DNA of 64,000 nucleotides from Caecibacter massiliensis. GTDB taxonomy: Bacteria > Bacillota > Negativicutes > Veillonellales > Megasphaeraceae. The notes beneath the pieces were generated by a model that worked only from the letters and a program-made list of their open reading frames with translations, made no database searches and had not been told where the DNA came from. The stretch spans positions 1,612,001 through 1,676,000 of the forward strand of contig LT608311.1 in assembly GCA_900095875.1 (NCBI GenBank), in the 5' to 3' direction. The position numbers were made by a program, and so were the translations under genes. Shown here in pieces: positions 1 through 64,000 of this stretch. Every line of letters begins with the position of its first letter. Position 1 is the stretch's first letter.

Positions 1-1020
1 GGTGGCCAGCTTATCCCCGCTGATGACATTATTCTGGCTGTAGGTTCTGAACCGGTTCATCTCCGTTTCCCTGGGGCCGATTTGCCGGGTGTCATTGACA
101 GCACGGGTGCACTGGCTCTGGATAAGATTCCTGCTTCGCTGGTTATCATCGGCGGTGGCGTCATCGGCATCGAATTTGCATCCATGTTTGCTTCCGTAGG
201 CACTAAATGCACTATCGTGGAAGCATTGCCCAATATCCTGCCGCCTATCGATAAAGAAATCGTTGGCATGGTACAGGCGGATCTGGAAAAACGGGGCATT
301 ACGATTCTGACGAGTGCCAAAGTAGAATCCATCAGTCAGGCTGCGGGCGGACTGGAAGTACATATGGATTATAAAGGACAGAAACAGTCTGTACAGGGAG
401 AAAAAGTCATCATGGCAGTAGGACGCAGAGCGATGACTGCCGGTATCGGCCTGGAAGAATTGGGCGTTGCCATGAATCGTGGCAAAATTGTAACGGATGA
501 TCATTTTCAGACCAATATCCCAAGTATTTATGCAATCGGCGATTGCAATGGCAAACTGATGCTGGCTCATGCTGCATCGGCCCAGGGCGTGGCTGCTGTA
601 GAATACATCCTCACAGGCAAAGGCGAATATCATGCAGAAACGGTTCCGTCCTGCATCTATCTCAACCCGGAAGTTGCCAGTGTAGGGATGAAAGAAGAAC
701 AGCTGATAGAAAAAGGCATTGCCTATAAGGCAGGTAAATTCCCGCTTTCCGGCAATGGCAAGACTCTCATTGAAAATGGCGGCAAAGGCATCATCAAGAT
801 CCTTGCCGATACGAAGTATGGACAGGTACTGGGCGTACACATGTATGGTCCGCGGGTTACCGATTTGATTGCAGCCTGCGCACTGGCTATCCGCCTGGAA
901 GCTACTGTCGATGAATTGATTACCACCGTGTGGGCGCATCCGACAGTGGGCGAAGCCATTGGTGAAGCAGCTTTGGATGTATTCCAGAATCCAATTCACT
1001 GGCCACCCAAGAAAAAATAA
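1..1020 (+). CDS. lpdA: Dihydrolipoyl dehydrogenase, 3' part (window-truncated)
   Basis: The frame is open from the first base, so the gene starts upstream of the window; about 339 C-terminal residues are visible. The product is the flavoprotein E3 that reoxidises dihydrolipoyl groups with NAD+ in 2-oxoacid dehydrogenase, acetoin dehydrogenase or glycine cleavage complexes. Seen: NAD-binding GGGVIGIEFA, the second FAD-binding stretch with YAIGDCNG, and the C-terminal dimer domain with the catalytic His-Glu pair in AHPTVGEAIGE. The N-terminal FAD fold and redox-active Cys pair lie outside. The next genes make and attach lipoate, so this E3 belongs to a lipoate-dependent complex; which one cannot be told from here. 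Confidence 0.95.
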   Translation, partial: GGQLIPADDIILAVGSEPVHLRFPGADLPGVIDSTGALALDKIPASLVIIGGGVIGIEFASMFASVGTKCTIVEALPNILPPIDKEIVGMVQADLEKRGITILTSAKVESISQAAGGLEVHMDYKGQKQSVQGEKVIMAVGRRAMTAGIGLEELGVAMNRGKIVTDDHFQTNIPSIYAIGDCNGKLMLAHAASAQGVAAVEYILTGKGEYHAETVPSCIYLNPEVASVGMKEEQLIEKGIAYKAGKFPLSGNGKTLIENGGKGIIKILADTKYGQVLGVHMYGPRVTDLIAACALAIRLEATVDELITTVWAHPTVGEAIGEAALDVFQNPIHWPPKKK

Positions 1021-1028
1021 CATGGTAT

Positions 1029-1088
1029 CCTTTGTCTTTTGCAAAAGCGTCCTGCAGATATATACGGGGCGCTTTTGCTTCACAAAGG
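1029..1088 (+). terminator. Long inverted repeat between lpdA and lipA
   Basis: Nested arms CCTTTGT/ACAAAGG and GCAAAAGCG/CGCTTTTGC form a long imperfect hairpin. No U-run follows, and the lipA ribosome site begins just after it. It may be an mRNA processing or stability element, or a partial terminator that lowers lipA expression. Confidence 0.45.
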
Positions 1089-1107
1089 CAGGTAAGGGGG
1101 AATCCGT

Positions 1108-1989
1108 ATGAATCCAATGATACAGAAAAAGCCTGTATGGCTGAAACAACATGTATGCAATGACGAAACGTATAATCAGGTACGGGAAATGGTCAAAGAT
1201 CTGCGTCTCCATACGGTCTGTGAAAGTGCAGATTGTCCGAATATCGGCGAATGCTTTGGGCATAAAACGGCAACCTTCCTGATTTTGGGAGGCACTTGTA
1301 CACGAGCCTGCCGGTACTGTGCCGTTCATAAAGGACAGCCGGAACCGTTGTCTCCTGATGAACCACGTCACCTGGCAATGGCGGCAGCCCAACTGAAACT
1401 GAAACATGTAGTTATTACATCGGTTACCCGTGATGATCTGCCTGATGGCGGCGCAGGCCAGTTCGCGGCCTGTATCCGTGAAGTGCGTAAATTCCTGCCA
1501 CAGGCAACGATTGAAATACTCATACCTGATTTTAAAGGACAACAATCGGCACTGGATACGGTATTACGCAGCCATCCGACTGTATTTAATCATAATATAG
1601 AAACGGTGGCCCGCCTGTTTCCGACGGTCCGTCCTATTGGCAGCTATGATTTGTCCCTCCAGGTCCTCCAGTACGCATCCCGGTATGCCGTGCGGCCCCT
1701 TCTCAAGAGCGGTATCATGGTCGGTTTGGGAGAAACAGAAGATGACCTGATCCAGACATTTACAGATTTGAAACAAGCGGGATGTGATATTGTCACGATT
1801 GGGCAGTATCTCCGGCCGTCTAAATTCCATCTGCCGGTAGCAGAATATGTGACTCCGGAAAAATTTGCGTATTATAAGACGCTGGCTGAAAAAATCGGGA
1901 TTTCCCACGTAGTCAGCGGTCCGCTGGTCCGTAGCTCATACCGCGCCGGTCTGGCTGTCGAAGAAATAGAGAAATCAAAAAAACTATAA
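1108..1989 (+). CDS. lipA: Lipoyl synthase (radical SAM)
   Basis: 293 residues, usual for LipA. It inserts two sulfurs into protein-bound octanoyl chains. Seen: the auxiliary-cluster cysteines in CESADCPNIGEC, the radical-SAM motif CTRACRYC, and the C-terminal RSSYRAG stretch, whose serine ligates the auxiliary cluster. Start ATG 1108 follows a GGGGGA ribosome site. It sits between lpdA and two lipoate ligase genes, so the cell can both make lipoyl groups and salvage them. No lipB octanoyltransferase is visible here. Confidence 0.97.
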   Translation: MNPMIQKKPVWLKQHVCNDETYNQVREMVKDLRLHTVCESADCPNIGECFGHKTATFLILGGTCTRACRYCAVHKGQPEPLSPDEPRHLAMAAAQLKLKHVVITSVTRDDLPDGGAGQFAACIREVRKFLPQATIEILIPDFKGQQSALDTVLRSHPTVFNHNIETVARLFPTVRPIGSYDLSLQVLQYASRYAVRPLLKSGIMVGLGETEDDLIQTFTDLKQAGCDIVTIGQYLRPSKFHLPVAEYVTPEKFAYYKTLAEKIGISHVVSGPLVRSSYRAGLAVEEIEKSKKL

Positions 1990-2070
1990 AAGCGGTGGCG
2001 TTCATACCTGAACATACGGGCTGACATAAATCCGGGCAACCGAGCCTGGACAGGAAGGAAGGGAAATTAT

Positions 2071-3057
2071 ATGAAATATTTAGAATTGTCTACGACGGAC
2101 CCATATTGGAATCTGGCATTAGAAGCTTACGTCTTTACTCATATGGATCCGGAAGAATCGTATTTCCTGCTCTGGCAGATAGAAAATTCCATTTTGATCG
2201 GCAAACATCAGAATACGATAGAAGAAATCAATCAGGAATTTGTCGATGCCCATCATATCCATGTATTACGGCGCTTGACCGGCGGGGGAGCCGTCTATCA
2301 TGATATGGGAAATCTGAATTTTTCTTTTATTGTCAGACAGAATACGGAAAATTCGTATAATTTCCGCTTTTTTGTCGAACCTGTACTGGAAGTACTCCAT
2401 AGCCTGGGGGTACCTGCTGAATTTACAGGACGGAATGACCTGACCATCCATGGTCTTAAGTTTTCCGGCAATGCCCAATGCGCCTGGCATGGCCGTCTGT
2501 TGCATCATGGATGCCTGATGCTCGATGCCAATGTCGATTATTTATCAGAAGCACTGCGCGTAAAAAAAGTAAAATACGAATCGCGGGGAATCAAATCGGT
2601 CCACAGCCGCGTCACCTGCATCAACGATCATCTGGAACAGAAACTGACGATGGAAGAATTTAAGAAAAAATTACGCGATGCTGTCCTTTCCCGGGAAGAC
2701 GTACAGCCATTGACACTGCGGGAAGAAGATTATCGCGGCATCCGAAAAATCCGGGACGAACAGTTTGCTACCTGGGAATGGAATTATGGCAGGTCTCCGT
2801 CGTATAACCTGAAACGGGAACGGAAATTCCCGGCCGGACTGGTTACTGCCTATCTGCAGGTCCAGGCAGGCCATATCCAGTCGGTACGCTTCTTTGGCGA
2901 TTTCTTTGGCAATCAGAACTTATCCCAGCTGGAACAGGCTATGCGGCATCTTCCTCTGGATAACCAGTTACCGGCTCATCTCGCCCGTCTGCATCCGGAA
3001 CGGTACATGAAAGGAATTGCTGCAGATGAAGTAGCATCGCTTATTTTAAATGAATAA
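2071..3057 (+). CDS. lplA: Lipoate-protein ligase A, copy 1
   Basis: 328 residues. It activates free lipoate (or octanoate) with ATP and transfers it to lipoyl-domain lysines. Seen: the conserved biotin/lipoate-ligase block RRLTGGGAVYHDMGNLNFSF, the NDLTIHGLKFSGNAQ stretch, and the LplA C-terminal accessory domain. Start ATG 2071 follows AGGAAGGGA. The next gene encodes a close paralogue of the same length, so this is a tandem duplication that has since diverged; the two may differ in substrate or acceptor. Confidence 0.95.
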   Translation: MKYLELSTTDPYWNLALEAYVFTHMDPEESYFLLWQIENSILIGKHQNTIEEINQEFVDAHHIHVLRRLTGGGAVYHDMGNLNFSFIVRQNTENSYNFRFFVEPVLEVLHSLGVPAEFTGRNDLTIHGLKFSGNAQCAWHGRLLHHGCLMLDANVDYLSEALRVKKVKYESRGIKSVHSRVTCINDHLEQKLTMEEFKKKLRDAVLSREDVQPLTLREEDYRGIRKIRDEQFATWEWNYGRSPSYNLKRERKFPAGLVTAYLQVQAGHIQSVRFFGDFFGNQNLSQLEQAMRHLPLDNQLPAHLARLHPERYMKGIAADEVASLILNE

Positions 3058-3067
3058 ATGACATTTT

Positions 3068-3097
3068 ATTCTATATATAATATGTATTATATAGAAT
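3068..3097. promoter_or_regulatory. AT-rich palindrome between the two lplA genes
   Basis: Perfect 10-base arms ATTCTATATA/TATATAGAAT flank a 10-base loop, just after the first lplA stop and about 30 bases before the second lplA start. It lacks the GC-rich stem of a strong terminator, so an operator or weak hairpin is more likely. Confidence 0.4.
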
Positions 3098-3128
3098 AAT
3101 GCCGGGGGTACGGCTGGGAGGTAAAAGA

Positions 3129-4115
3129 ATGAAATATATAGAAATGACCAGTACAGATCCGTATATGAATCTGGCAACGGAAGAATATGTATTTGAAAAT
3201 ATGGATCGCCATGAATCGTATTTTATGCTATGGCAAAATGATAATGCCATCATTATTGGCAAACATCAGAATACAGTAGAAGAAATCAATCAGGAATTTG
3301 TAGATGCCCACGGTATCCGCGTTGCACGGCGTCTGACTGGTGGTGGCGCTGTCTATCATGATAAGGGAAATCTGAATTTTACCTTTATCGTCGATGAAGG
3401 TGCGGCAGAGGATTTTAACTTTCACGTTTTTGTAGAACCTGTATTAAAAGTACTCCATAAATACGATATTCCTGCTGATTTTACTGGCCGCAATGACCTG
3501 ACTATTGATGGAATGAAGTTTTCCGGTAATTCCCAGTATGCCAAACACGGACGCCTTCTCGTCCATGGCTGTGTGATGCTGGATGCCAATGCCGATTATC
3601 TGACACAGGCTCTCAAGGTGAAACAGAAAAAATACGAATCACGGGGAATTAAATCCGTACGCAGCCGTGTTACCTGTATCAATGATCATTTCAGGGAACC
3701 CATGCCTATGGCGATGTTTAAGCAATTGCTCTTGAAACAAGTATTTGCCGGCAATGACATAAAACAATATATACTGAACGAAACGGATCTGGCGGCGATA
3801 CAGAAATTACGCGACGAAAAGTATGCTACATGGGAATGGAATTATGGCAAGTCTCCGGCCTACAACATGAAACGGGAAAAGAAGTTTCCTGCCGGCCTGG
3901 TAACAATATATATGCAGGCCAATAAAGGGCGTATTGAAGACATTCATTTTTATGGTGATTTCTTTGGCAGTCGTGATATGCAGGAGCTGGAAAATACATT
4001 CAAAGGGATGCCTTTGGACGATCATCTCCTCGAAAAGATGAAATCTATGGATATTGATTCGTATATGAATGGCATTTCTGCGGAGGACATCTATCAGCTT
4101 ATCCGCTATGAATAA
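3129..4115 (+). CDS. lplA: Lipoate-protein ligase A, copy 2
   Basis: 328 residues, a clear paralogue of the preceding gene over its full length (shared RRLTGGGAVYHD, GNLNF, KKYESRGIKSV and VTCINDH blocks). I chose ATG 3129 rather than an upstream ATG because GGGAGG lies just before it and the protein then aligns with copy 1 from residue 1. Differences cluster in the second half, around the accessory domain. Same lipoate attachment role. Its retention next to a near-copy suggests division of labour, for example lipoate against octanoate or different E2/H-protein targets; that part is inference. Confidence 0.94.
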   Translation: MKYIEMTSTDPYMNLATEEYVFENMDRHESYFMLWQNDNAIIIGKHQNTVEEINQEFVDAHGIRVARRLTGGGAVYHDKGNLNFTFIVDEGAAEDFNFHVFVEPVLKVLHKYDIPADFTGRNDLTIDGMKFSGNSQYAKHGRLLVHGCVMLDANADYLTQALKVKQKKYESRGIKSVRSRVTCINDHFREPMPMAMFKQLLLKQVFAGNDIKQYILNETDLAAIQKLRDEKYATWEWNYGKSPAYNMKREKKFPAGLVTIYMQANKGRIEDIHFYGDFFGSRDMQELENTFKGMPLDDHLLEKMKSMDIDSYMNGISAEDIYQLIRYE

Positions 4116-4150
4116 TGTACAGTGTAGTATATGGGAAAAGGAGGTAATTC

Positions 4151-5209
4151 ATGATGCAACAGTATATGTGCGGTATCACGAAAGAAAAAGCCGGACCCGG
4201 ACTTACCTATCGCACCGATCTTCCGGTGCCGCAGATCAACGATGATGAAGTTCTCATCAAAGTACATGTGACGGCTATCTGCGGTACAGACGTGCATATT
4301 TACGATTGGGATCCCTGGTCTGCCTGCCGTGTAGTCCCGCCGATGATTGTCGGCCATGAAACGGCCGGAGACGTTGTTGCCATAGGCCGCAATGTAACCC
4401 AGGTCCAGGTAGGGGACCGCGTATCTGTAGAAACGCACATTCCCTGCAATCACTGTTATTTCTGCCAGCACGATCACAAGGAAATTTGCCAGCATGTGGC
4501 ACTTTTTGGATGCACTCAGGACGGTGCCTTTGCCGAATATGCCAAAGTACGGGCGGATTCGGTCTTTAAACTGGAAGACGGGCTCACCTACGAACAGGGA
4601 TGTATGTTTGAACCTATGGGTGCAGGCGTCCATGGTGTGGAAGCAGCGGAAGTAGCCGGGAAATCAGTTCTTATTAGCGGCTGTGGCCCTATCGGACTGA
4701 CGGCGATAACCGCGTCCAAGGTGTTTGGGGCGACGAAAGTCATAGCCTGTGATTTATTTGATGAAAAACTGGAAATTGCAAAAGAAATGGGCGCCGATGT
4801 TGTCATCAACAGCGCTTCCTGTGACCTCGTTGCAGAAGTACATAAGCTGACAGATGACCTGGGAGTTGATGCGGCTATTGATATTACCGGAGCAGGAGCT
4901 GCCATCAACAACAGCCTTCGTTCCGTGCGCTCCGGTGGCCGCCTTGTCTGCGTAGGTCTTCCCAGCAAACCGGTCACGATGAATCTCACAGAAGACCTCA
5001 TTTATCGCGAAGTAGAAATGACGGGAATTTCGGGCCGCCTTATCTAGCGGACATGGGAAGATTTTTCCAAGGTCATGAAAGACCCGCGCTATCATATGGA
5101 ACGCATCATGGGCCACTGCTTTCTCATGAAAGATTTCGAACAGGCTTTTACTGAAATCCGCAATGGCGTGCCAGGGAAAATGATGCTGTATCCCAAGAAA
5201 ATAGAGTGA
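4151..5209 (+). pseudogene. tdh: L-threonine 3-dehydrogenase-like gene with one in-frame TAG
   Basis: A zinc-dependent medium-chain dehydrogenase, closest to Tdh, which oxidises threonine to 2-amino-3-ketobutyrate. Seen: catalytic-zinc ICGTD and GHE, structural-zinc CNHCYFCQHDHKEIC, and Rossmann SGCGPIGLTA. A TAG at 5045-5047 stops translation after 298 residues. The same frame then runs on for 53 codons with Tdh-like sequence (RTWEDFSKVM..., GKMMLYP) to TGA at 5207-5209, giving the full family length of about 352. The lesion is one codon, where relatives have GR-x-x-F/Y-x-TW. The ribosome site AAGGAGG and start 4151 are intact. It could be a recent nonsense mutation, a sequencing error, or a shortened protein missing the last strands of the catalytic domain. 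Confidence 0.85.
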
Positions 5210-5407
5210 AAGTACCAATATATAAATAAGCAGATTCTGATGCAGGTATCGGCGAAATCCTGTTTTACAAAGTAATACCGATTTTTTATGCAAGCCGGGA
5301 AAATAATATACAACAGGGTGATATAAAGATGAGTTATCAGACATGTCCTGATAATACGAACATTCTTAGTGTAAAATGACCTGTATCGGAGTATATGCAC
5401 TAGTGGT

Positions 5408-5642
5408 ATGTAGTACAGACAACCTTCTTTACTGGTGTAGCTGCAGCTGGCGCTACGGCACTGATTAACTCCGTTGCTAATCTGGGGATATGTTGGTCCG
5501 TATATGCTCGGCGTGATTAAGCAGAATACAGGCGGCTGTTGGCTATTTCGTCTTAGGAAGAATGCTTTTCCTGGCAGACCCGATTATGCTGATACTGCCG
5601 AAAAAGACAGCCATTGATTGCGCAAAGGAAGAAGAAAGCTAG
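5408..5642 (+). pseudogene. Remnant of an MFS (ACS-family-like) transporter C-terminus
   Basis: Three consecutive frames give pieces of one transporter end: QTTFFTGVAAAGATALINSVANLG, then YVGPYMLGVIKQNTGG, then FVLGRMLFLADPIMLILPKK up to TAG 5640-5642. Together they match the last two membrane helices of MFS anion/sugar-acid permeases (a GxAAAGGxALINSxGNLGGFxGP-type block). At least two frameshifts separate the pieces, and the rest of the gene is missing. This decayed transporter lies just upstream of an intact MFS gene. Confidence 0.6.
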
Positions 5643-5777
5643 CTCAAAAATCTGGATATTCTATTTTGGCATATCGAGTATAGATAAACGATTTACCTGG
5701 TTTTGTTGACAGCTAATATATGTGAGCCTAAAATGTACTTGGGTGAAGTGTTATATATCATCTAAGGAGGGGTTCAC

Positions 5778-5879
5778 ATGAGCGAACAGAAAAAGAGCTT
5801 GATTGCAAAAGACTATTACCGTTATTTTCCTGTAGGTATGTTGATGGTAATTGCAGCTTGTGCCGCATTTGCTCTCTAA
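5778..5879 (+). CDS. Small single-pass membrane protein, 33 residues
   Basis: A short frame MSEQKK... with a strong ribosome site (AAGGAGGGG, 8 bases before the ATG) and a terminator 14 bases after its stop. A charged N-terminus with YYRYFP leads into one hydrophobic helix GMLMVIAACAAFAL, which ends the protein. I do not recognise a family. It could be a small accessory subunit of the lost transporter, or a transporter N-terminus cut off by deletion. The good translation signals and closely placed terminator favour a real short gene. Confidence 0.45.
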   Translation: MSEQKKSLIAKDYYRYFPVGMLMVIAACAAFAL

Positions 5880-5892
5880 GAGTAATCGAGAT

Positions 5893-5925
5893 AAAAGGGC
5901 CTGTCGTGTGCGATAGGCCCTTTTT
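5893..5925 (+). terminator. Rho-independent terminator after the 33-residue ORF
   Basis: The AAAGGGCCT/AGGCCCTTT stem is followed by a T-run at 5921-5925. Confidence 0.85.
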
Positions 5926-5978
5926 AGAGTGCGCCTGACATGGACGCGCTCTAATGGGTGAAAGGTCCTAGGCCGCTC

Positions 5979-6053
5979 GGTGGCAGCACACCGGTTCTCC
6001 TCTATTGATGTTGATTGAAGAAGACCGTGTACTGCGAGGTATGCGTTTTTTTT
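5979..6053 (+). repeat. Repeated leader/terminator-like element, copy 1
   Basis: This shares with 10167-10242 the block TGGCAGCACACCGG (5981-5994), then about 27 bases later AAGACCGT and GGTATGCG ending in a T-run. Each copy ends in a terminator-like hairpin (arms ACCGTGTAC and GTATGCGT here). It follows no gene directly, so it may be the relic of a cis-acting RNA or a dispersed terminator module. I could not match it to a riboswitch class. Confidence 0.5.
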
Positions 6054-6350
6054 AGTTCGTATTATTGCATATTGAAATGGTTGGTGCGATTAATGTAGCA
6101 AAGGTATTATTAAAGATAATGTTTCGTATACCCTCATGCTGACCACCTCACTTTCGTGAGAAAAAACCGAATACACCGGACCATCTTGTATATCTAGTGT
6201 ATTAGAAAAGAAAAGGAACTTCAATATTTTAATATCAAACAGAATAACTTAAAAAGCAGGCGGTAAGTATATTTTTTGAGATGAAAGAGTAACTGTCATA
6301 TGATTCAAAATTATAAGCTTCTTATAAATATATGATGTCAAAATATAATA

Positions 6351-6381
6351 AATAAAATGTTTCAACATGAAACATTTTATT
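6351..6381. promoter_or_regulatory. Perfect 14-base inverted repeat
   Basis: AATAAAATGTTTCA and its exact complement TGAAACATTTTATT are separated by ACA. There is no GC core, so a protein-binding site is more likely than a terminator. The TGTTTCA/TGAAACA core would suit a dimeric repressor; the RpiR-type regulator at 11059 is the nearest candidate, but this is inference. Confidence 0.45.
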
Positions 6382-6452
6382 TAAAAAATAGATGCTGAAA
6401 TAATATTAATGAATGAATAAGATTATGTGAAAAATGTGATGAATTATAGTAA

Positions 6453-6468
6453 TAACATACATATGTTA
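6453..6468. promoter_or_regulatory. Possible activator site TAACATA-CA-TATGTTA
   Basis: A 7-2-7 palindrome 95 bases upstream of the -24/-12 promoter candidate at 6563, the usual distance for sigma-54 enhancer sites. Proposed from position and symmetry only. Confidence 0.35.
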
Positions 6469-6562
6469 TGCCGATGTTATATGTAGTATTAAGCTGTATT
6501 TATATATACTATATGTAGACACAAATGTAATAATGAAAAAGATAAACCTGTAAGTTATTTTA

Positions 6563-6579
6563 TGGCATAATAATTTCAT
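6563..6579 (+). promoter_or_regulatory. Sigma-54 -24/-12 promoter candidate
   Basis: TGGCAT...TTTCAT with GG-N10-TC spacing, 74 bases before the MFS start. The -13 base is T instead of G, as in the E. coli glnHp2 promoter. It is nearly identical over 18 bases to the candidate at 17353-17369. Confidence 0.5.
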
Positions 6580-6652
6580 ACATACTGATGTAGATTCATG
6601 AATCGTTGATAATTTAGTGGTAGATTAAAGTTGTTGAATGGAGCGTGTAGTT

Positions 6653-7924
6653 ATGGAAAATGTTGTCAATACAGGCGGCAAAATAAAAAATCTTAGATGG
6701 ATTGGCCTTTGTTTAGTCTTTTTTATGACTTTTATTAGTAATATTGACCGGGCTAATTTTGGCGTATGTACATCTGTTATTATGCAAGAATTATCCTTAA
6801 CTCCAATTCAGATGGGATTTATTACTAGTGGCTTCTCTTTGGCATATGCTGCTTTTCAGATTCCTGGCTCATTATGGGTTCAAAAATATGGGACACGCAA
6901 TGTGGTTGCAATTGCAATTACTTTTTGGTCTTTATTTACATTAACTACAGGTTTGGCTGCCGGGTTTATGACTTTATTACTTTCGCGTATTTTTTTCGGC
7001 TTTGGTGAAGCACCTTTATATCCGGGGATGAATAAATACATATTCCACTGGTTTCCTGTCCAGGAACGTGGTTTTGCTAATGCGATGCCAAATGCCGGAT
7101 CCTTCTTATCTTTAATTATTGCTCCTCCTGCTATCGTATTTTTACTTCAGACATTTGGATGGCGGGCAGTATTCTTTATTTGTGCTGCTTTAGGCTTAAT
7201 CGGAGCCGCTCTTTGGCATCACTTTACACGCAATACACCAGAAGAACATTCGAAAATTACAGATGAAGAATGTAAGTATATTTCTGAAAATAGACAAGTT
7301 GCAGTTACCGGGAAAAGTGTTCCTTGGAGTAAGATGTTCAAATTTAGATCGTTTTGGTGCATTGGGGCGTTGTATTTTTGTTCCACGTTCATGTTGCAAT
7401 ATTTTGTTTATTGGTTGCCGTTGTTTTTACAACTGCAGTTGCATATGGATATCAAAACGATGGGAAATGCTGCTGTATTGCCGTGGACATTTATTTTTAT
7501 CGCTACTATGCTTGTAGGTAAAATTAGTGATACATTAATGAAACATGGCTGTTCTTTGTTTGTTTCACGAAATGCTCTCATTTTGATTGCGTTTACTTGC
7601 TCTGCTATTTCTATGTATGTTGGAACAACTATGACGGATGCTTGGAGTGTTGTTATTTGTCTTAGTATTGCATTAGGTTTCGTTGGATTTTCTCAAACAA
7701 TTCCTTGGGCTATTGCATCTGATATTGGTGGTGAATATACCGGGGTAGTATCTTCTTGGATGAATACATGGGGACAGGTTGGTGCGGCTGTCATGGCAAC
7801 AGGTACAGCATGGATTGGCAGCACCTATGGATGGAATTACACTTTGTTCGCTTTAATCGCCGTTGCATGTATTGGTATTGTTAGTTGCTTGCTTATTAAT
7901 CCTAAACAAAAATTAAATGCATAA
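6653..7924 (+). CDS. MFS permease, ACS (anion/sugar-acid symporter) type
   Basis: 423 residues from ATG 6653, which has GGAG nine bases upstream; an in-frame ATG at 6638 has no good site. Twelve hydrophobic segments are visible. The N-terminal NIDRANFGVC stretch, the following SLAYAAFQIPG helix, the R-I-F-x-G-x-G-E-A-P-x-Y-P-G block and the central cytoplasmic loop are typical of the anion:cation symporter branch, which carries hexuronates, galactonate, phthalate and similar acids. First gene of an operon with an amidohydrolase and a PdxA2-like dehydrogenase, so it probably imports their substrate. AT-rich codon use contrasts with the pdxA-like gene. Confidence 0.85.
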   Translation: MENVVNTGGKIKNLRWIGLCLVFFMTFISNIDRANFGVCTSVIMQELSLTPIQMGFITSGFSLAYAAFQIPGSLWVQKYGTRNVVAIAITFWSLFTLTTGLAAGFMTLLLSRIFFGFGEAPLYPGMNKYIFHWFPVQERGFANAMPNAGSFLSLIIAPPAIVFLLQTFGWRAVFFICAALGLIGAALWHHFTRNTPEEHSKITDEECKYISENRQVAVTGKSVPWSKMFKFRSFWCIGALYFCSTFMLQYFVYWLPLFLQLQLHMDIKTMGNAAVLPWTFIFIATMLVGKISDTLMKHGCSLFVSRNALILIAFTCSAISMYVGTTMTDAWSVVICLSIALGFVGFSQTIPWAIASDIGGEYTGVVSSWMNTWGQVGAAVMATGTAWIGSTYGWNYTLFALIAVACIGIVSCLLINPKQKLNA

Positions 7925-7942
7925 TAAGAGGAGTGAGTTCAA

Positions 7943-9103
7943 ATGAAAAAAATTATTTCTGATGTTATATTTGATAGTGTTGCTGGTTGTTTTAAAAAAA
8001 ATGCCTGTATTGTAATTGATGACAATAAAATAAAAGAAGTAAAAACGGATGTTGATTTTTCGGACATTGACATAAATGATGCGATTGATTTGCGTGGCTA
8101 TACGGTTTTGCCTGGGTATATTGATGCACATGACCATCTTTCTTTATCTCCGCATAAAAAGAATCATCCGAGTTTAATGATGGAACCAGATGCGGCGCTA
8201 ACAATTAACGGTATTTTGAATATGAAAACAGATCTTTTGTCAGGGGTAACTACAGCACGTTGTTGCGGTGATAAAGATTTTGTTGATCTTTATATTAAAG
8301 ATGCAATTGATAATGGCGAATTAATAGGGCCTCGTATTTATACAAGTACTCGTGGTGTAAAAGTAAGTTTTGCGCATGGATTTGTTGGTACAGCTAGAAA
8401 TGGCAGACAGGAAATCATTTCTACAATTCGTGAAAATTATTCAAGAGGAGCACAGTTTACAAAATTATTTATCACTGGCACTAATATTGAAAATGGTATG
8501 TTCCCATATTTTATGAGTCCGGAGGAAATTGAAGGAGCTATCCAAGAATCTCATCGCCGTGGGAAAATGGTTTCGGCCCATTGTGTAGGTGGTGAAGGTT
8601 TGGACGTATGTCTTGAAAAAGGCCTGGATGTTTTTGAACATGCTTACTGGGCGACAAATGAACAATTGGAAAAAATTGAAAAAAATAACCGATGGATCGT
8701 TTTAACGCCGGGTATCTATTTTAATGATAAACGTTGGGCTACGGTTAGCCAGGCATCTGTTGATGAATTTGTTGAAAACCGGCCAGGGCTTATTGAACGG
8801 TATCAAACTATTGTTAAGACTAATATTAAAACGGCTATTGGTACCGATGCCTCTCATGGCGAAATTGCTGATAATGCTATCCTTATGACTAAAGTTATGA
8901 ATGATACTGTAGAAAATGCCATTAAAGGTATTACGATAAATGGGGCCGAACTCTGTGGGTTGGAACATCTTGTTGGATCGATTACAGAGGGAAAATATGC
9001 GGATATTGTTGCTTGCAAGGGAAATGTTGAAGATAACATTGAATTATTAAAAAATGTAGATTTTGTTATGAAAGATGGGAAAATCTATAAAGACAATCAT
9101 TAA
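7943..9103 (+). CDS. Metal-dependent amidohydrolase (imidazolonepropionase-like)
   Basis: 386 residues with an amidohydrolase TIM barrel. Metal-site motifs in order: IDAHDH after the first strand, a lysine in AQFTKLFITG that could be the bridging carbamate, then VSAHCVG, DVFEHAYW and the catalytic aspartate in IGTDASHGE. The C-terminus returns to the small beta domain (GKYADIVACKG). The enzyme should hydrolyse a cyclic amide, lactone or dipeptide-like bond; the substrate is unknown. It starts 18 bases after the permease gene with GAGGAG before its ATG, so both are one operon. No signal peptide, so it acts in the cytosol. Confidence 0.85.
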   Translation: MKKIISDVIFDSVAGCFKKNACIVIDDNKIKEVKTDVDFSDIDINDAIDLRGYTVLPGYIDAHDHLSLSPHKKNHPSLMMEPDAALTINGILNMKTDLLSGVTTARCCGDKDFVDLYIKDAIDNGELIGPRIYTSTRGVKVSFAHGFVGTARNGRQEIISTIRENYSRGAQFTKLFITGTNIENGMFPYFMSPEEIEGAIQESHRRGKMVSAHCVGGEGLDVCLEKGLDVFEHAYWATNEQLEKIEKNNRWIVLTPGIYFNDKRWATVSQASVDEFVENRPGLIERYQTIVKTNIKTAIGTDASHGEIADNAILMTKVMNDTVENAIKGITINGAELCGLEHLVGSITEGKYADIVACKGNVEDNIELLKNVDFVMKDGKIYKDNH

Positions 9104-9127
9104 TAGAAAACTGGGGGATTTATTATT

Positions 9128-10132
9128 ATGAAACCAATTATCGGTATATTCTTAGGAGAAGCAGCCGGTGTAGGCCCGGAACTGATTGCCAAACTGGTAG
9201 CAGAAAAAATGCCGGATACGTGCTGCCGCCCTGTACTCATCGGCGATGCCCGTGTATTGCGCCGTGGGATGGAAATTTCTCACGTTGATTTTCCATTCAC
9301 CTGCGTAGATAGGGTAGATCAGATTGACTGGGATGGTCCTGTTTCCATCATTGATTTGAAAAATCTGGACCCTGATACGGTCAAAATCGGAGAAGTCGAT
9401 CCTAAATCCGGCAAAGTGACCGGTGATACCCTCGTGTATTCAATGGACCTTTTGAAGAATCATCAGATTGATGGCTTCGTCTTTGGCCCTCTCAACAAAC
9501 AGGCTTTCAAACGGGGCGGGTATCATGTAGAAGACGAACATGAACTCTTTGCCCAGTGCCTCGACTGGATGGATAAACCCCGCGGTATCCTCAATGTCAT
9601 GAATAAATTGTGGACATTCCGCGTGACGACGCACATCCCCTTCAAAGAGGTACCTAAATATATTACTAAAGAAAATGTCCTGAAGACCATCGATCTGACC
9701 TATCAGACGATGAAACGGGCTGGCTATGATAATCCCCGTATTGCTCTGGCAGCACTCAATCCGCATTGCGGGGAAGGGGGCCTGTGCGGTACCGAAGAAA
9801 TCGATATCCTCAAGCCCGTCGTAGAAAGCCTGCAGGCCCAGGGCAAAGATATTGTCGGTCCTGTATCGGCAGATACCATTTTCATGCATGCCTTCCGTGG
9901 CGAATACGATGCCGTCGTGACGTTGTATCATGACCAGGGGCAGATTGCTACGAAACTCCTGGCTTTTGATGAAGGAGTTACCGTAGCCGGTGGCCTGCCG
10001 TATGCCATTACGACGCCGGAACATGGAACGGCATTTGATATTGCCGGCAAAGGTATTGCCAAAACGAGCTCGTTTGCCCATGCAATCCGTCTGGCAGCCC
10101 AGATGTCCGGCTGGAGGGGAGAAGAAGCATGA
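9128..10132 (+). CDS. pdxA2: PdxA2-like 4-phospho-acid dehydrogenase/decarboxylase
   Basis: 334 residues of the PdxA family. Seen: GEAAGVGPEL at the N-terminus, metal-ligand histidines in TTHIPF, NPHCGEGG and YHDQGQ, and PYAITTPEHGTAFDIAG near the end. Housekeeping PdxA acts on 4-hydroxythreonine-4-phosphate. PdxA2 members in catabolic operons oxidise D-threonate- or D-erythronate-4-phosphate with loss of CO2 to give dihydroxyacetone phosphate. The permease/amidohydrolase setting favours the second. No DUF1537 acid-sugar kinase is present, so the phosphorylating enzyme would have to be another, such as the FGGY kinase at 11941. Codon use is noticeably more GC-rich than in its neighbours. Confidence 0.85.
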   Translation: MKPIIGIFLGEAAGVGPELIAKLVAEKMPDTCCRPVLIGDARVLRRGMEISHVDFPFTCVDRVDQIDWDGPVSIIDLKNLDPDTVKIGEVDPKSGKVTGDTLVYSMDLLKNHQIDGFVFGPLNKQAFKRGGYHVEDEHELFAQCLDWMDKPRGILNVMNKLWTFRVTTHIPFKEVPKYITKENVLKTIDLTYQTMKRAGYDNPRIALAALNPHCGEGGLCGTEEIDILKPVVESLQAQGKDIVGPVSADTIFMHAFRGEYDAVVTLYHDQGQIATKLLAFDEGVTVAGGLPYAITTPEHGTAFDIAGKGIAKTSSFAHAIRLAAQMSGWRGEEA

Positions 10133-10166
10133 TCATCTGCTTTTTGCAGATGCGTAAAAAGGCTCC

Positions 10167-10242
10167 AGTGGCAGCACACCGGAACCTCTTATAAGACGTT
10201 AATGAATAAGACCGTATACCTCCGGGTATGCGGTTCTTTTTA
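10167..10242 (+). repeat. Repeated leader/terminator-like element, copy 2
   Basis: Second copy of the element at 5979. TGGCAGCACACCGG (10169-10182) is followed by AAGACCGT, hairpin arms ACCGTATACC/GGGTATGCGGT and a T-run at 10235-10241. Here it directly follows the pdxA2-like gene and can end that operon. A small GCAGAT hairpin precedes it at 10136-10153. Confidence 0.6.
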
Positions 10243-10295
10243 TTGTACATCAGGAACAGGGGAATAGATTTACAGCTCGCGTTCTGATACGCAGG

Positions 10296-10335
10296 ATAAT
10301 AATGTATTGCTAAAAGAAATACATTATTATATACT
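10296..10335 (+). promoter_or_regulatory. Toxin-antitoxin operator and promoter
   Basis: Perfect 13-base arms ATAATAATGTATT/AATACATTATTAT (10296-10308, 10318-10330) overlap a promoter with TTGCTA (10307-10312), a 17-base spacer and TATACT (10330-10335). A bound repressor would cover both elements, as expected for autoregulation by antitoxin or its complex. Confidence 0.7.
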
Positions 10336-10362
10336 TTATGTAAAGAAAGGGTGTGGTATTTT

Positions 10363-10671
10363 ATGGCGGCAAAGACTACTAATGTGTATATAAGAATGGA
10401 ACCAGAAGTAAAAATAGCAGCTGAAAAGGTGTTCAATCAGTTAGGCATTCCTTTTTCAACCGCTGTAAATCTGTTTTTGAAGCAGGTAGCAATGAAGCAA
10501 TGTATTCCGTTTGAATTGACGGTGTCCTCTCATCATCCGGTGTTTTTTGATAACCTAACAGAAGACGAAAAAGATGCAATAATAGCGGAAGGTTATCAAG
10601 AATATCAGAAGAAACAAGGAAAAGTTGCAACGGATGTATTTGCAGATTTAGAAAAGGATTACAAGTTGTGA
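10363..10671 (+). CDS. RelB/DinJ-family antitoxin
   Basis: 102 residues from ATG 10363 (a GTG twelve bases upstream is also in frame). The N-terminal KTTNVYIRMEPEVKIAAEKVFNQLGIPFSTAVNLFLKQVA is the ribbon-helix-helix domain of RelB/DinJ antitoxins. The C-terminal acidic, flexible region would wrap and neutralise the toxin. It overlaps the toxin gene by four bases. The palindromic promoter upstream fits autoregulation. Confidence 0.9.
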   Translation: MAAKTTNVYIRMEPEVKIAAEKVFNQLGIPFSTAVNLFLKQVAMKQCIPFELTVSSHHPVFFDNLTEDEKDAIIAEGYQEYQKKQGKVATDVFADLEKDYKL

Positions 10672-10979
10672 ATTATACTATTTATATGGAGCCGGCGGCG
10701 GAACAAGATCTCCGCAATATATATGCATATATTGCTAATTCACTGCATAGTCCCATGGCAGCAGTACGAATGTATGAGCAGCTTAAACGAGCGATTATGA
10801 GCTTGGAAGTATATCCCCAGCGGCATAATTTTTTACAAAAAGACGTTTGGAAAATTCGTCAGATACGGTGCATGCCTGTAGCTCATTTTTTACTTTTCTA
10901 TATTGTAGACGAACAAGAAAAAACAGTTTCTGTTTTGCGCATCGTATATAGTAAACGGGATATAAATCAACAAATATAA
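10668..10979 (+). CDS. ParE/RelE-superfamily toxin
   Basis: 103 residues from GTG 10668, coupled to the antitoxin stop. Seen: MEPAAEQDLRNIYAYIAN at the N-terminus, GDxVWKIRQIRCMPVAHF-like core (here KDVWKIRQIRCMPVAHFLLFYIVDE) and the final VLRIVYSKRDI, all typical of the RelE/ParE fold. It may cleave ribosome-bound mRNA (RelE/YafQ) or block gyrase (ParE); the N-terminal form leans to ParE. The pair separates two metabolic gene groups and looks like an inserted cassette. Confidence 0.88.
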   Translation: MNYTIYMEPAAEQDLRNIYAYIANSLHSPMAAVRMYEQLKRAIMSLEVYPQRHNFLQKDVWKIRQIRCMPVAHFLLFYIVDEQEKTVSVLRIVYSKRDINQQI

Positions 10980-11011
10980 ATGGAACTTTGTTACAAGGAA
11001 AAGTATTTTTA

Positions 11012-11040
11012 TTGAAATTAAATTTTGTATATACTATAAT
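11012..11040 (+). promoter_or_regulatory. Promoter of the RpiR-kinase-aldolase operon
   Basis: TTGAAA (11012-11017), 17-base spacer, TATAAT (11035-11040), 18 bases before the regulator start. Confidence 0.7.
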
Positions 11041-11058
11041 AAAATAAAAGGAGACGTA

Positions 11059-11913
11059 ATGGAAAAAAATATAACATACCATATGCGTATTAATGCTGTG
11101 AAAAATGAATTGCACAATAAAAACGAAATTCGTATTTTCAAGTTTATACAATCTTGCAAAGAAGATATTATACATATGTCTGTTTCGGAAGCTGCAGAAG
11201 CTTGTAATGTTAGTAAGGCTGCCATGGTCCGCTATGCGCAGAAACTTGGCTATAAAGGATATCAAGCGATGAAAATTAATATTGCTCAAGAGACGATCGA
11301 GCCAGAAAAACAGATTTATGGGAAATTAGTGAAGACTGATACAGTAAAGTCTATTATGAGTAAGATAATTAGTTCGCATATTCAGGCATTAAAGGACACT
11401 TTACGAGTATTAGATGATAGTGCAATTGAACAAGCCATAAAGTACATATTACATGCTAATCAACTATTATTTATGGGAATAGGTGGTGCAGGTAGTGTGG
11501 CACAGGATGGACAGCATAAATTTATGAAAATAGGAAGATTGGCACATTTTTATGCTGATTATAATTTACAAACAATGGCAGTTTCAACGTTATCGTCAAA
11601 GGATGTTATAATTGCGATTTCACACTCAGGAGATTCGACGGAATTATTGAATTTATTAGAAATGGCTAGTCATTCTAATGTAAAGATTATAGCGATTACC
11701 AATTATAGCAAATCTTCTATCGTAGAATTAGCTGATGTTTCACTTTTTACATATTCTGATGAAACTGCGGTTAATAGTGATGCTTTGTCTTCGCGTATTG
11801 CTGAACTGGCTATATTAGATATTCTTTATATTGGGGTTGTATTTAAAACTTATAGAACATCTTATGAACATATTGTTACGACAAGAACCGCTTTAGCTTC
11901 AACTAAAATATAA
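11059..11913 (+). CDS. RpiR-family transcriptional regulator (HTH + SIS)
   Basis: 284 residues. The N-terminal helix-turn-helix (about 1-75) contains MSVSEAAEACNVSKAAMVRYAQKLGYKGYQAMKI. The SIS sugar-phosphate-binding domain (about 125-250) has LFMGIGGAGSVAQD and IAISHSGDSTELLNLL. Such proteins sense phosphosugars and usually repress nearby catabolic genes. It heads an operon with an FGGY kinase and an aldolase, whose phosphorylated intermediates are likely effectors. Strong sigma-70-type promoter upstream. Very AT-rich. Confidence 0.93.
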   Translation: MEKNITYHMRINAVKNELHNKNEIRIFKFIQSCKEDIIHMSVSEAAEACNVSKAAMVRYAQKLGYKGYQAMKINIAQETIEPEKQIYGKLVKTDTVKSIMSKIISSHIQALKDTLRVLDDSAIEQAIKYILHANQLLFMGIGGAGSVAQDGQHKFMKIGRLAHFYADYNLQTMAVSTLSSKDVIIAISHSGDSTELLNLLEMASHSNVKIIAITNYSKSSIVELADVSLFTYSDETAVNSDALSSRIAELAILDILYIGVVFKTYRTSYEHIVTTRTALASTKI

Positions 11914-11940
11914 GTATCGATAGATGATGAGGTGAGTACT

Positions 11941-13464
11941 ATGTTTTGTGGTATTGACTTAGGAACATCTAGTGTAAAAGCAGCAATATTTTTGCCAGAT
12001 GGTAAAATGGTAGCATATTCACGAAAAGAGTGTGATATGGTTAGCCCCAGGGTCGGGTGGTCAGAATTAAACCCTCAAAATTATTTAGAGAATGTATATG
12101 ATGTATTATTAGCTGTCTTTAATCAATATAAAGGGCCTGTAAAATCTATTGCATTATCTTCGCAAGCACAAGCTTGTTTACCAGTTGATAAAGATGGAAA
12201 AGCTCTTTATAACATAATTGTGACTATGGATAATAGAACAACTGAACAATATCAATATTGGAAAGAGAATTATGATGAATGGGATGTATATAAAAAAAGT
12301 GGTGTTCCTTTTTCTACAATTTATGCACTAAACAAAATTATGTGGCATAAACAAAATAATCCTGAAATTTATCAACGAGCTTGGAAATTTCTGTGTGTTC
12401 AGGACTATATTATGTTCATGTTGACAGGATGCAATCCGGTTATTGATTATTCTTTAGCAAGTAGAAGTATGATGTTGTCCATAGCGGATAATAAATGGAA
12501 CCAGAATCTTTTAACTATTGCTAAAATAGATATTGATAAATTAGCTAAACCAATTCCATCAACTACTGTTGTAGGTAAACTAAAAAGAGAATTATCTTAT
12601 TGGCTAGGATTGTCTGAACCATGTGACGTGATAATAGGAGGCCATGATCAGGTTTGTGGGGCTATTGGAAGCGGTGTCATTGTTCCAGGGATGATGATGG
12701 ATGCTTGTGGAACTGTTGACGCAATGGTAACGGTGCTGAATGATAGCAAACCAAGAAAAGCAATGATGAAAAAAGGACTGCCTATATATAGTCTTGTAAA
12801 TTTAAAAAAATATATTACGTTGGCAATCAATACTAATGGAGGATTATTCTTTAAATGGTATAAAAATACTTTTTATGGAGCTGAAATGAAAGACTTCATG
12901 TTGAGAGGAAAAGATATTTATTCGGAGATTATAAATTGTAGTACTGACAACCCATCGGATATATATATATTGCCACATTTAGAAGGTGCTGGCAGTCCAT
13001 ATAATGATCCTACGTCGATGGGAGCTATTATTGGATTAAAATCAAAGTATAATCGGCGAGATTTATCGAAGGCTGTATTGGATTCATTGGCATATGAAAT
13101 GAAACTTAATTTGCTTGCTATTGAAAAAAGCACGAACTGCATTATAAATGAAATACGAATTATCGGTGGAGGCGCTAAAACTCCTAAATGGTTGCAAATT
13201 AAAGCCGATGTGTTTAATAAAGAAATTGTTTCTCTTGAAAATAATGAAGCAGCAGTTTTAGGCGCAGCCATTTTGGGTGCAGTGGGGATAGGATATTTTC
13301 CTGATATAAAGCAAGCGATTGCTCAAATGGTTAAGCCCAAAAGAAGATATATTCCGATAGAGAAAAATATCGCAAAATATGAAGAACATTTTGCAGAATA
13401 TCAGGAAATATATAGAATATTAAAACCATTAAATAAAAAAATATTTAATCGAATTAATAAATAA
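11941..13464 (+). CDS. FGGY-family carbohydrate kinase (xylulokinase-like)
   Basis: 507 residues from ATG 11941, preceded by GAGGTGAG; a GTG nine bases earlier is also in frame. Seen: the N-terminal phosphate loop GIDLGTSSVKAAIF, the substrate/metal region GGHDQVCGAIGSG, and the C-terminal IIGGGAKTPKWLQIKADVFN and EAAVLGAAILGAVGIG. It phosphorylates a sugar, polyol or sugar acid with ATP. The closest subfamily by motif is xylulokinase, but FGGY specificity cannot be read from motifs. With the aldolase next door it would form a phosphorylate-then-cleave route. Confidence 0.88.
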   Translation: MFCGIDLGTSSVKAAIFLPDGKMVAYSRKECDMVSPRVGWSELNPQNYLENVYDVLLAVFNQYKGPVKSIALSSQAQACLPVDKDGKALYNIIVTMDNRTTEQYQYWKENYDEWDVYKKSGVPFSTIYALNKIMWHKQNNPEIYQRAWKFLCVQDYIMFMLTGCNPVIDYSLASRSMMLSIADNKWNQNLLTIAKIDIDKLAKPIPSTTVVGKLKRELSYWLGLSEPCDVIIGGHDQVCGAIGSGVIVPGMMMDACGTVDAMVTVLNDSKPRKAMMKKGLPIYSLVNLKKYITLAINTNGGLFFKWYKNTFYGAEMKDFMLRGKDIYSEIINCSTDNPSDIYILPHLEGAGSPYNDPTSMGAIIGLKSKYNRRDLSKAVLDSLAYEMKLNLLAIEKSTNCIINEIRIIGGGAKTPKWLQIKADVFNKEIVSLENNEAAVLGAAILGAVGIGYFPDIKQAIAQMVKPKRRYIPIEKNIAKYEEHFAEYQEIYRILKPLNKKIFNRINK

Positions 13465-13478
13465 TAGGGGGGATTTAT

Positions 13479-14321
13479 ATGGCAATGTTAGGAAAAGCAG
13501 TAAGACTTAGTAGATTGGTAGATTCAAAAAGTAATAAAATGATGGCAATTACTGTGGATCATGCAATTTCTAGGGGTATTGCAGGAATGAAAGGATTACA
13601 ACCAATTCAAGATACAATAGATAAAATTATTCTTGGTTGTCCTAATGCAATCACAATGACAAAGGGAATAGCTGAAAGATGTATGTGGAAACATGCAGGA
13701 AAAATATCGTTATTACTCAAATGTTCAAATTATTCTCCTGTTGCGCCCACTAAAGATACTATTTTTGGTTCTGTTGATGAAGCCGTTCGAATGGGGGCAG
13801 ATGGGGTATCTATTGGGGCAATGACTCTTGGTGATTTTCAGGGAGAACAATTTGAAACAATAGGGCGATTTTCAGAGGAATGTACTTTAAAAGGCATGCC
13901 GCTTATTGGTCATATTTATCCTAAGGGGGAATCAGTTCCTAGCAATGAATGGGCAAATTGGGAAAATATAGCGTATTGTGTTCGTAGCGCTTGCGAATTA
14001 GGCATGGATATTGTTAAGACTACTTATACAGGCAATCCAGAATCAATGGCAAAAGTTATTGCGTGTGTTCCATCGAGTTTTCGGGTTGTAATTCAAGGCG
14101 GAGACAGCTGTAGAACCTTAGAAGACTATTTACAAATGACGCGGGATGCAATGGATTGTGGTGTCGGTGGAGTTACAATGGGACGTTTTGTATGGAATTA
14201 TAAAGATGTTACTGCATTAGTTATTGCTTTAAGATATGTTATTCATAGAGGATATTCTGTAAAAGAGGCAAAAGAGCTTTTGGTTCAATTAGAACATGAT
14301 AAAAATTATGATGATTTTTGA
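13479..14321 (+). CDS. Class I aldolase, FbaB/LsrF-type
   Basis: 280 residues of the DeoC/FbaB/LsrF class I aldolase family. The Schiff-base lysine is in DIVKTTYTG. Other signs are AITVDHAISRG near the N-terminus and the phosphate-binding end VIQGGDSC...GVGGVTMGRFVWN. It would cleave a ketose phosphate or thiolyse a phosphorylated diketone as LsrF does. It starts 14 bases after the kinase gene with a GGGGGGA ribosome site, so its substrate is probably that kinase's product. Alternative: a hexulosonate synthase-type condensing enzyme. Confidence 0.82.
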   Translation: MAMLGKAVRLSRLVDSKSNKMMAITVDHAISRGIAGMKGLQPIQDTIDKIILGCPNAITMTKGIAERCMWKHAGKISLLLKCSNYSPVAPTKDTIFGSVDEAVRMGADGVSIGAMTLGDFQGEQFETIGRFSEECTLKGMPLIGHIYPKGESVPSNEWANWENIAYCVRSACELGMDIVKTTYTGNPESMAKVIACVPSSFRVVIQGGDSCRTLEDYLQMTRDAMDCGVGGVTMGRFVWNYKDVTALVIALRYVIHRGYSVKEAKELLVQLEHDKNYDDF

Positions 14322-14533
14322 TAAATAACGTATAGAAAACATAATAAAGCAATTTACCATATAATGAACATATTAGCATATCAATATATTGTATATGAAT
14401 GGGACATTTGATATTATCGGAAAAAATTAGCCTATACGATTCGTTTGAAAACAGGATTGGAAAAGAGATAGAATCGTTTTTGGGGTTGGTATAATATGGT
14501 TTTGAAAAGAAAAATGCTCGCAAAACTTATTAC

Positions 14534-14560
14534 TGAGCTGACCCCTTGTTAAGGCCGGAC
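14534..14560. mobile_element. Possible terminal repeat of an IS3-type element
   Basis: TGAGCTGACCCC at 14534-14545, followed by TTGTTAAGGCCGGAC, resembles the TGA-x-x-TG-x-CCCC ends of IS3-family elements. No partner end or transposase was found, so at best this is a relic. Confidence 0.25.
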
Positions 14561-14708
14561 TATAATTGACCTAAAGAGGGTGCGGACGAAAGGATTTTTT
14601 ATGTTATCTCCAATAAACACAAAATATAAAAAATGGATGCTTTTAGGGGATTGTTATCTTAAATACTATTAGAATATTTATTATAAATTTTTTTGAAATA
14701 CTTAACTA

Positions 14709-15480
14709 TGCTAAAAGTATATTGAAAATACCTAGAAAATAGACCGCGTTAAAGCCCAATGTACCTGCCTTTTTAAGTCCATCAAAATTAGCAAATCTAG
14801 TCAATTGAAAATAATCAATAGCTAAATTAAATATCAATTGAGTCTTAATGAATTAAAATGATGTTTGCACAGCTAATAAGTTTTTCTGTACGTTTCTTGA
14901 ATGCAGTGTGACTCAATTCATTTTTGGTTTCCAGTAGAGGAAGGACGAATGGTAAGTACCGTAGCATCTAATTCATTAATAATGCGAAAAGCTGTTTTTA
15001 CCAATTTTTTCAACATACGCACTTCGGTTCTATTCTAGCAGACAGCGTTAAATTTATCCATTGAATCACTATTTTTATGAACTATGTTTTGAGGTTCGCT
15101 GACAACATTCGCACATAAAGATTTGTGTAAAATAGGCTTTTTCTGTACTGGTCGGTTTAATAAAAGCAAGATATTGACGTGCATAAATGATTGACAAGGT
15201 TCTCAGATTCATCGGCTATTCCATGTCTTAATAATGAAAAAAGGGAAAATCAAAGAAATCAAAAATCTTCAACTAACGCAAATGTAAGTAAGGTAGTTGT
15301 AAAAAGTTGCATGTCTTTCTTTTACCTGAGTGGTCAGAAATCCGTGTAATTATAGTCGGCATATCTTCAGAATAGCTAATTCCAGTTGCTAAAGCGGTTA
15401 ATTCATCAATCTAAAAATCGAGTCACTAATTGTTCACAGCTATCTTGAAATCTTTTGAAGGGATTTCATTCACGGATTAC
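14709..15480 (-). pseudogene. Degraded minus-strand coding relic
   Basis: Reading the minus strand from about 15480 down gives protein-like blocks (ELTALATGISYSEDMPTI; RISDHSGKRKTCNFLQLPYL; INELDATVLTIRPSSTGNQ; LAIDYFQLTRFANFDGLKK followed by AGTLGFNAVYFLGIFNILLA) broken by stops and frameshifts. I do not recognise the family; a transposase is possible because of the IS-like end nearby. Low confidence. Confidence 0.3.
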
Positions 15481-15776
15481 GTCCTTATTATTAAAACTAA
15501 ATTTTTCAAAAGATAGATTGTGGCCGGATAGAGAACAAGATAATTGCATAATTGTAGTATAGATAGACGAAATTAGCATTCCTTCGGATTGGTTATAAGT
15601 GCATGAATCCTAGCAGAAACAGTTTTGCTAATCCATGCATTTTTGTGGCAAAAGCAGGATGGTTCATTGTATAATAAAGGTAAATGGTCAATGAAGGAAT
15701 CGATATCTATGGTGATATCTTGATACGTGTAACGTGACGATAAAAAATTATGCAATGTATTCCGGAGGTGGTCGTC

Positions 15777-17222
15777 GTGGCAGGAGAACGGGCCGTGCAG
15801 GGTGTCAGCCCGGATATGCTTATGGAGGCAATGGATGCCGTAACCGATGGCGTCGTCATTGTCGATACGGATTCGCGGATTGTGTATTTAAATGAAGCGT
15901 ATACGCATATTTTGAACGTAAAAAAAGAAAAAGTGTTATACCGGCGCATGGATGAAATTGAACCGGGAGCGGTCATATTGGATACGCTGATGGATCATAA
16001 GCCGCGGCTGCATCAGTTTGTTGAGGTACGGACGCGGGGAAAGAAGATTCTCGTCAACATTACGCCAATTTTTAAGGGAGGCGTTTTTTGTGGTGCCATA
16101 TCGGTATTTAAAGATATTACGGAAATTACAGTAGTGCAGCGGGAACTGGAGAAGACCCAGCGCCTGAGTCATTCCATATTTAAAGCTTTGTCAACGGAGA
16201 AGCCGTCATTGCCAAGGGAATTTTCTCATATTATCGGCGAAGACCCGGCCTTTTTACGCTGTTTGAAAATGGCGGAAATCGTGGCGCCGACGGATGCGAC
16301 GGTCCTCATCGAAGGGGAAAGCGGAGCCGGGAAGGAAGTTTTCGTGCAGGCTATCCGCAGCCTGAGCGGCAAACGGAGTTATCCGTTTGTCAGCATGAAT
16401 TGTTCGGCCATTCCTGAAACGCTGATTGAGAGCGAACTCTTTGGTTATACGTCGGGGTCCTTTACGGGTGCTTCCCGGGGCGGGAAAGCCGGCAAGTTTG
16501 AACTGGCTGATGGCGGTACGATTTTTCTCGATGAAATCGGCGAGATGCCCTTATTCATGCAGTCTAAATTATTGCGGGTTCTCCAGTCCGGAGAAATCCA
16601 GAAGATAGGGTCCGACAAAGTACAGAAAGTGGATGTCCGGGTCATTGCGGCGACGAACCGGAATCTGAAACAGATGGTAGAAGACGGGAAATTCCGGGAA
16701 GATTTGTATTTCCGCCTCAATACCTTTAAAATTGTCATACCGCCCCTGCGCAGACGGCGGAAAGATATCCTGCTCCTGGCAAACCATTTCCTGGATATTT
16801 TTTCAGAAAAATATCATAAGCACCTGTCTTTTTCTCCCGGTACGGCAGCCGTATTGCAGAAGAGTCCCTGGTCGGGAAATGTCCGGCAACTCGAAAGCTG
16901 CGTAGAATATGCCGTCATCGTCGCAGGAGGGAGTGTGATCCTGCCGGAAGATCTGCCTGACGAACTGCTGCAGGGACAGAGCCGGGATGGATATACGGCA
17001 GAATTGCCTGAAAAAGGACAGAGAGCTCCATCCGGCCAGGAGCAGAATGTATCGCCGCTTCGGATGGATATCCAGCAGATTGAACGGGAACGGATGCGTG
17101 AAGCCCTGGAAAAAGCACAGGGAAACAAGACGAAAGCCATGGAATTATTGGGCATTAGCCGGCGGACTTTTTATAAAAAATATAAATTATATGGTTTTTC
17201 TAATGATTTGTATACTAAGTAA
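15777..17222 (+). CDS. PAS-domain sigma-54-dependent activator
   Basis: 481 residues if translation starts at GTG 15777, which has GGAGG eight bases upstream; ATG 15750 is in frame but has no ribosome site. Domains: PAS sensor (about 10-115, AVTDGVVIVDTDSRIVYLNEAY), AAA+ ATPase (about 140-380) with Walker A GESGAGKE, the sigma-54-contacting loop GSFTGA (usually GAFTGA), Walker B GGTIFLDEIGEM and an arginine-finger region, and a C-terminal Fis-type helix-turn-helix (GNKTKAMELLGISRRTFYKK). It activates RpoN promoters in response to a small ligand or redox state. It lies directly upstream of the AtuA/CoA-transferase operon, its likely target. Confidence 0.93.
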   Translation: MAGERAVQGVSPDMLMEAMDAVTDGVVIVDTDSRIVYLNEAYTHILNVKKEKVLYRRMDEIEPGAVILDTLMDHKPRLHQFVEVRTRGKKILVNITPIFKGGVFCGAISVFKDITEITVVQRELEKTQRLSHSIFKALSTEKPSLPREFSHIIGEDPAFLRCLKMAEIVAPTDATVLIEGESGAGKEVFVQAIRSLSGKRSYPFVSMNCSAIPETLIESELFGYTSGSFTGASRGGKAGKFELADGGTIFLDEIGEMPLFMQSKLLRVLQSGEIQKIGSDKVQKVDVRVIAATNRNLKQMVEDGKFREDLYFRLNTFKIVIPPLRRRRKDILLLANHFLDIFSEKYHKHLSFSPGTAAVLQKSPWSGNVRQLESCVEYAVIVAGGSVILPEDLPDELLQGQSRDGYTAELPEKGQRAPSGQEQNVSPLRMDIQQIERERMREALEKAQGNKTKAMELLGISRRTFYKKYKLYGFSNDLYTK

Positions 17223-17268
17223 ATATTATGTGTATACCTAGTATACAAAAGAAACAGCCAGTGTATAC
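17210..17268. promoter_or_regulatory. GTATAC cluster, likely activator binding sites
   Basis: Four GTATAC hexamers start at 17210, 17232, 17241 and 17263; a fifth is at 17331. The middle two form the 15-base palindrome GTATAC-CTA-GTATAC. First/third and second/fourth are both 31 bases apart (three helical turns). They lie 85-143 bases before the -24 element at 17353, the expected place for enhancer sites of the activator encoded just upstream. Confidence 0.6.
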
Positions 17269-17296
17269 AACGAGGAGTGGATACGCTGGCTGTTTC
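17251..17296 (+). terminator. Hairpin after the sigma-54 activator gene
   Basis: GAAACAGCCAG(T)GTAT pairs with GATACGCTGGCTGTTTC. The stem is strong but lacks a T-run; it could end activator transcription. It overlaps one of the GTATAC sites. Confidence 0.55.
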
Positions 17297-17352
17297 TGTG
17301 TCAAAAGGGCATATTATGGATGGTTTCCGCGTATACTTCCGGAAGAATTTAT

Positions 17353-17369
17353 TGGCATTATAATTTCAT
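17353..17369 (+). promoter_or_regulatory. Sigma-54 -24/-12 promoter candidate
   Basis: TGGCAT...TTTCAT with exact GG-N10-TC spacing, 82 bases before the AtuA-like start. Same variant -12 element as at 6563. Position after the GTATAC cluster and beside an RpoN activator supports it. Confidence 0.6.
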
Positions 17370-17450
17370 ATAAAATGGTGAAAGCAATGTGTTACAGTCA
17401 TGACTTGCATATACTTATTATCACAACTATTTATGAAAAGAGGTTACGTT

Positions 17451-18812
17451 ATGATGAAAACAATCCGGATCGGCGGAGGCCAGGGGTTCTGGGGCGATCT
17501 GAGCGATGCCCCCATTACGATGGCACGGGAAGACAATCTTGATTATATCTGCTGTGATTATCTGGCAGAACTTACACTCTCTATTATGCGGCGCCAGCAG
17601 GAAAAACGGCCTGAAGCCGGCTATGCCCGCGATTTCATCACGGCTCTAAAAGGTATGCTTCCCTATCTTGCCGAAAAAGGGACCAAGGTCATTACCAATG
17701 CCGGTGGCATGAATGTCAAAGCCTGTGTGGAAAAAGCAAAAGAAGCCATCCGCGAAGGCGGTTATCATTTGAAAGTCGGCTATGTACTAGGTGACGACGT
17801 GCGCGAACTGATTCCCCAGCTGCGTGCCCAGGGTATCACGATGAAACATATGGATACGGGTGAAGATATCGACCGCATCCTGCCCAATATGGTAAACGCC
17901 AACGTATATTACGGGGTAGAACCGATTGTCAAATGCCTGGAAGACGGAGCAGACATCATCATTCTCGGCCGCTCGACCGATACAGCTATGTTTGAAGCAC
18001 CCCTCATTTATGAATTTGGCTGGAAACTCGACGACTGGACAGCCAAAGCTACGGGCATCCTGGCAGGCCATCTCTGCGAATGTGGCGCCCAGGCGACCGG
18101 CGGCAACTATGACTACGACTGGGAACACGTGCCGAGCCCGGAAAACCTTGGCTATCCTATTGCCGAAATCAGCGAAAAAGGCAGCCTCGTCCTGACGAAG
18201 ACGAAGAATACCGGCGGCCTGGTTACGCCTCAGTCGGTCAAAGAACAGCTGCTCTATGAAATCCATGATCCATCCAAATACATTACTCCCGATGTCGTTG
18301 CCGATTTCAGCAAGATTACACTGGAAGAAATCGAACGGGATCACGTAGCCGTCCGCGGTGTTACAGGTACACCGGCTCCGGATACACTAAAACTCTGCGT
18401 TGGTTATCTGGAAGGGTACCGTACCATTGCCTACCTGCCCTATTCCTGGCCGCGCGCTTACGACAAGGCGAAGATGGCTGCCGATATCCTCGACAAACGG
18501 CTTGCCATGAAGAATGCTAAAATCGTCCGCAAGAACATCAGCTATCTCGGCGTCAATGCCCTCCATGGACCGCTGGCTCCGGAAATCGATGCCGACCTCA
18601 ATGAAGTCGTCCTCCGCTACGCAATCATGACGGAATCGAAAAAAGAAGGCCTGAAACTGACGCCGGAAGTAGCAGCTGTCAGTAATCTGAACGGCCCGGC
18701 ACAGGGCTGCTTCTTCGGTGGCCGCAGCCGTCCCAGTGAAGTATTTGCTCTCTGGCCGACACTGATTCCGCGCGACGCCATCAAACTTACGACATTTGTT
18801 GAGGAGGTCTGA
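17451..18812 (+). CDS. AtuA/DUF1446-family protein, large subunit
   Basis: 453 residues from ATG 17451 (AAAAGAGG upstream; ATG-ATG doublet). The N-terminal TIRIGGGQGFWGDLSDAP is the hallmark of the AtuA-like (DUF1446) family. In acyclic terpene degradation AtuA sits with acyl-CoA carboxylase genes; elsewhere the family is found with CoA-transferases and its chemistry is unclear. Here the conserved C-terminal part of the family is a separate small gene just downstream. First gene of an operon with the small AtuA part, a CoA transferase and a CitMHS transporter, so it probably acts on a CoA-activated organic acid. Confidence 0.85.
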   Translation: MMKTIRIGGGQGFWGDLSDAPITMAREDNLDYICCDYLAELTLSIMRRQQEKRPEAGYARDFITALKGMLPYLAEKGTKVITNAGGMNVKACVEKAKEAIREGGYHLKVGYVLGDDVRELIPQLRAQGITMKHMDTGEDIDRILPNMVNANVYYGVEPIVKCLEDGADIIILGRSTDTAMFEAPLIYEFGWKLDDWTAKATGILAGHLCECGAQATGGNYDYDWEHVPSPENLGYPIAEISEKGSLVLTKTKNTGGLVTPQSVKEQLLYEIHDPSKYITPDVVADFSKITLEEIERDHVAVRGVTGTPAPDTLKLCVGYLEGYRTIAYLPYSWPRAYDKAKMAADILDKRLAMKNAKIVRKNISYLGVNALHGPLAPEIDADLNEVVLRYAIMTESKKEGLKLTPEVAAVSNLNGPAQGCFFGGRSRPSEVFALWPTLIPRDAIKLTTFVEEV

Positions 18813-18816
18813 AATC

Positions 18817-19137
18817 ATGAAAGTACAATTAAAAGATATCGCCCATGGCCGCTGTGGCGATAAAAGCGATACATCTAATATCTGCATCTATGCACGGAAA
18901 CCCCAGTATTATAAAGCGATGGAAAAACAACTGACGGCTGATGCCGTGCGCCGTCATTTCGAAGGACTCGTATTCGGCGATGTCGTACGTTACGACGTCC
19001 CCCAGCTGGACGGCTTCAACTTCGTCATGCATCATGCCCTCGATGGCGGTGCGACCCGTTCCCTGCGCCTGGACACACTGGGAAAATGCATGGAAGCTGC
19101 TCTTCTCAGAATGTATATTGAAATTGATGATGAATAG
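18817..19137 (+). CDS. AtuA-related small protein (C-terminal module)
   Basis: 106 residues from ATG 18817, preceded by GAGGAGGT. KVQLKDIAHGRCGDKSDTSNICIYAR is the typical start of the AtuA C-terminal domain, which in many bacteria is fused to the large part. Starting five bases after the preceding stop suggests coupled translation and equal amounts, so the two probably form a heteromer. Confidence 0.85.
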   Translation: MKVQLKDIAHGRCGDKSDTSNICIYARKPQYYKAMEKQLTADAVRRHFEGLVFGDVVRYDVPQLDGFNFVMHHALDGGATRSLRLDTLGKCMEAALLRMYIEIDDE

Positions 19138-19149
19138 AGGTGTCATGCT

Positions 19150-20337
19150 ATGTCTAAACCATTAGAAGGCATCCGCGTCCTCGATCTCACCCGTGTCCTT
19201 TCCGGCCCTTACTGCACGATGCTGCTGGCAGATATGGGAGCGGAAGTCATTAAGATTGAATCGCCCCATGGCGATGACAGCCGGGCGTATCCTCCGTTTG
19301 ATAAGGGAATCAGTGCCTACTATGCCAACCTGAACCGCAATAAAAAGAGTGTGGAACTGGATTTGCATGATGAAAAGGCAAAAGAAGTCCTTCGTCAGCT
19401 CATCAAAGTCTCGGATGTTTTTGTAGAAAATTTCAAACCCGGCACCATTGCTAAAATGGGATTTTCCTATGAAGAAGTAAAGAAACTCAATCCGAATATC
19501 ATCTTTGCGTCAATATCCGGATTTGGCCAGACCGGCCCGTACCGGCTGCTGCCCGGCTATGATGTCATTGCCCAGGCGCTCAGCGGCATGATGAGTGTTA
19601 CTGGCTGGCCGGATTCTCCGCCAACCCGGACGGGGACGGCTATTGGTGACGTCTTGGGCGGCCTGAACTGCTGCATCGGCATCCTGGCAGCTCTGCAGGG
19701 ACGGAATACACAGCATCACGGTGAATACGTCGATGTAGGGCTGGTGGACTGCTCGGTCAGCGCCATGGAAACCATAACGGAAATTTACATGGTAGAAGGC
19801 CGTATTCCTCAGCGGGCAGGCAACCGTTATGAATTCATTTATCCGTACGATTCTTTTGAAGCATCGGATAAATGGATTGTCATCGGTGTCGGCAACGATG
19901 CTATCTGGAAACGGTTCTGCGAAGCGACGGATCATGCCGACTGGTTTGCCGATGAACGGTTTAAACTGAATAAGGACCGGGCAAATCAGAAAGATGAACT
20001 GAACGCCATGGTTACGAGCTGGACAAAACAGCATACGGCAAAAGAAGTCATTGAAATCCTCAGGGCCCACAGCGTACCTTGTGCGCCTATCCATGATGTG
20101 TCCGATGTAGTAAACGATGAACACATTGCCAAAGCCCGTCAGATGATTTGCGAAATTGACCACCCCGTGGAAGGGAAAATGCGCGTAACAGGAAATCCGG
20201 TAAAAATGACAGAAGCCGATCCCTATACGTATGCGAAGGCGCCTACCCTGGGAAAAGATACAGGAAACGTTTTGGCGGATATCCTGCATCTGGATGAAGA
20301 TACTATTGCGTACTTTACAAAATCAATTACTGACTGA
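19150..20337 (+). CDS. CaiB/BaiF-type (class III) CoA transferase
   Basis: 395 residues, normal for formyl-CoA-transferase relatives. Seen: LEGIRVLDLTRVLSGPYCTMLLADMGAEVIKIE at the N-terminus, NRNKKSVELDL, and the catalytic-aspartate region YVDVGLVDCSVSAME. It moves CoA between organic acids through a glutamyl/aspartyl anhydride-type intermediate. In this operon it would activate the acid imported by the CitMHS transporter and hand it to the AtuA pair. Starts 12 bases after the small AtuA gene. Confidence 0.92.
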   Translation: MSKPLEGIRVLDLTRVLSGPYCTMLLADMGAEVIKIESPHGDDSRAYPPFDKGISAYYANLNRNKKSVELDLHDEKAKEVLRQLIKVSDVFVENFKPGTIAKMGFSYEEVKKLNPNIIFASISGFGQTGPYRLLPGYDVIAQALSGMMSVTGWPDSPPTRTGTAIGDVLGGLNCCIGILAALQGRNTQHHGEYVDVGLVDCSVSAMETITEIYMVEGRIPQRAGNRYEFIYPYDSFEASDKWIVIGVGNDAIWKRFCEATDHADWFADERFKLNKDRANQKDELNAMVTSWTKQHTAKEVIEILRAHSVPCAPIHDVSDVVNDEHIAKARQMICEIDHPVEGKMRVTGNPVKMTEADPYTYAKAPTLGKDTGNVLADILHLDEDTIAYFTKSITD

Positions 20338-20355
20338 TAAGTCCTTTATTACCCT

Positions 20356-20392
20356 GGATATCCTGCCGCAGTATGTCTGCGGCAGGATATCC
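20356..20392 (+). promoter_or_regulatory. Perfect 16-base hairpin before the CitMHS gene
   Basis: Arms GGATATCCTGCCGCAG and its exact complement surround TATGT. No T-run follows, and the ribosome site AGGAGG begins six bases later. It could be an mRNA processing or stability site that sets transporter expression apart from the enzymes, or an operator. Confidence 0.6.
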
Positions 20393-20408
20393 GGATAGGA
20401 GGTTTACT

Positions 20409-21704
20409 ATGTTAGCTGTTGTAGGTTTGGTCACGGTTCTTCTGGTCCTGATCAGCATACTGACGAAAAAGCTTTCTACGATGTGTGCTTTGATTTCCGT
20501 GCCAATTATTGCCTGCCTGATATTAGGACTGGGCGGCGATATGGGGAAATTCATGATGGCCGGGATTAAGAGCGTAGCTCCGACTGGTGCTATGTTTATT
20601 TTTGCCGTGTTATTTTTCACGATTATGGGAGATACGGGCGTTTTTGAACGCATTGTTAATAAAATCCTCAGCATTGTTGGTTCAAATCCCATAAAAATAT
20701 GTATTGGTACATATGTTATTACCTTATTGACACACCTGGATGGATCCGGTGCCAGTACCTTTCTCATTACGGTTCCAGCTATGCTTCCGATTTACGAAAA
20801 GTTAAAAATGGACCGGCGTATCCTGGCCACAATCGTAGCTCTCGGTGCTGGTACAATGAACATCGTGCCCTGGGGCGGACCGACCATCCGGGCGGCTACG
20901 GCACTGGAAATGCCCGTCATGGATTTATTTGCCCCCATGGTCATCCCGCAGGTCATCGGGATGATGGCAGGTATTGCCATTGCCGTCATATTCGGGATGA
21001 AAGAAAAACGCCGCCTCGGTGCGGAGCTGATAAATATCAGTCTGGAACCGGCGCCGCTGTCAGATGAGGAAGCCGCTTTGCGCCGCCCTAAGTTTTTCTG
21101 GTTTAACCTGTTCCTGATCATTGCCACCGTTGCCTTACTGGTCAAAGGAACACTGCCCCCGGCAGGATGCTTTATGGTAGCACTGGTCATAGCCCTGATG
21201 GTCAATTATCCTAATCTCAAGACACAGGGTCAGTTGATTGATACTCATGCCAAATCTGCTCTGATGATGGCCAGCGTATTATTTGCTGCTGGTATTTTTA
21301 CGGGTATCATGAAAGGTGCCGGAATGCTCAATGCCATGGCTCAGGGACTGGTCACGATTATTCCGGACGCACTGGCTGCTCATTTTGCCGTTATCATTGG
21401 TGTCATTTCTATGCCGGCAAGTCTGTTGTTCGACCCGGATAGCTTCTATTTTGCCGTACTGCCTGTACTGGCACAGGCTGCTGATGCCGTCGGGCTGGCT
21501 GGTGTCGATCTGGGCAGGGCTGCCATCTGTGGTCAGATGACGCTGGGCTTCCCCGTTTCTCCATTGACTCCGTCTACATTCTTACTCGTCGGCCTTGCCG
21601 GTGTTGACTTCGGTGAACATCAGAAACACACCTTCTTCTGGGCCTGGCTGGTATCTCTGATTATTCTCTTTGCTGCTGTCCTCGTCGGATCTATTCCGCT
21701 GTAA
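20409..21704 (+). CDS. CitMHS-family citrate/organic-acid transporter
   Basis: 431 residues from ATG 20409 (AGGAGG upstream). About twelve hydrophobic segments with GAGTMNIVPWGGPTIRAATAL in the middle and DPDSFYFAVLPVLAQ plus GFPVSPLTPSTFLLVGLAGVD near the end, all characteristic of CitMHS carriers that import metal-citrate by proton symport. Related members may carry other di/tricarboxylates. Last gene of the AtuA-CoA transferase operon, so it most likely brings in their substrate. Confidence 0.9.
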   Translation: MLAVVGLVTVLLVLISILTKKLSTMCALISVPIIACLILGLGGDMGKFMMAGIKSVAPTGAMFIFAVLFFTIMGDTGVFERIVNKILSIVGSNPIKICIGTYVITLLTHLDGSGASTFLITVPAMLPIYEKLKMDRRILATIVALGAGTMNIVPWGGPTIRAATALEMPVMDLFAPMVIPQVIGMMAGIAIAVIFGMKEKRRLGAELINISLEPAPLSDEEAALRRPKFFWFNLFLIIATVALLVKGTLPPAGCFMVALVIALMVNYPNLKTQGQLIDTHAKSALMMASVLFAAGIFTGIMKGAGMLNAMAQGLVTIIPDALAAHFAVIIGVISMPASLLFDPDSFYFAVLPVLAQAADAVGLAGVDLGRAAICGQMTLGFPVSPLTPSTFLLVGLAGVDFGEHQKHTFFWAWLVSLIILFAAVLVGSIPL

Positions 21705-21770
21705 GGTCATAGAAAAATCAGCATAGTCTGCGTAGATTAGTACATCAAAAGTGAAAAAAATCACATGAAT

Positions 21771-21822
21771 AAAAGATTCACTGTAAAACAGGATAAACGC
21801 TGCTTCACAGTGAATCTTTTTT
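21771..21822 (+). terminator. Terminator after the CitMHS operon
   Basis: AAAAGATTCACTGT pairs with ACAGTGAATCTTTT, followed by TT. Confidence 0.8.
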
Positions 21823-21875
21823 GTATGTCCCGTGATATAATAAAAGAACCATAGTACATGACGGAGGATACAGTG

Positions 21876-22478
21876 ATGGAACATACGAATATCATGCAAT
21901 GGCCCGATGGCAGGGTGCGGTGCCGGTGGTGCAATCCACAGAATCCGCTGTATATTGCCTATCATGATGCGGAGTGGGGTGTGCCCTGCCATGATGACCA
22001 GCGGTTGTTTGAGATGCTGGTCCTGGAAGGGTTTCAGGCCGGTCTTTCCTGGGAATGTGTTCTCAATAAGAGGGAAGGGTTCCGCCAGGCCTTTGACGGG
22101 TTCAATCCTTTGGTGATAGCTCGTTATCCCGATGAAAAATTAGAAGCGCTGCGGCACGATTCCCGCATTATACGGAATAAGCTGAAAATCAGGGCTGCCA
22201 GGACCAATGCCCGCGTCTTTCTGGCCATTCAGGCGGAGTGGGGCTGTTTTGATGCCTACTTGTGGCACTGGACGCAGGGGAAGGTCATATGTGAGCAGGG
22301 CTGTACCCGGTCTTTGCTGTCGGACCAGATTTCGGCGGACCTTAAGAAACGGGGCATGACCTTTGTCGGTACGACTATTATCTACGCCTACCTGCAGGCC
22401 ATGGGCGTCATCTGCAGTCATGAAGAAGGATGCTGGAAGCAGGGGCAGCATGCGGAAGACCGTCCGGTATGCCCATAA
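21876..22478 (+). CDS. tag: DNA-3-methyladenine glycosylase I
   Basis: 200 residues from ATG 21876 (CGGAGGA upstream; an ATG 18 bases earlier overlaps the ribosome site). It excises 3-methyladenine from alkylated DNA. Seen: RCRWCNPQNPLYIAYHDAEWGVP with zinc-ligand cysteine, the FEMLVLEGFQAGLSWE helix-hairpin-helix entry, and the C-terminal SxxLKKRGMTFVGTTIIYAYLQAMGVICSHEEGC with the remaining zinc ligands. Stands alone. Confidence 0.95.
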   Translation: MEHTNIMQWPDGRVRCRWCNPQNPLYIAYHDAEWGVPCHDDQRLFEMLVLEGFQAGLSWECVLNKREGFRQAFDGFNPLVIARYPDEKLEALRHDSRIIRNKLKIRAARTNARVFLAIQAEWGCFDAYLWHWTQGKVICEQGCTRSLLSDQISADLKKRGMTFVGTTIIYAYLQAMGVICSHEEGCWKQGQHAEDRPVCP

Positions 22479-22485
22479 AAAACGA

Positions 22486-22510
22486 GGAGCTGTCGCATAA
22501 AGACAGCTCC
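22486..22510 (-). terminator. Hairpin between tag and tnpB
   Basis: GGAGCTGTC/GACAGCTCC stem. A run of A on the plus strand just before it gives a U-run on minus-strand RNA, so it can terminate transcription coming from tnpB. Confidence 0.6.
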
Positions 22511-22542
22511 CCGTTGAGTTTGAGTTTGCCGTTTGTAGTGGG

Positions 22543-22575
22543 GTGAACGTACCCCCGCCTACAGAGGCGGGAGCT
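22543..22575 (-). mobile_element. Right-end hairpin of an IS200/IS605-type element
   Basis: Downstream of tnpB on its own strand, a CCCGCCT/AGGCGGG stem followed by GTACGTTCAC resembles the subterminal hairpin and right end of IS605-type elements, which is also the 3' end of the omega RNA that guides TnpB. No matching left end was found. Confidence 0.5.
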
Positions 22576-22681
22576 TCCTGCTTCAACGAGAACAGCACTA
22601 CAGCTCCGAGGAACTGCTGCGGCTTACACTCTCTCCACAAGCGTAGATTCCCGTACGACCCACGGTACTTTATGCGTTATG

Positions 22682-23704
22682 TCAGGCAGATATTCGCCTA
22701 GCTTCTTCTCGTATATTTATCGCAGCGTTCTTATCTCTGTCATGATGACTGCCACATTTCGGGCAATCCCATTCTCGTATAGACAAATCTTTCGTTTCAT
22801 TGTTCTGGTAACCACAAACATGGCATAGCTGACTGCTTGGATACCATTTGTCTATCTTGATAAGCTGTTTGCCTTGCCAAGCCAGCTTATATTCCAACAT
22901 GTTTGTGAACATATTCCAGCCATTATCTGCTACGGACTTACCAAAACTGAATTTACCGCCTTTCTTGCGTTTAGCCATCGCCTTGACGCTGATATCCTCA
23001 ATACCTATGGCATCATAGTGGTCTACCAAGTAGCGGGCTTTTTTGTGCAGGAAGTCGCGGCGTTGATTGGCAATTTTCTCATGAAGCACAGCTACGCGAA
23101 GCCTTTGCTTTTCACGATTGTGGCTTCCTTTTTGCCTTTTGGATAGTTTTCTTTGTGCTTGAGCCAATCTCTTCTCGGTTTTACGCAAAAAGTTTGGATA
23201 ATTCGCATCATCTTCGTCAGAAGCAACATATAGACCGTGCATGGCAAAATCAAGCCCAAGAAATTTCTTCGGCATTATAGGGAGTATTTGGTTTTCGTAC
23301 TCCACCAAAATACTGATATAGAATTTTCCTGAAGGTGTTCTGCTTATGGTAACGGTCTTTATCGTGCTGTTTTTCATCAGGGGACGATGCAGACATAATT
23401 TTACCCAACCAACTTTAGGCAATTTAACCTTATTTCCTTCTAATCGGACAGATCCTTTCTGATTGTTCGTAGAATACGAAGCATGACCTGTCTTTTTCGA
23501 TTTGAAGCGTGGCTTGCCAAAATGCTTTCGATTTCTAAAAAAGTTATTGTATGCTTTGCTCAGGTTCATCTGTGCATTGGCAAGAGCAAGACTGTCCACT
23601 TCTTTCAGCCAAGGAAACTCTTCCTTATACTGTGCGGGAGTATTGTTCAGTTTCTTACCGGTTTCCTTATAGTAATCAAGGTGCTCTCCAAGAGGCGGAT
23701 TAGG
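22682..23704 (-). pseudogene. tnpB: TnpB (IS605 OrfB) nuclease gene, 5'-truncated
   Basis: The frame is open from 23704, just after a stop at 23705-23707, and reads NPPLGEHLDYYKETGKKLNNTPAQY..., so roughly the first 35 residues of a normal TnpB are absent. The first ATG gives 305 residues from 23599. The RuvC-like catalytic residues are all kept (Asp in GLDFAMHG, Glu in GIEDISVKAM, Asp in HDRDKNAA), as is the zinc finger CHVCGY...CPKCG. TnpB is an RNA-guided DNA endonuclease. No tnpA is nearby. The loss removes the first part of the wedge domain, so activity is doubtful; the kept active site suggests recent decay. Confidence 0.8.
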
Positions 23705-23741
23705 TTAAATCATTTTCTATAAACTACAAACTATACAGTAA

Positions 23742-23787
23742 AAGGGACTTACGTATGATAGTAGAAACCTTCATGCGTAAGTCCCTT
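23742..23787 (-). terminator. Terminator downstream of ychF
   Basis: AAGGGACTTACG and CGTAAGTCCCTT arms; on the minus strand the stem ends in a U-rich tail. It lies directly before the truncated tnpB frame. Confidence 0.7.
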
Positions 23788-23849
23788 GCTGTTGGTGTTG
23801 ACGCAGGACAGGAATATTCTGCCTGCCCGGAGCAGGCAGGGATGACCTA

Positions 23850-24956
23850 TCAGACGTTAAACCGGAAGTAGGTGACATCGCCATCCTGCATGACGTAGTC
23901 CTTGCCTTCCAGGCGGACGAGGCCTTTTTCCTTGGCGGCCTGTTCACTGCCGCAGGCAATGAGGTCATCGTAGGAAACGATTTCAGCGCGGATAAAGCCC
24001 CGTTCGATATCGGTATGGATCTTACCGGCTGCTTTCTGGGCTTTCGTGCCTTTGACGATGGTCCAGGCGCGGACTTCGTCGGCACCGGCCGTAAAGAAAT
24101 TGATAAGGCCCAGCATGGCGTAGCTTGCTTTGATCAGTTTATCGAGGCCGGCTTCGGGAAGTCCCAGTTCTTCCAGGAAGACCTGGGCTTCATCATCGGG
24201 CAGTTCGGCGATTTCCGCTTCGATTTTAGCAGAGACGGCGACGACTTCCGACCCTTCTTTTTCGGCAAAAGCCCGCAGTGCCTGTACGTGGGGATTGGAA
24301 TCGGGATCCGATGCTTCGTCTTCGGCCACGTTGGCGATATAGAGAATCGGCTTGAGCGTCAGCAGGTTGAGATCGTGGACCTGTGGCAGTTCATCCTTGG
24401 TGAGTCCTGCCTTACGGGCCGGTTCGCCATTTTCCAGGCAGGCCAGTACTTTTTTCAGTACGTCGTATTCGGCTTTGGCCGTTTTATCGCCGCACTGGGC
24501 GACTTTGGCGATGCGGTCGGCCCGTTTCTGTGTCGTTTCGATATCGGCCAGGCACAGTTCCGTGTTGATGACATCGACGTCGCGTACAGGGTCAATGGAG
24601 CCCGATACGTGGGTGATATTGCTGTCTTCAAAGCAGCGGACAACTTCGGCAATGGCATCGGTTTCGCGGATGTGGCTGAGGAATTTGTTCCCCAGACCTT
24701 CACCTTTGGATGCCCCGGCGACGAGGCCGGCAATATCGACGAAACGGGTGACGGCCGGAATGGTGCGTTTGGGATGGTACATGTCGGTCAGAACCTGGAT
24801 GCGATTATCCGGGACTTCGACGACGCCGACGTTCGGTTCAATCGTGCAGAATGGATAATTAGCCGCTTCTGCGCCGGCTTTGGTAATGGCATTGAACAAG
24901 GTGCTCTTGCCTACGTTCGGCAGTCCGACAATGCCTATTTCCAGATTGGTACTCAT
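23850..24956 (-). CDS. ychF: Obg-like ribosome-binding ATPase YchF
   Basis: 368 residues, family length about 363. It binds ribosomes and hydrolyses ATP in preference to GTP. Seen: P-loop GLPNVGKSTLFN, switch DIAGLVAGASKGEGLGNKFL, the altered nucleotide-specificity motif in YIANVAEDE (NxxE instead of NKxD) and the C-terminal TGS domain ending GDVTYFRFNV. Single gene with its own terminator. Long frames on the opposite strand are shadows of its codon bias. Confidence 0.97.
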   Translation of the reverse strand: MSTNLEIGIVGLPNVGKSTLFNAITKAGAEAANYPFCTIEPNVGVVEVPDNRIQVLTDMYHPKRTIPAVTRFVDIAGLVAGASKGEGLGNKFLSHIRETDAIAEVVRCFEDSNITHVSGSIDPVRDVDVINTELCLADIETTQKRADRIAKVAQCGDKTAKAEYDVLKKVLACLENGEPARKAGLTKDELPQVHDLNLLTLKPILYIANVAEDEASDPDSNPHVQALRAFAEKEGSEVVAVSAKIEAEIAELPDDEAQVFLEELGLPEAGLDKLIKASYAMLGLINFFTAGADEVRAWTIVKGTKAQKAAGKIHTDIERGFIRAEIVSYDDLIACGSEQAAKEKGLVRLEGKDYVMQDGDVTYFRFNV

Positions 24957-24981
24957 GAGTGAGCAGTCCTTTCTCTATTTC

Positions 24982-26223
24982 TTATTTTATGATGTGCAGA
25001 TCGGCAATGCGTTTTACGGCAGCGATAGTGTTTTCCCGTGTGCCGAATGCCGTAAGGCGGAGGTAGCCTTCACCGTGGGGGCCGAATCCGGAACCCGGCG
25101 TGGTGACGACGTGGGCTTTTTCCAGCAGGAGGTCGAAGAAATCCCAGCTCTTCATGCCGTTAGGTGTCTGTACCCAGGCATAAGGGGAGTTGGTCGCGCC
25201 ATATACGGTGTAGCCGGCTTCGGTCAGGCCGTCGCGGATGATATGGGCGTTTTCCATGTAGTAATCAACATCAGCCAGGCACTGTTTCTGGCCTTCCGGG
25301 CTGTAGTATGCTTCAGCTGCGCGCTGTACGACGTACGGTGTGCCGTTGAAGAAGGTACACTGGCGGCGGTTCCAGAGCGGATTCAGTTCCACTGCCGTGC
25401 CGTCGGCTTTATAGGCTTTGCAGGCATGGGGAACGACGACGTAGGAGCAGCGCGTGCCGGTGAAGCCGGCGCACTTGGAGTAGGAGCGCAGTTCGATTGC
25501 CACGTCTTTGGCGCCTTCTACTTCGAAAATGCTGTGGGGAACGTCCGGTTCGGTAATATATGTTTCATAGGCCGAATCGTAGATGATGACGAAATTGTTT
25601 TCCTTAGCAGCCCGGACCCAGTTTTCCAGTTCTTCTTTGCTCATGGCTGTACCGGTCGGGTTGGACGGGTTGCAGAGGTAGACAATATCGACCTTTTCTT
25701 TCGGCGGCTGGGCTTTGAAGCCGTTTTCCGGCGTGCAGGGCAGATAGACGACGCCATCGTATCTGCCTGTTTCGGCATGGTATACACCGGTGTGACCGCA
25801 CATGACGTTGGAGTCAAGGTATACGGGGTAGACCGGATCGGCTACGGCAAAGGTCAGGTCGCTGCCAAAGATTTCCTGGATGCAGGCAACGTCGGTCTTG
25901 GAACCGTCACCGACGAAGACTTCGTCCAGTTCCAGGTCGATGCCGCGCGTTTTATAATCTCCGTCAATGATGGCCTGACGGAGAAAATCATAGCCTTGTT
26001 CGGGACCATAGCCGCGGAACGTTTCGGCTTTTCCCATTTCATCGACAGCTTTATGCATCGCTTCTATGATGGCCGGAGCCAGCGGGCGGGTTACGTCGCC
26101 GATACCGAGACGGATGATGTCCGCGTCGGGATGGGCCTTGGAATAGGCTGCAACTTTTTTGGCAATGGTAGCAAAGAGATAATTGCCAGGAAGTTTTAAG
26201 TAATTTTCATTTACGTGAGCCAT
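24982..26223 (-). CDS. dapL: LL-diaminopimelate aminotransferase
   Basis: 413 residues. It converts tetrahydrodipicolinate directly to LL-diaminopimelate with glutamate, skipping the succinyl/acetyl steps of lysine and peptidoglycan synthesis. Seen: MAHVNENYLKLPGNYLF and IRLGIGDVTRPLAPAI at the N-terminus, FRGYGPEQGYDFLR, and the PLP lysine in RSYSKCAGFTGTRCSYVV. AAAAGGAGGT precedes the ATG. Located 25 bases downstream of the ychF start on the same strand. Confidence 0.96.
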   Translation of the reverse strand: MAHVNENYLKLPGNYLFATIAKKVAAYSKAHPDADIIRLGIGDVTRPLAPAIIEAMHKAVDEMGKAETFRGYGPEQGYDFLRQAIIDGDYKTRGIDLELDEVFVGDGSKTDVACIQEIFGSDLTFAVADPVYPVYLDSNVMCGHTGVYHAETGRYDGVVYLPCTPENGFKAQPPKEKVDIVYLCNPSNPTGTAMSKEELENWVRAAKENNFVIIYDSAYETYITEPDVPHSIFEVEGAKDVAIELRSYSKCAGFTGTRCSYVVVPHACKAYKADGTAVELNPLWNRRQCTFFNGTPYVVQRAAEAYYSPEGQKQCLADVDYYMENAHIIRDGLTEAGYTVYGATNSPYAWVQTPNGMKSWDFFDLLLEKAHVVTTPGSGFGPHGEGYLRLTAFGTRENTIAAVKRIADLHIIK

Positions 26224-26373
26224 AAAATGACCTCCTTTTATATGCGATAATGAGTATATATTGGCTATACAACACTATTCATTGTACTACATTCGCCATC
26301 GCTTGAAAAGGACAGAGGGTACTTCCGGATGATGAGAAATTAAAATCACTGTAATTTGTCTCAGTGTTCAATG

Positions 26374-26417
26374 AAAAACGCTGCCACACAAAGAAATCTC
26401 TGTTTCGTGTGGCAGCG
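26374..26417 (-). terminator. Terminator of the MacAB-like operon
   Basis: CGCTGCCACAC/GTGTGGCAGCG stem with an A-run on the plus strand (T-run on the minus strand). About 60 bases beyond the permease stop. The remaining sequence to dapL (26224-26373) holds no gene. Confidence 0.8.
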
Positions 26418-26474
26418 CTCTTTGCTGCTTGGCGTTCGTCGTGGTTAAGGCCGGGGCCGTCGTACTCTCCTTCA

Positions 26475-27681
<1,207 letters not shown>

Positions 27682-27692
<11 letters not shown>

Positions 27693-28386
27693 CCATAACG
27701 ACCCCCTTTCCGGCATCTTTGGTAATCATGCCATCACACAAGAGGAGCTGCCGGTTGGCACAGGCGGCGATTTCCGGTTCATGCGTGACCAGAATGATGG
27801 TCTTGTGTTCTTCATGAAGGGCTTCGAAGAGACCCATGATGTCCCGTGTCGATTTCGTATCGAGGTTGCCTGTCGGTTCGTCGGCCATGATGATATGGGG
27901 ATTATTCACCAGAGCTCTGGCAATGGCGACGCGCTGGCGCTGGCCGCCGGAGAGTTCGTTGGGCTTGTGGTGGGCCCAGGTTTCCAGGCCGACTGCTTTC
28001 AGCTTTTCCATGGCCCGCTGGGTCCGTTCTTTGTGGCCTACGCCGGCGTAGACCAGGGGCAGGGCCACGTTGTCGAGAGCGGAGATGCGGGAGAGGAGAT
28101 TGAAATTCTGGAAGACAAAGCCGATGTGCTGGTTGCGGACGGAGGCCAGTTCGTCGTCGCTCAGGTTGGCTACTTCTTTGCCGCCCAGCCGGTACGAGCC
28201 GGACGTCGGCCTGTCGAGACAGCCGAGGATATTCATGAGTGTCGATTTACCGGAACCCGACGGTCCCATGAGGGCGGCAAATTCCCCCTCTTCGATATTC
28301 AGGGTAATGCCGGCCAGGGCAGCAAAATCTTCCCCGCCGATGTGATAAATCTTTTTGATGTCGGTTAATTCAATGACATGATTCAT
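27682..28386 (-). CDS. MacB/LolD-type ABC transporter ATPase
   Basis: 234 residues. Walker [14 protein letters not shown]-loop FVFQNFNLL, signature [15 protein letters not shown], Walker [14 protein letters not shown] and the H-loop in [10 protein letters not shown] are all in place. Energises the permease whose gene overlaps its 3' end; in E. coli MacB the two parts are fused, here they are split as in most Firmicutes. Confidence 0.95.
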
Positions 28387-28401
28387 GGTGATGCCTCCTG
28401 A

Positions 28402-29538
28402 TTACATGGGCGGCGGTCCCTGTCGTCTGTTGGAATTGGATGACTGGGAAGAAGATTTGGATGGGGCATTATAGGAAACGGAAACGCTGTCTCCTTCAGA
28501 AAGGCCCGACAGGATTTCCACGTATTCATCGCTGTAGATCCCTGTCGTGACCGGAACCTGTTCGGTCTGGCCGCTGGTATTGACGCGCAGTACGTAGGAT
28601 CCGTTGTCGTTGGTCTTGAGGGCGGCGATGGGGACGACCAGAGCATCCTCTTTTTCGGCTGTGTTGATTTCTACCCGGGCGGTCATGCCGAGGCGCAGTA
28701 CGTCATCGGGGTCATCCACGTCGAGGGTGACATAGTAATAAATGACGCTGGCCGACGAAGAAGACGAACTGGATGAAGTGCTCGTGCCGTTCGTATCCCA
28801 CGTATTGCTCGTATCGGTCTGGGAAATCTTGGACACGTGAGCCGTAAAAGTCTGATTGGTATAGGTATCGACGGTGAAGGTGGCATCCTGGCCGACCTTG
28901 ATATTGCCGATATCCGTTTCATCTATTTTAGCCATGATCTGCTTTTTGCTCGTATCGGCGATGCGCATGATGACCGTCGGGTTGCTGTTTCCCTGTACGG
29001 CCATGGTACCGGCTGGCTTGGGTTCCCCGACGACGACGCCGCTCATGGGGGCGGTGATCGTCGTTTCTGCCAGATCCGATTCGGCGGCGCTCAGATTGGA
29101 AAGGGCCGTCTTGTATTCGTATTCGGCATTATCCAGTGTCTGTTTGGTACCGGCACCCTGGTCATAGAGCATCTTATACCGTTCGTAGTCGAGACGCGTA
29201 TTGGTGACTTTATACTGGGCCTGATCGTATTTGGCCTGATAGTCCTTGCCATCCAGCGTGGCGACGGTCTGGCCGGCTGTGACCTGGTCGTTTTCCTTGA
29301 CCAGGACCTGACTGATACGGGCTGTGATTTTCGGTGAGACTTCGACAGAATCGACAGGGCGGATCGTACCGGTCGCAGAGACTTTGGATGTGAGATTCAT
29401 GCGTTCTACCTGGGCCGTTTCGACGGCGGCTGCCTGCCGGGCCTTCTGTTGTGTCTGGTAGTAATACCAGCCGCCGCCGGCACAGGCAGCAATAATGATG
29501 ACAGCGATGGCGGCTGTGATTTTTTTATTCAGCTTCAT
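28402..29538 (-). CDS. MacA-like membrane-fusion (adaptor) protein
   Basis: 378 residues from ATG 29538 (AAAGGTGAT upstream). N-terminal signal anchor KITAAIAVIIIAACAGGGWYYY, then a barrel-sandwich lipoyl-like domain, a helical hairpin (about 90-160) and a beta-barrel domain. A run of eight serines (around codons 250-257) and a Ser/Asn/Arg-Pro-rich tail (SSSQSSNSNRRQGPPPM) are low-complexity. It links the ABC exporter to the outer envelope; in a Negativicute, which has an outer membrane, it may dock on a TolC-like channel encoded elsewhere. First gene of the three-gene operon, 15 bases before the ATPase. Confidence 0.92.
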   Translation of the reverse strand: MKLNKKITAAIAVIIIAACAGGGWYYYQTQQKARQAAAVETAQVERMNLTSKVSATGTIRPVDSVEVSPKITARISQVLVKENDQVTAGQTVATLDGKDYQAKYDQAQYKVTNTRLDYERYKMLYDQGAGTKQTLDNAEYEYKTALSNLSAAESDLAETTITAPMSGVVVGEPKPAGTMAVQGNSNPTVIMRIADTSKKQIMAKIDETDIGNIKVGQDATFTVDTYTNQTFTAHVSKISQTDTSNTWDTNGTSTSSSSSSSSASVIYYYVTLDVDDPDDVLRLGMTARVEINTAEKEDALVVPIAALKTNDNGSYVLRVNTSGQTEQVPVTTGIYSDEYVEILSGLSEGDSVSVSYNAPSKSSSQSSNSNRRQGPPPM

Positions 29539-29634
29539 GGGATCACCTTTTGAAAATAGGAATGAGTTACAATATAACGGAAACATACGTGGGGTACTGT
29601 ATGTTTTATTAAGTATATCATAGAAAAAAGCAGT

Positions 29635-29697
29635 AAAAAAGACAGAACAGGCTGTATGGAAAAGATTACTAAAAATTGTGACAAATCTGTCTTTTTT
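29635..29697. promoter_or_regulatory. Divided inverted repeat in the macA/tannase divergent region
   Basis: AAAAAAGACAGA (29635-29646) and its exact complement TCTGTCTTTTTT (29686-29697) are 39 bases apart between divergent genes. Candidate binding sites for a regulator that loops or binds cooperatively, or a weak terminator because the second arm ends in T-rich DNA. Confidence 0.45.
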
Positions 29698-29700
29698 CTA

Positions 29701-29709
29701 TGGTATACT
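29701..29709 (+). promoter_or_regulatory. Extended -10 promoter of the tannase gene
   Basis: TGG-TATACT about 60 bases before the start; no convincing -35 at the usual distance, consistent with an extended -10 promoter. Confidence 0.5.
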
Positions 29710-29767
29710 ACATCATGGAACGAATTAAATATAATTCTCAATATATAAAATATCCGGAGGGATAGGT

Positions 29768-31465
29768 ATGAAGAAGCAACTCATGACAGCCGTGGTGGCA
29801 GCGATGCTGTGCACCGGGGCCGTATATGCAGCCGATACGACCGGGACCACTGCCGTTCCGGCACAGCAGACACAACAGACACAACAGACACAACAGACAA
29901 CGCAGAAATCGCAGCAGACCTATAGTCTGGATCTGGATGTGTCGGATTATGCTGTCGATACGATGCAGTACGAGGGGAAACACATCGTGTTCCGGGCCTA
30001 TGAAAATAAAGTCTACGTCGCACACCCCGTCGATACGACATATCAGTCCATGAATATCTACGTGCCGGAAGAATACTTTGAAGGAAAATCCGTCCATGGG
30101 TATACGGCGCAGACGGCCCCCATATTTCTGCCCAATACCGTCGGCGGTTATATGCCGGGCAAGGCAGGACAGCCGTCAGAATACGATCAGCGGCAGGGCG
30201 GTCCTAACGCCATACTGGCCGCCCTGGCACGGGGCTGCGTCGTAGCGGCTCCCGGTGCCAGAGGCCGGACGAATCAGGCTGCCGATGGCACCTATACAGG
30301 CAAGGCCCCGGCGCTTCTGGTCGATATGAAAGCTGCCATCCGCTACCTGCGCCACAATAAAGGGGTCCTTCCCGGCGATACAGAAAAAATCATCTCCAAT
30401 GGTACCAGTGCCGGCGGCGCCCTTTCGGCCCTCATCGGGGCGACGGGGAACAGCAAAGAGTACGAACCGTATCTCAAAGCCCTGGGGGCAGCAGAGGAAC
30501 GGGACGATATCTTTGCCTCCAGTGATTATTGCCCTATTACCGATCTGGAACATGCCGATATGGCCTATGAATGGGTCTTTGGAGACGTGACGGACTATCA
30601 TCAGAATAATGCCATAGGGGCGATGCCTGCATTTCTCCAGGCCGGCGGTCAGACGATTCCCATGGGGCCGGGACCGGTCGTTGCCAGCCCGGGCAGTACG
30701 GACAGCAACAATCAGAATATGCTCGTCCTGGACCGGCCTGCCGATGCACCGGCAGAAGAACAGAAAGGCACGGAAATGAGCGACCAGCAGAAAGCCGTTT
30801 CCGCCGTCCTGCGCAAGGCCTTTCCTGCCTATGTGAACAGACTGCACCTTACGGCTCCTGACGGAACAGCTCTGACTCTGGACAAGAACGGCGAAGGGAC
30901 GTTCAAGGAATATATCAAGAAATTATACATGAAATCGGCCCAGACGGCTCTCGATTCAGGAACGGACCTGTCCGGTATGGACTGGCTGACCATCCACAAT
31001 GGCGTTGTAACCGATATGGATCTGGGAAAATACGCCGTGTATGCAACCCGTCTCAAGGCAGCTCCTGCCTTCGACTCGCTGGACCTTTCAGCAGGGGAAA
31101 ACAGTGAATTCGGTAGTGCAACCATCAATGCCCGTCATTTCACTCCCTGGGGGAAGAAATATAATACAGCCGGTAAAGCATACCAGGCGGATAGTAAACT
31201 CATTCATCTCCTGAATCCGCTTTATTTCATCGGCAAACGGGATGTCACCACTGCTCCCCACTGGCGGATCCGCCATGGCAGCAAAGACCGTGACACGTCT
31301 CTGGTCGTACCGGCTATTCTGGCCCTGTGCCTGCAGCAGACCGGCCATGACGTAGATTTTGCCGTTCCCTGGGGACGGGGCCACGCCGGAGACTATGATC
31401 TGGACGAACTCTTTGCCTGGATCGACACCATTTGCGGGAACACACAGATTGTAAATAAATCGTAA
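29768..31465 (+). CDS. Secreted subtype B tannase (tannin acylhydrolase)
   Basis: 565 residues. A signal peptide (KKQLMTAVVAAMLCTGAVYA, cut after A-x-A) is followed by a Gln/Thr linker with tandem QQT units, then an alpha/beta hydrolase. The nucleophile Ser214 is in NGTSAGGALSALIGATG; Asp507 (HGSKDRD) and His539 (GRGHAGDYD) complete the triad with the same 32-residue Asp-His spacing as Lactobacillus plantarum tannase. The YCPITDLEHADMAYEW block is also typical. It hydrolyses galloyl esters of plant tannins, releasing gallate. Secretion suggests action in the periplasm or outside. Own promoter and terminator; codon use matches the backbone. Confidence 0.9.
   Translation: MKKQLMTAVVAAMLCTGAVYAADTTGTTAVPAQQTQQTQQTQQTTQKSQQTYSLDLDVSDYAVDTMQYEGKHIVFRAYENKVYVAHPVDTTYQSMNIYVPEEYFEGKSVHGYTAQTAPIFLPNTVGGYMPGKAGQPSEYDQRQGGPNAILAALARGCVVAAPGARGRTNQAADGTYTGKAPALLVDMKAAIRYLRHNKGVLPGDTEKIISNGTSAGGALSALIGATGNSKEYEPYLKALGAAEERDDIFASSDYCPITDLEHADMAYEWVFGDVTDYHQNNAIGAMPAFLQAGGQTIPMGPGPVVASPGSTDSNNQNMLVLDRPADAPAEEQKGTEMSDQQKAVSAVLRKAFPAYVNRLHLTAPDGTALTLDKNGEGTFKEYIKKLYMKSAQTALDSGTDLSGMDWLTIHNGVVTDMDLGKYAVYATRLKAAPAFDSLDLSAGENSEFGSATINARHFTPWGKKYNTAGKAYQADSKLIHLLNPLYFIGKRDVTTAPHWRIRHGSKDRDTSLVVPAILALCLQQTGHDVDFAVPWGRGHAGDYDLDELFAWIDTICGNTQIVNKS
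29862..29901 (+). repeat. Tandem 9-base repeat in the tannase linker
   Basis: About three and a half in-frame units of ACACAACAG encode TQQ repeats after the signal peptide. Slippage here would change linker length by three residues without a frameshift. Confidence 0.75.
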
Positions 31466-31565
31466 AATAATGTAACATGTCTGCCAGATAAATCAATAAG
31501 AAATAAAGATTACCTATGTGCAAATTAAAATGATTAAGAATGAAATATAGATATAGGTAAACAGC

Positions 31566-31613
31566 AAAATGAGTTCTTTTCGTTGCCATAGCAACAGAAG
31601 GAACTCATTTTTT
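31566..31613 (+). terminator. Terminator after the tannase gene
   Basis: AAAATGAGTTC and GAACTCATTTTTT arms, inner CGTTG/CAAC pairing, T-run at the end. Confidence 0.85.
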
Positions 31614-31742
31614 CTGATAGCATACACTTGTCAATACGATACCGTACTATTGCGACATAGTATGTGAAATTTTTCTTTTGGTTATAAATTACAGTTTTTT
31701 TGTTATGGTTTCTTGTGAATACAAGAGAAAGAAGGTAACAGA

Positions 31743-32765
31743 ATGGGGTATCAATTGAGCAGACGGGCTCTGGCCGACGCCTTTAAATCCTGGTCCGGGA
31801 CGTACGATGTGTACGCTCCTACCGTATTTGCCGGTACGGGCCGGTTTTCCGAAACCGATGTCATCCGTTATGGCAAAGTGACCGATCCCGCCGATATCGT
31901 CTGGGACGCACGGTCTGATTATTCCTTTAAAGAAATCCTGATTCCTGTATGTCAGGTGTTGTTCTACTTTACGGAACACAGCGTGCAGGAATCGGAATTT
32001 CCCAAAAAAGGAGCCATCATTTTCCTGCGCAGCTGCGATCTGCATGCCGTGAAACGACTCGATTATATGTTCCTCCAGAACGGGCCGGAAGATTACTACT
32101 ATAAGACTCTGCGGGACAAGGTGAAATTCGTCGTCATGGGCTGTGACCATACCTTTGACGGCTGCTTCTGCGTGTCTATGGGTACCAACGTGAGCACCAA
32201 TTATGATGCGGCTGTCAATTTTAAAGATGGCATGTATTATGTGGACTGTCCTGATGAAACCCTGGCGGCTGCCCTGAAAAATCATGCCGAAGGAACTTGC
32301 GACGTGACAGCCGATCACGTGGAAAAAGACGATGTGGAAGTCCATATCCCGGACAACCTGACATCGGCCATCGCCAAGAGTTCTATCTGGGATGAATACG
32401 ACAAACGCTGCATCAAATGCGGCCGCTGCACCCTGGCCTGCCCGACCTGTACCTGCTGGTCTATGCAGGATATCTTCTACACGGAAAACGGCAAGGCCGG
32501 TGAACGGCGCCGTGTACAGACGAGCTGTATGTTCGACGACTATACGCTCGTCGCCGGCGGGGGCTGTTTCCGGCAGAAAGCGGGCGAACGGATGCGCTTC
32601 AAGGTACTGCACAAAGTCCTCGATTTCAAGAAGAGAGCCGGTTTTCAGATGTGCGTAGGCTGCGGCCGCTGTGATGCCATCTGTCCGGAATACATTTCGC
32701 TCACTCACTGCATTAATGAAAAGCTGCCCCAGGGCATGAAGGAGGTACTGGAAAATGGTCAATAA
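31743..32765 (+). CDS. asrA: Anaerobic sulfite reductase subunit A
   Basis: 340 residues. Iron-sulfur subunit that passes electrons to AsrC. Seen: C-terminal clusters CIKCGRCTLACPTC and CVGCGRCDAICPE, and an N-terminal region with SCDLHAVKRLDYMFLQNGPEDYYY and GCDHTFDGCFC. First gene of asrABC-FNT, with the next start overlapping its 3' end by 11 bases. AsrABC reduces sulfite to sulfide with NADH in anaerobes. Confidence 0.95.
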   Translation: MGYQLSRRALADAFKSWSGTYDVYAPTVFAGTGRFSETDVIRYGKVTDPADIVWDARSDYSFKEILIPVCQVLFYFTEHSVQESEFPKKGAIIFLRSCDLHAVKRLDYMFLQNGPEDYYYKTLRDKVKFVVMGCDHTFDGCFCVSMGTNVSTNYDAAVNFKDGMYYVDCPDETLAAALKNHAEGTCDVTADHVEKDDVEVHIPDNLTSAIAKSSIWDEYDKRCIKCGRCTLACPTCTCWSMQDIFYTENGKAGERRRVQTSCMFDDYTLVAGGGCFRQKAGERMRFKVLHKVLDFKKRAGFQMCVGCGRCDAICPEYISLTHCINEKLPQGMKEVLENGQ

Positions 32766-33564
32766 TGAATATCTGCCTTTCCGTTCGGAAATTCTGGAAG
32801 TCATCAAACATGCCGAACTGGAATATACATTCCGCATGTCCTATGACCGCGGCGACGAACATCCGGTCAAGCCGGGCCAGTTTTTTGAAATTTCCATCCC
32901 GAAATACGGGGAAGCGCCTATTTCCGTCAGCGGTATTACGGACCATTCCCTCGATTTCACCATCCGCCGCGTCGGCTCGCTGACGGACGAAATCTTCGAA
33001 AACTACGTCGGCGATTATTTCTTCATGCGCGGACCCTATGGCAACGGCTTCGATGTCAATATGTTCAAGGGCAAGGAAATCATCCTCGTCGCCGGCGGGT
33101 CGGGCCTGTCGCCTATCCACGGCGTCATCGATTACTTTGCCGACCACATGGATGAATGCAAGAAGCTGACAGTCATTGTCGGCTTTAAATCGCCGGACGA
33201 CATTCTCTTTAAGGAAGATCAGAAACGTTGGGCTGAAAAAGGAATTTCCCTCATCACTACCGTCGACCGGGCTCCCGAAGGCTATACGGGCCACGTCGGC
33301 ATGGTTACCAAATACATTCCTGACCTGACTTTTGAAGACATGCCCAATGCTATCTCCGTCGTCGTAGGTCCACCGCCGATGATTAAATTCTCCATCCTGG
33401 AATTGAAGAAAATCGGCTTCGACGTGGAAAATATCTGGCTGTCCGAATCGCGCAAGATGTGCTGCGGCCTGGGAAAATGCGGTCACTGCCGCATCGGCGA
33501 CATCTATATCTGCCAGGACGGACCGGTGTTCAAATATACGAAAATCAGTTCGATGATTGACTAG
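32755..33564 (+). CDS. asrB: Anaerobic sulfite reductase subunit B (FAD/NADH)
   Basis: 269 residues of the ferredoxin-NAD(P)+ reductase superfamily. Seen: the FAD-binding barrel (about 1-95, VKPGQFFEISIPKYGEAPISVS), nucleotide-binding VAGGSGLSPIHGVIDYF, and a C-terminal 2Fe-2S site RKMCCGLGKCGHCRIGDIYICQDGPVF. It takes electrons from NADH and feeds AsrA/AsrC. ATG 32755 follows GAAGGAGG inside asrA. Confidence 0.95.
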   Translation: MVNNEYLPFRSEILEVIKHAELEYTFRMSYDRGDEHPVKPGQFFEISIPKYGEAPISVSGITDHSLDFTIRRVGSLTDEIFENYVGDYFFMRGPYGNGFDVNMFKGKEIILVAGGSGLSPIHGVIDYFADHMDECKKLTVIVGFKSPDDILFKEDQKRWAEKGISLITTVDRAPEGYTGHVGMVTKYIPDLTFEDMPNAISVVVGPPPMIKFSILELKKIGFDVENIWLSESRKMCCGLGKCGHCRIGDIYICQDGPVFKYTKISSMID

Positions 33565-33577
33565 GAGGGATATAGCC

Positions 33578-34627
33578 ATGGATATGAATTGTGGTAAGTT
33601 AAAGAAATACGCTTTCCGGGTAACGAAGCATCGCGATGTGGCTTCGGCCCGTGTACGTGTCCCCGGTGGCTCCCTGAATGCCAAGATATTGGGCCAGATT
33701 CAGTATATTGCAGAAACGTATGGCAATGGCGACGTCCATCTGACCATCCGTCAGGGCTTTGAAATCCTGGGGATTCCCTTTGACAAGGTGGAAGAAGTCA
33801 AGAAAGCACTGCAACCGATCATTGATGAACTCGACATCAATCAGAGTGAACGGGGCGCTGGTTTTGAAGCGTCCGGTACGCGGAACGTCATGGCCTGCAT
33901 CGGCAACCGCGTCTGCCCCTTTGGCAACTACGATACGACGGCACTGGCAAAACGCATCGAAAAGGCTATTTTCCCTAACGATCTTCACGTCAAGGTCGCT
34001 CTTACGGGATGTCCCAACGATTGTGATAAAGTGCGTATGCATGACTTCGGCATCATGGGCATGACTGAACCCCAGTTCGACCCCACGCGGTGTGTCAGCT
34101 GCGGCATGTGCGTCCGCAAGTGCAAACAGCTTTCCGTAGAAGCCCTGCATATGAAGAATTTCCGTCCGGTCCGCAATGTGGAAAAATGCATCGGCTGCGG
34201 CGTATGCGTCTGGGCCTGCCCGAACCGCGCCTGGACGCGCAGCAAGGAACAGTATTTCCGCATTACCCTCCTGGGCCGCTCCGGCAAAAAGAATCCGCGC
34301 ATGGGCGTCGATTTCATTAAATGGGCCGATGCGGACAGCGTCGTAAAAATCGTTTCCAACGTATATGCCTTTGCCAAGAAATATATCGATCCGACGGCTC
34401 CCGGCGGCAAGGAACACATCGGCTACATGGTAGACCGTACCGGTCCGGAAGAATTCATCAAATTTATCCTTCAGGACGTACATCTGCCGAAGAAAGCAGA
34501 AATTTACCGTCCTCTCAACTGGTCTGGTATCCGCTATGTCGGCCTGAAATCGGAACCGTTCTATGTAGGCAAGGACGTAAACCCCGCCGATCTGGATGTG
34601 TTCCAGAAACCGTTGCCGCTCAAATAA
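33578..34627 (+). CDS. asrC: Anaerobic sulfite reductase subunit C (siroheme)
   Basis: 349 residues from ATG 33578 (AGGAGGGA upstream). Catalytic subunit reducing sulfite to sulfide. Seen: the ferredoxin-like half-domain VTKHRDVASARVRVPGG, HLTIRQGFEILGI, the siroheme/4Fe-4S cysteines in MACIGNRVCPFGNYDT and LTGCPNDCDKVRMHDFG, then a two-cluster ferredoxin insert CVSCGMCVRKCKQ and CIGCGVCVWACPN. A shorter paralogue of the same architecture lies at 44702 in the assimilation operon. Confidence 0.95.
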   Translation: MDMNCGKLKKYAFRVTKHRDVASARVRVPGGSLNAKILGQIQYIAETYGNGDVHLTIRQGFEILGIPFDKVEEVKKALQPIIDELDINQSERGAGFEASGTRNVMACIGNRVCPFGNYDTTALAKRIEKAIFPNDLHVKVALTGCPNDCDKVRMHDFGIMGMTEPQFDPTRCVSCGMCVRKCKQLSVEALHMKNFRPVRNVEKCIGCGVCVWACPNRAWTRSKEQYFRITLLGRSGKKNPRMGVDFIKWADADSVVKIVSNVYAFAKKYIDPTAPGGKEHIGYMVDRTGPEEFIKFILQDVHLPKKAEIYRPLNWSGIRYVGLKSEPFYVGKDVNPADLDVFQKPLPLK

Positions 34628-34637
34628 GGAGAATCTC

Positions 34638-35399
34638 ATGTACAACGACGAATACGCCGCATCGGCTGCCGGTGCGGCAGCGAAAGCCGGCATGCTCCGG
34701 AAGAACCCTCTGGGATATTTCCTTCTCTCGGCACTGGCCGGGGCCTATATCGGCTTTGGTATCCTCTTATCCTTTACGGTAAGCGGCACCCTGGGGGCTA
34801 TGCCGTTCACGAAAATTGCCATGGGCCTGTCCTTTGGCGTCGCCCTGAGTCTGGTCGTCCTTGCCGGGGCAGAACTGTTTACGGGAAATGCCTTCGTCAT
34901 GTTCAACGGCCTTCGTCTTAAAACCGTGACGGCCGGGGACGTGCTGAAGTTGTGGGTCGTCTGCTACCTGGGAAACTGGGCAGGTGCCATCATCCTGTCG
35001 CTGCTCTTTCTGGCGGCGGCCGGTCCGGTCGGGGCGACGGGCAAGGCTCTGGCTGCGGCGGCTGCCATGAAGATGAGCCTGCCGCCACTGGTGCTCTTTG
35101 CCCGGGGCATCCTCTGTAATGTCCTCGTCTGTCTGGCTGTCTGGTGCGGCTTCCGCACGAAAAATGACGTGGCCAAACTCATCATGGTATTCTGGTGTCT
35201 CTACGCCTTCTTTACCTGCGGGTTTGAACACAGCATCGCCAATATGACCGTCCTCACCGTCGGCATGCTGGCTCCCTTCGATGCCGCCGTCAGCCTCAGC
35301 GGCTATGCCTATAACCTGTTTTTCGTTACGCTGGGCAATATCGTCGGCGCCGTCCTGTTCCTGTCTATTCCCTATGGAATCGGGGCGCTGAAAAAATAA
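34638..35399 (+). CDS. FNT-family channel, probably hydrosulfide (HSC-type)
   Basis: 253 residues from ATG 34638. Six hydrophobic helices in the formate/nitrite transporter fold, with LFTGNAFVMFNGL and the broken-helix FFTCGFEHSIANM, which holds the pore histidine. FNT proteins encoded directly after asrABC, first described in Clostridium difficile (FNT3/HSC), export HS-. Ten bases after asrC, so it should vent sulfide made by AsrC. Formate or nitrite transport is the alternative, but the operon argues against it. Confidence 0.88.
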   Translation: MYNDEYAASAAGAAAKAGMLRKNPLGYFLLSALAGAYIGFGILLSFTVSGTLGAMPFTKIAMGLSFGVALSLVVLAGAELFTGNAFVMFNGLRLKTVTAGDVLKLWVVCYLGNWAGAIILSLLFLAAAGPVGATGKALAAAAAMKMSLPPLVLFARGILCNVLVCLAVWCGFRTKNDVAKLIMVFWCLYAFFTCGFEHSIANMTVLTVGMLAPFDAAVSLSGYAYNLFFVTLGNIVGAVLFLSIPYGIGALKK

Positions 35400-35407
35400 A
35401 TTCCTAC

Positions 35408-35435
35408 GGGCAGTACTGTCAGTGCAGTACTGTCC
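35408..35435 (+). terminator. Hairpin after asrABC-FNT
   Basis: GGGCAGTACTG pairs with CAGTACTGTCC, followed by a T-rich tail. May attenuate reading into the next gene. Confidence 0.65.
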
Positions 35436-35504
35436 TGTTTGTTTATATGAACAGACGCTGTGCCTGCCAATGGCCGGACGGTATTCCTGTCTGAAGGAGG
35501 TTTT

Positions 35505-36248
35505 ATGATGAGTACATATTATATTGCCAGTTGTGTCTTTACCTGGCATTATCCGGAGTTGAGCCAGATGATCCAGCAGTATATGACGGCCCATGGCATC
35601 CAGGTCGTGCGCTGCTGTGTGCCCAAATACAAATTGCCCCATTTTACGGGACTCATGCCCGATTCGTACAAAGAACAGTGGCAGGCCCTGCCAGACTCGG
35701 GAGATTTCCAGCCCGGTGATACGGTGTATTCCCTCTGTCACAACTGTTCGGCCATCCTGGAAGAATCGAAACCCGGCGTTATCGTTACCTCACTCTGGGA
35801 ATACATCGCGGCGGACGGATCGTTTCCCTTGCCGGAACTTACGGGCCGGACGATGATCCTTCAGGACTGCTGGCGGGCCTTCGACCGCATGGGGGAACAG
35901 GATGCCGTCCGGACCCTGTTGCAGCGCATGGGCGTTTCGATAACCGAATTGCCGGATAACCGGGAACAGACGAATTTTTGCGGTGTTTCCGTTTTGCGCC
36001 CGGCACCGCCGCGCAACCTGAAACTGGCACCGCAGCGCTTTTCCCGCAATGCCAATGCCCAGGACAAGTTCCGCCCGTATACGCCGGATGAACAGAAACA
36101 GGCCATGAGTGATTATTGCCAGCGCTTTCAGGAAAATGAAGTTGTATCCTATTGTCATTATTGTATGGAAGGGCTGCTTCTGGGAGGGGCCAGGGCGGTC
36201 CATCTGGCAGAGCTGCTGTTCCAGCACCGGGAAGCGTTCCGGATGTAA
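35505..36248 (+). CDS. Cysteine-rich CCG-like protein, unknown role
   Basis: 247 residues from ATG 35505 (GAAGGAGG upstream). I do not recognise a named family. The cysteines fall into two modules: C10...C37-C38...C77-xx-C80 and C121...C158-G...C216-xx-C219. This is the C/CC(G)/CxxC layout of CCG domains, which bind a non-cubane 4Fe-4S cluster or zinc in HdrB-like heterodisulfide reductases. No signal peptide or membrane helix. Placed between the sulfite reductase/channel genes and an ArsR regulator, it could handle a thiol, disulfide or persulfide linked to sulfite reduction. Role is inference. Confidence 0.8.
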   Translation: MMSTYYIASCVFTWHYPELSQMIQQYMTAHGIQVVRCCVPKYKLPHFTGLMPDSYKEQWQALPDSGDFQPGDTVYSLCHNCSAILEESKPGVIVTSLWEYIAADGSFPLPELTGRTMILQDCWRAFDRMGEQDAVRTLLQRMGVSITELPDNREQTNFCGVSVLRPAPPRNLKLAPQRFSRNANAQDKFRPYTPDEQKQAMSDYCQRFQENEVVSYCHYCMEGLLLGGARAVHLAELLFQHREAFRM

Positions 36249-36279
36249 GGGACAGAATATTTGCCATCAGTCGCACGAA

Positions 36280-36325
36280 GAGGAGCGTATCCATACGGTG
36301 TTTTAACAGCAGGGATACGCTCCTC
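36280..36325 (+). terminator. Terminator after the CCG-like gene
   Basis: GAGGAGCGTATCC/GGATACGCTCCTC arms, then a U-rich tail. Confidence 0.75.
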
Positions 36326-36339
36326 CATGTTTCTCTATA

Positions 36340-36368
36340 TTGACAAACGTATTCAACAATAGTACACT
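36340..36368 (+). promoter_or_regulatory. Promoter of the arsR-like gene
   Basis: TTGACA (36340-36345), 17-base spacer, TACACT (36363-36368). The spacer carries ATTCAACAAT, a plausible half-operator for autoregulation. Confidence 0.75.
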
Positions 36369-36421
36369 ACAGATAAAAGAAGTTATAAGTATCAATATCA
36401 TTTATGGCGGAGGCAGTGACT

Positions 36422-36751
36422 ATGGAGTATGGAGAGACAGCGAAATTATTCAAGGCATTGGGTGATGAAAACCGCCTGTATATTCTTTCCATGCTGCAGC
36501 ATGGGGAACGCTGTGCCTGTGTCCTGCTGGAACATGTGAATCTGTCCCAGCCTACCTTATCCCATCATATGAAGATATTGTGCGAAACTCATCTGGTGAC
36601 GAGCCGCAAAGAAGGAAAATGGGTGTATTATTCCCTGAACCGCGTCCGGGCCGGCCGGGCAGAACAGGCACTCAAAGACCTGTTCCAGGAAAAAGAACCC
36701 GTATCCGATGCCGGCCGCTGCCAGACGGAATATCCACCGGAAACAAACTGA
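36422..36751 (+). CDS. ArsR/SmtB-family repressor
   Basis: 109 residues from ATG 36422 (GGAGG nine bases upstream; an ATG at 36404 is less well placed). Winged helix: KLFKALGDENRLYILSMLQHGERCACVLLEHVNLSQPTLSHHMKIL. The cysteine pair in ERCACVLLE matches the arsenite-sensing ELCVCDL-type site in alpha-3. It should release DNA on binding As(III)/Sb(III) or react to persulfide/thiol stress, as some ArsR proteins do. No arsenic-efflux gene adjoins it, so sulfur sensing for the adjacent asr group is an open alternative. Confidence 0.9.
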   Translation: MEYGETAKLFKALGDENRLYILSMLQHGERCACVLLEHVNLSQPTLSHHMKILCETHLVTSRKEGKWVYYSLNRVRAGRAEQALKDLFQEKEPVSDAGRCQTEYPPETN

Positions 36752-36756
36752 AAACG

Positions 36757-36810
36757 CCAAACCTCAGACCTCAAACATCAAACCCAAACGTCAGACTTCA
36801 AACATCAAAC
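36757..36810. repeat. Heptamer repeat array A
   Basis: About seven degenerate 7-base units of the type CAAACAT/CAGACCT (complement: GTTTGATG/TTTGAAG). It starts six bases after the arsR stop and ends at the terminator stem. Confidence 0.75.
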
Positions 36811-36854
36811 AAAGGCTGTCCCATCGTGCTTTTTTGCACAGTGGGGCAGCCTTT
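36811..36854. terminator. Bidirectional terminator between arsR and crp/fnr
   Basis: AAAGGCTGTCCCA/TGGGGCAGCCTTT arms with T-rich and A-rich flanks serve the convergent genes. Confidence 0.8.
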
Positions 36855-36859
36855 GTTTG

Positions 36860-37519
36860 TTATAAAAGAGTAAATGTATTTTTTTCGAAATCGATCCGGC
36901 CTTCCTGTTTCATCCGAGCCAGCTCCCGGGCGACCGCCGTGCGGTCGGCGCAGAGATAGTCGGCCAGCTGGGTGCGGCTCAGGGGCAGTTCGAAGGTACG
37001 GCTTTCCTGGCGCTCTGCCTGAAAAGACAGATAGGTCAGGATTTTGCGGCGCAGCGTTTTTTTGGAAACGATTTCCAGTTTTTCCATGAGCCGGGCATTT
37101 TTATCGGATACCATGCGCAGCATATTTTCGATGAGCTGATAGTGGAACGGGCAGGAGTTCTGGCAGGTATGGATGACCTTGCGGAAGGGCAGCGCCAGAA
37201 TGCGGGTTTCACGGACGGCCTGGAAGGTGGCAGACGAGTGCAGGTTGGTCCCGCAGGCGAAGGTTTCGCCAAACAACTCGCCCGGCCCCATGGCAGACAG
37301 GATGGCCGTATCGCCCCAGGCGTCTTCGTGGATCATATGGATCCGCCCTTTAAGGATGATGCCGACATAGGGGACTTCATCCCGGGCCAGAATGGGGAAT
37401 TCTCCCTTATGCAGTGTCTGGAAGCGGCCGCCGATGCATTGCAGCATGGCCTGCAGGTTGTCTGTGTGGATTCCGGAAAACAGAGACAGGTGGGACAGCA
37501 TTTCATAATCGGGACGCAT
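36860..37519 (-). CDS. Crp/Fnr-family transcriptional regulator
   Basis: 219 residues from ATG 37519. N-terminal cyclic-nucleotide-binding fold (about 15-130, GELFGETFACG at the loop) and a C-terminal HTH (LSRTQLADYLCADRTAVARELARMKQEG). It lacks the N-terminal cysteine cluster of oxygen-sensing FNR; scattered cysteines and the fold resemble regulators of anaerobic respiration or heme/NO response. It starts five bases after hemL, so it is co-transcribed with hemA-hemL and may respond to or control tetrapyrrole supply. Confidence 0.9.
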   Translation of the reverse strand: MRPDYEMLSHLSLFSGIHTDNLQAMLQCIGGRFQTLHKGEFPILARDEVPYVGIILKGRIHMIHEDAWGDTAILSAMGPGELFGETFACGTNLHSSATFQAVRETRILALPFRKVIHTCQNSCPFHYQLIENMLRMVSDKNARLMEKLEIVSKKTLRRKILTYLSFQAERQESRTFELPLSRTQLADYLCADRTAVARELARMKQEGRIDFEKNTFTLL

Positions 37520-37524
37520 GGCGA

Positions 37525-38835
37525 TCACCTGCTTTGACGATACGATGCGACAGCGGCAAAGGCCGTGCCGGCGGCTTCAATGGTCCGTCTGATGTCGTCA
37601 TCGGTGTGGGCGCCGGAGACGAAACACGTTTCAAACTGGGACGGCGGCAGGTAGATACCCTGTTCCAGCATGGATTGGAAATAGACGGCAAAGGCGTCCT
37701 GGTCGGCGGCAGACGAGTCGGCGAAATTCTTCACATCTTTGTCGGTGAAAAACAGGCTGAACATGGAACCGGACTGGTGTACGCAGACGGCTACGCCCGC
37801 TTCGGCCGCTTTCTGACGCAGACCTTCCGTAAGGGTCGTCGTATGGGCCGTTACCCGCACCGTGTAAGACGGATCTTCCGTGATGATGCGCAGCGTTTCG
37901 ATGCCGGCTGTCATGGCCAGGGGGTTGCCCGAAAGGGTCCCGGCCTGATAGATGGGGCCGGCCGGGGAGACGCAGTCCATGAGATAGGCTTTGCCGCCAT
38001 AGGCCGCTGCCGGCAGGCCGCCGCCGATGATTTTGCCGAGACAGGTCATGTCCGGCGTAATGCCATAATAGGCCTGGGCACCGTGGAGGGCCGTACGGAA
38101 TCCGCACATGACTTCATCGAAAATGAGAATCGCGCCGTGGGCCTGGGTCTGGCTGCGCAGGGCCTGCAGGAACGATTCCTCCGGCAGGACCAGCCCCATA
38201 TTGCCGGCAACGGGTTCGACGATGACGGCGGCGATGTCGTTGCCGAAACCGTCCATGATGCGGTTGAAGGATTTACTGTCGTTATAGGGAAGGGTAATGG
38301 TGTCGGCAGCCGTCGCAGCGGGAACGCCGGGGCTGTCGGGCTGGCCGAAGGTGGCGGCACCACTGCCGGCGCTGACCAGGAGACTGTCGGCATGGCCGTG
38401 ATAACATCCCTGGAATTTGATGATTTTATCGCGGCCCGTAAAACCGCGGGCGACGCGCAGGGCGCTCATGGTGGCTTCCGTGCCGGAATTGACCATGCGC
38501 AGCTTTTCGATAGAGGGATAGATGCTCTTGATAAGGCGGGCAATTTCCGATTCGAGCAGGGTCGGCGCGCCATAGCTCGTGCCGCGGGCCGCCGCTTCCT
38601 GCAGGGCCTTGACGACGCGGGGATGGGCGTGGCCGGCGATCATGGGACCCCACGAACCGACGTAATCGATATAGGTGTTGCCGTCGATATCGGTGATGGA
38701 AGATCCTTTGGCCGAGGCGATAAATGGCGGTGTGCAGCGGACGCGTCCGTACGAACGGACGGGGCTGTTGACGCCGCCGGGCATGAGGGACTGGGCGTCC
38801 TTAAATGCAGCTTGGGAATGAGTCAGTGTGAGCAT
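37525..38835 (-). CDS. hemL: Glutamate-1-semialdehyde 2,1-aminomutase
   Basis: 436 residues. PLP enzyme that turns glutamate-1-semialdehyde into 5-aminolevulinate. Seen: DAQSLMPGGVNSPVRSYG at the N-terminus, FQGCYHGHADSLLV, IFDEVMCGFR and the PLP lysine in LGKIIGGGLPAAAYGG. Directly follows hemA (21 bases), forming the C5 pathway for ALA. Confidence 0.97.
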   Translation of the reverse strand: MLTLTHSQAAFKDAQSLMPGGVNSPVRSYGRVRCTPPFIASAKGSSITDIDGNTYIDYVGSWGPMIAGHAHPRVVKALQEAAARGTSYGAPTLLESEIARLIKSIYPSIEKLRMVNSGTEATMSALRVARGFTGRDKIIKFQGCYHGHADSLLVSAGSGAATFGQPDSPGVPAATAADTITLPYNDSKSFNRIMDGFGNDIAAVIVEPVAGNMGLVLPEESFLQALRSQTQAHGAILIFDEVMCGFRTALHGAQAYYGITPDMTCLGKIIGGGLPAAAYGGKAYLMDCVSPAGPIYQAGTLSGNPLAMTAGIETLRIITEDPSYTVRVTAHTTTLTEGLRQKAAEAGVAVCVHQSGSMFSLFFTDKDVKNFADSSAADQDAFAVYFQSMLEQGIYLPPSQFETCFVSGAHTDDDIRRTIEAAGTAFAAVASYRQSR

Positions 38836-38856
38836 GGATACATCCTCCTTGATCGG

Positions 38857-40113
38857 TTACAGTTTGAAGAAATCGGAAAGAGAGCGGACCGTTTCTTCTT
38901 CTTTATCGGTCCGGGCCGCGCCGACGGTCTGCATCATGGGATCGCGCAGGAGTTTGCGTACGATCATGTGGGTCATATTTTCGATGATGCGGTACTGTTC
39001 GTCTGTCAGGCCCGGTAATTTGTTCATGGCCCGGCGGAATTCCCGCTTCCGGGCCTGTTCTGCTTTTTCCGACAGGCGCAGGAGAGCCGGCCGTACGGGA
39101 AGGTAGCGGAAGCGCTGCAGCAGTTCCTCTGTCTCTTCCTGGACAATCGTTCCGGCCAGGGCGGCTTCGCGCTGCCGTGATTGTTCATTTTCCGCCACCG
39201 TCGTCGTCAGGTCGTCGATATTATACAGGGAAATGCCGGGAAGATCTGCGGCAGACGGCTCGATATCCCGGGGAACGGCGATATCGATGAGAAGCAGCGG
39301 ACGCCCCTTGCGGGCCTTCATGATGGCGGCCAGTCGTTCTTCCGTCAGGACGTAGTGGGGCGCTCCCGTAGAAGTGACGATGATATCGGCCCGGGCAGCA
39401 GCCTCATTGCCCTTCTGGTAATGGACGGCCGTGCCGGAAAGAAGGGAGGCCAGCTTCTGTGCCCGTTCGATATGGCGGTTGACGATATACAGTTTTTTCA
39501 GACCTTTGCCTAAAAAATTGCGGGCCGCCAGTTCCGCCATCTGACCGGCGCCGAAGAGGAGCAGTGTCTTTCCGGTGACGTCTCCCAGGAGATGTTCTGC
39601 CAGCTGGACGGCAGCATAACTGACGGAAACGGCGTTGTAGGCGATGTGCGTATCCGTCCGGACCCGTTTGCCTGTGGCGATGGCCTGATGGAACAGGAGG
39701 TTTAGGACGATTCCCGTGGCACCGCAGTCATGGGCCAGCAGATAGGCCTGCTTGACCTGACTGAGAATCTGGCCCTCGCCGATGATCTGGGAATCGAGGC
39801 TGGAAGCGACACGCAACAGGTGGACGATGCAGTCCCGCCCGGTATAGGTATAGAAATAGTCTGGCCGGATTTCCGGTTTACCGTTCAGCAGGGAAAGAAA
39901 GAAATCCTGCAGCACGCGGGCCGGCGTGCCTTCGGGACAGACGGCATAGATTTCACTGCGGTTGCACGTCGAGAGGATGACCGCTTCATGTATTGTTTGA
40001 TACTGTCCGCTCTGCGACAAGGCCGTGCGGATGCGTTCCGGCGGCACAGAGAACTGTTCACGTACGGAAACGGGGACCGTCTTGTGATTCAGGCCCCAGA
40101 CGAATAATTCCAT
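38857..40113 (-). CDS. hemA: Glutamyl-tRNA reductase
   Basis: 418 residues. Reduces glutamyl-tRNA to glutamate-1-semialdehyde with NADPH. Seen: GLNHKTVPVSVRE, the catalytic cysteine in VILSTCNRSEIYAV, LLRVASSLDSQIIGEGQILSQVKQAY, and the NADPH site LLFGAGQMAELAARNFLGKG. First committed enzyme of tetrapyrrole synthesis; the remaining siroheme genes lie at 45.8-50 kb. Confidence 0.97.
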   Translation of the reverse strand: MELFVWGLNHKTVPVSVREQFSVPPERIRTALSQSGQYQTIHEAVILSTCNRSEIYAVCPEGTPARVLQDFFLSLLNGKPEIRPDYFYTYTGRDCIVHLLRVASSLDSQIIGEGQILSQVKQAYLLAHDCGATGIVLNLLFHQAIATGKRVRTDTHIAYNAVSVSYAAVQLAEHLLGDVTGKTLLLFGAGQMAELAARNFLGKGLKKLYIVNRHIERAQKLASLLSGTAVHYQKGNEAAARADIIVTSTGAPHYVLTEERLAAIMKARKGRPLLLIDIAVPRDIEPSAADLPGISLYNIDDLTTTVAENEQSRQREAALAGTIVQEETEELLQRFRYLPVRPALLRLSEKAEQARKREFRRAMNKLPGLTDEQYRIIENMTHMIVRKLLRDPMMQTVGAARTDKEEETVRSLSDFFKL

Positions 40114-40190
40114 AATAATCTCCTTATAGTTGTTCTTGTTATTAGTGTAGTCAATTCTTTATAACAATACAAGAGGAAAATAGAAAATGA

Positions 40191-40229
40191 GGCGGCCCTG
40201 ATAAGCGTTAGTTGCTTAATGGAGCCGCC
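40191..40229 (-). terminator. Terminator downstream of cysK
   Basis: GGCGGC/GCCGCC stem with a T-rich tail on the minus strand. It lies between cysK and hemA. Confidence 0.65.
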
Positions 40230-40236
40230 TTTTTTT

Positions 40237-40256
40237 GTTTGATGTCTGATGTTGGG
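40237..40256. repeat. Heptamer repeat array B
   Basis: About three units GTTTGAT-GTCTGAT-GTTGGG, directly abutting the cysK stop codon (40257-40259) and next to its terminator. Confidence 0.6.
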
Positions 40257-41189
40257 TTAGCGCAAAAATCCGGGGATAGTCAGGTAACGGTTTCCCGAGT
40301 CGGGGAGGAGGGTGACGATAGTTTTTCCGCGATATGCTTCCTGCCGGGCATACGAAACGGCGGCAGCCAGGGCGGCTCCGCCGGAAATACCGGTCAGGAT
40401 GCCTTCCGTGCGGGCGAACTGCCGGGCAGCCGTGAAAGCTTCTTCTGTGGTGATAGTCTTTATGTCATCGTATACGTGCGTATCCAGCGTGTCGGGAATA
40501 AAATTGGCGCCGATACCCTGGAGCATGTGCGGACCGGCATGACCTTCCGAGAGCAGGGGCGAGTCAGCCGGTTCGATGGCGACGATGCGCACCGACGGGA
40601 TGGTGCGTTTTAAATAATGACCGATGCCGCTCAGAGTACCGCCCGTGCCGACACCGGCGAGGAACAGGTCGATCTGTCCGTCCGTGTCATCGTATAATTC
40701 CGGCCCCGTCGTTTCTTCGTGGATCCTGGGATTGACGGGATTGGTAAACTGGCCGGGAATGAAGGAGTGGGGAATTTCCCGGGCCAGTTCCTGTGCTTTT
40801 TCAATCGAACCGGTCATGCCCTTATACCCTTCGGTCAGGACGATTTCCGCACCGTAAGCGGCCATGAGGTTCCGCCGTTCGATGCTCATCGTATCGGGCA
40901 TGACGAAGATGGCCCGGTATCCTTTGGCGGCAGCGGCAGCAGCCAGGCCTATGCCCGTATTGCCGCTGGTCGGTTCGATGAGGACCGAGTCCGCCTGGAG
41001 GATGCCCTGGTGTTCGGCGTCTTCAATCATGGCCAGGGCGACCCGGTCTTTGACGCTGCCGGCGGGATTCAGGTATTCCAGTTTAACGAGAAGGCGGGCT
41101 GCCAGATGGTGGCTGTCGTTGAAGCGGACCGGTTCCAGAAGGGGCGTATGACCGACGAGGCCGGTCATGCCAGTGTACACTTTTTTCAT
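40257..41189 (-). CDS. cysK: Cysteine synthase, PLP-dependent
   Basis: 310 residues. Joins O-acetylserine and sulfide (or, in CysM/CysO systems, a protein thiocarboxylate) to make cysteine. Seen: PLP lysine in NPAGSVKDRVALAMIE, EPTSGNTGIGLAAAAAAKGY, phosphate loop GVGTGGTLSGIG. Divergently transcribed from the sulfur-carrier operon and sharing a palindromic operator with it, which ties it to that operon's product. CysK and CysM types cannot be separated with confidence here. Confidence 0.94.
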   Translation of the reverse strand: MKKVYTGMTGLVGHTPLLEPVRFNDSHHLAARLLVKLEYLNPAGSVKDRVALAMIEDAEHQGILQADSVLIEPTSGNTGIGLAAAAAAKGYRAIFVMPDTMSIERRNLMAAYGAEIVLTEGYKGMTGSIEKAQELAREIPHSFIPGQFTNPVNPRIHEETTGPELYDDTDGQIDLFLAGVGTGGTLSGIGHYLKRTIPSVRIVAIEPADSPLLSEGHAGPHMLQGIGANFIPDTLDTHVYDDIKTITTEEAFTAARQFARTEGILTGISGGAALAAAVSYARQEAYRGKTIVTLLPDSGNRYLTIPGFLR

Positions 41190-41245
41190 AGTATTATGTT
41201 CTCCTTTTAAAATATATAAATTTGGTAATGATTTGGATAATCCCT

Positions 41246-41273
41246 ATTATATACTGTATTTATTTCATGTCAA
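41246..41273 (-). promoter_or_regulatory. cysK promoter
   Basis: On the minus strand: TTGACA (41273-41268), 16-base spacer, TATAAT (41251-41246). Confidence 0.75.
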
Positions 41274-41277
41274 ATTA

Positions 41278-41294
41278 TTAGAATTAAATTCTAA
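41278..41294. promoter_or_regulatory. Shared palindromic operator TTAGAATT-A-AATTCTAA
   Basis: A perfect 8-1-8 palindrome lying five bases upstream of the cysK -35 and 29 bases upstream of the divergent -35. Its AT-rich GAATT/AATTC form recalls binding sites of Rrf2-type cysteine regulators such as CymR. Likely co-regulates cysteine synthase and the sulfur-carrier operon. Confidence 0.6.
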
Positions 41295-41322
41295 AATTTT
41301 TATTTCAAAGAACTGTAATCTC

Positions 41323-41351
41323 TTGACAGACGAAATATAAAAGTGTACTAT
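41323..41351 (+). promoter_or_regulatory. Promoter of the sulfur-carrier operon
   Basis: TTGACA (41323-41328), 17-base spacer, TACTAT (41346-41351). It leaves a leader of about 135 bases before ATG 41495, with short repeats of GGGAGNT(C/G) and possible hairpins but no recognised riboswitch. Confidence 0.75.
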
Positions 41352-41494
41352 TTGCGTAAACATTGCAATGCTTCTATGTACTCGTATTTCCTGACATCGA
41401 AACGGTGAGGGAGATCGAAAGGGAGCTGTCCGCCTGGTGACGGGACTGTCTCTTGTTCCATCATTTCATGTTTTTTATGTTAGAGGTGATATGT

Positions 41495-42973
41495 ATGACC
41501 GATACTTCAATACCTGCACGGAGCCGTTCGGCTTTTCTTGCCAGTGAAGACTGGTGGGCCGTGTGGCTGGGATTATTCATTTTTGCCCTCGGTGCCGGAC
41601 GCATCGGGGATGTCGATCTTCTGGGATGGGTTCCCAAATTCGGCGTCTGGATGGATCCGGTCAAAGCCGTGGCGGCCAATTCCCCGGCCTTTTCCTGGCT
41701 CGGCGGTGCCGGAACTGTCATCGCCGCCTATTTCTTTGTCCTCCTTCTTACGACTATAGGCGCCTGGTTCATGGGCGCACGGATCAAACGGTTCATAGCC
41801 AGCTTTTCTATCCTGTACTGGCTCACTATCGGAGCCAATATACTCGGCAACTATGCATATCTGGCAGCGACGCCGGATAAACGGGCGGCTTTTCACATCA
41901 CCTGGTCTCTGAGCCTGGGTGAACTGGGATTCGTCTTTGCCCTTGTGGCAGGACTCATCATCGGAAATTTCTTTCCGTCGGCGGCCCGCTTCCTCTCGGT
42001 AGCAGCCAGACCGGAATGGTATATCAAGACGGGCATTGTCATCCTCGGTGCCAACATCGGCATTCAGGCCATCAGTGCCATGAGCCTGGCCGGGACGGTC
42101 ATCGTCCGCGGCCTGTGCGCCGTCGTCGAAGCCTACCTCATTTACTGGCCTGTCGTCTATATCATCGCCCGCAAGTTCTTCCATTTCACACCGGAATGGG
42201 CGGCCCCCATGGCCTCCGGCATTTCCATCTGTGGCGTCGCCGCTGCCATTGCCACAGGCAGTGCCATCCGGGCACGGCAGATCATCCCGGCTATACTGGC
42301 TTCGGTCATTATCGTATTCGTCGCCGTGGAACTGCTGATCCTGCCCTTCGCCGCCGCCTTCTTTCTCTCCGGTGAACCGATGGTAGCCGGCTCCTGGCTG
42401 GGACTGGTCGTCAAGAGCGATGGCGGTGCCGTCGCATCGGGAGCCATCGCTGATTCGCTCATCCGCAGTCAGGTACTGGAACAGACGGGGATAGCCTATC
42501 AGGAAGGGTGGATTCTCATGGCGACGACGACAGCCAAAGTCTTCATCGATATCTTCATCGGCGTCTGGTCCTTTATCCTGGCCGTCGTATGGTCGGTCTG
42601 GCACCTGAGCAGCCGCGACGGCGTGAGCCGTCCTGCCGGCAGCGTTTCCAAACGGGAAATCTGGGACCGGTTCCCAAAATTCATCATCGGCTTCGTCGGA
42701 CTCCTGGCGGTGGTCTTTTTCTCCGGACTCGTCCGTCCCGACCTGATTGCGGGACTCAAAGCCGGTGCCGGACAGGCTAATCTCATCCGGACAATCTTTT
42801 TCGGCCTCTGCTTTTTCTCCATCGGACTAGTGACCAATGTCCGCAAATTATGGCATGCCGGCCTGGGACGCGTGACCGGTGTCTATGCCGTAGCGCTCCT
42901 GGGATTCATCATCTGGGTCGGCCTCGGTATTTCCTGGCTCTTTTATCAGGGCATCGTCCCGCCGGCCATATAA
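41495..42973 (+). CDS. YeiH-family putative sulfate/sulfite exporter
   Basis: 492 residues from ATG 41495 (GAGGTGAT upstream). Polytopic membrane protein of the YeiH family (PF03601), longer than the usual 340 because of an extra N-terminal helical part. Typical blocks: GLIIGNFFP, KTGIVILGANIG, SGISICGVAAAIATGSAIRAR and SDGGAVASGAIADSLI. Members are regulated with cysteine metabolism and are predicted to move sulfate, sulfite or related anions; direction is not proven. As first gene of a sulfite-reduction operon it may bring in, or vent, sulfite or a sulfonate. Confidence 0.85.
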   Translation: MTDTSIPARSRSAFLASEDWWAVWLGLFIFALGAGRIGDVDLLGWVPKFGVWMDPVKAVAANSPAFSWLGGAGTVIAAYFFVLLLTTIGAWFMGARIKRFIASFSILYWLTIGANILGNYAYLAATPDKRAAFHITWSLSLGELGFVFALVAGLIIGNFFPSAARFLSVAARPEWYIKTGIVILGANIGIQAISAMSLAGTVIVRGLCAVVEAYLIYWPVVYIIARKFFHFTPEWAAPMASGISICGVAAAIATGSAIRARQIIPAILASVIIVFVAVELLILPFAAAFFLSGEPMVAGSWLGLVVKSDGGAVASGAIADSLIRSQVLEQTGIAYQEGWILMATTTAKVFIDIFIGVWSFILAVVWSVWHLSSRDGVSRPAGSVSKREIWDRFPKFIIGFVGLLAVVFFSGLVRPDLIAGLKAGAGQANLIRTIFFGLCFFSIGLVTNVRKLWHAGLGRVTGVYAVALLGFIIWVGLGISWLFYQGIVPPAI

Positions 42974-43025
42974 CATATAAGTACAATAAATAGGAATAGT
43001 TATCGTATGAAAGGTGTGATCATCT

Positions 43026-43247
43026 ATGGCAAGTGAACTGACATCGCATCGGCTGCCACAGGCTGACGAATACTATTATAAACAGACGAACAATCACATT
43101 ACCCCAAGGGATAACGAAATAGAAACAGGGGCGGACGCCGGGGCCTATTTTCCCCTCCAGCCCATCGAAAAGAAACTCTGCGCCTATACGTTCGGCCTGG
43201 GAATCATCCTGCTCTTTATTTTCGTGATTATATTTAAAGTATTATAG
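43026..43247 (+). CDS. Small single-pass membrane protein, 73 residues
   Basis: Not recognised. A hydrophilic N-terminus with QADEYYYKQTNNHITPRDNE leads to one helix YTFGLGIILLFIFVIIFKVL at the C-terminus. It lies 52 bases after the YeiH gene and 11 before the ThiS-like gene on the same strand, so it is part of the operon and may assist the transporter. Confidence 0.65.
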   Translation: MASELTSHRLPQADEYYYKQTNNHITPRDNEIETGADAGAYFPLQPIEKKLCAYTFGLGIILLFIFVIIFKVL

Positions 43248-43258
43248 GAGGCATCAAT

Positions 43259-43468
43259 ATGACCATTCAGGTAAATGGGGAACCATTTCAGACAGAAATC
43301 CCGATCAGCGTGACAACGCTTCTGAAAGAAGCCCGGGTAGAAGCCCCGGAATATGTAACCGTCCAGCTCAATCAGCAGTTTATCCGCCGGGACGATTTTG
43401 ATACGACCGTGCTCAGCGATGGAGATGTCGTCGATTTCCTGTACTATATGGGAGGCGGTTCCCGGTGA
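43259..43468 (+). CDS. ThiS/MoaD-like sulfur-carrier protein with C-terminal cap
   Basis: 69 residues, beta-grasp fold, MTIQVNGEPFQTEIPISVTTLLKE... Active ThiS proteins end exactly in Gly-Gly; this one ends MGGGSR, so two or three residues must be removed before a thiocarboxylate can form. The same operon encodes a JAMM metalloprotease, the enzyme type that does this for HcyS in Wolinella succinogenes. The E1 enzyme gene overlaps its stop (GTGA). It most likely carries sulfide for cysteine or homocysteine synthesis rather than thiamine, since no thiazole genes are near. Confidence 0.88.
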   Translation: MTIQVNGEPFQTEIPISVTTLLKEARVEAPEYVTVQLNQQFIRRDDFDTTVLSDGDVVDFLYYMGGGSR

Positions 43469-44286
43469 AACTGACGAACGAACAACTGGAACGGTATTCG
43501 CGGAACATCATCCTATTTGGCGGCAAGGGACAGAAGAAACTCCTGGCCGGCAAGGTGCTGGTCATCGGTGCCGGTGGACTGGGTGCACCGGCGGCTCTGT
43601 ACCTGGCAGCGGCCGGCGTCGGTACTATCGGCATCGTCGATTACGATGTGGTCGATTTGTCTAATCTGCAGCGCCAGATCATCCATTCCACGGCATCGGT
43701 GGGCCAGCGCAAGGTCGATTCGGCCAGCCATACCCTGGAAGGACTTAATCCGGATGTGCACGTCGTCACCTATAATGAATGGGTCAATTCCCAGACGCTG
43801 CCCCAGATTATCGACGACCAGCATTATGATTTCATCATCGACGCGACGGATAATTTCCCGGCCAAGTTCCTCATCAACGATGCCTGCGTACTGGGAGGCC
43901 ATCCCTTTTCTCATGCCGGCATCATCCGCTTCGGCGGTCAGACCCTGACCTATGTGCCGGGCAAAGGTCCGTGCTACCGCTGTATCTTTGACACCATGCC
44001 GCCGGCCGGGGCGGTGCCATCGTGCAAAGAAGCGGGCATACTGGGAGCCGTTGGCGGCGTCATCGGCTGCATACAGGCCACAGAAGCCATCAAGTACCTC
44101 CTGGGACAGGGTGAACTGCTCACCGGTGCCCTTCTCACCTACGATGCTCTGACCATGCGATTCCGCAAGATTCCCGTTGGACATAATCCTCATTGTGCAA
44201 TCTGCGGCGACGACCCGTCCATTCACGAGCTCATCGATTATAAGCAGCCTGTATGTGAAAGCAAAGTGGGAAAGGGGTCGCTATGA
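43465..44286 (+). CDS. ThiF/MoeB/HesA-type E1-like adenylyltransferase
   Basis: 273 residues from GTG 43465, overlapping the carrier gene. It adenylates the carrier's C-terminal glycine. Seen: nucleotide site VLVIGAGGLGAPAALYLAAAGVGTIGIVDYDVVDLSNLQRQ, DATDNFPAKFLINDAC, zinc-binding CYRCIF and PHCAICGDD pairs, and Cys in VPSCKEAGILG. No rhodanese domain, so sulfur must come from another source, such as sulfide made by the sulfite reductase two genes on. Confidence 0.93.
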   Translation: MKLTNEQLERYSRNIILFGGKGQKKLLAGKVLVIGAGGLGAPAALYLAAAGVGTIGIVDYDVVDLSNLQRQIIHSTASVGQRKVDSASHTLEGLNPDVHVVTYNEWVNSQTLPQIIDDQHYDFIIDATDNFPAKFLINDACVLGGHPFSHAGIIRFGGQTLTYVPGKGPCYRCIFDTMPPAGAVPSCKEAGILGAVGGVIGCIQATEAIKYLLGQGELLTGALLTYDALTMRFRKIPVGHNPHCAICGDDPSIHELIDYKQPVCESKVGKGSL

Positions 44287-44729
44287 TACATCTGACACGG
44301 TCTGATTATGAGGCCATGACGGCCTATGCCCGGAAACAGCTGCCCAATGAATGCTGCGGCCTGCTGGCGGGAAAACGAAGTGGTGGCGACGCATTCGTTG
44401 AGAAGGTATATTATCTGAACAATACCGATGCCAGTCCGGAACATTTTTCCATGGATCCGGCAGAGCAGTTTGCCGTCATGCGGGAAATACGCCAGCGTAA
44501 TCTGGCCCTCATCGGCAATTTCCACAGCCACCCGGCAACGCCGTCCCGCCCGTCCGACGAAGACAAACGGCTGGCCTTCGACCCGTCGCTGCGCTATCTG
44601 ATTCTGTCGCTGGCGGAAAGCGGGCCGGTCCTGCGAAGTTTTCGTATCCGCGGCGGCGAGGCGATAGCAGAGCCACTACACATCGAAGAGGAGGAATCAC
44701 ATTGGCAGATGCAAATTTCAAGGAACTAA
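44283..44729 (+). CDS. JAMM/Mov34 metalloprotease (Mec/HcyD-like)
   Basis: 148 residues. A complete JAMM zinc site: Glu in NECCGLLAG, then HSHPATPSRPSDED (HxHP-x6-SxxD). Two roles are known for such proteins beside sulfur carriers: trimming the carrier's C-terminal extension (HcyD) and releasing the amino acid from carrier-cysteine (Mec in Mycobacterium). The capped GGGSR carrier makes trimming necessary here; it may do both. Start overlaps the E1 stop (ATGA) and the reductase gene overlaps its end. Confidence 0.92.
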   Translation: MIHLTRSDYEAMTAYARKQLPNECCGLLAGKRSGGDAFVEKVYYLNNTDASPEHFSMDPAEQFAVMREIRQRNLALIGNFHSHPATPSRPSDEDKRLAFDPSLRYLILSLAESGPVLRSFRIRGGEAIAEPLHIEEEESHWQMQISRN

Positions 44730-45565
44730 AAAAAGGCGGCTTCATGAAACAGAAGCAGAAAGATCGTTTCTCCATGAGGCTGAAAACCATTGGCGGACAG
44801 GTGACTATAGAACAGCTGGAAACGATCCGTCACGTCGCCGAAACCTATGGACACGGATATATCCATCTCACATCCCGGCAGGGCATTGAAATCCCCTTTA
44901 TCGCCCTGGAAGATATCGATACGGTAAAGAAAGAACTGGCCAAAGGCGGCGTACAGAATGGCGTCTGCGGCGCCCGGCTGCGCACGATTACGGCCTGTCA
45001 GGGAAACGCCGTCTGCCCGTCGGGGCTGATCGACACCCAGCACATAGCCAGGGAATGTGAAGCCCGCTATGGCGGACGGGAATTTCCGGCCAAATTCAAA
45101 ATCGGCATCACAGGCTGTCCCAATAACTGTCTGAAGACGGAAGAAAATGACCTGGGCATCAAAGGCGGCATCGAACCGCAATGGCATCATGATGACTGTA
45201 TTTTCTGCGGCCTCTGTCAGGCCGTCTGCCCGTCTTCGGCCATTACAGTGGATAAGAAAGAAAAGACCCTTTCTTTTACGGCGGACCAGTGCCTGTTCTG
45301 TGGCAAGTGCGTTACTACCTGTCCGTCTTCGGCCTGGGTAGGAACAGCCGGCTATAACGTATCCCTGGGAGGCCTTTATGGCAAGCAGATCACTATTGGC
45401 AGGCATTTCCTGCCCCTCCTTCACTCGGAAGAAGAACTGTATCGCGTCATCGATGTAGTTCTCGACTTTTTTGAAAACCACGCCAAACCGGGAGAACGCT
45501 TTGCCAAAACGGTAGAACGGATTGGCTGGGACACAGTAGAACGACTCGTCCGGGAGGTATTATGA
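44702..45565 (+). CDS. Siroheme sulfite reductase with ferredoxin domain
   Basis: 287 residues if starting at TTG 44702, which has GAGGAGG nine bases upstream; ATG 44744 would give 273. The TTG start keeps an FKELKKGGFMKQKQKD beginning that fits the family. Seen: siroheme/4Fe-4S ligands TACQGNAVCPSGLIDT and ITGCPNNCLKTEEND, then CIFCGLCQAVCPSS and CLFCGKCVTTCPSS. It reduces sulfite (or nitrite) to sulfide. It is a paralogue of AsrC but lies among sulfur-carrier genes, so it is probably the assimilatory one, delivering sulfide to the adenylated carrier. Confidence 0.9.
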   Translation: MADANFKELKKGGFMKQKQKDRFSMRLKTIGGQVTIEQLETIRHVAETYGHGYIHLTSRQGIEIPFIALEDIDTVKKELAKGGVQNGVCGARLRTITACQGNAVCPSGLIDTQHIARECEARYGGREFPAKFKIGITGCPNNCLKTEENDLGIKGGIEPQWHHDDCIFCGLCQAVCPSSAITVDKKEKTLSFTADQCLFCGKCVTTCPSSAWVGTAGYNVSLGGLYGKQITIGRHFLPLLHSEEELYRVIDVVLDFFENHAKPGERFAKTVERIGWDTVERLVREVL

Positions 45566-45801
45566 ACATAGACAACACTATCGATATTACGGATGTCGTC
45601 TGTCCCGTGACCTATGTCAAAGTAAAGGTCGAACTGGAAGATATGGAACCGGGACAGGTCCTGTCCGTCCGGCTCAACAGCGGCGACGCTCTGCAGAACG
45701 TCCCGCGGAGTCTGAAAAATGACGGACACCGCGTCTTCGACGTGACAGACAACGAAGACGGGACTTACACGATTCTCGTCGAACGGGGACAGGACGACTA
45801 A
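45562..45801 (+). CDS. TusA/SirA-like sulfur-transfer protein
   Basis: 79 residues. The persulfide-forming cysteine is in DVVCPVTYVKVKVELEDMEPGQVL, a CPxP-type motif with Thr replacing the second Pro. TusA proteins shuttle sulfane sulfur between enzymes. Start overlaps the reductase stop (ATGA). It may collect sulfide/persulfide from the reductase and pass it to the ThiS-like carrier. Last gene of the operon. Confidence 0.88.
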   Translation: MNIDNTIDITDVVCPVTYVKVKVELEDMEPGQVLSVRLNSGDALQNVPRSLKNDGHRVFDVTDNEDGTYTILVERGQDD

Positions 45802-45854
45802 AAAAAACGGATTCTCCTATGAAACAGCTGATTTCACAGGAGAATCCGTTTTTT
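45802..45854. terminator. Bidirectional terminator between tusA-like and hemB genes
   Basis: Near-perfect AAAAAACGGATTCTCCT/AGGAGAATCCGTTTTTT arms serve the two converging operons. Confidence 0.9.
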
Positions 45855-45855
45855 A

Positions 45856-45882
45856 CTAAACGTCAGACATCAAACGTCAGAT
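45856..45882. repeat. Heptamer repeat array C, includes the hemB stop
   Basis: Units (complement strand) CTGACGT-TTGATGT-CTGACGT-TTAG overlap the last codons of hemB (…LTFDV) and supply its TGA stop, so the repeat has grown into or replaced the gene end. Confidence 0.65.
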
Positions 45883-46861
45883 GATCTTTTTCGCCGAGCC
45901 AGCGGGCGACGTCCAGAGCGTGATAGGTGATGATGATATCGGCACCGGCCCGTTTCATGGACAGGAGCGATTCCAGGACGATCCGTTTTTCGTCGATCCA
46001 GCCGTTTTGGGCAGCCGCTTTGACCATGGCATATTCACCGCTGACGTTGTAGACGGCGATGGGGCGGTCAATGCGGTCCCGGGCCTGACGGACGATATCG
46101 AGATAAGTCATGGCCGGCTTGATCATGATGATGTCAGCCCCTTCATCGAGGTCGAGGCTGATTTCCTTCATGGCTTCCCGGGAATTGGCCGGATCCATCT
46201 GATACTGGCGGCGGTTGCCGAACTGCGGGGCCGAGTTGGCCGCATCGCGGAAGGGGCCGTAAAAGGCCGAGGCGTATTTGACGGCGTAGGACATAATGGA
46301 AACGTTCTGGAAACCCTTTTCATCGAGGGCTGTGCGGATGGCGGCGATGCGGCCGTCCATCATGTCTGACGGGGCGATGATGTCGGCACCGGCTGCTGCC
46401 TGGCTGACGGCCGTCCGGGCCAGGAGCGGCAGGGTAGCGTCGTTATCGACGTAATGGCTGCAGAGCTTGCCACAATGGCCATGGCTGGTGTACTGGCAGA
46501 GACAGACATCGCCGACGATGACCAGACCGGGCAGTTCTTTTTTGATGGCTTCCATGGCCCGCTGCACCGGGCTCTTCGGGTCCCATGCCGATGAGCCTGT
46601 TTCATCCTTGTATCCGGGCAGGCCGAATACTTCAATGGCCGGGATGCCGAGGGAGACGGCGAGGCGGGCCGTTTCTACGGCTTTATCGACTGACAGGTGA
46701 TAACAGCCGGGCAGGCTGGGGATTTCTTCTTTTACATGGCTGCCGGGAACGACGAAGATAGGGTAAATCAGGTCCGATACGGACAGGTGGTTTTCCCGCA
46801 CCATAGAGCGGACGGGAGCGGAAATGCGCAGGCGGCGCGGGCGTAAGGCGTTATATTTCAT
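45863..46861 (-). CDS. hemB: Porphobilinogen synthase
   Basis: 332 residues. Condenses two 5-aminolevulinates. Seen: zinc ligands in DVCLCQYTSHGHCGKLC, active-site lysines in SIMSYAVKYASAFYGPFRDAANS and VYNVSGEYAMVKAA. The last codons lie in a heptamer repeat. Start overlaps the end of cobA-hemD by 11 bases. Last gene of the siroheme operon. Confidence 0.97.
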   Translation of the reverse strand: MKYNALRPRRLRISAPVRSMVRENHLSVSDLIYPIFVVPGSHVKEEIPSLPGCYHLSVDKAVETARLAVSLGIPAIEVFGLPGYKDETGSSAWDPKSPVQRAMEAIKKELPGLVIVGDVCLCQYTSHGHCGKLCSHYVDNDATLPLLARTAVSQAAAGADIIAPSDMMDGRIAAIRTALDEKGFQNVSIMSYAVKYASAFYGPFRDAANSAPQFGNRRQYQMDPANSREAMKEISLDLDEGADIIMIKPAMTYLDIVRQARDRIDRPIAVYNVSGEYAMVKAAAQNGWIDEKRIVLESLLSMKRAGADIIITYHALDVARWLGEKDHLTFDV

Positions 46862-48377
46862 TATGATGTCGTCTCCAATCGAGTATATTCTGAGTCAGGC
46901 CTTCTATGGTATAGGTCGAAGCCGTGAGAGCCGGTGTGAGTCCTTCGCGGGTACAGGTTGCGGCAGTCACGGGACCGATACAGGCCAGTGGTACCGGTTC
47001 CAACAGGTCGCGGCGGTCTCCCAGGAGGTCCAGAAGAGAGGTGACTGTCGAAGAACTGGTACAGGTGATGAGGTCCAGAGCGTGTTCTTCGAGAAGCGAT
47101 ACGAGGCGCTCTCTGTTTTCTGAAGCGGGTACCGTCCGGTATGCCGGGGCGATGGTCACTCTGGCACCGGCACTATGCAGGCGGTCCGGTAGGACGTTGC
47201 GTGCTTGTTCGGCCCGGACGAGCAGGACGCGGGAAGACGGGGAAATATGGGGCAGGAGGCTGTCGGCCAGCGATTCGGCCCGGTACTCAGGCGGCACGAC
47301 GTCGGCCTGCAGGCCGTACGAGCGGAGCGCTTCTGCCGTGGCACTGCCGATGACACCCAGCCGGAGGCCTCCCAGGGCGCGGCTGTCTTCCTTAAATTCC
47401 CGGAGGCGGTGGAAGAAGCGGTGGACGCCGTTACTGCTGGTAAAGAGCAGCCAGTCATACGAGGTCAGGTGGTAAATGGCCTGATCGAGGGTTGCATAGT
47501 GGTCTGACGGATCTTCCAGACGGATGGTAGGGATTTCGATGCACGATGCGCCCTGTTCTTCCAGCCGGGCCGACAGGGCCGATGCCTGGCGGCGTGTACG
47601 GGTGATGCCGACGGTGAAGCCGAAGAGGGGCCGTTTGTCGAACCAGCGCAGGCGGCCGCGGCAGCGGACGACGTCGCCGACAAGAAAGATAGCCGGCGGC
47701 GTGATGCCCTGTCGGGCGGCTTCATAGGCGGCGCTTCCCAGGGTCGTCACGATAGTCGTCTGGTCGCTGCGGGTGCCCCAGCGGATGATGGCCGCCGGCG
47801 TATCGGCGCTGCGGCCACAGGAGATGAGCCGCGCCGTGATGTCGGGCAGATTGCGGACGCCCATGACAAAGACCAGTGTATCTGTACCGGTCGCCAGTTT
47901 TTCCCAGTCGATGGCCGATCCGTTTTTCTTCGGGTCTTCATGGCCGGTAATGACGGAAAAGGAGGAAGCCATGCCCCGTTCGGTCACGGGAATGCCGGCA
48001 TAGGCCGGTACGGCGATGGCCGAGGAAATGCCCGGCACGACTTCAAAGGGAATGCCCGCATGGAAAAGAGCAGCTCCTTCTTCACCGCCCCGGCCGAAGA
48101 CGAAGGGGTCGCCTCCTTTGAGACGCACGACCGTACGGCCTTCCCGGGCCTTGGCGATGAGCAGGTCGTTGATTTCTTCCTGACGCAGCGTATGATGACC
48201 GGCGGTCTTTCCGACGTAAATGCGTTCGGCCTCTGGCCGGGCGAAGTCCAGCAGCCGTTCGTCGGCCAGATGGTCGGTGACGACCGTATCAGCCCGTTCC
48301 AGCAATTCCTTTCCCCGGAGGGTGAGCAGGCGCCAGTCTCCGGGACCGGCGCCGACGAGATAGACGGTTCCTGTCAT
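46851..48377 (-). CDS. cobA-hemD: Uroporphyrinogen-III methyltransferase / synthase fusion
   Basis: 508 residues. The N-terminal CobA/SUMT part (about 1-245: VYLVGAGPGDWRLLTLRGKELLERADTVV, KGGDPFVFGRGGEE, GISSAIAVPAYAGIPVTERG) methylates uroporphyrinogen III to precorrin-2. The C-terminal HemD part (about 250-500: GFTVGITRTRRQASALSARLEEQGA, FTSSNGVHRFF, CTSSSTVTSLL) closes the ring. This fusion is common in anaerobic Firmicutes/Negativicutes and directs flux to siroheme and cobalamin. ATGA overlap with hemC. Confidence 0.96.
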   Translation of the reverse strand: MTGTVYLVGAGPGDWRLLTLRGKELLERADTVVTDHLADERLLDFARPEAERIYVGKTAGHHTLRQEEINDLLIAKAREGRTVVRLKGGDPFVFGRGGEEGAALFHAGIPFEVVPGISSAIAVPAYAGIPVTERGMASSFSVITGHEDPKKNGSAIDWEKLATGTDTLVFVMGVRNLPDITARLISCGRSADTPAAIIRWGTRSDQTTIVTTLGSAAYEAARQGITPPAIFLVGDVVRCRGRLRWFDKRPLFGFTVGITRTRRQASALSARLEEQGASCIEIPTIRLEDPSDHYATLDQAIYHLTSYDWLLFTSSNGVHRFFHRLREFKEDSRALGGLRLGVIGSATAEALRSYGLQADVVPPEYRAESLADSLLPHISPSSRVLLVRAEQARNVLPDRLHSAGARVTIAPAYRTVPASENRERLVSLLEEHALDLITCTSSSTVTSLLDLLGDRRDLLEPVPLACIGPVTAATCTREGLTPALTASTYTIEGLTQNILDWRRHHNEI

Positions 48378-49321
48378 AATGTATCTCCTTTTATGGTAGT
48401 TCGAAGTGAGCGGAGCAGGGCTTCGCCACCGCCGGCCAGCATGTCTTTGCCGAGCTCATAGCCCAGTTTCCGGGCATCGGCTGCCGGCGCTGTGGCCTGC
48501 CGGTTCAGGCAGGTGCGGCCGTCCGGTGAGGCGATGAAGGCCCGCAGGACGAGGTCTCCTCCCTGCCAGGAGGCAAAGGCTCCGGCAGGAATCTGGCAGC
48601 TGCCGCCGATGGCTGCGGCGCAGGCCCGTTCAGCCGTGACGGCTGCTGCCGTCCGCTCGTCGTGGATGGCCTGCAGCAGCCGGAGGACCGGTTCGTCATC
48701 CGAACGGGCTTCGATGGCAAGAGCCCCCTGTCCGGCGGCGGGCAGAAATTGATCCGGCGGCAGCAGGCTGGTGATACGGTCCGAAAGGCCCAGGCGGATG
48801 AGGCCGGCTGCGGCCAGGATGATGGCGTCGTAGTCCCCGTCATCGAGACGGGACAGGCGCGTATCGACGTTGCCCCTGAGGTCAGAGACCGTAAGGTCCG
48901 GCCGCAGGTGCAGCAGCTGGGCCTTTCGGCGCAGACTGGATGTACCGACGACGGCGCCTCTGGGAAGGTCAGAAAGACTCTGGTAGCGGCGTGAGACGAA
49001 GGCGTCTTTTTCATTTCCCCGGGCCGGGACCGCTGCCAGGATCAGTCCGTCCGGCAGTTCCGATGGCATATCTTTCAGACTGTGTACGGCCAGGTCCAGC
49101 GTGTGGCCATAGAGACCGCGCTCGATTTCTTCCGTAAACAGGCCCTTGCCGCCGATGGCGCTGAGGGGCCGGTCGATGATGCGGTCGCCGCGGGTAGTGA
49201 CACATTGCAGGGTAATGGTAAGGCCGGGACAGGCCTTTTGCAGGAGCTGGCGGACGTAACCGGCCTGCCACAGGGCCAGGCGGCTGCGGCGGGTGCCGAT
49301 GACGAGGGAATCAGGAAGCAT
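48374..49321 (-). CDS. hemC: Porphobilinogen deaminase
   Basis: 315 residues from ATG 49321, chosen because LVIGTRRSRLALWQAGYVRQLLQ is the family start; the frame stays open upstream but reads non-family sequence that shadows the preceding gene. Polymerises four porphobilinogens. Seen: HSLKDMPSELPDGL and the dipyrromethane-cofactor cysteine in AAIGGSCQIPAGAF. Overlaps the preceding gene by 11 bases and cobA-hemD by four. Confidence 0.96.
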   Translation of the reverse strand: MLPDSLVIGTRRSRLALWQAGYVRQLLQKACPGLTITLQCVTTRGDRIIDRPLSAIGGKGLFTEEIERGLYGHTLDLAVHSLKDMPSELPDGLILAAVPARGNEKDAFVSRRYQSLSDLPRGAVVGTSSLRRKAQLLHLRPDLTVSDLRGNVDTRLSRLDDGDYDAIILAAAGLIRLGLSDRITSLLPPDQFLPAAGQGALAIEARSDDEPVLRLLQAIHDERTAAAVTAERACAAAIGGSCQIPAGAFASWQGGDLVLRAFIASPDGRTCLNRQATAPAADARKLGYELGKDMLAGGGEALLRSLRTTIKGDTL

Positions 49322-49967
49322 GGGGACCTCCTTTCCCGATGAGCCAGAAGGCCAGTTTCTGCCAGAGTACCTGTTCGGCTTCGGCCATCTGGCCGCCGAG
49401 GGCTTGTTCCATGAGTTCGTCTGTAAGCGACGAGCGCCAGAAGGCCTGCCGGTCTTTGCCGGATGGAATCTGGGAGCGCACTTCTTGACGGATGACGGCC
49501 AGACGGTCCAGCCACCGGGACCAGTCGGGGGTGATTTCCTGTTCCAGATGATGACGCATCCAGCGGGTAAAGGCCGGTGATTTCCCATTGCTTGATATGC
49601 TGCAGAGGATATCGCCGCGGCGGACGACGGACGGCGTCGTCCAGTTGCTTTCCTGTGGGGCGTCGCAGACATTGACCAGCTTGTGCTGGCTAAGGGCTGC
49701 AGCGGCACAGGCGCTGTTGGTTTCGCTGTCGTTGGAAGCGCAGATAATCAGATAAAAAGGGATTTCGTCGCCGTCTTCGTATAGTTTCTTCAGCCAGGTG
49801 ATGTCTCCCTGGTCGGCCCGTTCCTGAAGAGACGGACAGAGCGACGGCGACAGGACGGTGACGGCCGCGCCGGCGTCGAGCAGACCCTGCACTTTCTGGG
49901 CAGCTACGGCGCCGCCGCCCAGGATGAGACATTCCTTGTCATCGAGGATGAGATTTATAGGGTACAT
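49311..49967 (-). CDS. Precorrin-2 dehydrogenase / sirohydrochlorin ferrochelatase (Met8/CysG N-terminal type)
   Basis: 218 residues from ATG 49967 (AAAGGA upstream; MYPINLILDDKECLILGGGAVAAQKVQGLLDAGAAVTVLSP). NAD-dependent oxidation of precorrin-2 to sirohydrochlorin; some members also insert iron. Later blocks: CDAPQESNWTTPSVVRRGDILCSISSNGKSPAFTRWMRHHLE. First gene of the minus-strand operon with hemC, cobA-hemD and hemB. Supplies siroheme to AsrC and the 44702 reductase. Confidence 0.93.
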   Translation of the reverse strand: MYPINLILDDKECLILGGGAVAAQKVQGLLDAGAAVTVLSPSLCPSLQERADQGDITWLKKLYEDGDEIPFYLIICASNDSETNSACAAAALSQHKLVNVCDAPQESNWTTPSVVRRGDILCSISSNGKSPAFTRWMRHHLEQEITPDWSRWLDRLAVIRQEVRSQIPSGKDRQAFWRSSLTDELMEQALGGQMAEAEQVLWQKLAFWLIGKGGPHAS

Positions 49968-50280
49968 GAACGATTGGTCCTTTCTGTGCATGTGTATAGT
50001 TGATTTATAAAAATATAGCACATGTCTGTTATTATAGCACATCTTTATAGAATTGCGCGTTGCCGGAGCAACAATCCGCGAAAATACTAACCGGTGGGAG
50101 CATTGGACAGTGTGGCAGCGAATAGATATTTTTTATTGACAATCCTACCGATTTGCATAATAATATGTGAGAGATTATAAAAAATATAAACTGTACCAGC
50201 ATGCTTTCTGGTATTGAAAAAATCGTTTTGTTAGAGTCTGGATACAATCAGACACAAAATGATCTAAAAGGAGAGATTGG
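49968..50280. other. Divergent intergenic region, siroheme operon / dacA-like
   Basis: No gene. On the plus strand TTGACA at 50136-50141 with AATAAT at 50159-50164 (17-base spacer) is a good promoter for the carboxypeptidase gene. I found no clear operator or riboswitch for the minus-strand operon. Confidence 0.55.
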
Positions 50281-51120
50281 ATGTTTTCTGCTTGTAAAAA
50301 ATTACTATGCTCGTTGTTTGTCATTCTGCTTGTTTCCGTCGGCGGCACGGCCGGATCCGTTCAGGCTGATGTACCGCCTACGTCGGCCGAAGCGGCCTGT
50401 CTGATCGACGCCGATACGGGACGCATCCTGTACCGGGTCAATCCCGATAAATGGGTCCATCCGGCCAGTACGACGAAAATCGTGACCATGATCACTGCCC
50501 TCGATCAGGGGAAAGACAAGCTCGACAAGCCATTGTACATATCCTGGGGAGCAGCCAATACGGAACCATCCTGCCTGGGCATTGCCCCGGGAGACCAGAT
50601 TACCCTGAAAGAAGCGATGCGGGGGATGATGGTCGTTTCCGGCAATGATGCGGCCGTAGCCGTAGCGGAAACGGTCGGCGGCTCTGTCGCCGGATTTGCC
50701 GACATGATGAACGCCGAAGCCGTCAAGATGGGGGCGACCCATTCCCACTTCGTCAATCCCAACGGGCTGACCGCAGCGGGACATCATACGACGGCCGTCG
50801 ATATGGCCCGTATGGCCGCGTATGGACTCAAGCATTATCCTGAATTTGCCTATACGGTGGCTCTGCCGTCGTATCAGATGCATTATATAGACGGTCACAC
50901 CAAATATGTCACGACGACCAATCATTTCCTGACCAGTGGCTATGAGGGAGCCAGCGGAGTCAAGACGGGATATACCCAGGCGGCCGGAGACTGCCTGGTC
51001 GCCTCGGCGACCCGCAACGGACACACGCTGGTAGTAGCCCTGTTCAATGATGACGATCGCTGGGAAGATGCGCCGGCCATCCTGGACTATGGCTTCCGAC
51101 GCATCCAGACAGGTCGCTGA
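50281..51120 (+). CDS. D-alanyl-D-alanine carboxypeptidase, short form
   Basis: 279 residues, PBP5/DacF-type S11 peptidase that trims the terminal D-Ala of peptidoglycan stems. Signal peptide LLCSLFVILLVSVGGTAGSVQA. Catalytic motifs: SxxK in PASTTKIVTM, SxN in VVSGNDAAVAVAE and KTG in SGVKTGYTQAAGDC. It ends shortly after the transpeptidase-like domain and lacks the C-terminal beta domain and membrane-anchoring helix of PBP5 (about 380-400 residues), so it is probably free in the periplasm. Confidence 0.93.
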   Translation: MFSACKKLLCSLFVILLVSVGGTAGSVQADVPPTSAEAACLIDADTGRILYRVNPDKWVHPASTTKIVTMITALDQGKDKLDKPLYISWGAANTEPSCLGIAPGDQITLKEAMRGMMVVSGNDAAVAVAETVGGSVAGFADMMNAEAVKMGATHSHFVNPNGLTAAGHHTTAVDMARMAAYGLKHYPEFAYTVALPSYQMHYIDGHTKYVTTTNHFLTSGYEGASGVKTGYTQAAGDCLVASATRNGHTLVVALFNDDDRWEDAPAILDYGFRRIQTGR

Positions 51121-51146
51121 CCGTTAGCACGAGAGGGGGAAAGACT

Positions 51147-51854
51147 ATGAAACGCATATTAGTCATAGAAGATGATGAATTAATTGCCGCGCTGGAGCGG
51201 GATTTTCTGCAGAACAATGGATTTGAAGTCACGGTGGCCCGCGAAGGCCGGCCGGGACTCCGGGCACTGGAACAGATGGCTATCGATGCCGTCGTCCTCG
51301 ACGTCCACCTGCCCGATATAAACGGCTTTGACCTGTGCCGTGCCATCCGTGAAAAATACGATATCCCCGTCATTTTTGTGACAGCCAGCGGCAGTGACGA
51401 AGACCAGATCAGAGGGCTGGCCCTGGGTGCCGATGACTATATCATCAAACCGTTCAATCCGTCGGTCATGGTAGCCCGCATCAAGGCCCATATGGTGATG
51501 CATGAACACCTGCTGGCCGGGGCACACCTGACGAAAGATGAAGCCGTGCCGGACATCCAGAGCGGAGATTTGCGCATCTATATCCGCCGCCGGCAGGTAT
51601 TCCGGGGACAGACGGAAATCCCGCTGACAGGGAAAGAATTCAATCTCCTGTTATATCTGGCCCAGCATCCCAATCAGGTTCTTTCAAAAAAAGAACTGTT
51701 TGAAAAAATATGGCATCTCGACGCCCTGGGAGAAATGGCTACGGTCACGGTCCATGTCAACCGCCTCCGGGACAAGATGAATATAGTGGAACCGGAATTT
51801 ACAGCCATTGAAACCGTCTGGGGCAATGGCTACCGCTTCCGTCTCGAAAATTAA
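51147..51854 (+). CDS. OmpR/PhoB-family response regulator
   Basis: 235 residues. Receiver domain with the acidic pocket EDDE, phospho-acceptor Asp in AVVLDVHLPD and the lysine in DDYIIKPFNP; C-terminal winged helix with LTGKEFNLLLYLAQHPNQVLSKKELFEKIW and VHVNRLRDKM. No histidine kinase gene adjoins it, so its partner is encoded elsewhere. It lies 26 bases after the carboxypeptidase gene and may be co-transcribed, hinting at a cell-envelope role. Confidence 0.93.
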   Translation: MKRILVIEDDELIAALERDFLQNNGFEVTVAREGRPGLRALEQMAIDAVVLDVHLPDINGFDLCRAIREKYDIPVIFVTASGSDEDQIRGLALGADDYIIKPFNPSVMVARIKAHMVMHEHLLAGAHLTKDEAVPDIQSGDLRIYIRRRQVFRGQTEIPLTGKEFNLLLYLAQHPNQVLSKKELFEKIWHLDALGEMATVTVHVNRLRDKMNIVEPEFTAIETVWGNGYRFRLEN

Positions 51855-51878
51855 ATTTCCTGAAAAGGGGTGAAGCTT

Positions 51879-52748
51879 ATGACGGCGGGAAAAGCGAACG
51901 CCTGTGTGCTGGCTGCCGGCGCCATGTGGGGAACGATCAGTATTTTTATCCGCCACCTCGACGGAGCCGGGTTATCGGCATTGCAGGTCTGCCTGATCCG
52001 TACCCTGCTGGCGTGGCTCATTACCGGGGCCTTCCTGGCCATTCGCTCACCGCAGCTGCTTTCCATCCGCCTGCGCGACTGCTGGTACTTTATCGGTACG
52101 GGCGTCATCAGTTATGCCTTATTCAGTACGTGCTATTTTATGGCTGTCGCCATGAGCCAGGTGTCGGTAGCGGTCATGCTGTTGTATACATCGCCTGTTT
52201 TTGTCACCCTTCTTTCAGCGGTGATCTTCCATGAACGGATGACGCGCCGGAAATGGCTGGCCCTGGTGTGTACCGTTACGGGCTGCGTCCTCGTGGCAGG
52301 CGTCTTCCAGGGGCATCTGGCCGTACCGCTTCCAGCACTGGCCCTGGGGCTGGCGTCGGGATTTCTCTACGCCCTGTATTCCATTTTTGGCCGCTTTGCC
52401 CTGAGCCGCTACGACCCGCTGACCGTTACCTTTTATACCTTTACCTTTGCTACGGCAGCGATGCTTCCTCTGGGCCATCCCGGCTATATCTTTGAAGTAC
52501 TGATGGGAGACCCATCCCTCTGGCTCTGGGTCGCGGGAATCGCCATCGTCTGCTCCGTCCTGCCATATTTTCTCTATACGGTTGGACTCCAATATATGGA
52601 ATCGGGAAAAGCCGCCATCATGGCGACCATCGAACCCTTCGTAGGATCGGCTGTGGGCATCTTCTTCTTTGCCGAACCCCACGGCCCGCTGAAACTCATA
52701 GGCATGGCCCTCATCCTGGAATCGGTCATCATACTGAATAAGAGATAG
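51879..52748 (+). CDS. DMT-superfamily (EamA) transporter
   Basis: 289 residues from ATG 51879 (AAAGGGGTG upstream). Ten hydrophobic helices in two EamA repeats: GAMWGTISIFIRHLDGAGLSALQVCLIRTLLA in the first, and AGIAIVCSVLPYFLYTVGLQYMESGKAAIMATIEPFVGSAVGIFFFAEP in the second. Exports or imports small metabolites; substrate unknown. Follows the response regulator by 24 bases, so probably the same operon. A heptamer repeat and terminator follow its stop. Confidence 0.9.
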   Translation: MTAGKANACVLAAGAMWGTISIFIRHLDGAGLSALQVCLIRTLLAWLITGAFLAIRSPQLLSIRLRDCWYFIGTGVISYALFSTCYFMAVAMSQVSVAVMLLYTSPVFVTLLSAVIFHERMTRRKWLALVCTVTGCVLVAGVFQGHLAVPLPALALGLASGFLYALYSIFGRFALSRYDPLTVTFYTFTFATAAMLPLGHPGYIFEVLMGDPSLWLWVAGIAIVCSVLPYFLYTVGLQYMESGKAAIMATIEPFVGSAVGIFFFAEPHGPLKLIGMALILESVIILNKR

Positions 52749-52769
52749 TGAAAAGATAGTGAAAAGATA

Positions 52770-52805
52770 GTTTGATGTTTGATGTTTGAAGTTTGAAGTT
52801 TGAAG
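52770..52805. repeat. Heptamer repeat array D
   Basis: Five near-perfect units of TTTGATG/TTTGAAG, the clearest array in the window, 22 bases after the DMT transporter stop. Preceded by two copies of GTGAAAAGATA, the same phrase that precedes array E. Confidence 0.85.
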
Positions 52806-52837
52806 AAAAAGCATAGAAAAAGATAGTTAAAAGCGAA

Positions 52838-52877
52838 CCCCCGGGGAGCTGTCTACTCTTGGACAGCTCCCCGGGGG
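52838..52877 (+). terminator. Terminator after array D
   Basis: Perfect 16-base arms CCCCCGGGGAGCTGTC/GACAGCTCCCCGGGGG with an 8-base loop; a weak T tail follows. It may serve both flanking converging transcripts. The rest of 52878-52962 holds no gene. Confidence 0.7.
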
Positions 52878-52962
52878 TTGCGGTTTATTTCCAATTTCTG
52901 AGTCCGGGGAACGTTGCACGCCGGACTGGCTTCGACAAACGACCTGCGACTCTTTCTGCTGA

Positions 52963-53406
52963 CTATCTTCTATTGGTATTGGCGTTGCTGTTTTTCTGGG
53001 TCTGATTGCTCTGGCGGGTCTGCTGCTGGCGCAGTTGTTCCCGTTCTTTATCGAGGCGGGCTTTTTCCTGGGCTAGTTCACGGCGGTGGGATTCGACTTC
53101 CGCCTTGGCCCGTTCGTCGGCAGCAGCCTTTTCTTTTTCGGCTTCGGCCTTGGCCTCGAGGTCGCCAAATTCTTCCTTGAATTTGGCTTCGTAGAGGCTG
53201 GCCTTTTCCGGATACATGGTGCGCAGTTTGTTCAGGAGGGTCATTTTGGCGTCATCGCCACGGTCGCCCAGGGTCTTCAGTGCTTGGTATTCTTCGTAAT
53301 AGGCCAGCCACTGGCGCATGCGCGGGGCATCCGTACTGGTATAGGAGCTGAGGCTGAGGAAAGCAAAGACGGCCGTCAGCACCAGACAGATAATGGTTTT
53401 GGCCAT
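52963..53406 (-). CDS. Signal-anchored coiled-coil protein, unknown
   Basis: 147 residues. An N-terminal signal or anchor (KTIICLVLTAVFAFLSLSSYTS) is followed by a short globular part and a long charged coiled coil (about 75-130, rich in Glu/Ala/Lys/Arg), ending in Gln/Asn-rich sequence. No family recognised. It starts three bases after the HAAS-domain gene, so the two are coupled. Probably a periplasmic or membrane-associated partner. Confidence 0.75.
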   Translation of the reverse strand: MAKTIICLVLTAVFAFLSLSSYTSTDAPRMRQWLAYYEEYQALKTLGDRGDDAKMTLLNKLRTMYPEKASLYEAKFKEEFGDLEAKAEAEKEKAAADERAKAEVESHRRELAQEKARLDKEREQLRQQQTRQSNQTQKNSNANTNRR

Positions 53407-53409
53407 GAT

Positions 53410-54198
53410 TCAGGCCCTCCTTTCTTTCGGACTTTTGGCGGCGGCGTGCAGGGCCGAGGCGGCCGAGCTGGCTGTCATGCCGGCAAAGAGGATTGTCAGG
53501 AGAAGGAAGATCATCGTCTTGCCGGAAATGGGCGGCATGGGGACGAGGCCGAAAAAGAGGTACGACGGCATGGCGACGAGGAACAGGCAGGCGATGATGG
53601 CCAGAAAGAGGACGGCGTAGATCATGCCGCTCAGGACGGAGAACAGCGTCCCGATGATATCAAGTACCGGCCGGGCTGCGGCCTTTCCGGCGCGGCTGAG
53701 GGAATCGTCCTTATCCCATTCAAAGTCTTCCCCTGCAGACGGGCGGCGGCTGCGTCCCCGGCGCCGCGGCCTGCGGCTGTCGTAATATCCGTCATCATCA
53801 TAAGAACGGCGATTCTGCGGCGGATTTCCGTTATCGTAAAAGGTATCGTCCCAGCTCTTGCCATCGCGGTAATACTGCTGGCTCTGGGCACGGCGGCGCA
53901 GCCGGTCCGGATCCTTTTCCCAGTCGTAGGGCGCGGCATTGCGGCGCTGGCTCCGGGGCGTATCGTAATCATCGCCGGGAAGACGGGGATTGTCTTCGGG
54001 GATGATGGGCTTGCCGATGTAATAACGGTAAATATTTTTTGGTGAACCGAGTTTGACACATATTTCCTCTTCCGATTTCCCTTCTTTGGCACCGAGGCGG
54101 AACTGTTCTTCACAGTCCTCGATGATGCCCTTCAGGTCGTCTTTATCGGCCTTGCGGAAATAGTATTTCAACAGGTCCATAAATTCAGACTTTCGCAT
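53410..54198 (-). CDS. HAAS/DUF1700-domain membrane protein
   Basis: 262 residues. The N-terminal HAAS helical domain (about 1-65: KSEFMDLLKYYFRKADKDDLKGIIEDCEEQFRLGAKEGKSEEEICVKLGSPKNIYRYY) is the type that often works with PadR regulators or envelope stress genes. A long Arg/Asp/Tyr-rich linker (about 70-165) follows, then three hydrophobic segments. No PadR gene is adjacent. The middle of a three-gene membrane-protein set. Confidence 0.82.
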   Translation of the reverse strand: MRKSEFMDLLKYYFRKADKDDLKGIIEDCEEQFRLGAKEGKSEEEICVKLGSPKNIYRYYIGKPIIPEDNPRLPGDDYDTPRSQRRNAAPYDWEKDPDRLRRRAQSQQYYRDGKSWDDTFYDNGNPPQNRRSYDDDGYYDSRRPRRRGRSRRPSAGEDFEWDKDDSLSRAGKAAARPVLDIIGTLFSVLSGMIYAVLFLAIIACLFLVAMPSYLFFGLVPMPPISGKTMIFLLLTILFAGMTASSAASALHAAAKSPKERRA

Positions 54199-54205
54199 GG
54201 ATTCC

Positions 54206-54487
54206 TTACCTCTGTTTTAACACATACTCTTCGTAACGCTGATGAAACCGGGCGCCCCATTGCCAGCAGACGACTCCCAGGACCATGATGGCCAGGATGA
54301 GGAGCAGAATGACGGCGGCCGGGACGTGGGGCAGGAAGGAAATCGCTGCCAGCGGCTCTTTTTCCATTGCAATACAAAAAGCGACCCAGGCCAGAAGGGC
54401 CACGCAGACGGCGGTACAGCAGCCGCCCAGCGTATACAGCATGAGATAGGCTGCGCGCAGGGTCCGGGGACGGGGTGAATCTGCCAT
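54206..54487 (-). CDS. Small two-helix membrane protein
   Basis: 93 residues, unrecognised. Two hydrophobic helices (AYLMLYTLGGCCTAVCVALLAWVAFCIAM and VPAAVILLLILAIMVLGVVCWQWGA) with a basic C-terminal tail. It ends seven bases before the HAAS gene and is probably first in that operon. Confidence 0.72.
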   Translation of the reverse strand: MADSPRPRTLRAAYLMLYTLGGCCTAVCVALLAWVAFCIAMEKEPLAAISFLPHVPAAVILLLILAIMVLGVVCWQWGARFHQRYEEYVLKQR

Positions 54488-54719
54488 GATAGGACTACCT
54501 CCCAGAAATATAATCAGAAATGAGCGTATTTTTCCTTGTATGGCGTACGCTGCTCACACTATACTATCACATAACGGCCTTCCTTTCCAGTATTCCGTGG
54601 AAAGGGGCCGGCATCCTGTCTGCCGGGAGAGTCGTTTTCCCTTTGGCTTGCATCCCGCCCGTATTTGAAGTAACATAATGTATCATAGACTGCACGAGGC
54701 AGTAAAGGAGGTACTTGTT

Positions 54720-54932
54720 ATGGCAGATTTTGTCTGTTATCAGATCGGGGATATAGTCCAGCTCAAAAAATCCCATCCCTGTGGTTCAAATGAATGGGAA
54801 GTGCTGCGCATCGGCGTCGATTTTGTCATCCACTGCTGCGGCTGCGGCCACCGGGTCATGGTGCCGCGCCCGAAATTTGAAAAATCGGTCAGGAAAATCA
54901 TCCGTCGTGCCACACCGGAACAAGATGGGTAA
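54720..54932 (+). CDS. DUF951-family small protein
   Basis: 70 residues from ATG 54720 (AAAGGAGGT upstream). FVCYQIGDIVQLKKSHPCGSNEWEVLRIGVDFVIHCCGCGHRVMVPRPKFEKSVRKII matches DUF951, small Firmicutes proteins of unknown role, often near ychF or parB. Three cysteines (CCxC) could bind a metal. Stands alone upstream of the his operon. Confidence 0.9.
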   Translation: MADFVCYQIGDIVQLKKSHPCGSNEWEVLRIGVDFVIHCCGCGHRVMVPRPKFEKSVRKIIRRATPEQDG

Positions 54933-54999
54933 ATTTTTTGAAAAAGGGCTTTTTATTTGCTGTGATTTGTGCTACAATTCTAATCAGTCGTTCTTCATT

Positions 55000-55017
55000 G
55001 CTTTACTTTGGTAAAGC
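55000..55017 (+). promoter_or_regulatory. Short hairpin in the his leader
   Basis: GCTTTAC-TTTG-GTAAAGC stem-loop about 47 bases before hisZ. No leader peptide with a histidine run and no T-box was found, so control of the operon is unclear. Confidence 0.4.
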
Positions 55018-55063
55018 GATAAAGAAATAAAGCAAATACATAGTATGCAAGGAGTGCATAAAG

Positions 55064-56281
55064 ATGCTCAGTAATACACTGGATGGAGTCAAGATGCTCC
55101 ATCACGATGAAATGCGGAATTATGACCGCATCCAGGGGAAACTCGTGTCGGTCATCATGAATCACGGCTGCAAAATCATCGAAACGCCAAGTTTTGAAGA
55201 TTATGATGTATACCAGCATTACTTTCCCCAGCTGCGCCAGCAGATGGTCAAGACCATCGATACGGACGGCCGGGTCCTGGTCCTGCGGCCCGATGTGACC
55301 GTACCTCTCGTCGAAACGGCAGCGCGGGAATTTCCCCGGGCCAACCAGCTCCTCAAATTCGGCTATGTCAGCACCGTATTCCGGGAATATTTTGGCCGGT
55401 CCACCTATGGCAAGGATTTCCTTCAGGGCGGCATTGAAATCCTCGGTGATCCCAGTCCCGAATGCGATGGGGAAGTCATCGTCATGGCGGCGGAAATCCT
55501 CAAAGCCGTCGGCGTGGAACATATCCGCATTGACATGGGGACGGCGGCCTATACCCAGGCCCTGTTCGACGGACTGCCCCTGGAAGAAGCTCAGAAGCAG
55601 ACACTGCGCCAGTATATGGCAGAGCGCAATCTCGTCGCCTTTGGCAAGTACCTCTCGGGTCTGTCCCTCGATAGCGAAGCCCGCAAGGCCCTGGAAGCCA
55701 TCCCGGTCCTCTTCGGCCCCTATGCGGAAACGCTCAGCAAGGCCCGCGGCTACTGCATCAACAGCGGCATGCGCAATGCCCTGACGCGGCTGGAAAAAGT
55801 TTACGACTACATCCTCTATGCCGGTTATGCCGACAAGGTACAGCTCGATTTCGGCTTTACCAGCACCCTGGGATATTATACGGATATGGTGTTCAAAGTC
55901 TACGTGGACGGCGCCCTGTACGATGTCATCGACGGCGGCCGCTACGACAAATTATCGGCCCAGTTCGGTGTAGACCGGCCGGCCTGCGGATTTGGCATGA
56001 ACATCAACCTTCTCTACGAATTCATGAGTGACGCCGGCCTTCTCGAAGACGCCCAGCCCAGTTTCCAGCTGGCCGTCTCCTATACGGACAGTGACCAGAC
56101 GCTGATCCGCGACCTCATGCAGTGGCGTCAGCGGGGCTTCCGCGTCGCCGCCTATCCCGACTCGTCCTTTATCGACAGCGGCGATTACAGTATCCACGCC
56201 GTATACCGCAATCACAGTTATTATAAAGACGGCCGCGAAATGAGCGCACACGATCTGGAAGACATGATGAGGGGGCTTTGA
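55064..56281 (+). CDS. hisZ: ATP phosphoribosyltransferase regulatory subunit
   Basis: 405 residues, HisRS-like class II fold. Binds HisG and provides histidine feedback. Seen: RPDVTVPLVETAAREFPRANQLLKFGYVSTVFRE (motif 2-like), QGGIEILGDPSPECDGEVIVMA, and DGGRYDKLSAQFG. It lacks aminoacylation residues. First gene of the his operon; its stop is one base from the hisG start. Confidence 0.95.
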   Translation: MLSNTLDGVKMLHHDEMRNYDRIQGKLVSVIMNHGCKIIETPSFEDYDVYQHYFPQLRQQMVKTIDTDGRVLVLRPDVTVPLVETAAREFPRANQLLKFGYVSTVFREYFGRSTYGKDFLQGGIEILGDPSPECDGEVIVMAAEILKAVGVEHIRIDMGTAAYTQALFDGLPLEEAQKQTLRQYMAERNLVAFGKYLSGLSLDSEARKALEAIPVLFGPYAETLSKARGYCINSGMRNALTRLEKVYDYILYAGYADKVQLDFGFTSTLGYYTDMVFKVYVDGALYDVIDGGRYDKLSAQFGVDRPACGFGMNINLLYEFMSDAGLLEDAQPSFQLAVSYTDSDQTLIRDLMQWRQRGFRVAAYPDSSFIDSGDYSIHAVYRNHSYYKDGREMSAHDLEDMMRGL

Positions 56282-56282
56282 G

Positions 56283-56915
56283 ATGTCCATACATATAGCG
56301 CTCGCCAAGGGGCGCATCCACAAAGTAGTTATGAAATATCTGATGGAAAGCGGCTATGAATTTCCATCTTATTCGGAAGACAGCCGCAAACTCATCTTTG
56401 AAGATGCCGGCCATACGCTGAAACTGACACTGGTCAAATCGCCCGATGTGGCCGTCTACGTCGAACGGGGCGCTGCCGATATCGGCATCGTCGGGGAAGA
56501 TGTCCTCATCGAAGACAATGCCGGCGCCAACGTCTACGAAGTACTCGATATCGGCATCGGCCGCTGCAACATGGCCGTAGCCGGCGTCAAGGGAAAGAAA
56601 GTGGATATGTCCCGGCGCATCACGGTCGGGACGAAATATCCGCGCATCGCCCGGAAATATTTTGAAGAAAATCATCACAGCGTCGATATCATCAAACTCA
56701 ATGGCTCAGTCGAACTGGCACCGCTGGTCGGCCTGTCCGATGTCATTGTCGATATCGTCGAAACAGGGAATACCCTGCGGGCCAACGGGCTGGAAGTCCT
56801 GGATTATTTCATGGATTTCAGTGCCCGCATGATCTGCAATCCCGTTTCCTTTAAGATGAAATATGATGAAATACATACGCTGATCGATGTCATCAAGAAG
56901 AAAGAAATCCGATAA
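56283..56915 (+). CDS. hisG: ATP phosphoribosyltransferase, short form
   Basis: 210 residues, the HisG-S type that lacks the C-terminal regulatory domain and needs HisZ. Catalyses ATP + PRPP to phosphoribosyl-ATP. Seen: IALAKGRI, ADIGIVGEDVL, KYPRIARKYFEE, and the PRPP loop region DVIVDIVETGNTLRANGL. Confidence 0.96.
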   Translation: MSIHIALAKGRIHKVVMKYLMESGYEFPSYSEDSRKLIFEDAGHTLKLTLVKSPDVAVYVERGAADIGIVGEDVLIEDNAGANVYEVLDIGIGRCNMAVAGVKGKKVDMSRRITVGTKYPRIARKYFEENHHSVDIIKLNGSVELAPLVGLSDVIVDIVETGNTLRANGLEVLDYFMDFSARMICNPVSFKMKYDEIHTLIDVIKKKEIR

Positions 56916-56941
56916 GACCGCTACCAGAGGGGGAGATATAC

Positions 56942-58234
56942 ATGGAATGGATAGAAGTGCCCGATGACGGGCTGACGCTGCAGGAAATACGGAATATCAC
57001 CAAACGGAGCCAGGCAGAAAACGCCGGTATCCGCCAGAGTGTGGAAGATATCCTCACGGCTGTACAGGAAGAAGGCGACCGGGCCGTGCGGGAGCTGACA
57101 GAAAAATTCGATGGTGTGCGCCTCGACAGTTTCCTGGTCACGGCAGAGGAAATCGAGGAAGCCGCCCGCAAAGTCGGGCCGGAATTCATGGATATCCTGA
57201 CGGAAGCGCGGGATAATATCCGGGCCTATCACGAACGGCAGAAACAGGAATCGTGGATGGATACCTTCCGCGACGGCGTGCGCCTCGGCGCCCGCTATAC
57301 GCCCATCCAGCGGGTCGGCGTATACGTGCCGGGCGGTACGGCTGCCTATCCCTCGACGGTCCTCATGGACGTCATCCCGGCCGAAGTGGCCGGCGTGCCG
57401 TCCATCGCCGTCTTTACGCCGCCTGCCAAAGACGGGTCAGTCAATCCCTACATTCTGGCTGCCGCCCACGTAGCCGGTGCCACGGAAATCTATAAAGTCG
57501 GCGGCGCCCAGAGCATCGCCGCTGCCGCCTTTGGCACGGAAAGCATCCCGCCGGTCTTTAAAATCGTCGGCCCCGGCAATGCTTACGTCGCCATGGCCAA
57601 GCGCCTCGTATTCGGCACCGTCGGCATCGATATGATTGCCGGTCCCAGCGAAGTGGGCATCCTGGCCGATGAAAACGCCAATCCCGTATGGGTGGCAGCA
57701 GACCTTCTGGCCCAGGCCGAACACGACCGCCGGGCCGCCGTTTTCCTGGCTACGCCGAGTGCCGCCCTGGCATCGGCCGTCGAAGGGGAAGTGGAAAAAC
57801 AGCTGGCAGAGCTGCCCCGGCAGGATATTGCCGCTGCATCCGTAGCCGACCACGGCAAAATCTTCATTACCAAAGACCGGCAGCAGGCCATCGATATCAT
57901 GAACCTCATCGCCCCGGAACATCTGGAAATCGATTTCCCCGATGCTGAGCAGTATGTGGATCAGATCCAGAACGCCGGCGCTATTTTCATCGGACCCTAT
58001 ACGCCGGAACCGATTGGCGACTATTTCGCCGGTCCGAACCATACCCTCCCGACCATGGGGACGGCGGCCTTTTCCTCGCCCCTGGGAGTCTATGATTTCG
58101 TAAAACGGAGCAGTCTCCTGTCGTATAATAAAGAAGCCTTTGACAAAGTGGCAGAAAAAGTCATCCGCTTCGCCAATGTAGAAGGATTGCAGGCTCACGG
58201 CCTGGCTGTAAGGAGGAGAATCGATGAAAACTGA
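56942..58234 (+). CDS. hisD: Histidinol dehydrogenase
   Basis: 430 residues. Two-step NAD-dependent oxidation of histidinol to histidine. Seen: RVGVYVPGGTAAYPSTVLMDVIPAEVAGV, KVGGAQSIAAAAFGTESIP, PGNAYVAMAKRLVFGTVGIDMIAGPSEVGILAD, catalytic LIAPEHLEI and the zinc-ligand end GPNHTLPT. Overlaps hisC by 11 bases. Confidence 0.97.
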   Translation: MEWIEVPDDGLTLQEIRNITKRSQAENAGIRQSVEDILTAVQEEGDRAVRELTEKFDGVRLDSFLVTAEEIEEAARKVGPEFMDILTEARDNIRAYHERQKQESWMDTFRDGVRLGARYTPIQRVGVYVPGGTAAYPSTVLMDVIPAEVAGVPSIAVFTPPAKDGSVNPYILAAAHVAGATEIYKVGGAQSIAAAAFGTESIPPVFKIVGPGNAYVAMAKRLVFGTVGIDMIAGPSEVGILADENANPVWVAADLLAQAEHDRRAAVFLATPSAALASAVEGEVEKQLAELPRQDIAAASVADHGKIFITKDRQQAIDIMNLIAPEHLEIDFPDAEQYVDQIQNAGAIFIGPYTPEPIGDYFAGPNHTLPTMGTAAFSSPLGVYDFVKRSSLLSYNKEAFDKVAEKVIRFANVEGLQAHGLAVRRRIDEN

Positions 58235-59309
58235 ATGGCTGCGTCAGACCATACGCGATTTTGAACCGTATAAAGTACCGGAAATACAAGAACATACGAT
58301 TATTAATGCCAATGAAAGCCCCTATAATATCCTCGACTTCCCGTCGGTCCGGGCCGATTTCCTGAAAGGTCTGGATGAAATCAAAAGTTACCGCTATCCC
58401 GACCCTTACGCCGAAGACCTGCGCAAGGCCCTCGCCGGGTACGTCCACTGCCGTCCCGGCCAGATTCTGGCTACCAACGGCGGCGATGAAACAATCAGTC
58501 TCATCCTGAATACGTTTATCAACCCCGGTGACACCGTGCTGGTCCATACGCCGACCTTTGACATCTACGGCATCGACGCCACGGTCCTGGGCGCCCGCGT
58601 CGTCCACGTACCGGACGATGACGGATACTGCCGCAATGCGGAAAAACTGCAGCAGGCCATCGCCGACATGCAGCCGAAAGTGACCTTCGTCTGCAATCCC
58701 AACAACCCGACGGGCAGCATCTGGCCCGTTGCGGTCATTGAAAAACTGCTGCAGACGGCGGACAATATCGTCGTCGTCGATGAAGCCTATCTGGAATTTT
58801 CCGGACAGGACAGCGTCATTCCCCTCATGGACCGGTACGACAACCTCATCGTCATCCGCACCCTGTCCAAAGCCTTTGGCCTGGCCGGATTCCGTCTGGG
58901 CTACGGCGTGGCCCGGGAAGACGTCATCGACGCCCTGTCGCTGACCAAACTGAGCTATCACCTCAACAGCGTTACCCAGCTCATGGGCTGCGTGGCCATG
59001 AAACACTGTGATGAAATCCTCGGGCACAACGTCCCGCCGACTATCGGAAACAGGGACTATCTGGAACGGGAACTGAGCGGCTTTGATGGCGTCACGGTCT
59101 ATCCCAGCGCGACCAATTTCATCCTCGTCCGCGTCCCCGACGGTCCGGCCCTCATCGCTGCTATGAAAAAAGCCGATATATGCGTCCGCTTCTACAGCGC
59201 CAAAGACCTGCAGAACTGCATCCGCCTCACCGTGACGACCCGCGATGTGGCCGACCGGATCCTCGCCGTGTTCCGCAGCCTCTACAAGGAGGTGGCCGGC
59301 CGTGCGTAA
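58224..59309 (+). CDS. hisC: Histidinol-phosphate aminotransferase
   Basis: 361 residues, class I/II PLP aminotransferase. Seen: NANESPYNILDFP, TNGGDETISLIL, FVCNPNNPTGSIWP, VVDEAYLEFS, and the PLP lysine in RTLSKAFGLAGFRLGYG. Converts imidazole-acetol phosphate to histidinol phosphate. The hisB start lies inside its 3' end. Confidence 0.96.
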   Translation: MKTEWLRQTIRDFEPYKVPEIQEHTIINANESPYNILDFPSVRADFLKGLDEIKSYRYPDPYAEDLRKALAGYVHCRPGQILATNGGDETISLILNTFINPGDTVLVHTPTFDIYGIDATVLGARVVHVPDDDGYCRNAEKLQQAIADMQPKVTFVCNPNNPTGSIWPVAVIEKLLQTADNIVVVDEAYLEFSGQDSVIPLMDRYDNLIVIRTLSKAFGLAGFRLGYGVAREDVIDALSLTKLSYHLNSVTQLMGCVAMKHCDEILGHNVPPTIGNRDYLERELSGFDGVTVYPSATNFILVRVPDGPALIAAMKKADICVRFYSAKDLQNCIRLTVTTRDVADRILAVFRSLYKEVAGRA

Positions 59310-59886
59310 TGCGTCTGTCAACAGGGAAACGGCAGAGACACAGATTGCCGTATCGCTCGAACTCGATGGGGAAGGGACCTTTGTCGGCTCGACGGGCATC
59401 GGCTTTTTTGACCACATGCTCAATCTCCTGGCCTGCCACAGTGGCATGGACCTGTCGCTTCACGTCCACGGCGACCTCGACGTCGACACCCATCATACAC
59501 TGGAAGACCTGGCCATCGTCCTGGGCGATGCCCTCACGCAGGCCCTGGGCGACAAGAAAGGCATCAACCGCTATGGCATGTTCTACTGCCCCATGGATGA
59601 AGCCCTGACGCGGGTCGTCATCGATCTCAGCGGCCGTCCCTATCTGGTCTATGATGTAAAACTGGCGGTCGAACGGATTGGCACCTTTGAAACGGAAATG
59701 CTGCAGGATTTCCTCTACGCCCTGGCTGTCCACGGCAAAATGAACCTGCACGTGACCAATCTGTACGGCACCAATGCCCATCACATCGTCGAATCGGTAT
59801 TCAAGGGTCTGGGCCATGCACTCCGTCAGGCCGTTGCCATCGAAGGCAATGCCGACAGCGTACTTTCTACCAAAGGGGTGTTATAA
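59302..59886 (+). CDS. hisB: Imidazoleglycerol-phosphate dehydratase
   Basis: 194 residues from GTG 59302 (AAGGAGG upstream, inside hisC); the frame is open earlier but reads non-family sequence. Single-domain IGPD with its metal-binding histidine blocks GIGFFDHMLNLLACHSGMDL, DTHHTLEDLAI and GTNAHHIVESVFKGLGHAL. It has no phosphatase domain, unlike E. coli HisB, so histidinol-phosphatase must be a separate protein. Confidence 0.96.
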   Translation: MRNASVNRETAETQIAVSLELDGEGTFVGSTGIGFFDHMLNLLACHSGMDLSLHVHGDLDVDTHHTLEDLAIVLGDALTQALGDKKGINRYGMFYCPMDEALTRVVIDLSGRPYLVYDVKLAVERIGTFETEMLQDFLYALAVHGKMNLHVTNLYGTNAHHIVESVFKGLGHALRQAVAIEGNADSVLSTKGVL

Positions 59887-59887
59887 G

Positions 59888-60502
59888 ATGAAAATAGCCA
59901 TCATTGATTATGAAATCGGCAACCTGGCCAATGTATACAATGCCTGGCGCCGCCTCGGCCAGGATCCGGTCATCACCCGCGATCCACAGGTCATCCGCGA
60001 CGCGGCCCTGGTGGAACTGCCCGGTGTCGGCGCCATCCGCGACGCCATGGCCAATCTGCAGAAATTCGACCTCATTCCGCTTTTGACCGGACAGGTACAG
60101 GCGGGAAAGTTCTTTATGGGCATCTGCCTGGGCATGCACGCACTCTTTGAAACCGATTACGAAGGCGGCAAATACGACTGCCTGGGTTTCCTTCCCGGCG
60201 AAGTCGTACCATTTCAGACGAAACTCAAAGTACCCCACATGGGATGGAACGAACTGGAATTTCATCAGCCCCACTGGCTGCAGAAGAATCTTCCCGCCCA
60301 TCCCTATGTCTACTTCGTTCACTCCTACCACAAGACGCCGGCCGATACGCCCGACGTCATCGCGACCGCCGATTACGACGGACCGGTCCCGGCTATCTGC
60401 GGCAGGGACAACGTCCTGGGCATGCAGTTCCATCCGGAAAAGAGCGGTCCCGTCGGGGCACAGCTCCTGCAGAATGTCTTAGATTACGTACAGAAGGGAT
60501 GA
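59888..60502 (+). CDS. hisH: Imidazole glycerol phosphate synthase, glutaminase subunit
   Basis: 204 residues from ATG 59888, one base after the hisB stop. Class I glutaminase: nucleophile Cys in FMGICLGMHALFE and the His-Glu pair in GMQFHPEKSGP. Makes ammonia for HisF. Confidence 0.97.
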   Translation: MKIAIIDYEIGNLANVYNAWRRLGQDPVITRDPQVIRDAALVELPGVGAIRDAMANLQKFDLIPLLTGQVQAGKFFMGICLGMHALFETDYEGGKYDCLGFLPGEVVPFQTKLKVPHMGWNELEFHQPHWLQKNLPAHPYVYFVHSYHKTPADTPDVIATADYDGPVPAICGRDNVLGMQFHPEKSGPVGAQLLQNVLDYVQKG

Positions 60503-60506
60503 TAGT

Positions 60507-61223
60507 ATGATCGTACTTCCGGCTATAGATATACAAAACGGCCATGCCGTCCGCCTGCGCCAGGGCGTAGAGACAGACAGCACGACCTATTTTGATGATC
60601 CCGTCGAAGCCGCCCGGAAATGGGCCGGCGGGGGAGCTCAGTTTCTCCACGTCGTCGATCTCGACGGAGCCTTCAAGGGCGACCGCTGCAACGCTTCGGT
60701 CATCGGCCGCATCTGCGACGCCGTCGATATCCCCGTAGAAGTGGGCGGCGGCATCCGCAGCGAAGAAGCCATCAACACCTATCTCGAACAGGGAGTGGCC
60801 CGGGTCATCATCGGCTCCAAGGCCGTCGAAGACGAAGCCTTTACCCGCGAAATGGCAAAGAAATACGGCTCGGAACTGGTCGTTTCCATCGATGCCAAGG
60901 GCGACACGGTCGCGACCCGCGGCTGGGTGGAAGGGAGCGACAAGAAAGTCCTGCCCTTTGCCAGTTTCCTCATTTCCATTGGCCTCCGGACCATCGTCTA
61001 CACGGATATCAGCCGCGATGGCATGCTCACCGGCCCCAATCTGGACATGATGGAACAGCTGCAGCATCTGCCGTACATCCGCCTCATCGCCTCGGGCGGC
61101 ATCAGCAGCATAGAAGACCTGAAGACGCTGCAGAATATGGGTGTCTACGGGGCCATTACAGGCAAGGCCCTGTACGAAGGCCGGATTACGATGGAACAGA
61201 TCCGAAGTCTGGGGGGACGGTAA
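60507..61223 (+). CDS. hisA: ProFAR isomerase
   Basis: 238 residues, TIM barrel. Seen: LPAIDIQNGHAVRLRQG with catalytic Asp8-type residue, VEVGGGIRSEEAI, and the second acid in VYTDISRDGML. Amadori isomerisation to PRFAR. The hisF start follows its stop directly. Confidence 0.97.
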   Translation: MIVLPAIDIQNGHAVRLRQGVETDSTTYFDDPVEAARKWAGGGAQFLHVVDLDGAFKGDRCNASVIGRICDAVDIPVEVGGGIRSEEAINTYLEQGVARVIIGSKAVEDEAFTREMAKKYGSELVVSIDAKGDTVATRGWVEGSDKKVLPFASFLISIGLRTIVYTDISRDGMLTGPNLDMMEQLQHLPYIRLIASGGISSIEDLKTLQNMGVYGAITGKALYEGRITMEQIRSLGGR

Positions 61224-61988
61224 ATGCTGGCAAAACGTATTGTACCATGCCTCGATGTGCGCGACGGACGCGTCGTCAAAGGCAAACAGTTCAAGAATAT
61301 ACAGGACGTAGATGACCCGGTGAAACTGGGGAAATTCTACTCCGATCAGATGGCGGACGAACTCGTTTTCTACGATATCACCGCTTCATACGAAAAACGT
61401 CATATCTTCATCGATGTCGTCCGGGCCGTAGCGGAAGAAATCAACATTCCCTTTACCATCGGCGGCGGCATCAGCAGTATCGACGATTTCCATCAGGTCC
61501 TGCGGGCCGGTGCCGACAAGGTTTCCGTCAATTCGGCAGCTGTACGGCGGCCGGAACTCATCCGTGAAGCGGCAGAACGTTACGGCAGCCAGTGCGTCGT
61601 CCTGTCCATCGATGCCAAGCGCGATGGTCAGGGCAGCTGGCAGGTCTACGTCGATGGCGGCCGCAAGAATACCGGCCTCGATGCCATCGCCTGGGCCAAG
61701 CAGGGCGTCGCTCTGGGAGCCGGGGAAATCTGCATCAACTCCATGGATTCGGACGGTGAAAAATCGGGCTTCGACCTGGCCCTCAACCACCGCCTGTCTA
61801 CGGAACTGCCCGTGCCCATCATCGCCTCCGGCGGGGCCGGCACAATGAAAGATTTCAAGGACGTCTTCGACGCCGGTGCCGATGCCGCTCTGGCTGCATC
61901 GGTATTTCACTTCGGCCAGATCGCTATCCCGGACCTCAAAGCGTATCTTCAGGGCGAAGGAATTCCCATGAGAGGGGCAGAAAAATAA
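61224..61988 (+). CDS. hisF: Imidazole glycerol phosphate synthase, cyclase subunit
   Basis: 254 residues, TIM barrel. Seen: [20 protein letters not shown] with catalytic Asp11, [35 protein letters not shown] with Asp130, and [10 protein letters not shown]. Partner of HisH. Ends on the hisIE start. Confidence 0.97.
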
Positions 61989-62704
61989 TGGAATATGTAG
62001 ATATACAGAATATCAAATTTGATGAAAAAGGCCTCGTGCCGGCTATCGTACAGGAAGGCCGGAGTGGCAAAGTCCTGATGATGGCCTACATGAACGAAGA
62101 ATCGCTGAAAAAGACCCTGGAAACGGGGCGGACCTGGTTCTACAGCCGCAGCCGCCAGAAACTCTGGAACAAAGGCGAAGAATCGGGCCATTTCCAGGAC
62201 GTGCAGGCTATCGCCGTCGATTGCGATGCCGATACGCTGCTCATCACCGTCAATCAGACGGGAGCCGCCTGCCATACGGGGCACAAATCGTGCTTCTACC
62301 GGGGCCTTGCCGGCAAAGACGAAACATCCTATGCGGGCAGCCTGTCTATGATGGCCGACCTGCAGGACGAAATAAAGGAAAAACGGGTTCATCCGACGGA
62401 AAAATCCTATACGGCTTATCTCCTGCAGACGGGCATCGATAAAATCGGCAAGAAAATCGGCGAAGAAGGGGCAGAAGTCATCATCGCCGCCAAAAACGCC
62501 GATCCTGTGGCAGGAGAACAGAACGAAGAAGCGGACAATCTGCGCCTGGAAGTGTGCAAGGAATCAGCCGATCTCCTGTATCATCTGGCCGTGCTCTGGG
62601 AAGATACGGGCGTGACCGTCAACGATGTCATGACCATCCTCGAAGGGCGGAGCCATGTCAAAGGCAATAAAAAAACCGTCGGCCATCAGGACAAGACATT
62701 TTGA
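61988..62704 (+). CDS. hisIE: Phosphoribosyl-AMP cyclohydrolase / ATP pyrophosphatase fusion
   Basis: 238 residues. HisI part (about 1-115: [40 protein letters not shown] and the zinc region [26 protein letters not shown]) and HisE part (about 125-220: [32 protein letters not shown]). Steps 2 and 3 of the pathway. One-base overlap with hisF. Confidence 0.96.
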
Positions 62705-62721
62705 TTACAAGGTGAAATAAA

Positions 62722-63846
62722 ATGAAGAAAGTAATTTTTGATGTCGATGGCGTGCTTCTCAGCGAAAAACGCTATTTTGACGTATCGGCCCTGACGCTCT
62801 GGGAATGGTACAACAGTCCTTTGTACATGGGGCTGTCCCAGGAACCGGTCCGGGCCAATCTGACAGAAGAGGAAATACGGGACCTGCGGGCCCGTTACTG
62901 GAAAGACGATGAAATCCTGCAGTGGCTCAAAGGCCATGGCGTCAACGACAACTGGGATATGGTCCACGCTCATATTTTCGTGACCCTCTGGCTCATGTTG
63001 GAACAGTATGCGGCGACGACAGGACAGATCCGCCGCCTCTCCTTTGACACCCTGCGCGGCGTCCGCCTGGCAGGCATTTTCCTGAAAAATTGTGACATAC
63101 CCACGGCCAGCGACGTACTGGATGTCCTCAGGGATACCGTGCCCGACGGCGCCAGCAAGGACCAGGTCTTTGAATACCTGGGCAAAGCCGCCGGCGAATC
63201 GAAAGGCGGCCAGGCCCTCGTACCCTATGCATCCCTCGACTCCTCTCTGTGGCATCTCCACGTGGACTGCTTCCAGAACTGGTATTTCGGTGACGACCTG
63301 TACCGGGAAACGTACGGCAGGGAACCGGATAACCCTGGCAAGAGCGGTTTTCTCACCAACGAAGACCCCCTGGCCGATCCGGATGATATCCGTCACCTGT
63401 TCCAGGAACTGAAGCGCCGCGGCTATGACATCGCCATCGCCACCGGCCGCAGCCGCCGGGAAATGGAAATTCCCTTCCGCCACTACGGCTGGTACGACGA
63501 ATTCGACCCGCTCTACATCTCGACTTCGACCGACGTCGACGAAGCGGCGGCCCTGCTCCACCGCTCCCTGGACAAACCCAATCCCTTTGCCTATTACCTG
63601 GGAGCTTTCGGCCATTACCCGGACCGCTACGCTGATTACGCAGATCATCCGGATACGTTCAAACAGGGGACCTATTACGTCGTAGGCGACTCCCTGGCTG
63701 ACGTATGGTGTGCCAGATCCATGGGCGCCGTCATGATTGGCACCCTCACCGGCCTCGACGGCCAGAACGCCCGGGCCATGTTCGAAGCAGAAGGAGCCGA
63801 CCATATCGTAAACAACGTCATGGATATACTGGACGTATTGAAGTGA
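62722..63846 (+). CDS. HAD-superfamily phosphatase at the end of the his operon
   Basis: 374 residues. HAD motifs: I, VIFDVDGVLL; II, IAIATGRSR; IV, VVGDSLADVWCARSMGAVMIG. A large cap (about 20-210) sits between motifs I and II. Broad role: phosphate-ester hydrolysis. It follows hisIE by 17 bases and is the only phosphatase in the operon, which otherwise lacks histidinol-phosphate phosphatase, so it is a good candidate for that step. A house-cleaning phosphatase is the alternative. Heptamer repeat E and a hairpin follow. Confidence 0.85.
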   Translation: MKKVIFDVDGVLLSEKRYFDVSALTLWEWYNSPLYMGLSQEPVRANLTEEEIRDLRARYWKDDEILQWLKGHGVNDNWDMVHAHIFVTLWLMLEQYAATTGQIRRLSFDTLRGVRLAGIFLKNCDIPTASDVLDVLRDTVPDGASKDQVFEYLGKAAGESKGGQALVPYASLDSSLWHLHVDCFQNWYFGDDLYRETYGREPDNPGKSGFLTNEDPLADPDDIRHLFQELKRRGYDIAIATGRSRREMEIPFRHYGWYDEFDPLYISTSTDVDEAAALLHRSLDKPNPFAYYLGAFGHYPDRYADYADHPDTFKQGTYYVVGDSLADVWCARSMGAVMIGTLTGLDGQNARAMFEAEGADHIVNNVMDILDVLK

Positions 63847-63853
63847 AAAGATA

Positions 63854-63875
63854 GTTTGAGGTTTGAAGTTTGATG
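63854..63875. repeat. Heptamer repeat array E
   Basis: Three units GTTTGAG-GTTTGAA-GTTTGAT, seven bases after the HAD-gene stop and preceded by GTGAAAAGATA as at array D. Confidence 0.75.
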
Positions 63876-63925
63876 AAAAGGCCGCGGAAGGGGTGCCGGC
63901 CGGGAAGAGCCGTTGGTCGTAGTTC

Positions 63926-63960
63926 GTTCGTCGAAGCCAGTTCGACGAACCGACTATTTT
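63926..63960 (+). terminator. Probable terminator of the his operon
   Basis: Perfect 10-base arms GTTCGTCGAA/TTCGACGAAC around GCCAG, then a T-run starting at 63956. The core TCGAAGCCAG also occurs, inverted, at 52921-52933 beside array D's terminator. Confidence 0.65.
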
Positions 63961-64000
63961 TATACAAAACTTAGCGATTAAGCGCCGCGACGACTGGCGT

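Follow-up and report, generated by a model that had tools for sequence, protein, structure and literature searches.

A seven-gene operon of Caecibacter massiliensis with a candidate sulfite-fed, carrier-dependent route to homocysteine

A run of seven genes in Caecibacter massiliensis probably encodes a protein-thiocarboxylate pathway, a sulfite-fed variant of HcyS/HcyF/HcyD, that makes homocysteine; we put the probability of this reading at roughly 60%. The genes lie in the 64,000-nt stretch of DNA analysed in this study (the window). The reading is carried by the gene content, the conserved active-site residues, the capping of the carriers and their linkage to MetY in relatives, and two sulfate-activation families without a match in the genome; the individual reactions and the transport direction are inferred. 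The core of carrier, E1, JAMM protease, sulfite reductase and TusA is already known, and the YeiH/small-protein front end is the new part.

Layout of the operon and the proposed route

The features to which the text refers are as follows.

31743..34627, +: AsrA, AsrB and AsrC, anaerobic sulfite reductase (TIGR02910/02911/02912, all above cut-off)
40257..41189, −: cysK, O-acetylserine sulfhydrylase type (PALP 251 bits; TIGR01139 408 bits, cut-off 351)
41246..41273, −: promoter-like site of cysK, TTGACA-16-TATAAT (12/12 positions)
41278..41294, no strand: perfect 17-nt palindrome TTAGAATTAAATTCTAA, putative shared operator
41323..41351, +: promoter-like site of the operon, TTGACA-17-TACTAT (10/12 positions)
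41495..42973, +: YeiH-type transporter, 492 aa (PF03601, PSE family, 66.6 bits)
43026..43247, +: small membrane protein, one helix as judged from sequence
43259..43468, +: ThiS-like sulfur carrier (Pfam ThiS 38 bits), C-terminus MGGGSR, i.e. GGG plus a Ser-Arg cap
43465..44286, +: E1-like adenylyltransferase, GTG start (Pfam ThiF 265 bits), without rhodanese domain
44283..44729, +: JAMM metalloprotease (Pfam Prok-JAB 85 bits)
44702..45565, +: small siroheme sulfite reductase, TTG start (NIR_SIR 106 bits, NIR_SIR_ferr, two 4Fe-4S)
45562..45801, +: TusA-like sulfur relay (Pfam TusA 73 bits; C14-P15 conserved)
45805..45851, listed on −: terminator-like 20-pair stem beyond tusA

The ORF list and the sequence bore out seven co-directional genes on the + strand (41495-45801) with cysK divergent, as the first-pass annotation had described. 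The junctions consist of gaps of 52 and 11 nt followed by overlaps of 4, 4, 28 and 4 nt. A foreign origin by composition was rejected, since the GC content of the operon (0.551) is within the scatter of 4.3-kb pieces taken across the window (mean 0.506, sd 0.071). A specially folded operon leader was likewise rejected (z −0.01), and no riboswitch was found within the window at the gathering threshold.

In the proposed route, YeiH and its small partner would move sulfite across the membrane, a function taken from the transporter family, and the small sulfite reductase would convert sulfite to sulfide, with TusA presumably holding or passing on sulfur. The JAMM protease would remove the Ser-Arg cap and expose the GGG end of the carrier, and E1 would adenylate the trimmed carrier, which would then be converted to its thiocarboxylate form. 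The sulfur would next be put on activated homoserine by a PLP synthase, in all likelihood the canonical MetY whose distant gene has the same palindrome, and the JAMM protease would release homocysteine from the carrier. CysK, apparently co-regulated, probably consumes free sulfide.

Sulfite is the likely entry point because neither a PAPS_reduct (CysD/CysH-type) gene nor an ATP-sulfurylase gene was matched in the genome; with these two families searched, sulfate as the source is not supported. The sulfite reductase has the C-terminal half of the F420-dependent sulfite reductase 7np8 as its nearest solved chain. It resembles this half and the AsrC-type enzymes in its siroheme domain with an inserted double ferredoxin (built-in 2x[4Fe-4S]; 13 Cys conserved in an alignment with relatives), but it is a stand-alone protein of 287 aa whose score of 162 bits is far under the AsrC cut-off of 324. 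The genes for AsrABC form a separate unit 7-10 kb upstream of the operon. A close-relative search gave no viral relatives of the sulfite reductase.

The carrier, its enzymes and related systems

The JAMM protein was present in 46 of 300 genomes of the class. Among GTDB contigs there were 542 relatives, of which the best 80 were taken. All five core genes were present in 59 of 112 relative loci, mostly in two fixed orders, which indicates that they occur together more often than by chance. The order carrier-E1-JAMM-sulfite reductase-TusA was seen in 33 of these 59 complete loci (28/30 in Negativicutes), and the order sulfite reductase-TusA-carrier-E1-JAMM in 21. TusA without the sulfite reductase was seen in 12 of 73 loci and neither gene in 9; representatives of CysD, CysN and AprA adjoin the core in several Negativicutes loci.

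The carriers of the relatives were capped by 1-11 residues in 100 of 102 calls, the remaining two being miscalled frames; 10 of the 112 loci had no carrier call over the threshold. In one locus (L059), a single contig in which an assembly slip is possible, carrier and E1 form one reading frame, joined at ...GGGSR/SLSNEQ, so that the carrier would have to be cut behind its glycines. Residues E23, H81, H83, S91 and D94 of the JAMM protease are invariant in a 28-row alignment, and E1 shares C141, C170, C173, C187, C244, C247 and C264 with its relatives. These results support the claim that the capped carrier, a matching protease and E1, the sulfite reductase and TusA form a single unit.

The NCBIfam name of the carrier is ThiS (58.6 bits, cut-off 37.45) and E1 is MoeB/ThiF-like, which would suit thiazole or other cofactor synthesis. 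We consider such a use very improbable. A separate ThiS is encoded at C2:1012085 in the same genome, beside ORFs recognised by eye as thiG and thiH, which argues against a thiamine role for the operon carrier, and thi genes are missing from the operon, unlike in the ThiS/ThiF thiamine system. Of ten ThiS-like paralogs beside the cores of relatives, six terminate at GGG, whereas the operon carriers are capped; the other four also bear 1-7 residues after GGG, and a C-terminal tail alone is thus no proof of role.

Carrier-dependent homocysteine synthesis has reportedly been demonstrated at the bench in one Epsilonproteobacterium: the HcyS/HcyF/HcyD/Sir/MetY pathway of Wolinella succinogenes, said to have been described by Krishnamoorthy and Begley in 2011, is the tested example of the core. 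The gene set for such synthesis is widespread among gut and rumen anaerobes. The window shares with the Wolinella system the capped carrier, E1, the JAMM protease with its E/HxH/S/D residues and Sir, and differs in that MetY lies outside the cluster and the YeiH pair is added. In Mycobacterium, CysO/Mec/CysM comprises a carrier, a JAMM protease and a cysteine synthase, with MoeZ, which has a rhodanese domain, as its E1. In the window, by contrast, the synthase is divergent and of the CysK type rather than CysM, E1 is inside the operon and consists of ThiF only, and the operon has no ClpS gene. The likeness lies in a carrier and a JAMM protease with a cysteine synthase nearby, as in row 4d of Iyer et al. 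2006 (PMC1779556). Row 4e of that paper lists ThiS/MoaD, JAB, E1 and sulfite reductase, always with SirA, along with sulfate genes and O-acetylhomoserine sulfhydrylase. The suggestion that the TusA relay looks new was therefore not borne out, as SirA/TusA is always found in such neighbourhoods according to Iyer et al. Compared with class 4e, the window has the ThiS-like carrier, JAB, rhodanese-free E1, SirA/TusA and sulfite reductase, but the sulfate ABC transporter, PAPS reductase, ATP sulfurylase and sulfhydrylase are absent from the operon, with YeiH and its small partner instead.

The sulfur acceptor and the palindrome

Of 112 loci, 59 have a MetY gene in the same orientation within 5.5 kb of the core; 55 of these genes are of a single type, and a weak match in L180 (286 bits), not of this type, was excluded from the counts. 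No MetY was in reach in the other 53, a set with many short contigs. When the count was restricted to the 73 loci whose flanks both extend for at least 4.5 kb, MetY was found in 42, with only 14 of 32 in Negativicutes. The MetY type of the relatives groups with the solved MetY 3ri6, which we take to be that of the Wolinella pathway, at 100/98 (88/98 in a second build), the 3ri6 branch being long (1.3-1.4). CysK was near the core in only 7 of 112 loci. The first-pass annotation had left the product as cysteine or homocysteine; these counts favour homocysteine, and cysteine becomes the less likely part of that claim.

A cysteine version, in which the loaded carrier would go to the divergent CysK as in CysO/CysM and the JAMM protease would free cysteine, thus appears rather unlikely. 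It would account for the position of cysK across the palindrome and for the absence of a 3ri6-type MetY from the genome, in which six full-length PF01053 proteins score at most 428 bits vs at least 509 for true members. In L054, furthermore, CysK immediately precedes the carrier, and in the short contigs L076 and L150 CysK is visible and MetY is not. However, CysK occurs in just 5 of the 73 long-flank loci and always together with MetY, the enzyme of the window is an ordinary CysK (258 bits vs a cysM cut-off of 394), and the palindrome is upstream of metY too. A second cysK is located at C2:1077122, and the best CysE match of the genome reaches 163 bits vs a cut-off of 211. The canonical metY is ca. 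67 kb away from the operon; this distance and the missing 3ri6-type MetY, the type of the Wolinella pathway, also count against the homocysteine reading. The locus raises the question whether a MetY or CysK of the ordinary kind can take sulfur from the carrier.

The palindrome lies between the promoter-like sites of cysK and of the operon, and the operator proposed for both is thereby supported at the sequence level. Promoter-like sites in the region were no more frequent than in shuffles (7 vs 5.0, sd 1.8). With up to two mismatches the palindrome was found at 6 places in the genome, and its reversed control at none. Four of the six adjoin sulfur genes; these places include the regions upstream of a T-box and the canonical metY, of a T-box and a metQ-like operon, and of a SAM riboswitch and a sulfonate-type ABC operon. 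A family-wide regulon received no support: in 11 relatives the palindrome occurred at 9 places and its control at 11.

YeiH, its small partner and the direction of sulfite transport

The presence of YeiH in such an operon had been singled out as new-looking, and YeiH with its small partner at the head of the operon is indeed unusual. At a subfamily threshold of E <= 1e-40, 20 of 300 genomes of the class carried this YeiH, and the small protein followed it in all 20. The small protein had no family match in Pfam and NCBIfam, and literature searches over open-licence PMC papers listed none on such a partner of YeiH or on YeiH in an operon of this kind. A structure prediction of YeiH from a four-row alignment had a mean pLDDT of 36.6.

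The pair might alternatively expel surplus sulfite while both sulfite reductases clear the remainder, the carrier step being secondary. We regard this as possible but doubtful. Two papers point this way, with sulfite-sensitive yeiH mutants in Salmonella (PMC12880088) and a YeiH named as a candidate sulfite exporter in Hyphomicrobium (PMC11582611), as does the proximity of AsrABC. On the other hand, an internal sulfite route via PAPS_reduct or ATP-sulfurylase was not found in the genome, and the YeiH-partner genes of three relatives follow SAM riboswitches. In G148 and G214 they come after a SAM riboswitch, and the sister genus G187 has a T-box, a SAM riboswitch, metY of the canonical type, YeiH, the small protein and the core in a single run. 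Expression would accordingly be expected during methionine shortage, and the placement of these riboswitches would suit uptake by YeiH better than the proposed export. The window YeiH matches the PSE family, to which SuyZ belongs, and differs in its constant one-helix companion and in the starvation-type control in the three relatives, the studied members being proposed exporters.

We tentatively suggest, as a speculative extension of the sulfite-fed homocysteine pathway, that YeiH and its one-helix partner may be a two-part sulfite uptake transporter induced by sulfur amino acid shortage, replacing sulfate activation ahead of the carrier-thiocarboxylate pathway, and that the MetY dedicated to the carrier may have disappeared from this lineage, with the canonical MetY (or CysK) being loaded in its place. 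If true, the organism would be a sulfite-only sulfur assimilator in which a family known as sulfite exporters runs inward. The locus offers a concrete test of the direction of YeiH and of the need for the small subunit, in a transporter family linked to the sulfite resistance of gut bacteria. The cores of the window and of G187 are fast-evolving (branches of 0.61 and 0.50, respectively), suggesting that their function may have shifted.

Operon layout and active-site residues

The positions claimed in the first-pass annotation for cysK and the seven ORFs were borne out by ORF calls and Pfam/NCBIfam profiles, and the genes, described there as mostly overlapping, overlapped at four of the six junctions.

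41278-41294: perfect 17-nt palindrome, putative operator, between cysK and the operon
41495-45801, forward strand: YeiH, small one-helix protein, carrier (ThiS-like, ending GGGSR), E1, JAMM, siroheme sulfite reductase (SIR) and TusA

Promoter-like sites on both sides of the palindrome point away from it, and a long terminator-like stem lies 3' of tusA. JAMM residues E23, H81, H83, S91 and D94 showed no variation across 28 alignment rows, and alignments of relatives revealed conservation of 13 Cys in SIR, Cys14 in TusA, and Cys170, 173, 244 and 247 together with Cys187 in E1. The SIR cysteines presumably provide the 4 needed by a siroheme-coupled cluster and the 8 of two ferredoxin clusters; the roles of all these cysteines, including those of TusA and E1, are assumed from family knowledge. 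Judged from sequence, the conserved residues of the four proteins suit active enzymes. The operon is real, coherent and of a known kind; its novelty lies in the front end, and the earlier proposal that the TusA relay was new falls.

ORFs on both sides of the operon (37525-40113 and 45863-50042), named by eye as hemL, hemA, hemB, cobA-hemD, hemC and siroheme dehydrogenase, are fitting for siroheme supply. AsrA, AsrB and AsrC with a formate/nitrite-family channel lie 6-10 kb upstream (31743-35399). A similar set follows CysD-like and CysN-like ORFs and cysK in the genus mates G003 and G208, with a SAM-riboswitch-like pattern upstream (pattern match and by eye).

Gene order of the core in relatives

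JAMM relatives were present in 46 of 300 class genomes, that of the window included; the 14 listed genomes from the same genus had none. To 46 loci from these genomes were added 80 from named GTDB contigs (titled Clostridia, Spirochaetes, Synergistaceae, Succinivibrionaceae and others), the best of 542, and 14 of the resulting 126 were removed because their JAMM core exactly duplicated that of another locus, leaving 112 (43 Negativicutes and 69 named contigs). Near JAMM in this sample, where numerous contigs are short, were found carrier (102), E1 (96), SIR (68) and TusA (84). The full core of these five genes occurred in 59 of the 112 loci, ordered as in the window in 33, as SIR-TusA-carrier-E1-JAMM in 21, as SIR-carrier-E1-JAMM-TusA in 4 and otherwise in 1.

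In 100 of 102 carrier calls, GGG was followed by 1 to 11 terminal residues, the remaining two calls being wrong frames. On a single contig (L059:5404-6525), carrier and E1 share one reading frame through GGGSR (...MGGGSRSLSNEQLERYSRH...), which resembles a ubiquitin-fusion precursor. Ten Treponema/Spirochaetia loci (L141, L151, L157, L166, L168, L181, L184, L188, L190 and L191) carry adjacent carrier and JAMM genes, with no E1 match in the available stretch. The genome G255 has a second, more distant JAMM copy (L060:9881-10288), in whose stretch the other core genes gave no match.

TusA and the partner enzyme

TusA directly followed SIR in 58 of the 62 loci having both. Where both flanks reached 4.5 kb or more (73 loci), SIR and TusA were both present in 48, TusA alone in 12, SIR alone in 4 and neither in 9. 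TusA is thus retained more often than SIR, as would fit a putative function in passing sulfur to the carrier. The 12 loci with TusA near the carrier genes and no SIR within reach are L121, L135, L137, L148, L154, L159, L161, L163, L165, L174, L180 and L185.

A same-strand MetY lay within 5.5 kb in 59 of the 112 loci (operon type in 55, canonical in 5, both in 1), and CysK was near the core in 7. The long-flank loci had MetY in 42 and CysK in 5, every CysK accompanied by MetY; on two short contigs (L076 and L150), CysK was seen and MetY was not. Operon-type MetY grouped with the solved chain 3ri6, which we take to be the Wolinella enzyme, at 100/98, and at 88/98 in a second tree build that included two wrongly picked rows. 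The window's genome encodes six full-length PF01053 proteins, and by score none is of the 3ri6 type. In another stretch (L110:6094-10037), two Cys/Met-type PLP enzymes, separated by a transporter-like ORF, lie close to the thiamine genes of that genome.

The core of the genome G187 was sister to that of the window in a quick tree (SH-aLRT 99). Its operon begins with a T-box and a SAM riboswitch, followed by canonical metY as the first gene. Read from the model alignment, at the columns assumed to hold it, the T-box specifier was UGC in G187 and AUG at the metY and metQ-like T-boxes of the window's genome.

Front end and possible regulon

Sulfite export by YeiH is proposed in passages of two papers (PMC12880088, PMC11582611). 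The YeiH subfamily (E <= 1e-40) occurred in 20 of the 300 class genomes, 12 of them also with JAMM (Fisher p 2e-6, uncorrected for kinship). In all 20, including G292, whose YeiH lies in two pieces on two contigs, the gene directly after YeiH encodes a small protein that bears a hydrophobic stretch C-terminally; the one in the window had no match among Pfam and NCBIfam models. Profile searches for PAPS_reduct and ATP-sulfurylase gave no match in the window's genome, nor in G187. The core instead adjoins AprA, CysD, CysN and ABC transport genes in several Negativicutes loci (family f14, neighbour families assigned from one representative each). Three features merit bench work: the YeiH pair, the lack of sulfate activation and the lack of a 3ri6-type MetY.

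Genes controlled by SAM riboswitches are normally on at methionine shortage. Such a riboswitch lies upstream of the YeiH-partner pair in G148 and G214, both without JAMM; scans of the remaining YeiH loci covered (L224-L229, L059) reported neither a SAM riboswitch nor a T-box. The pair precedes sulfite reductase in G028 and follows metY-type genes in G042. In the genus mate G148 (L222:6826-9441), YeiH and its partner are followed by E1 (429 bits); carrier and JAMM were not found in that stretch.

With no more than two mismatches allowed, the palindrome occurred at six places in the window's genome, and the reversed control at none.

Places of the palindrome (MetQ- and Ssu-like labels are best matches, under NCBIfam cut-offs)
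cysK/operon
T-box and metY
T-box, unassigned protein and MetQ-like lipoprotein
SAM riboswitch, small ORF and SsuA/SsuC-like genes
Two further places: no evident sulfur gene

Since relatives showed no enrichment (9 places versus 11 for the control), the regulon may be local. A short ORF at L105:4047-4082, between the palindrome and a SAM riboswitch, encodes MNRIDCMCTNS, has a strong ribosome site and looks like a Cys/Met leader peptide.
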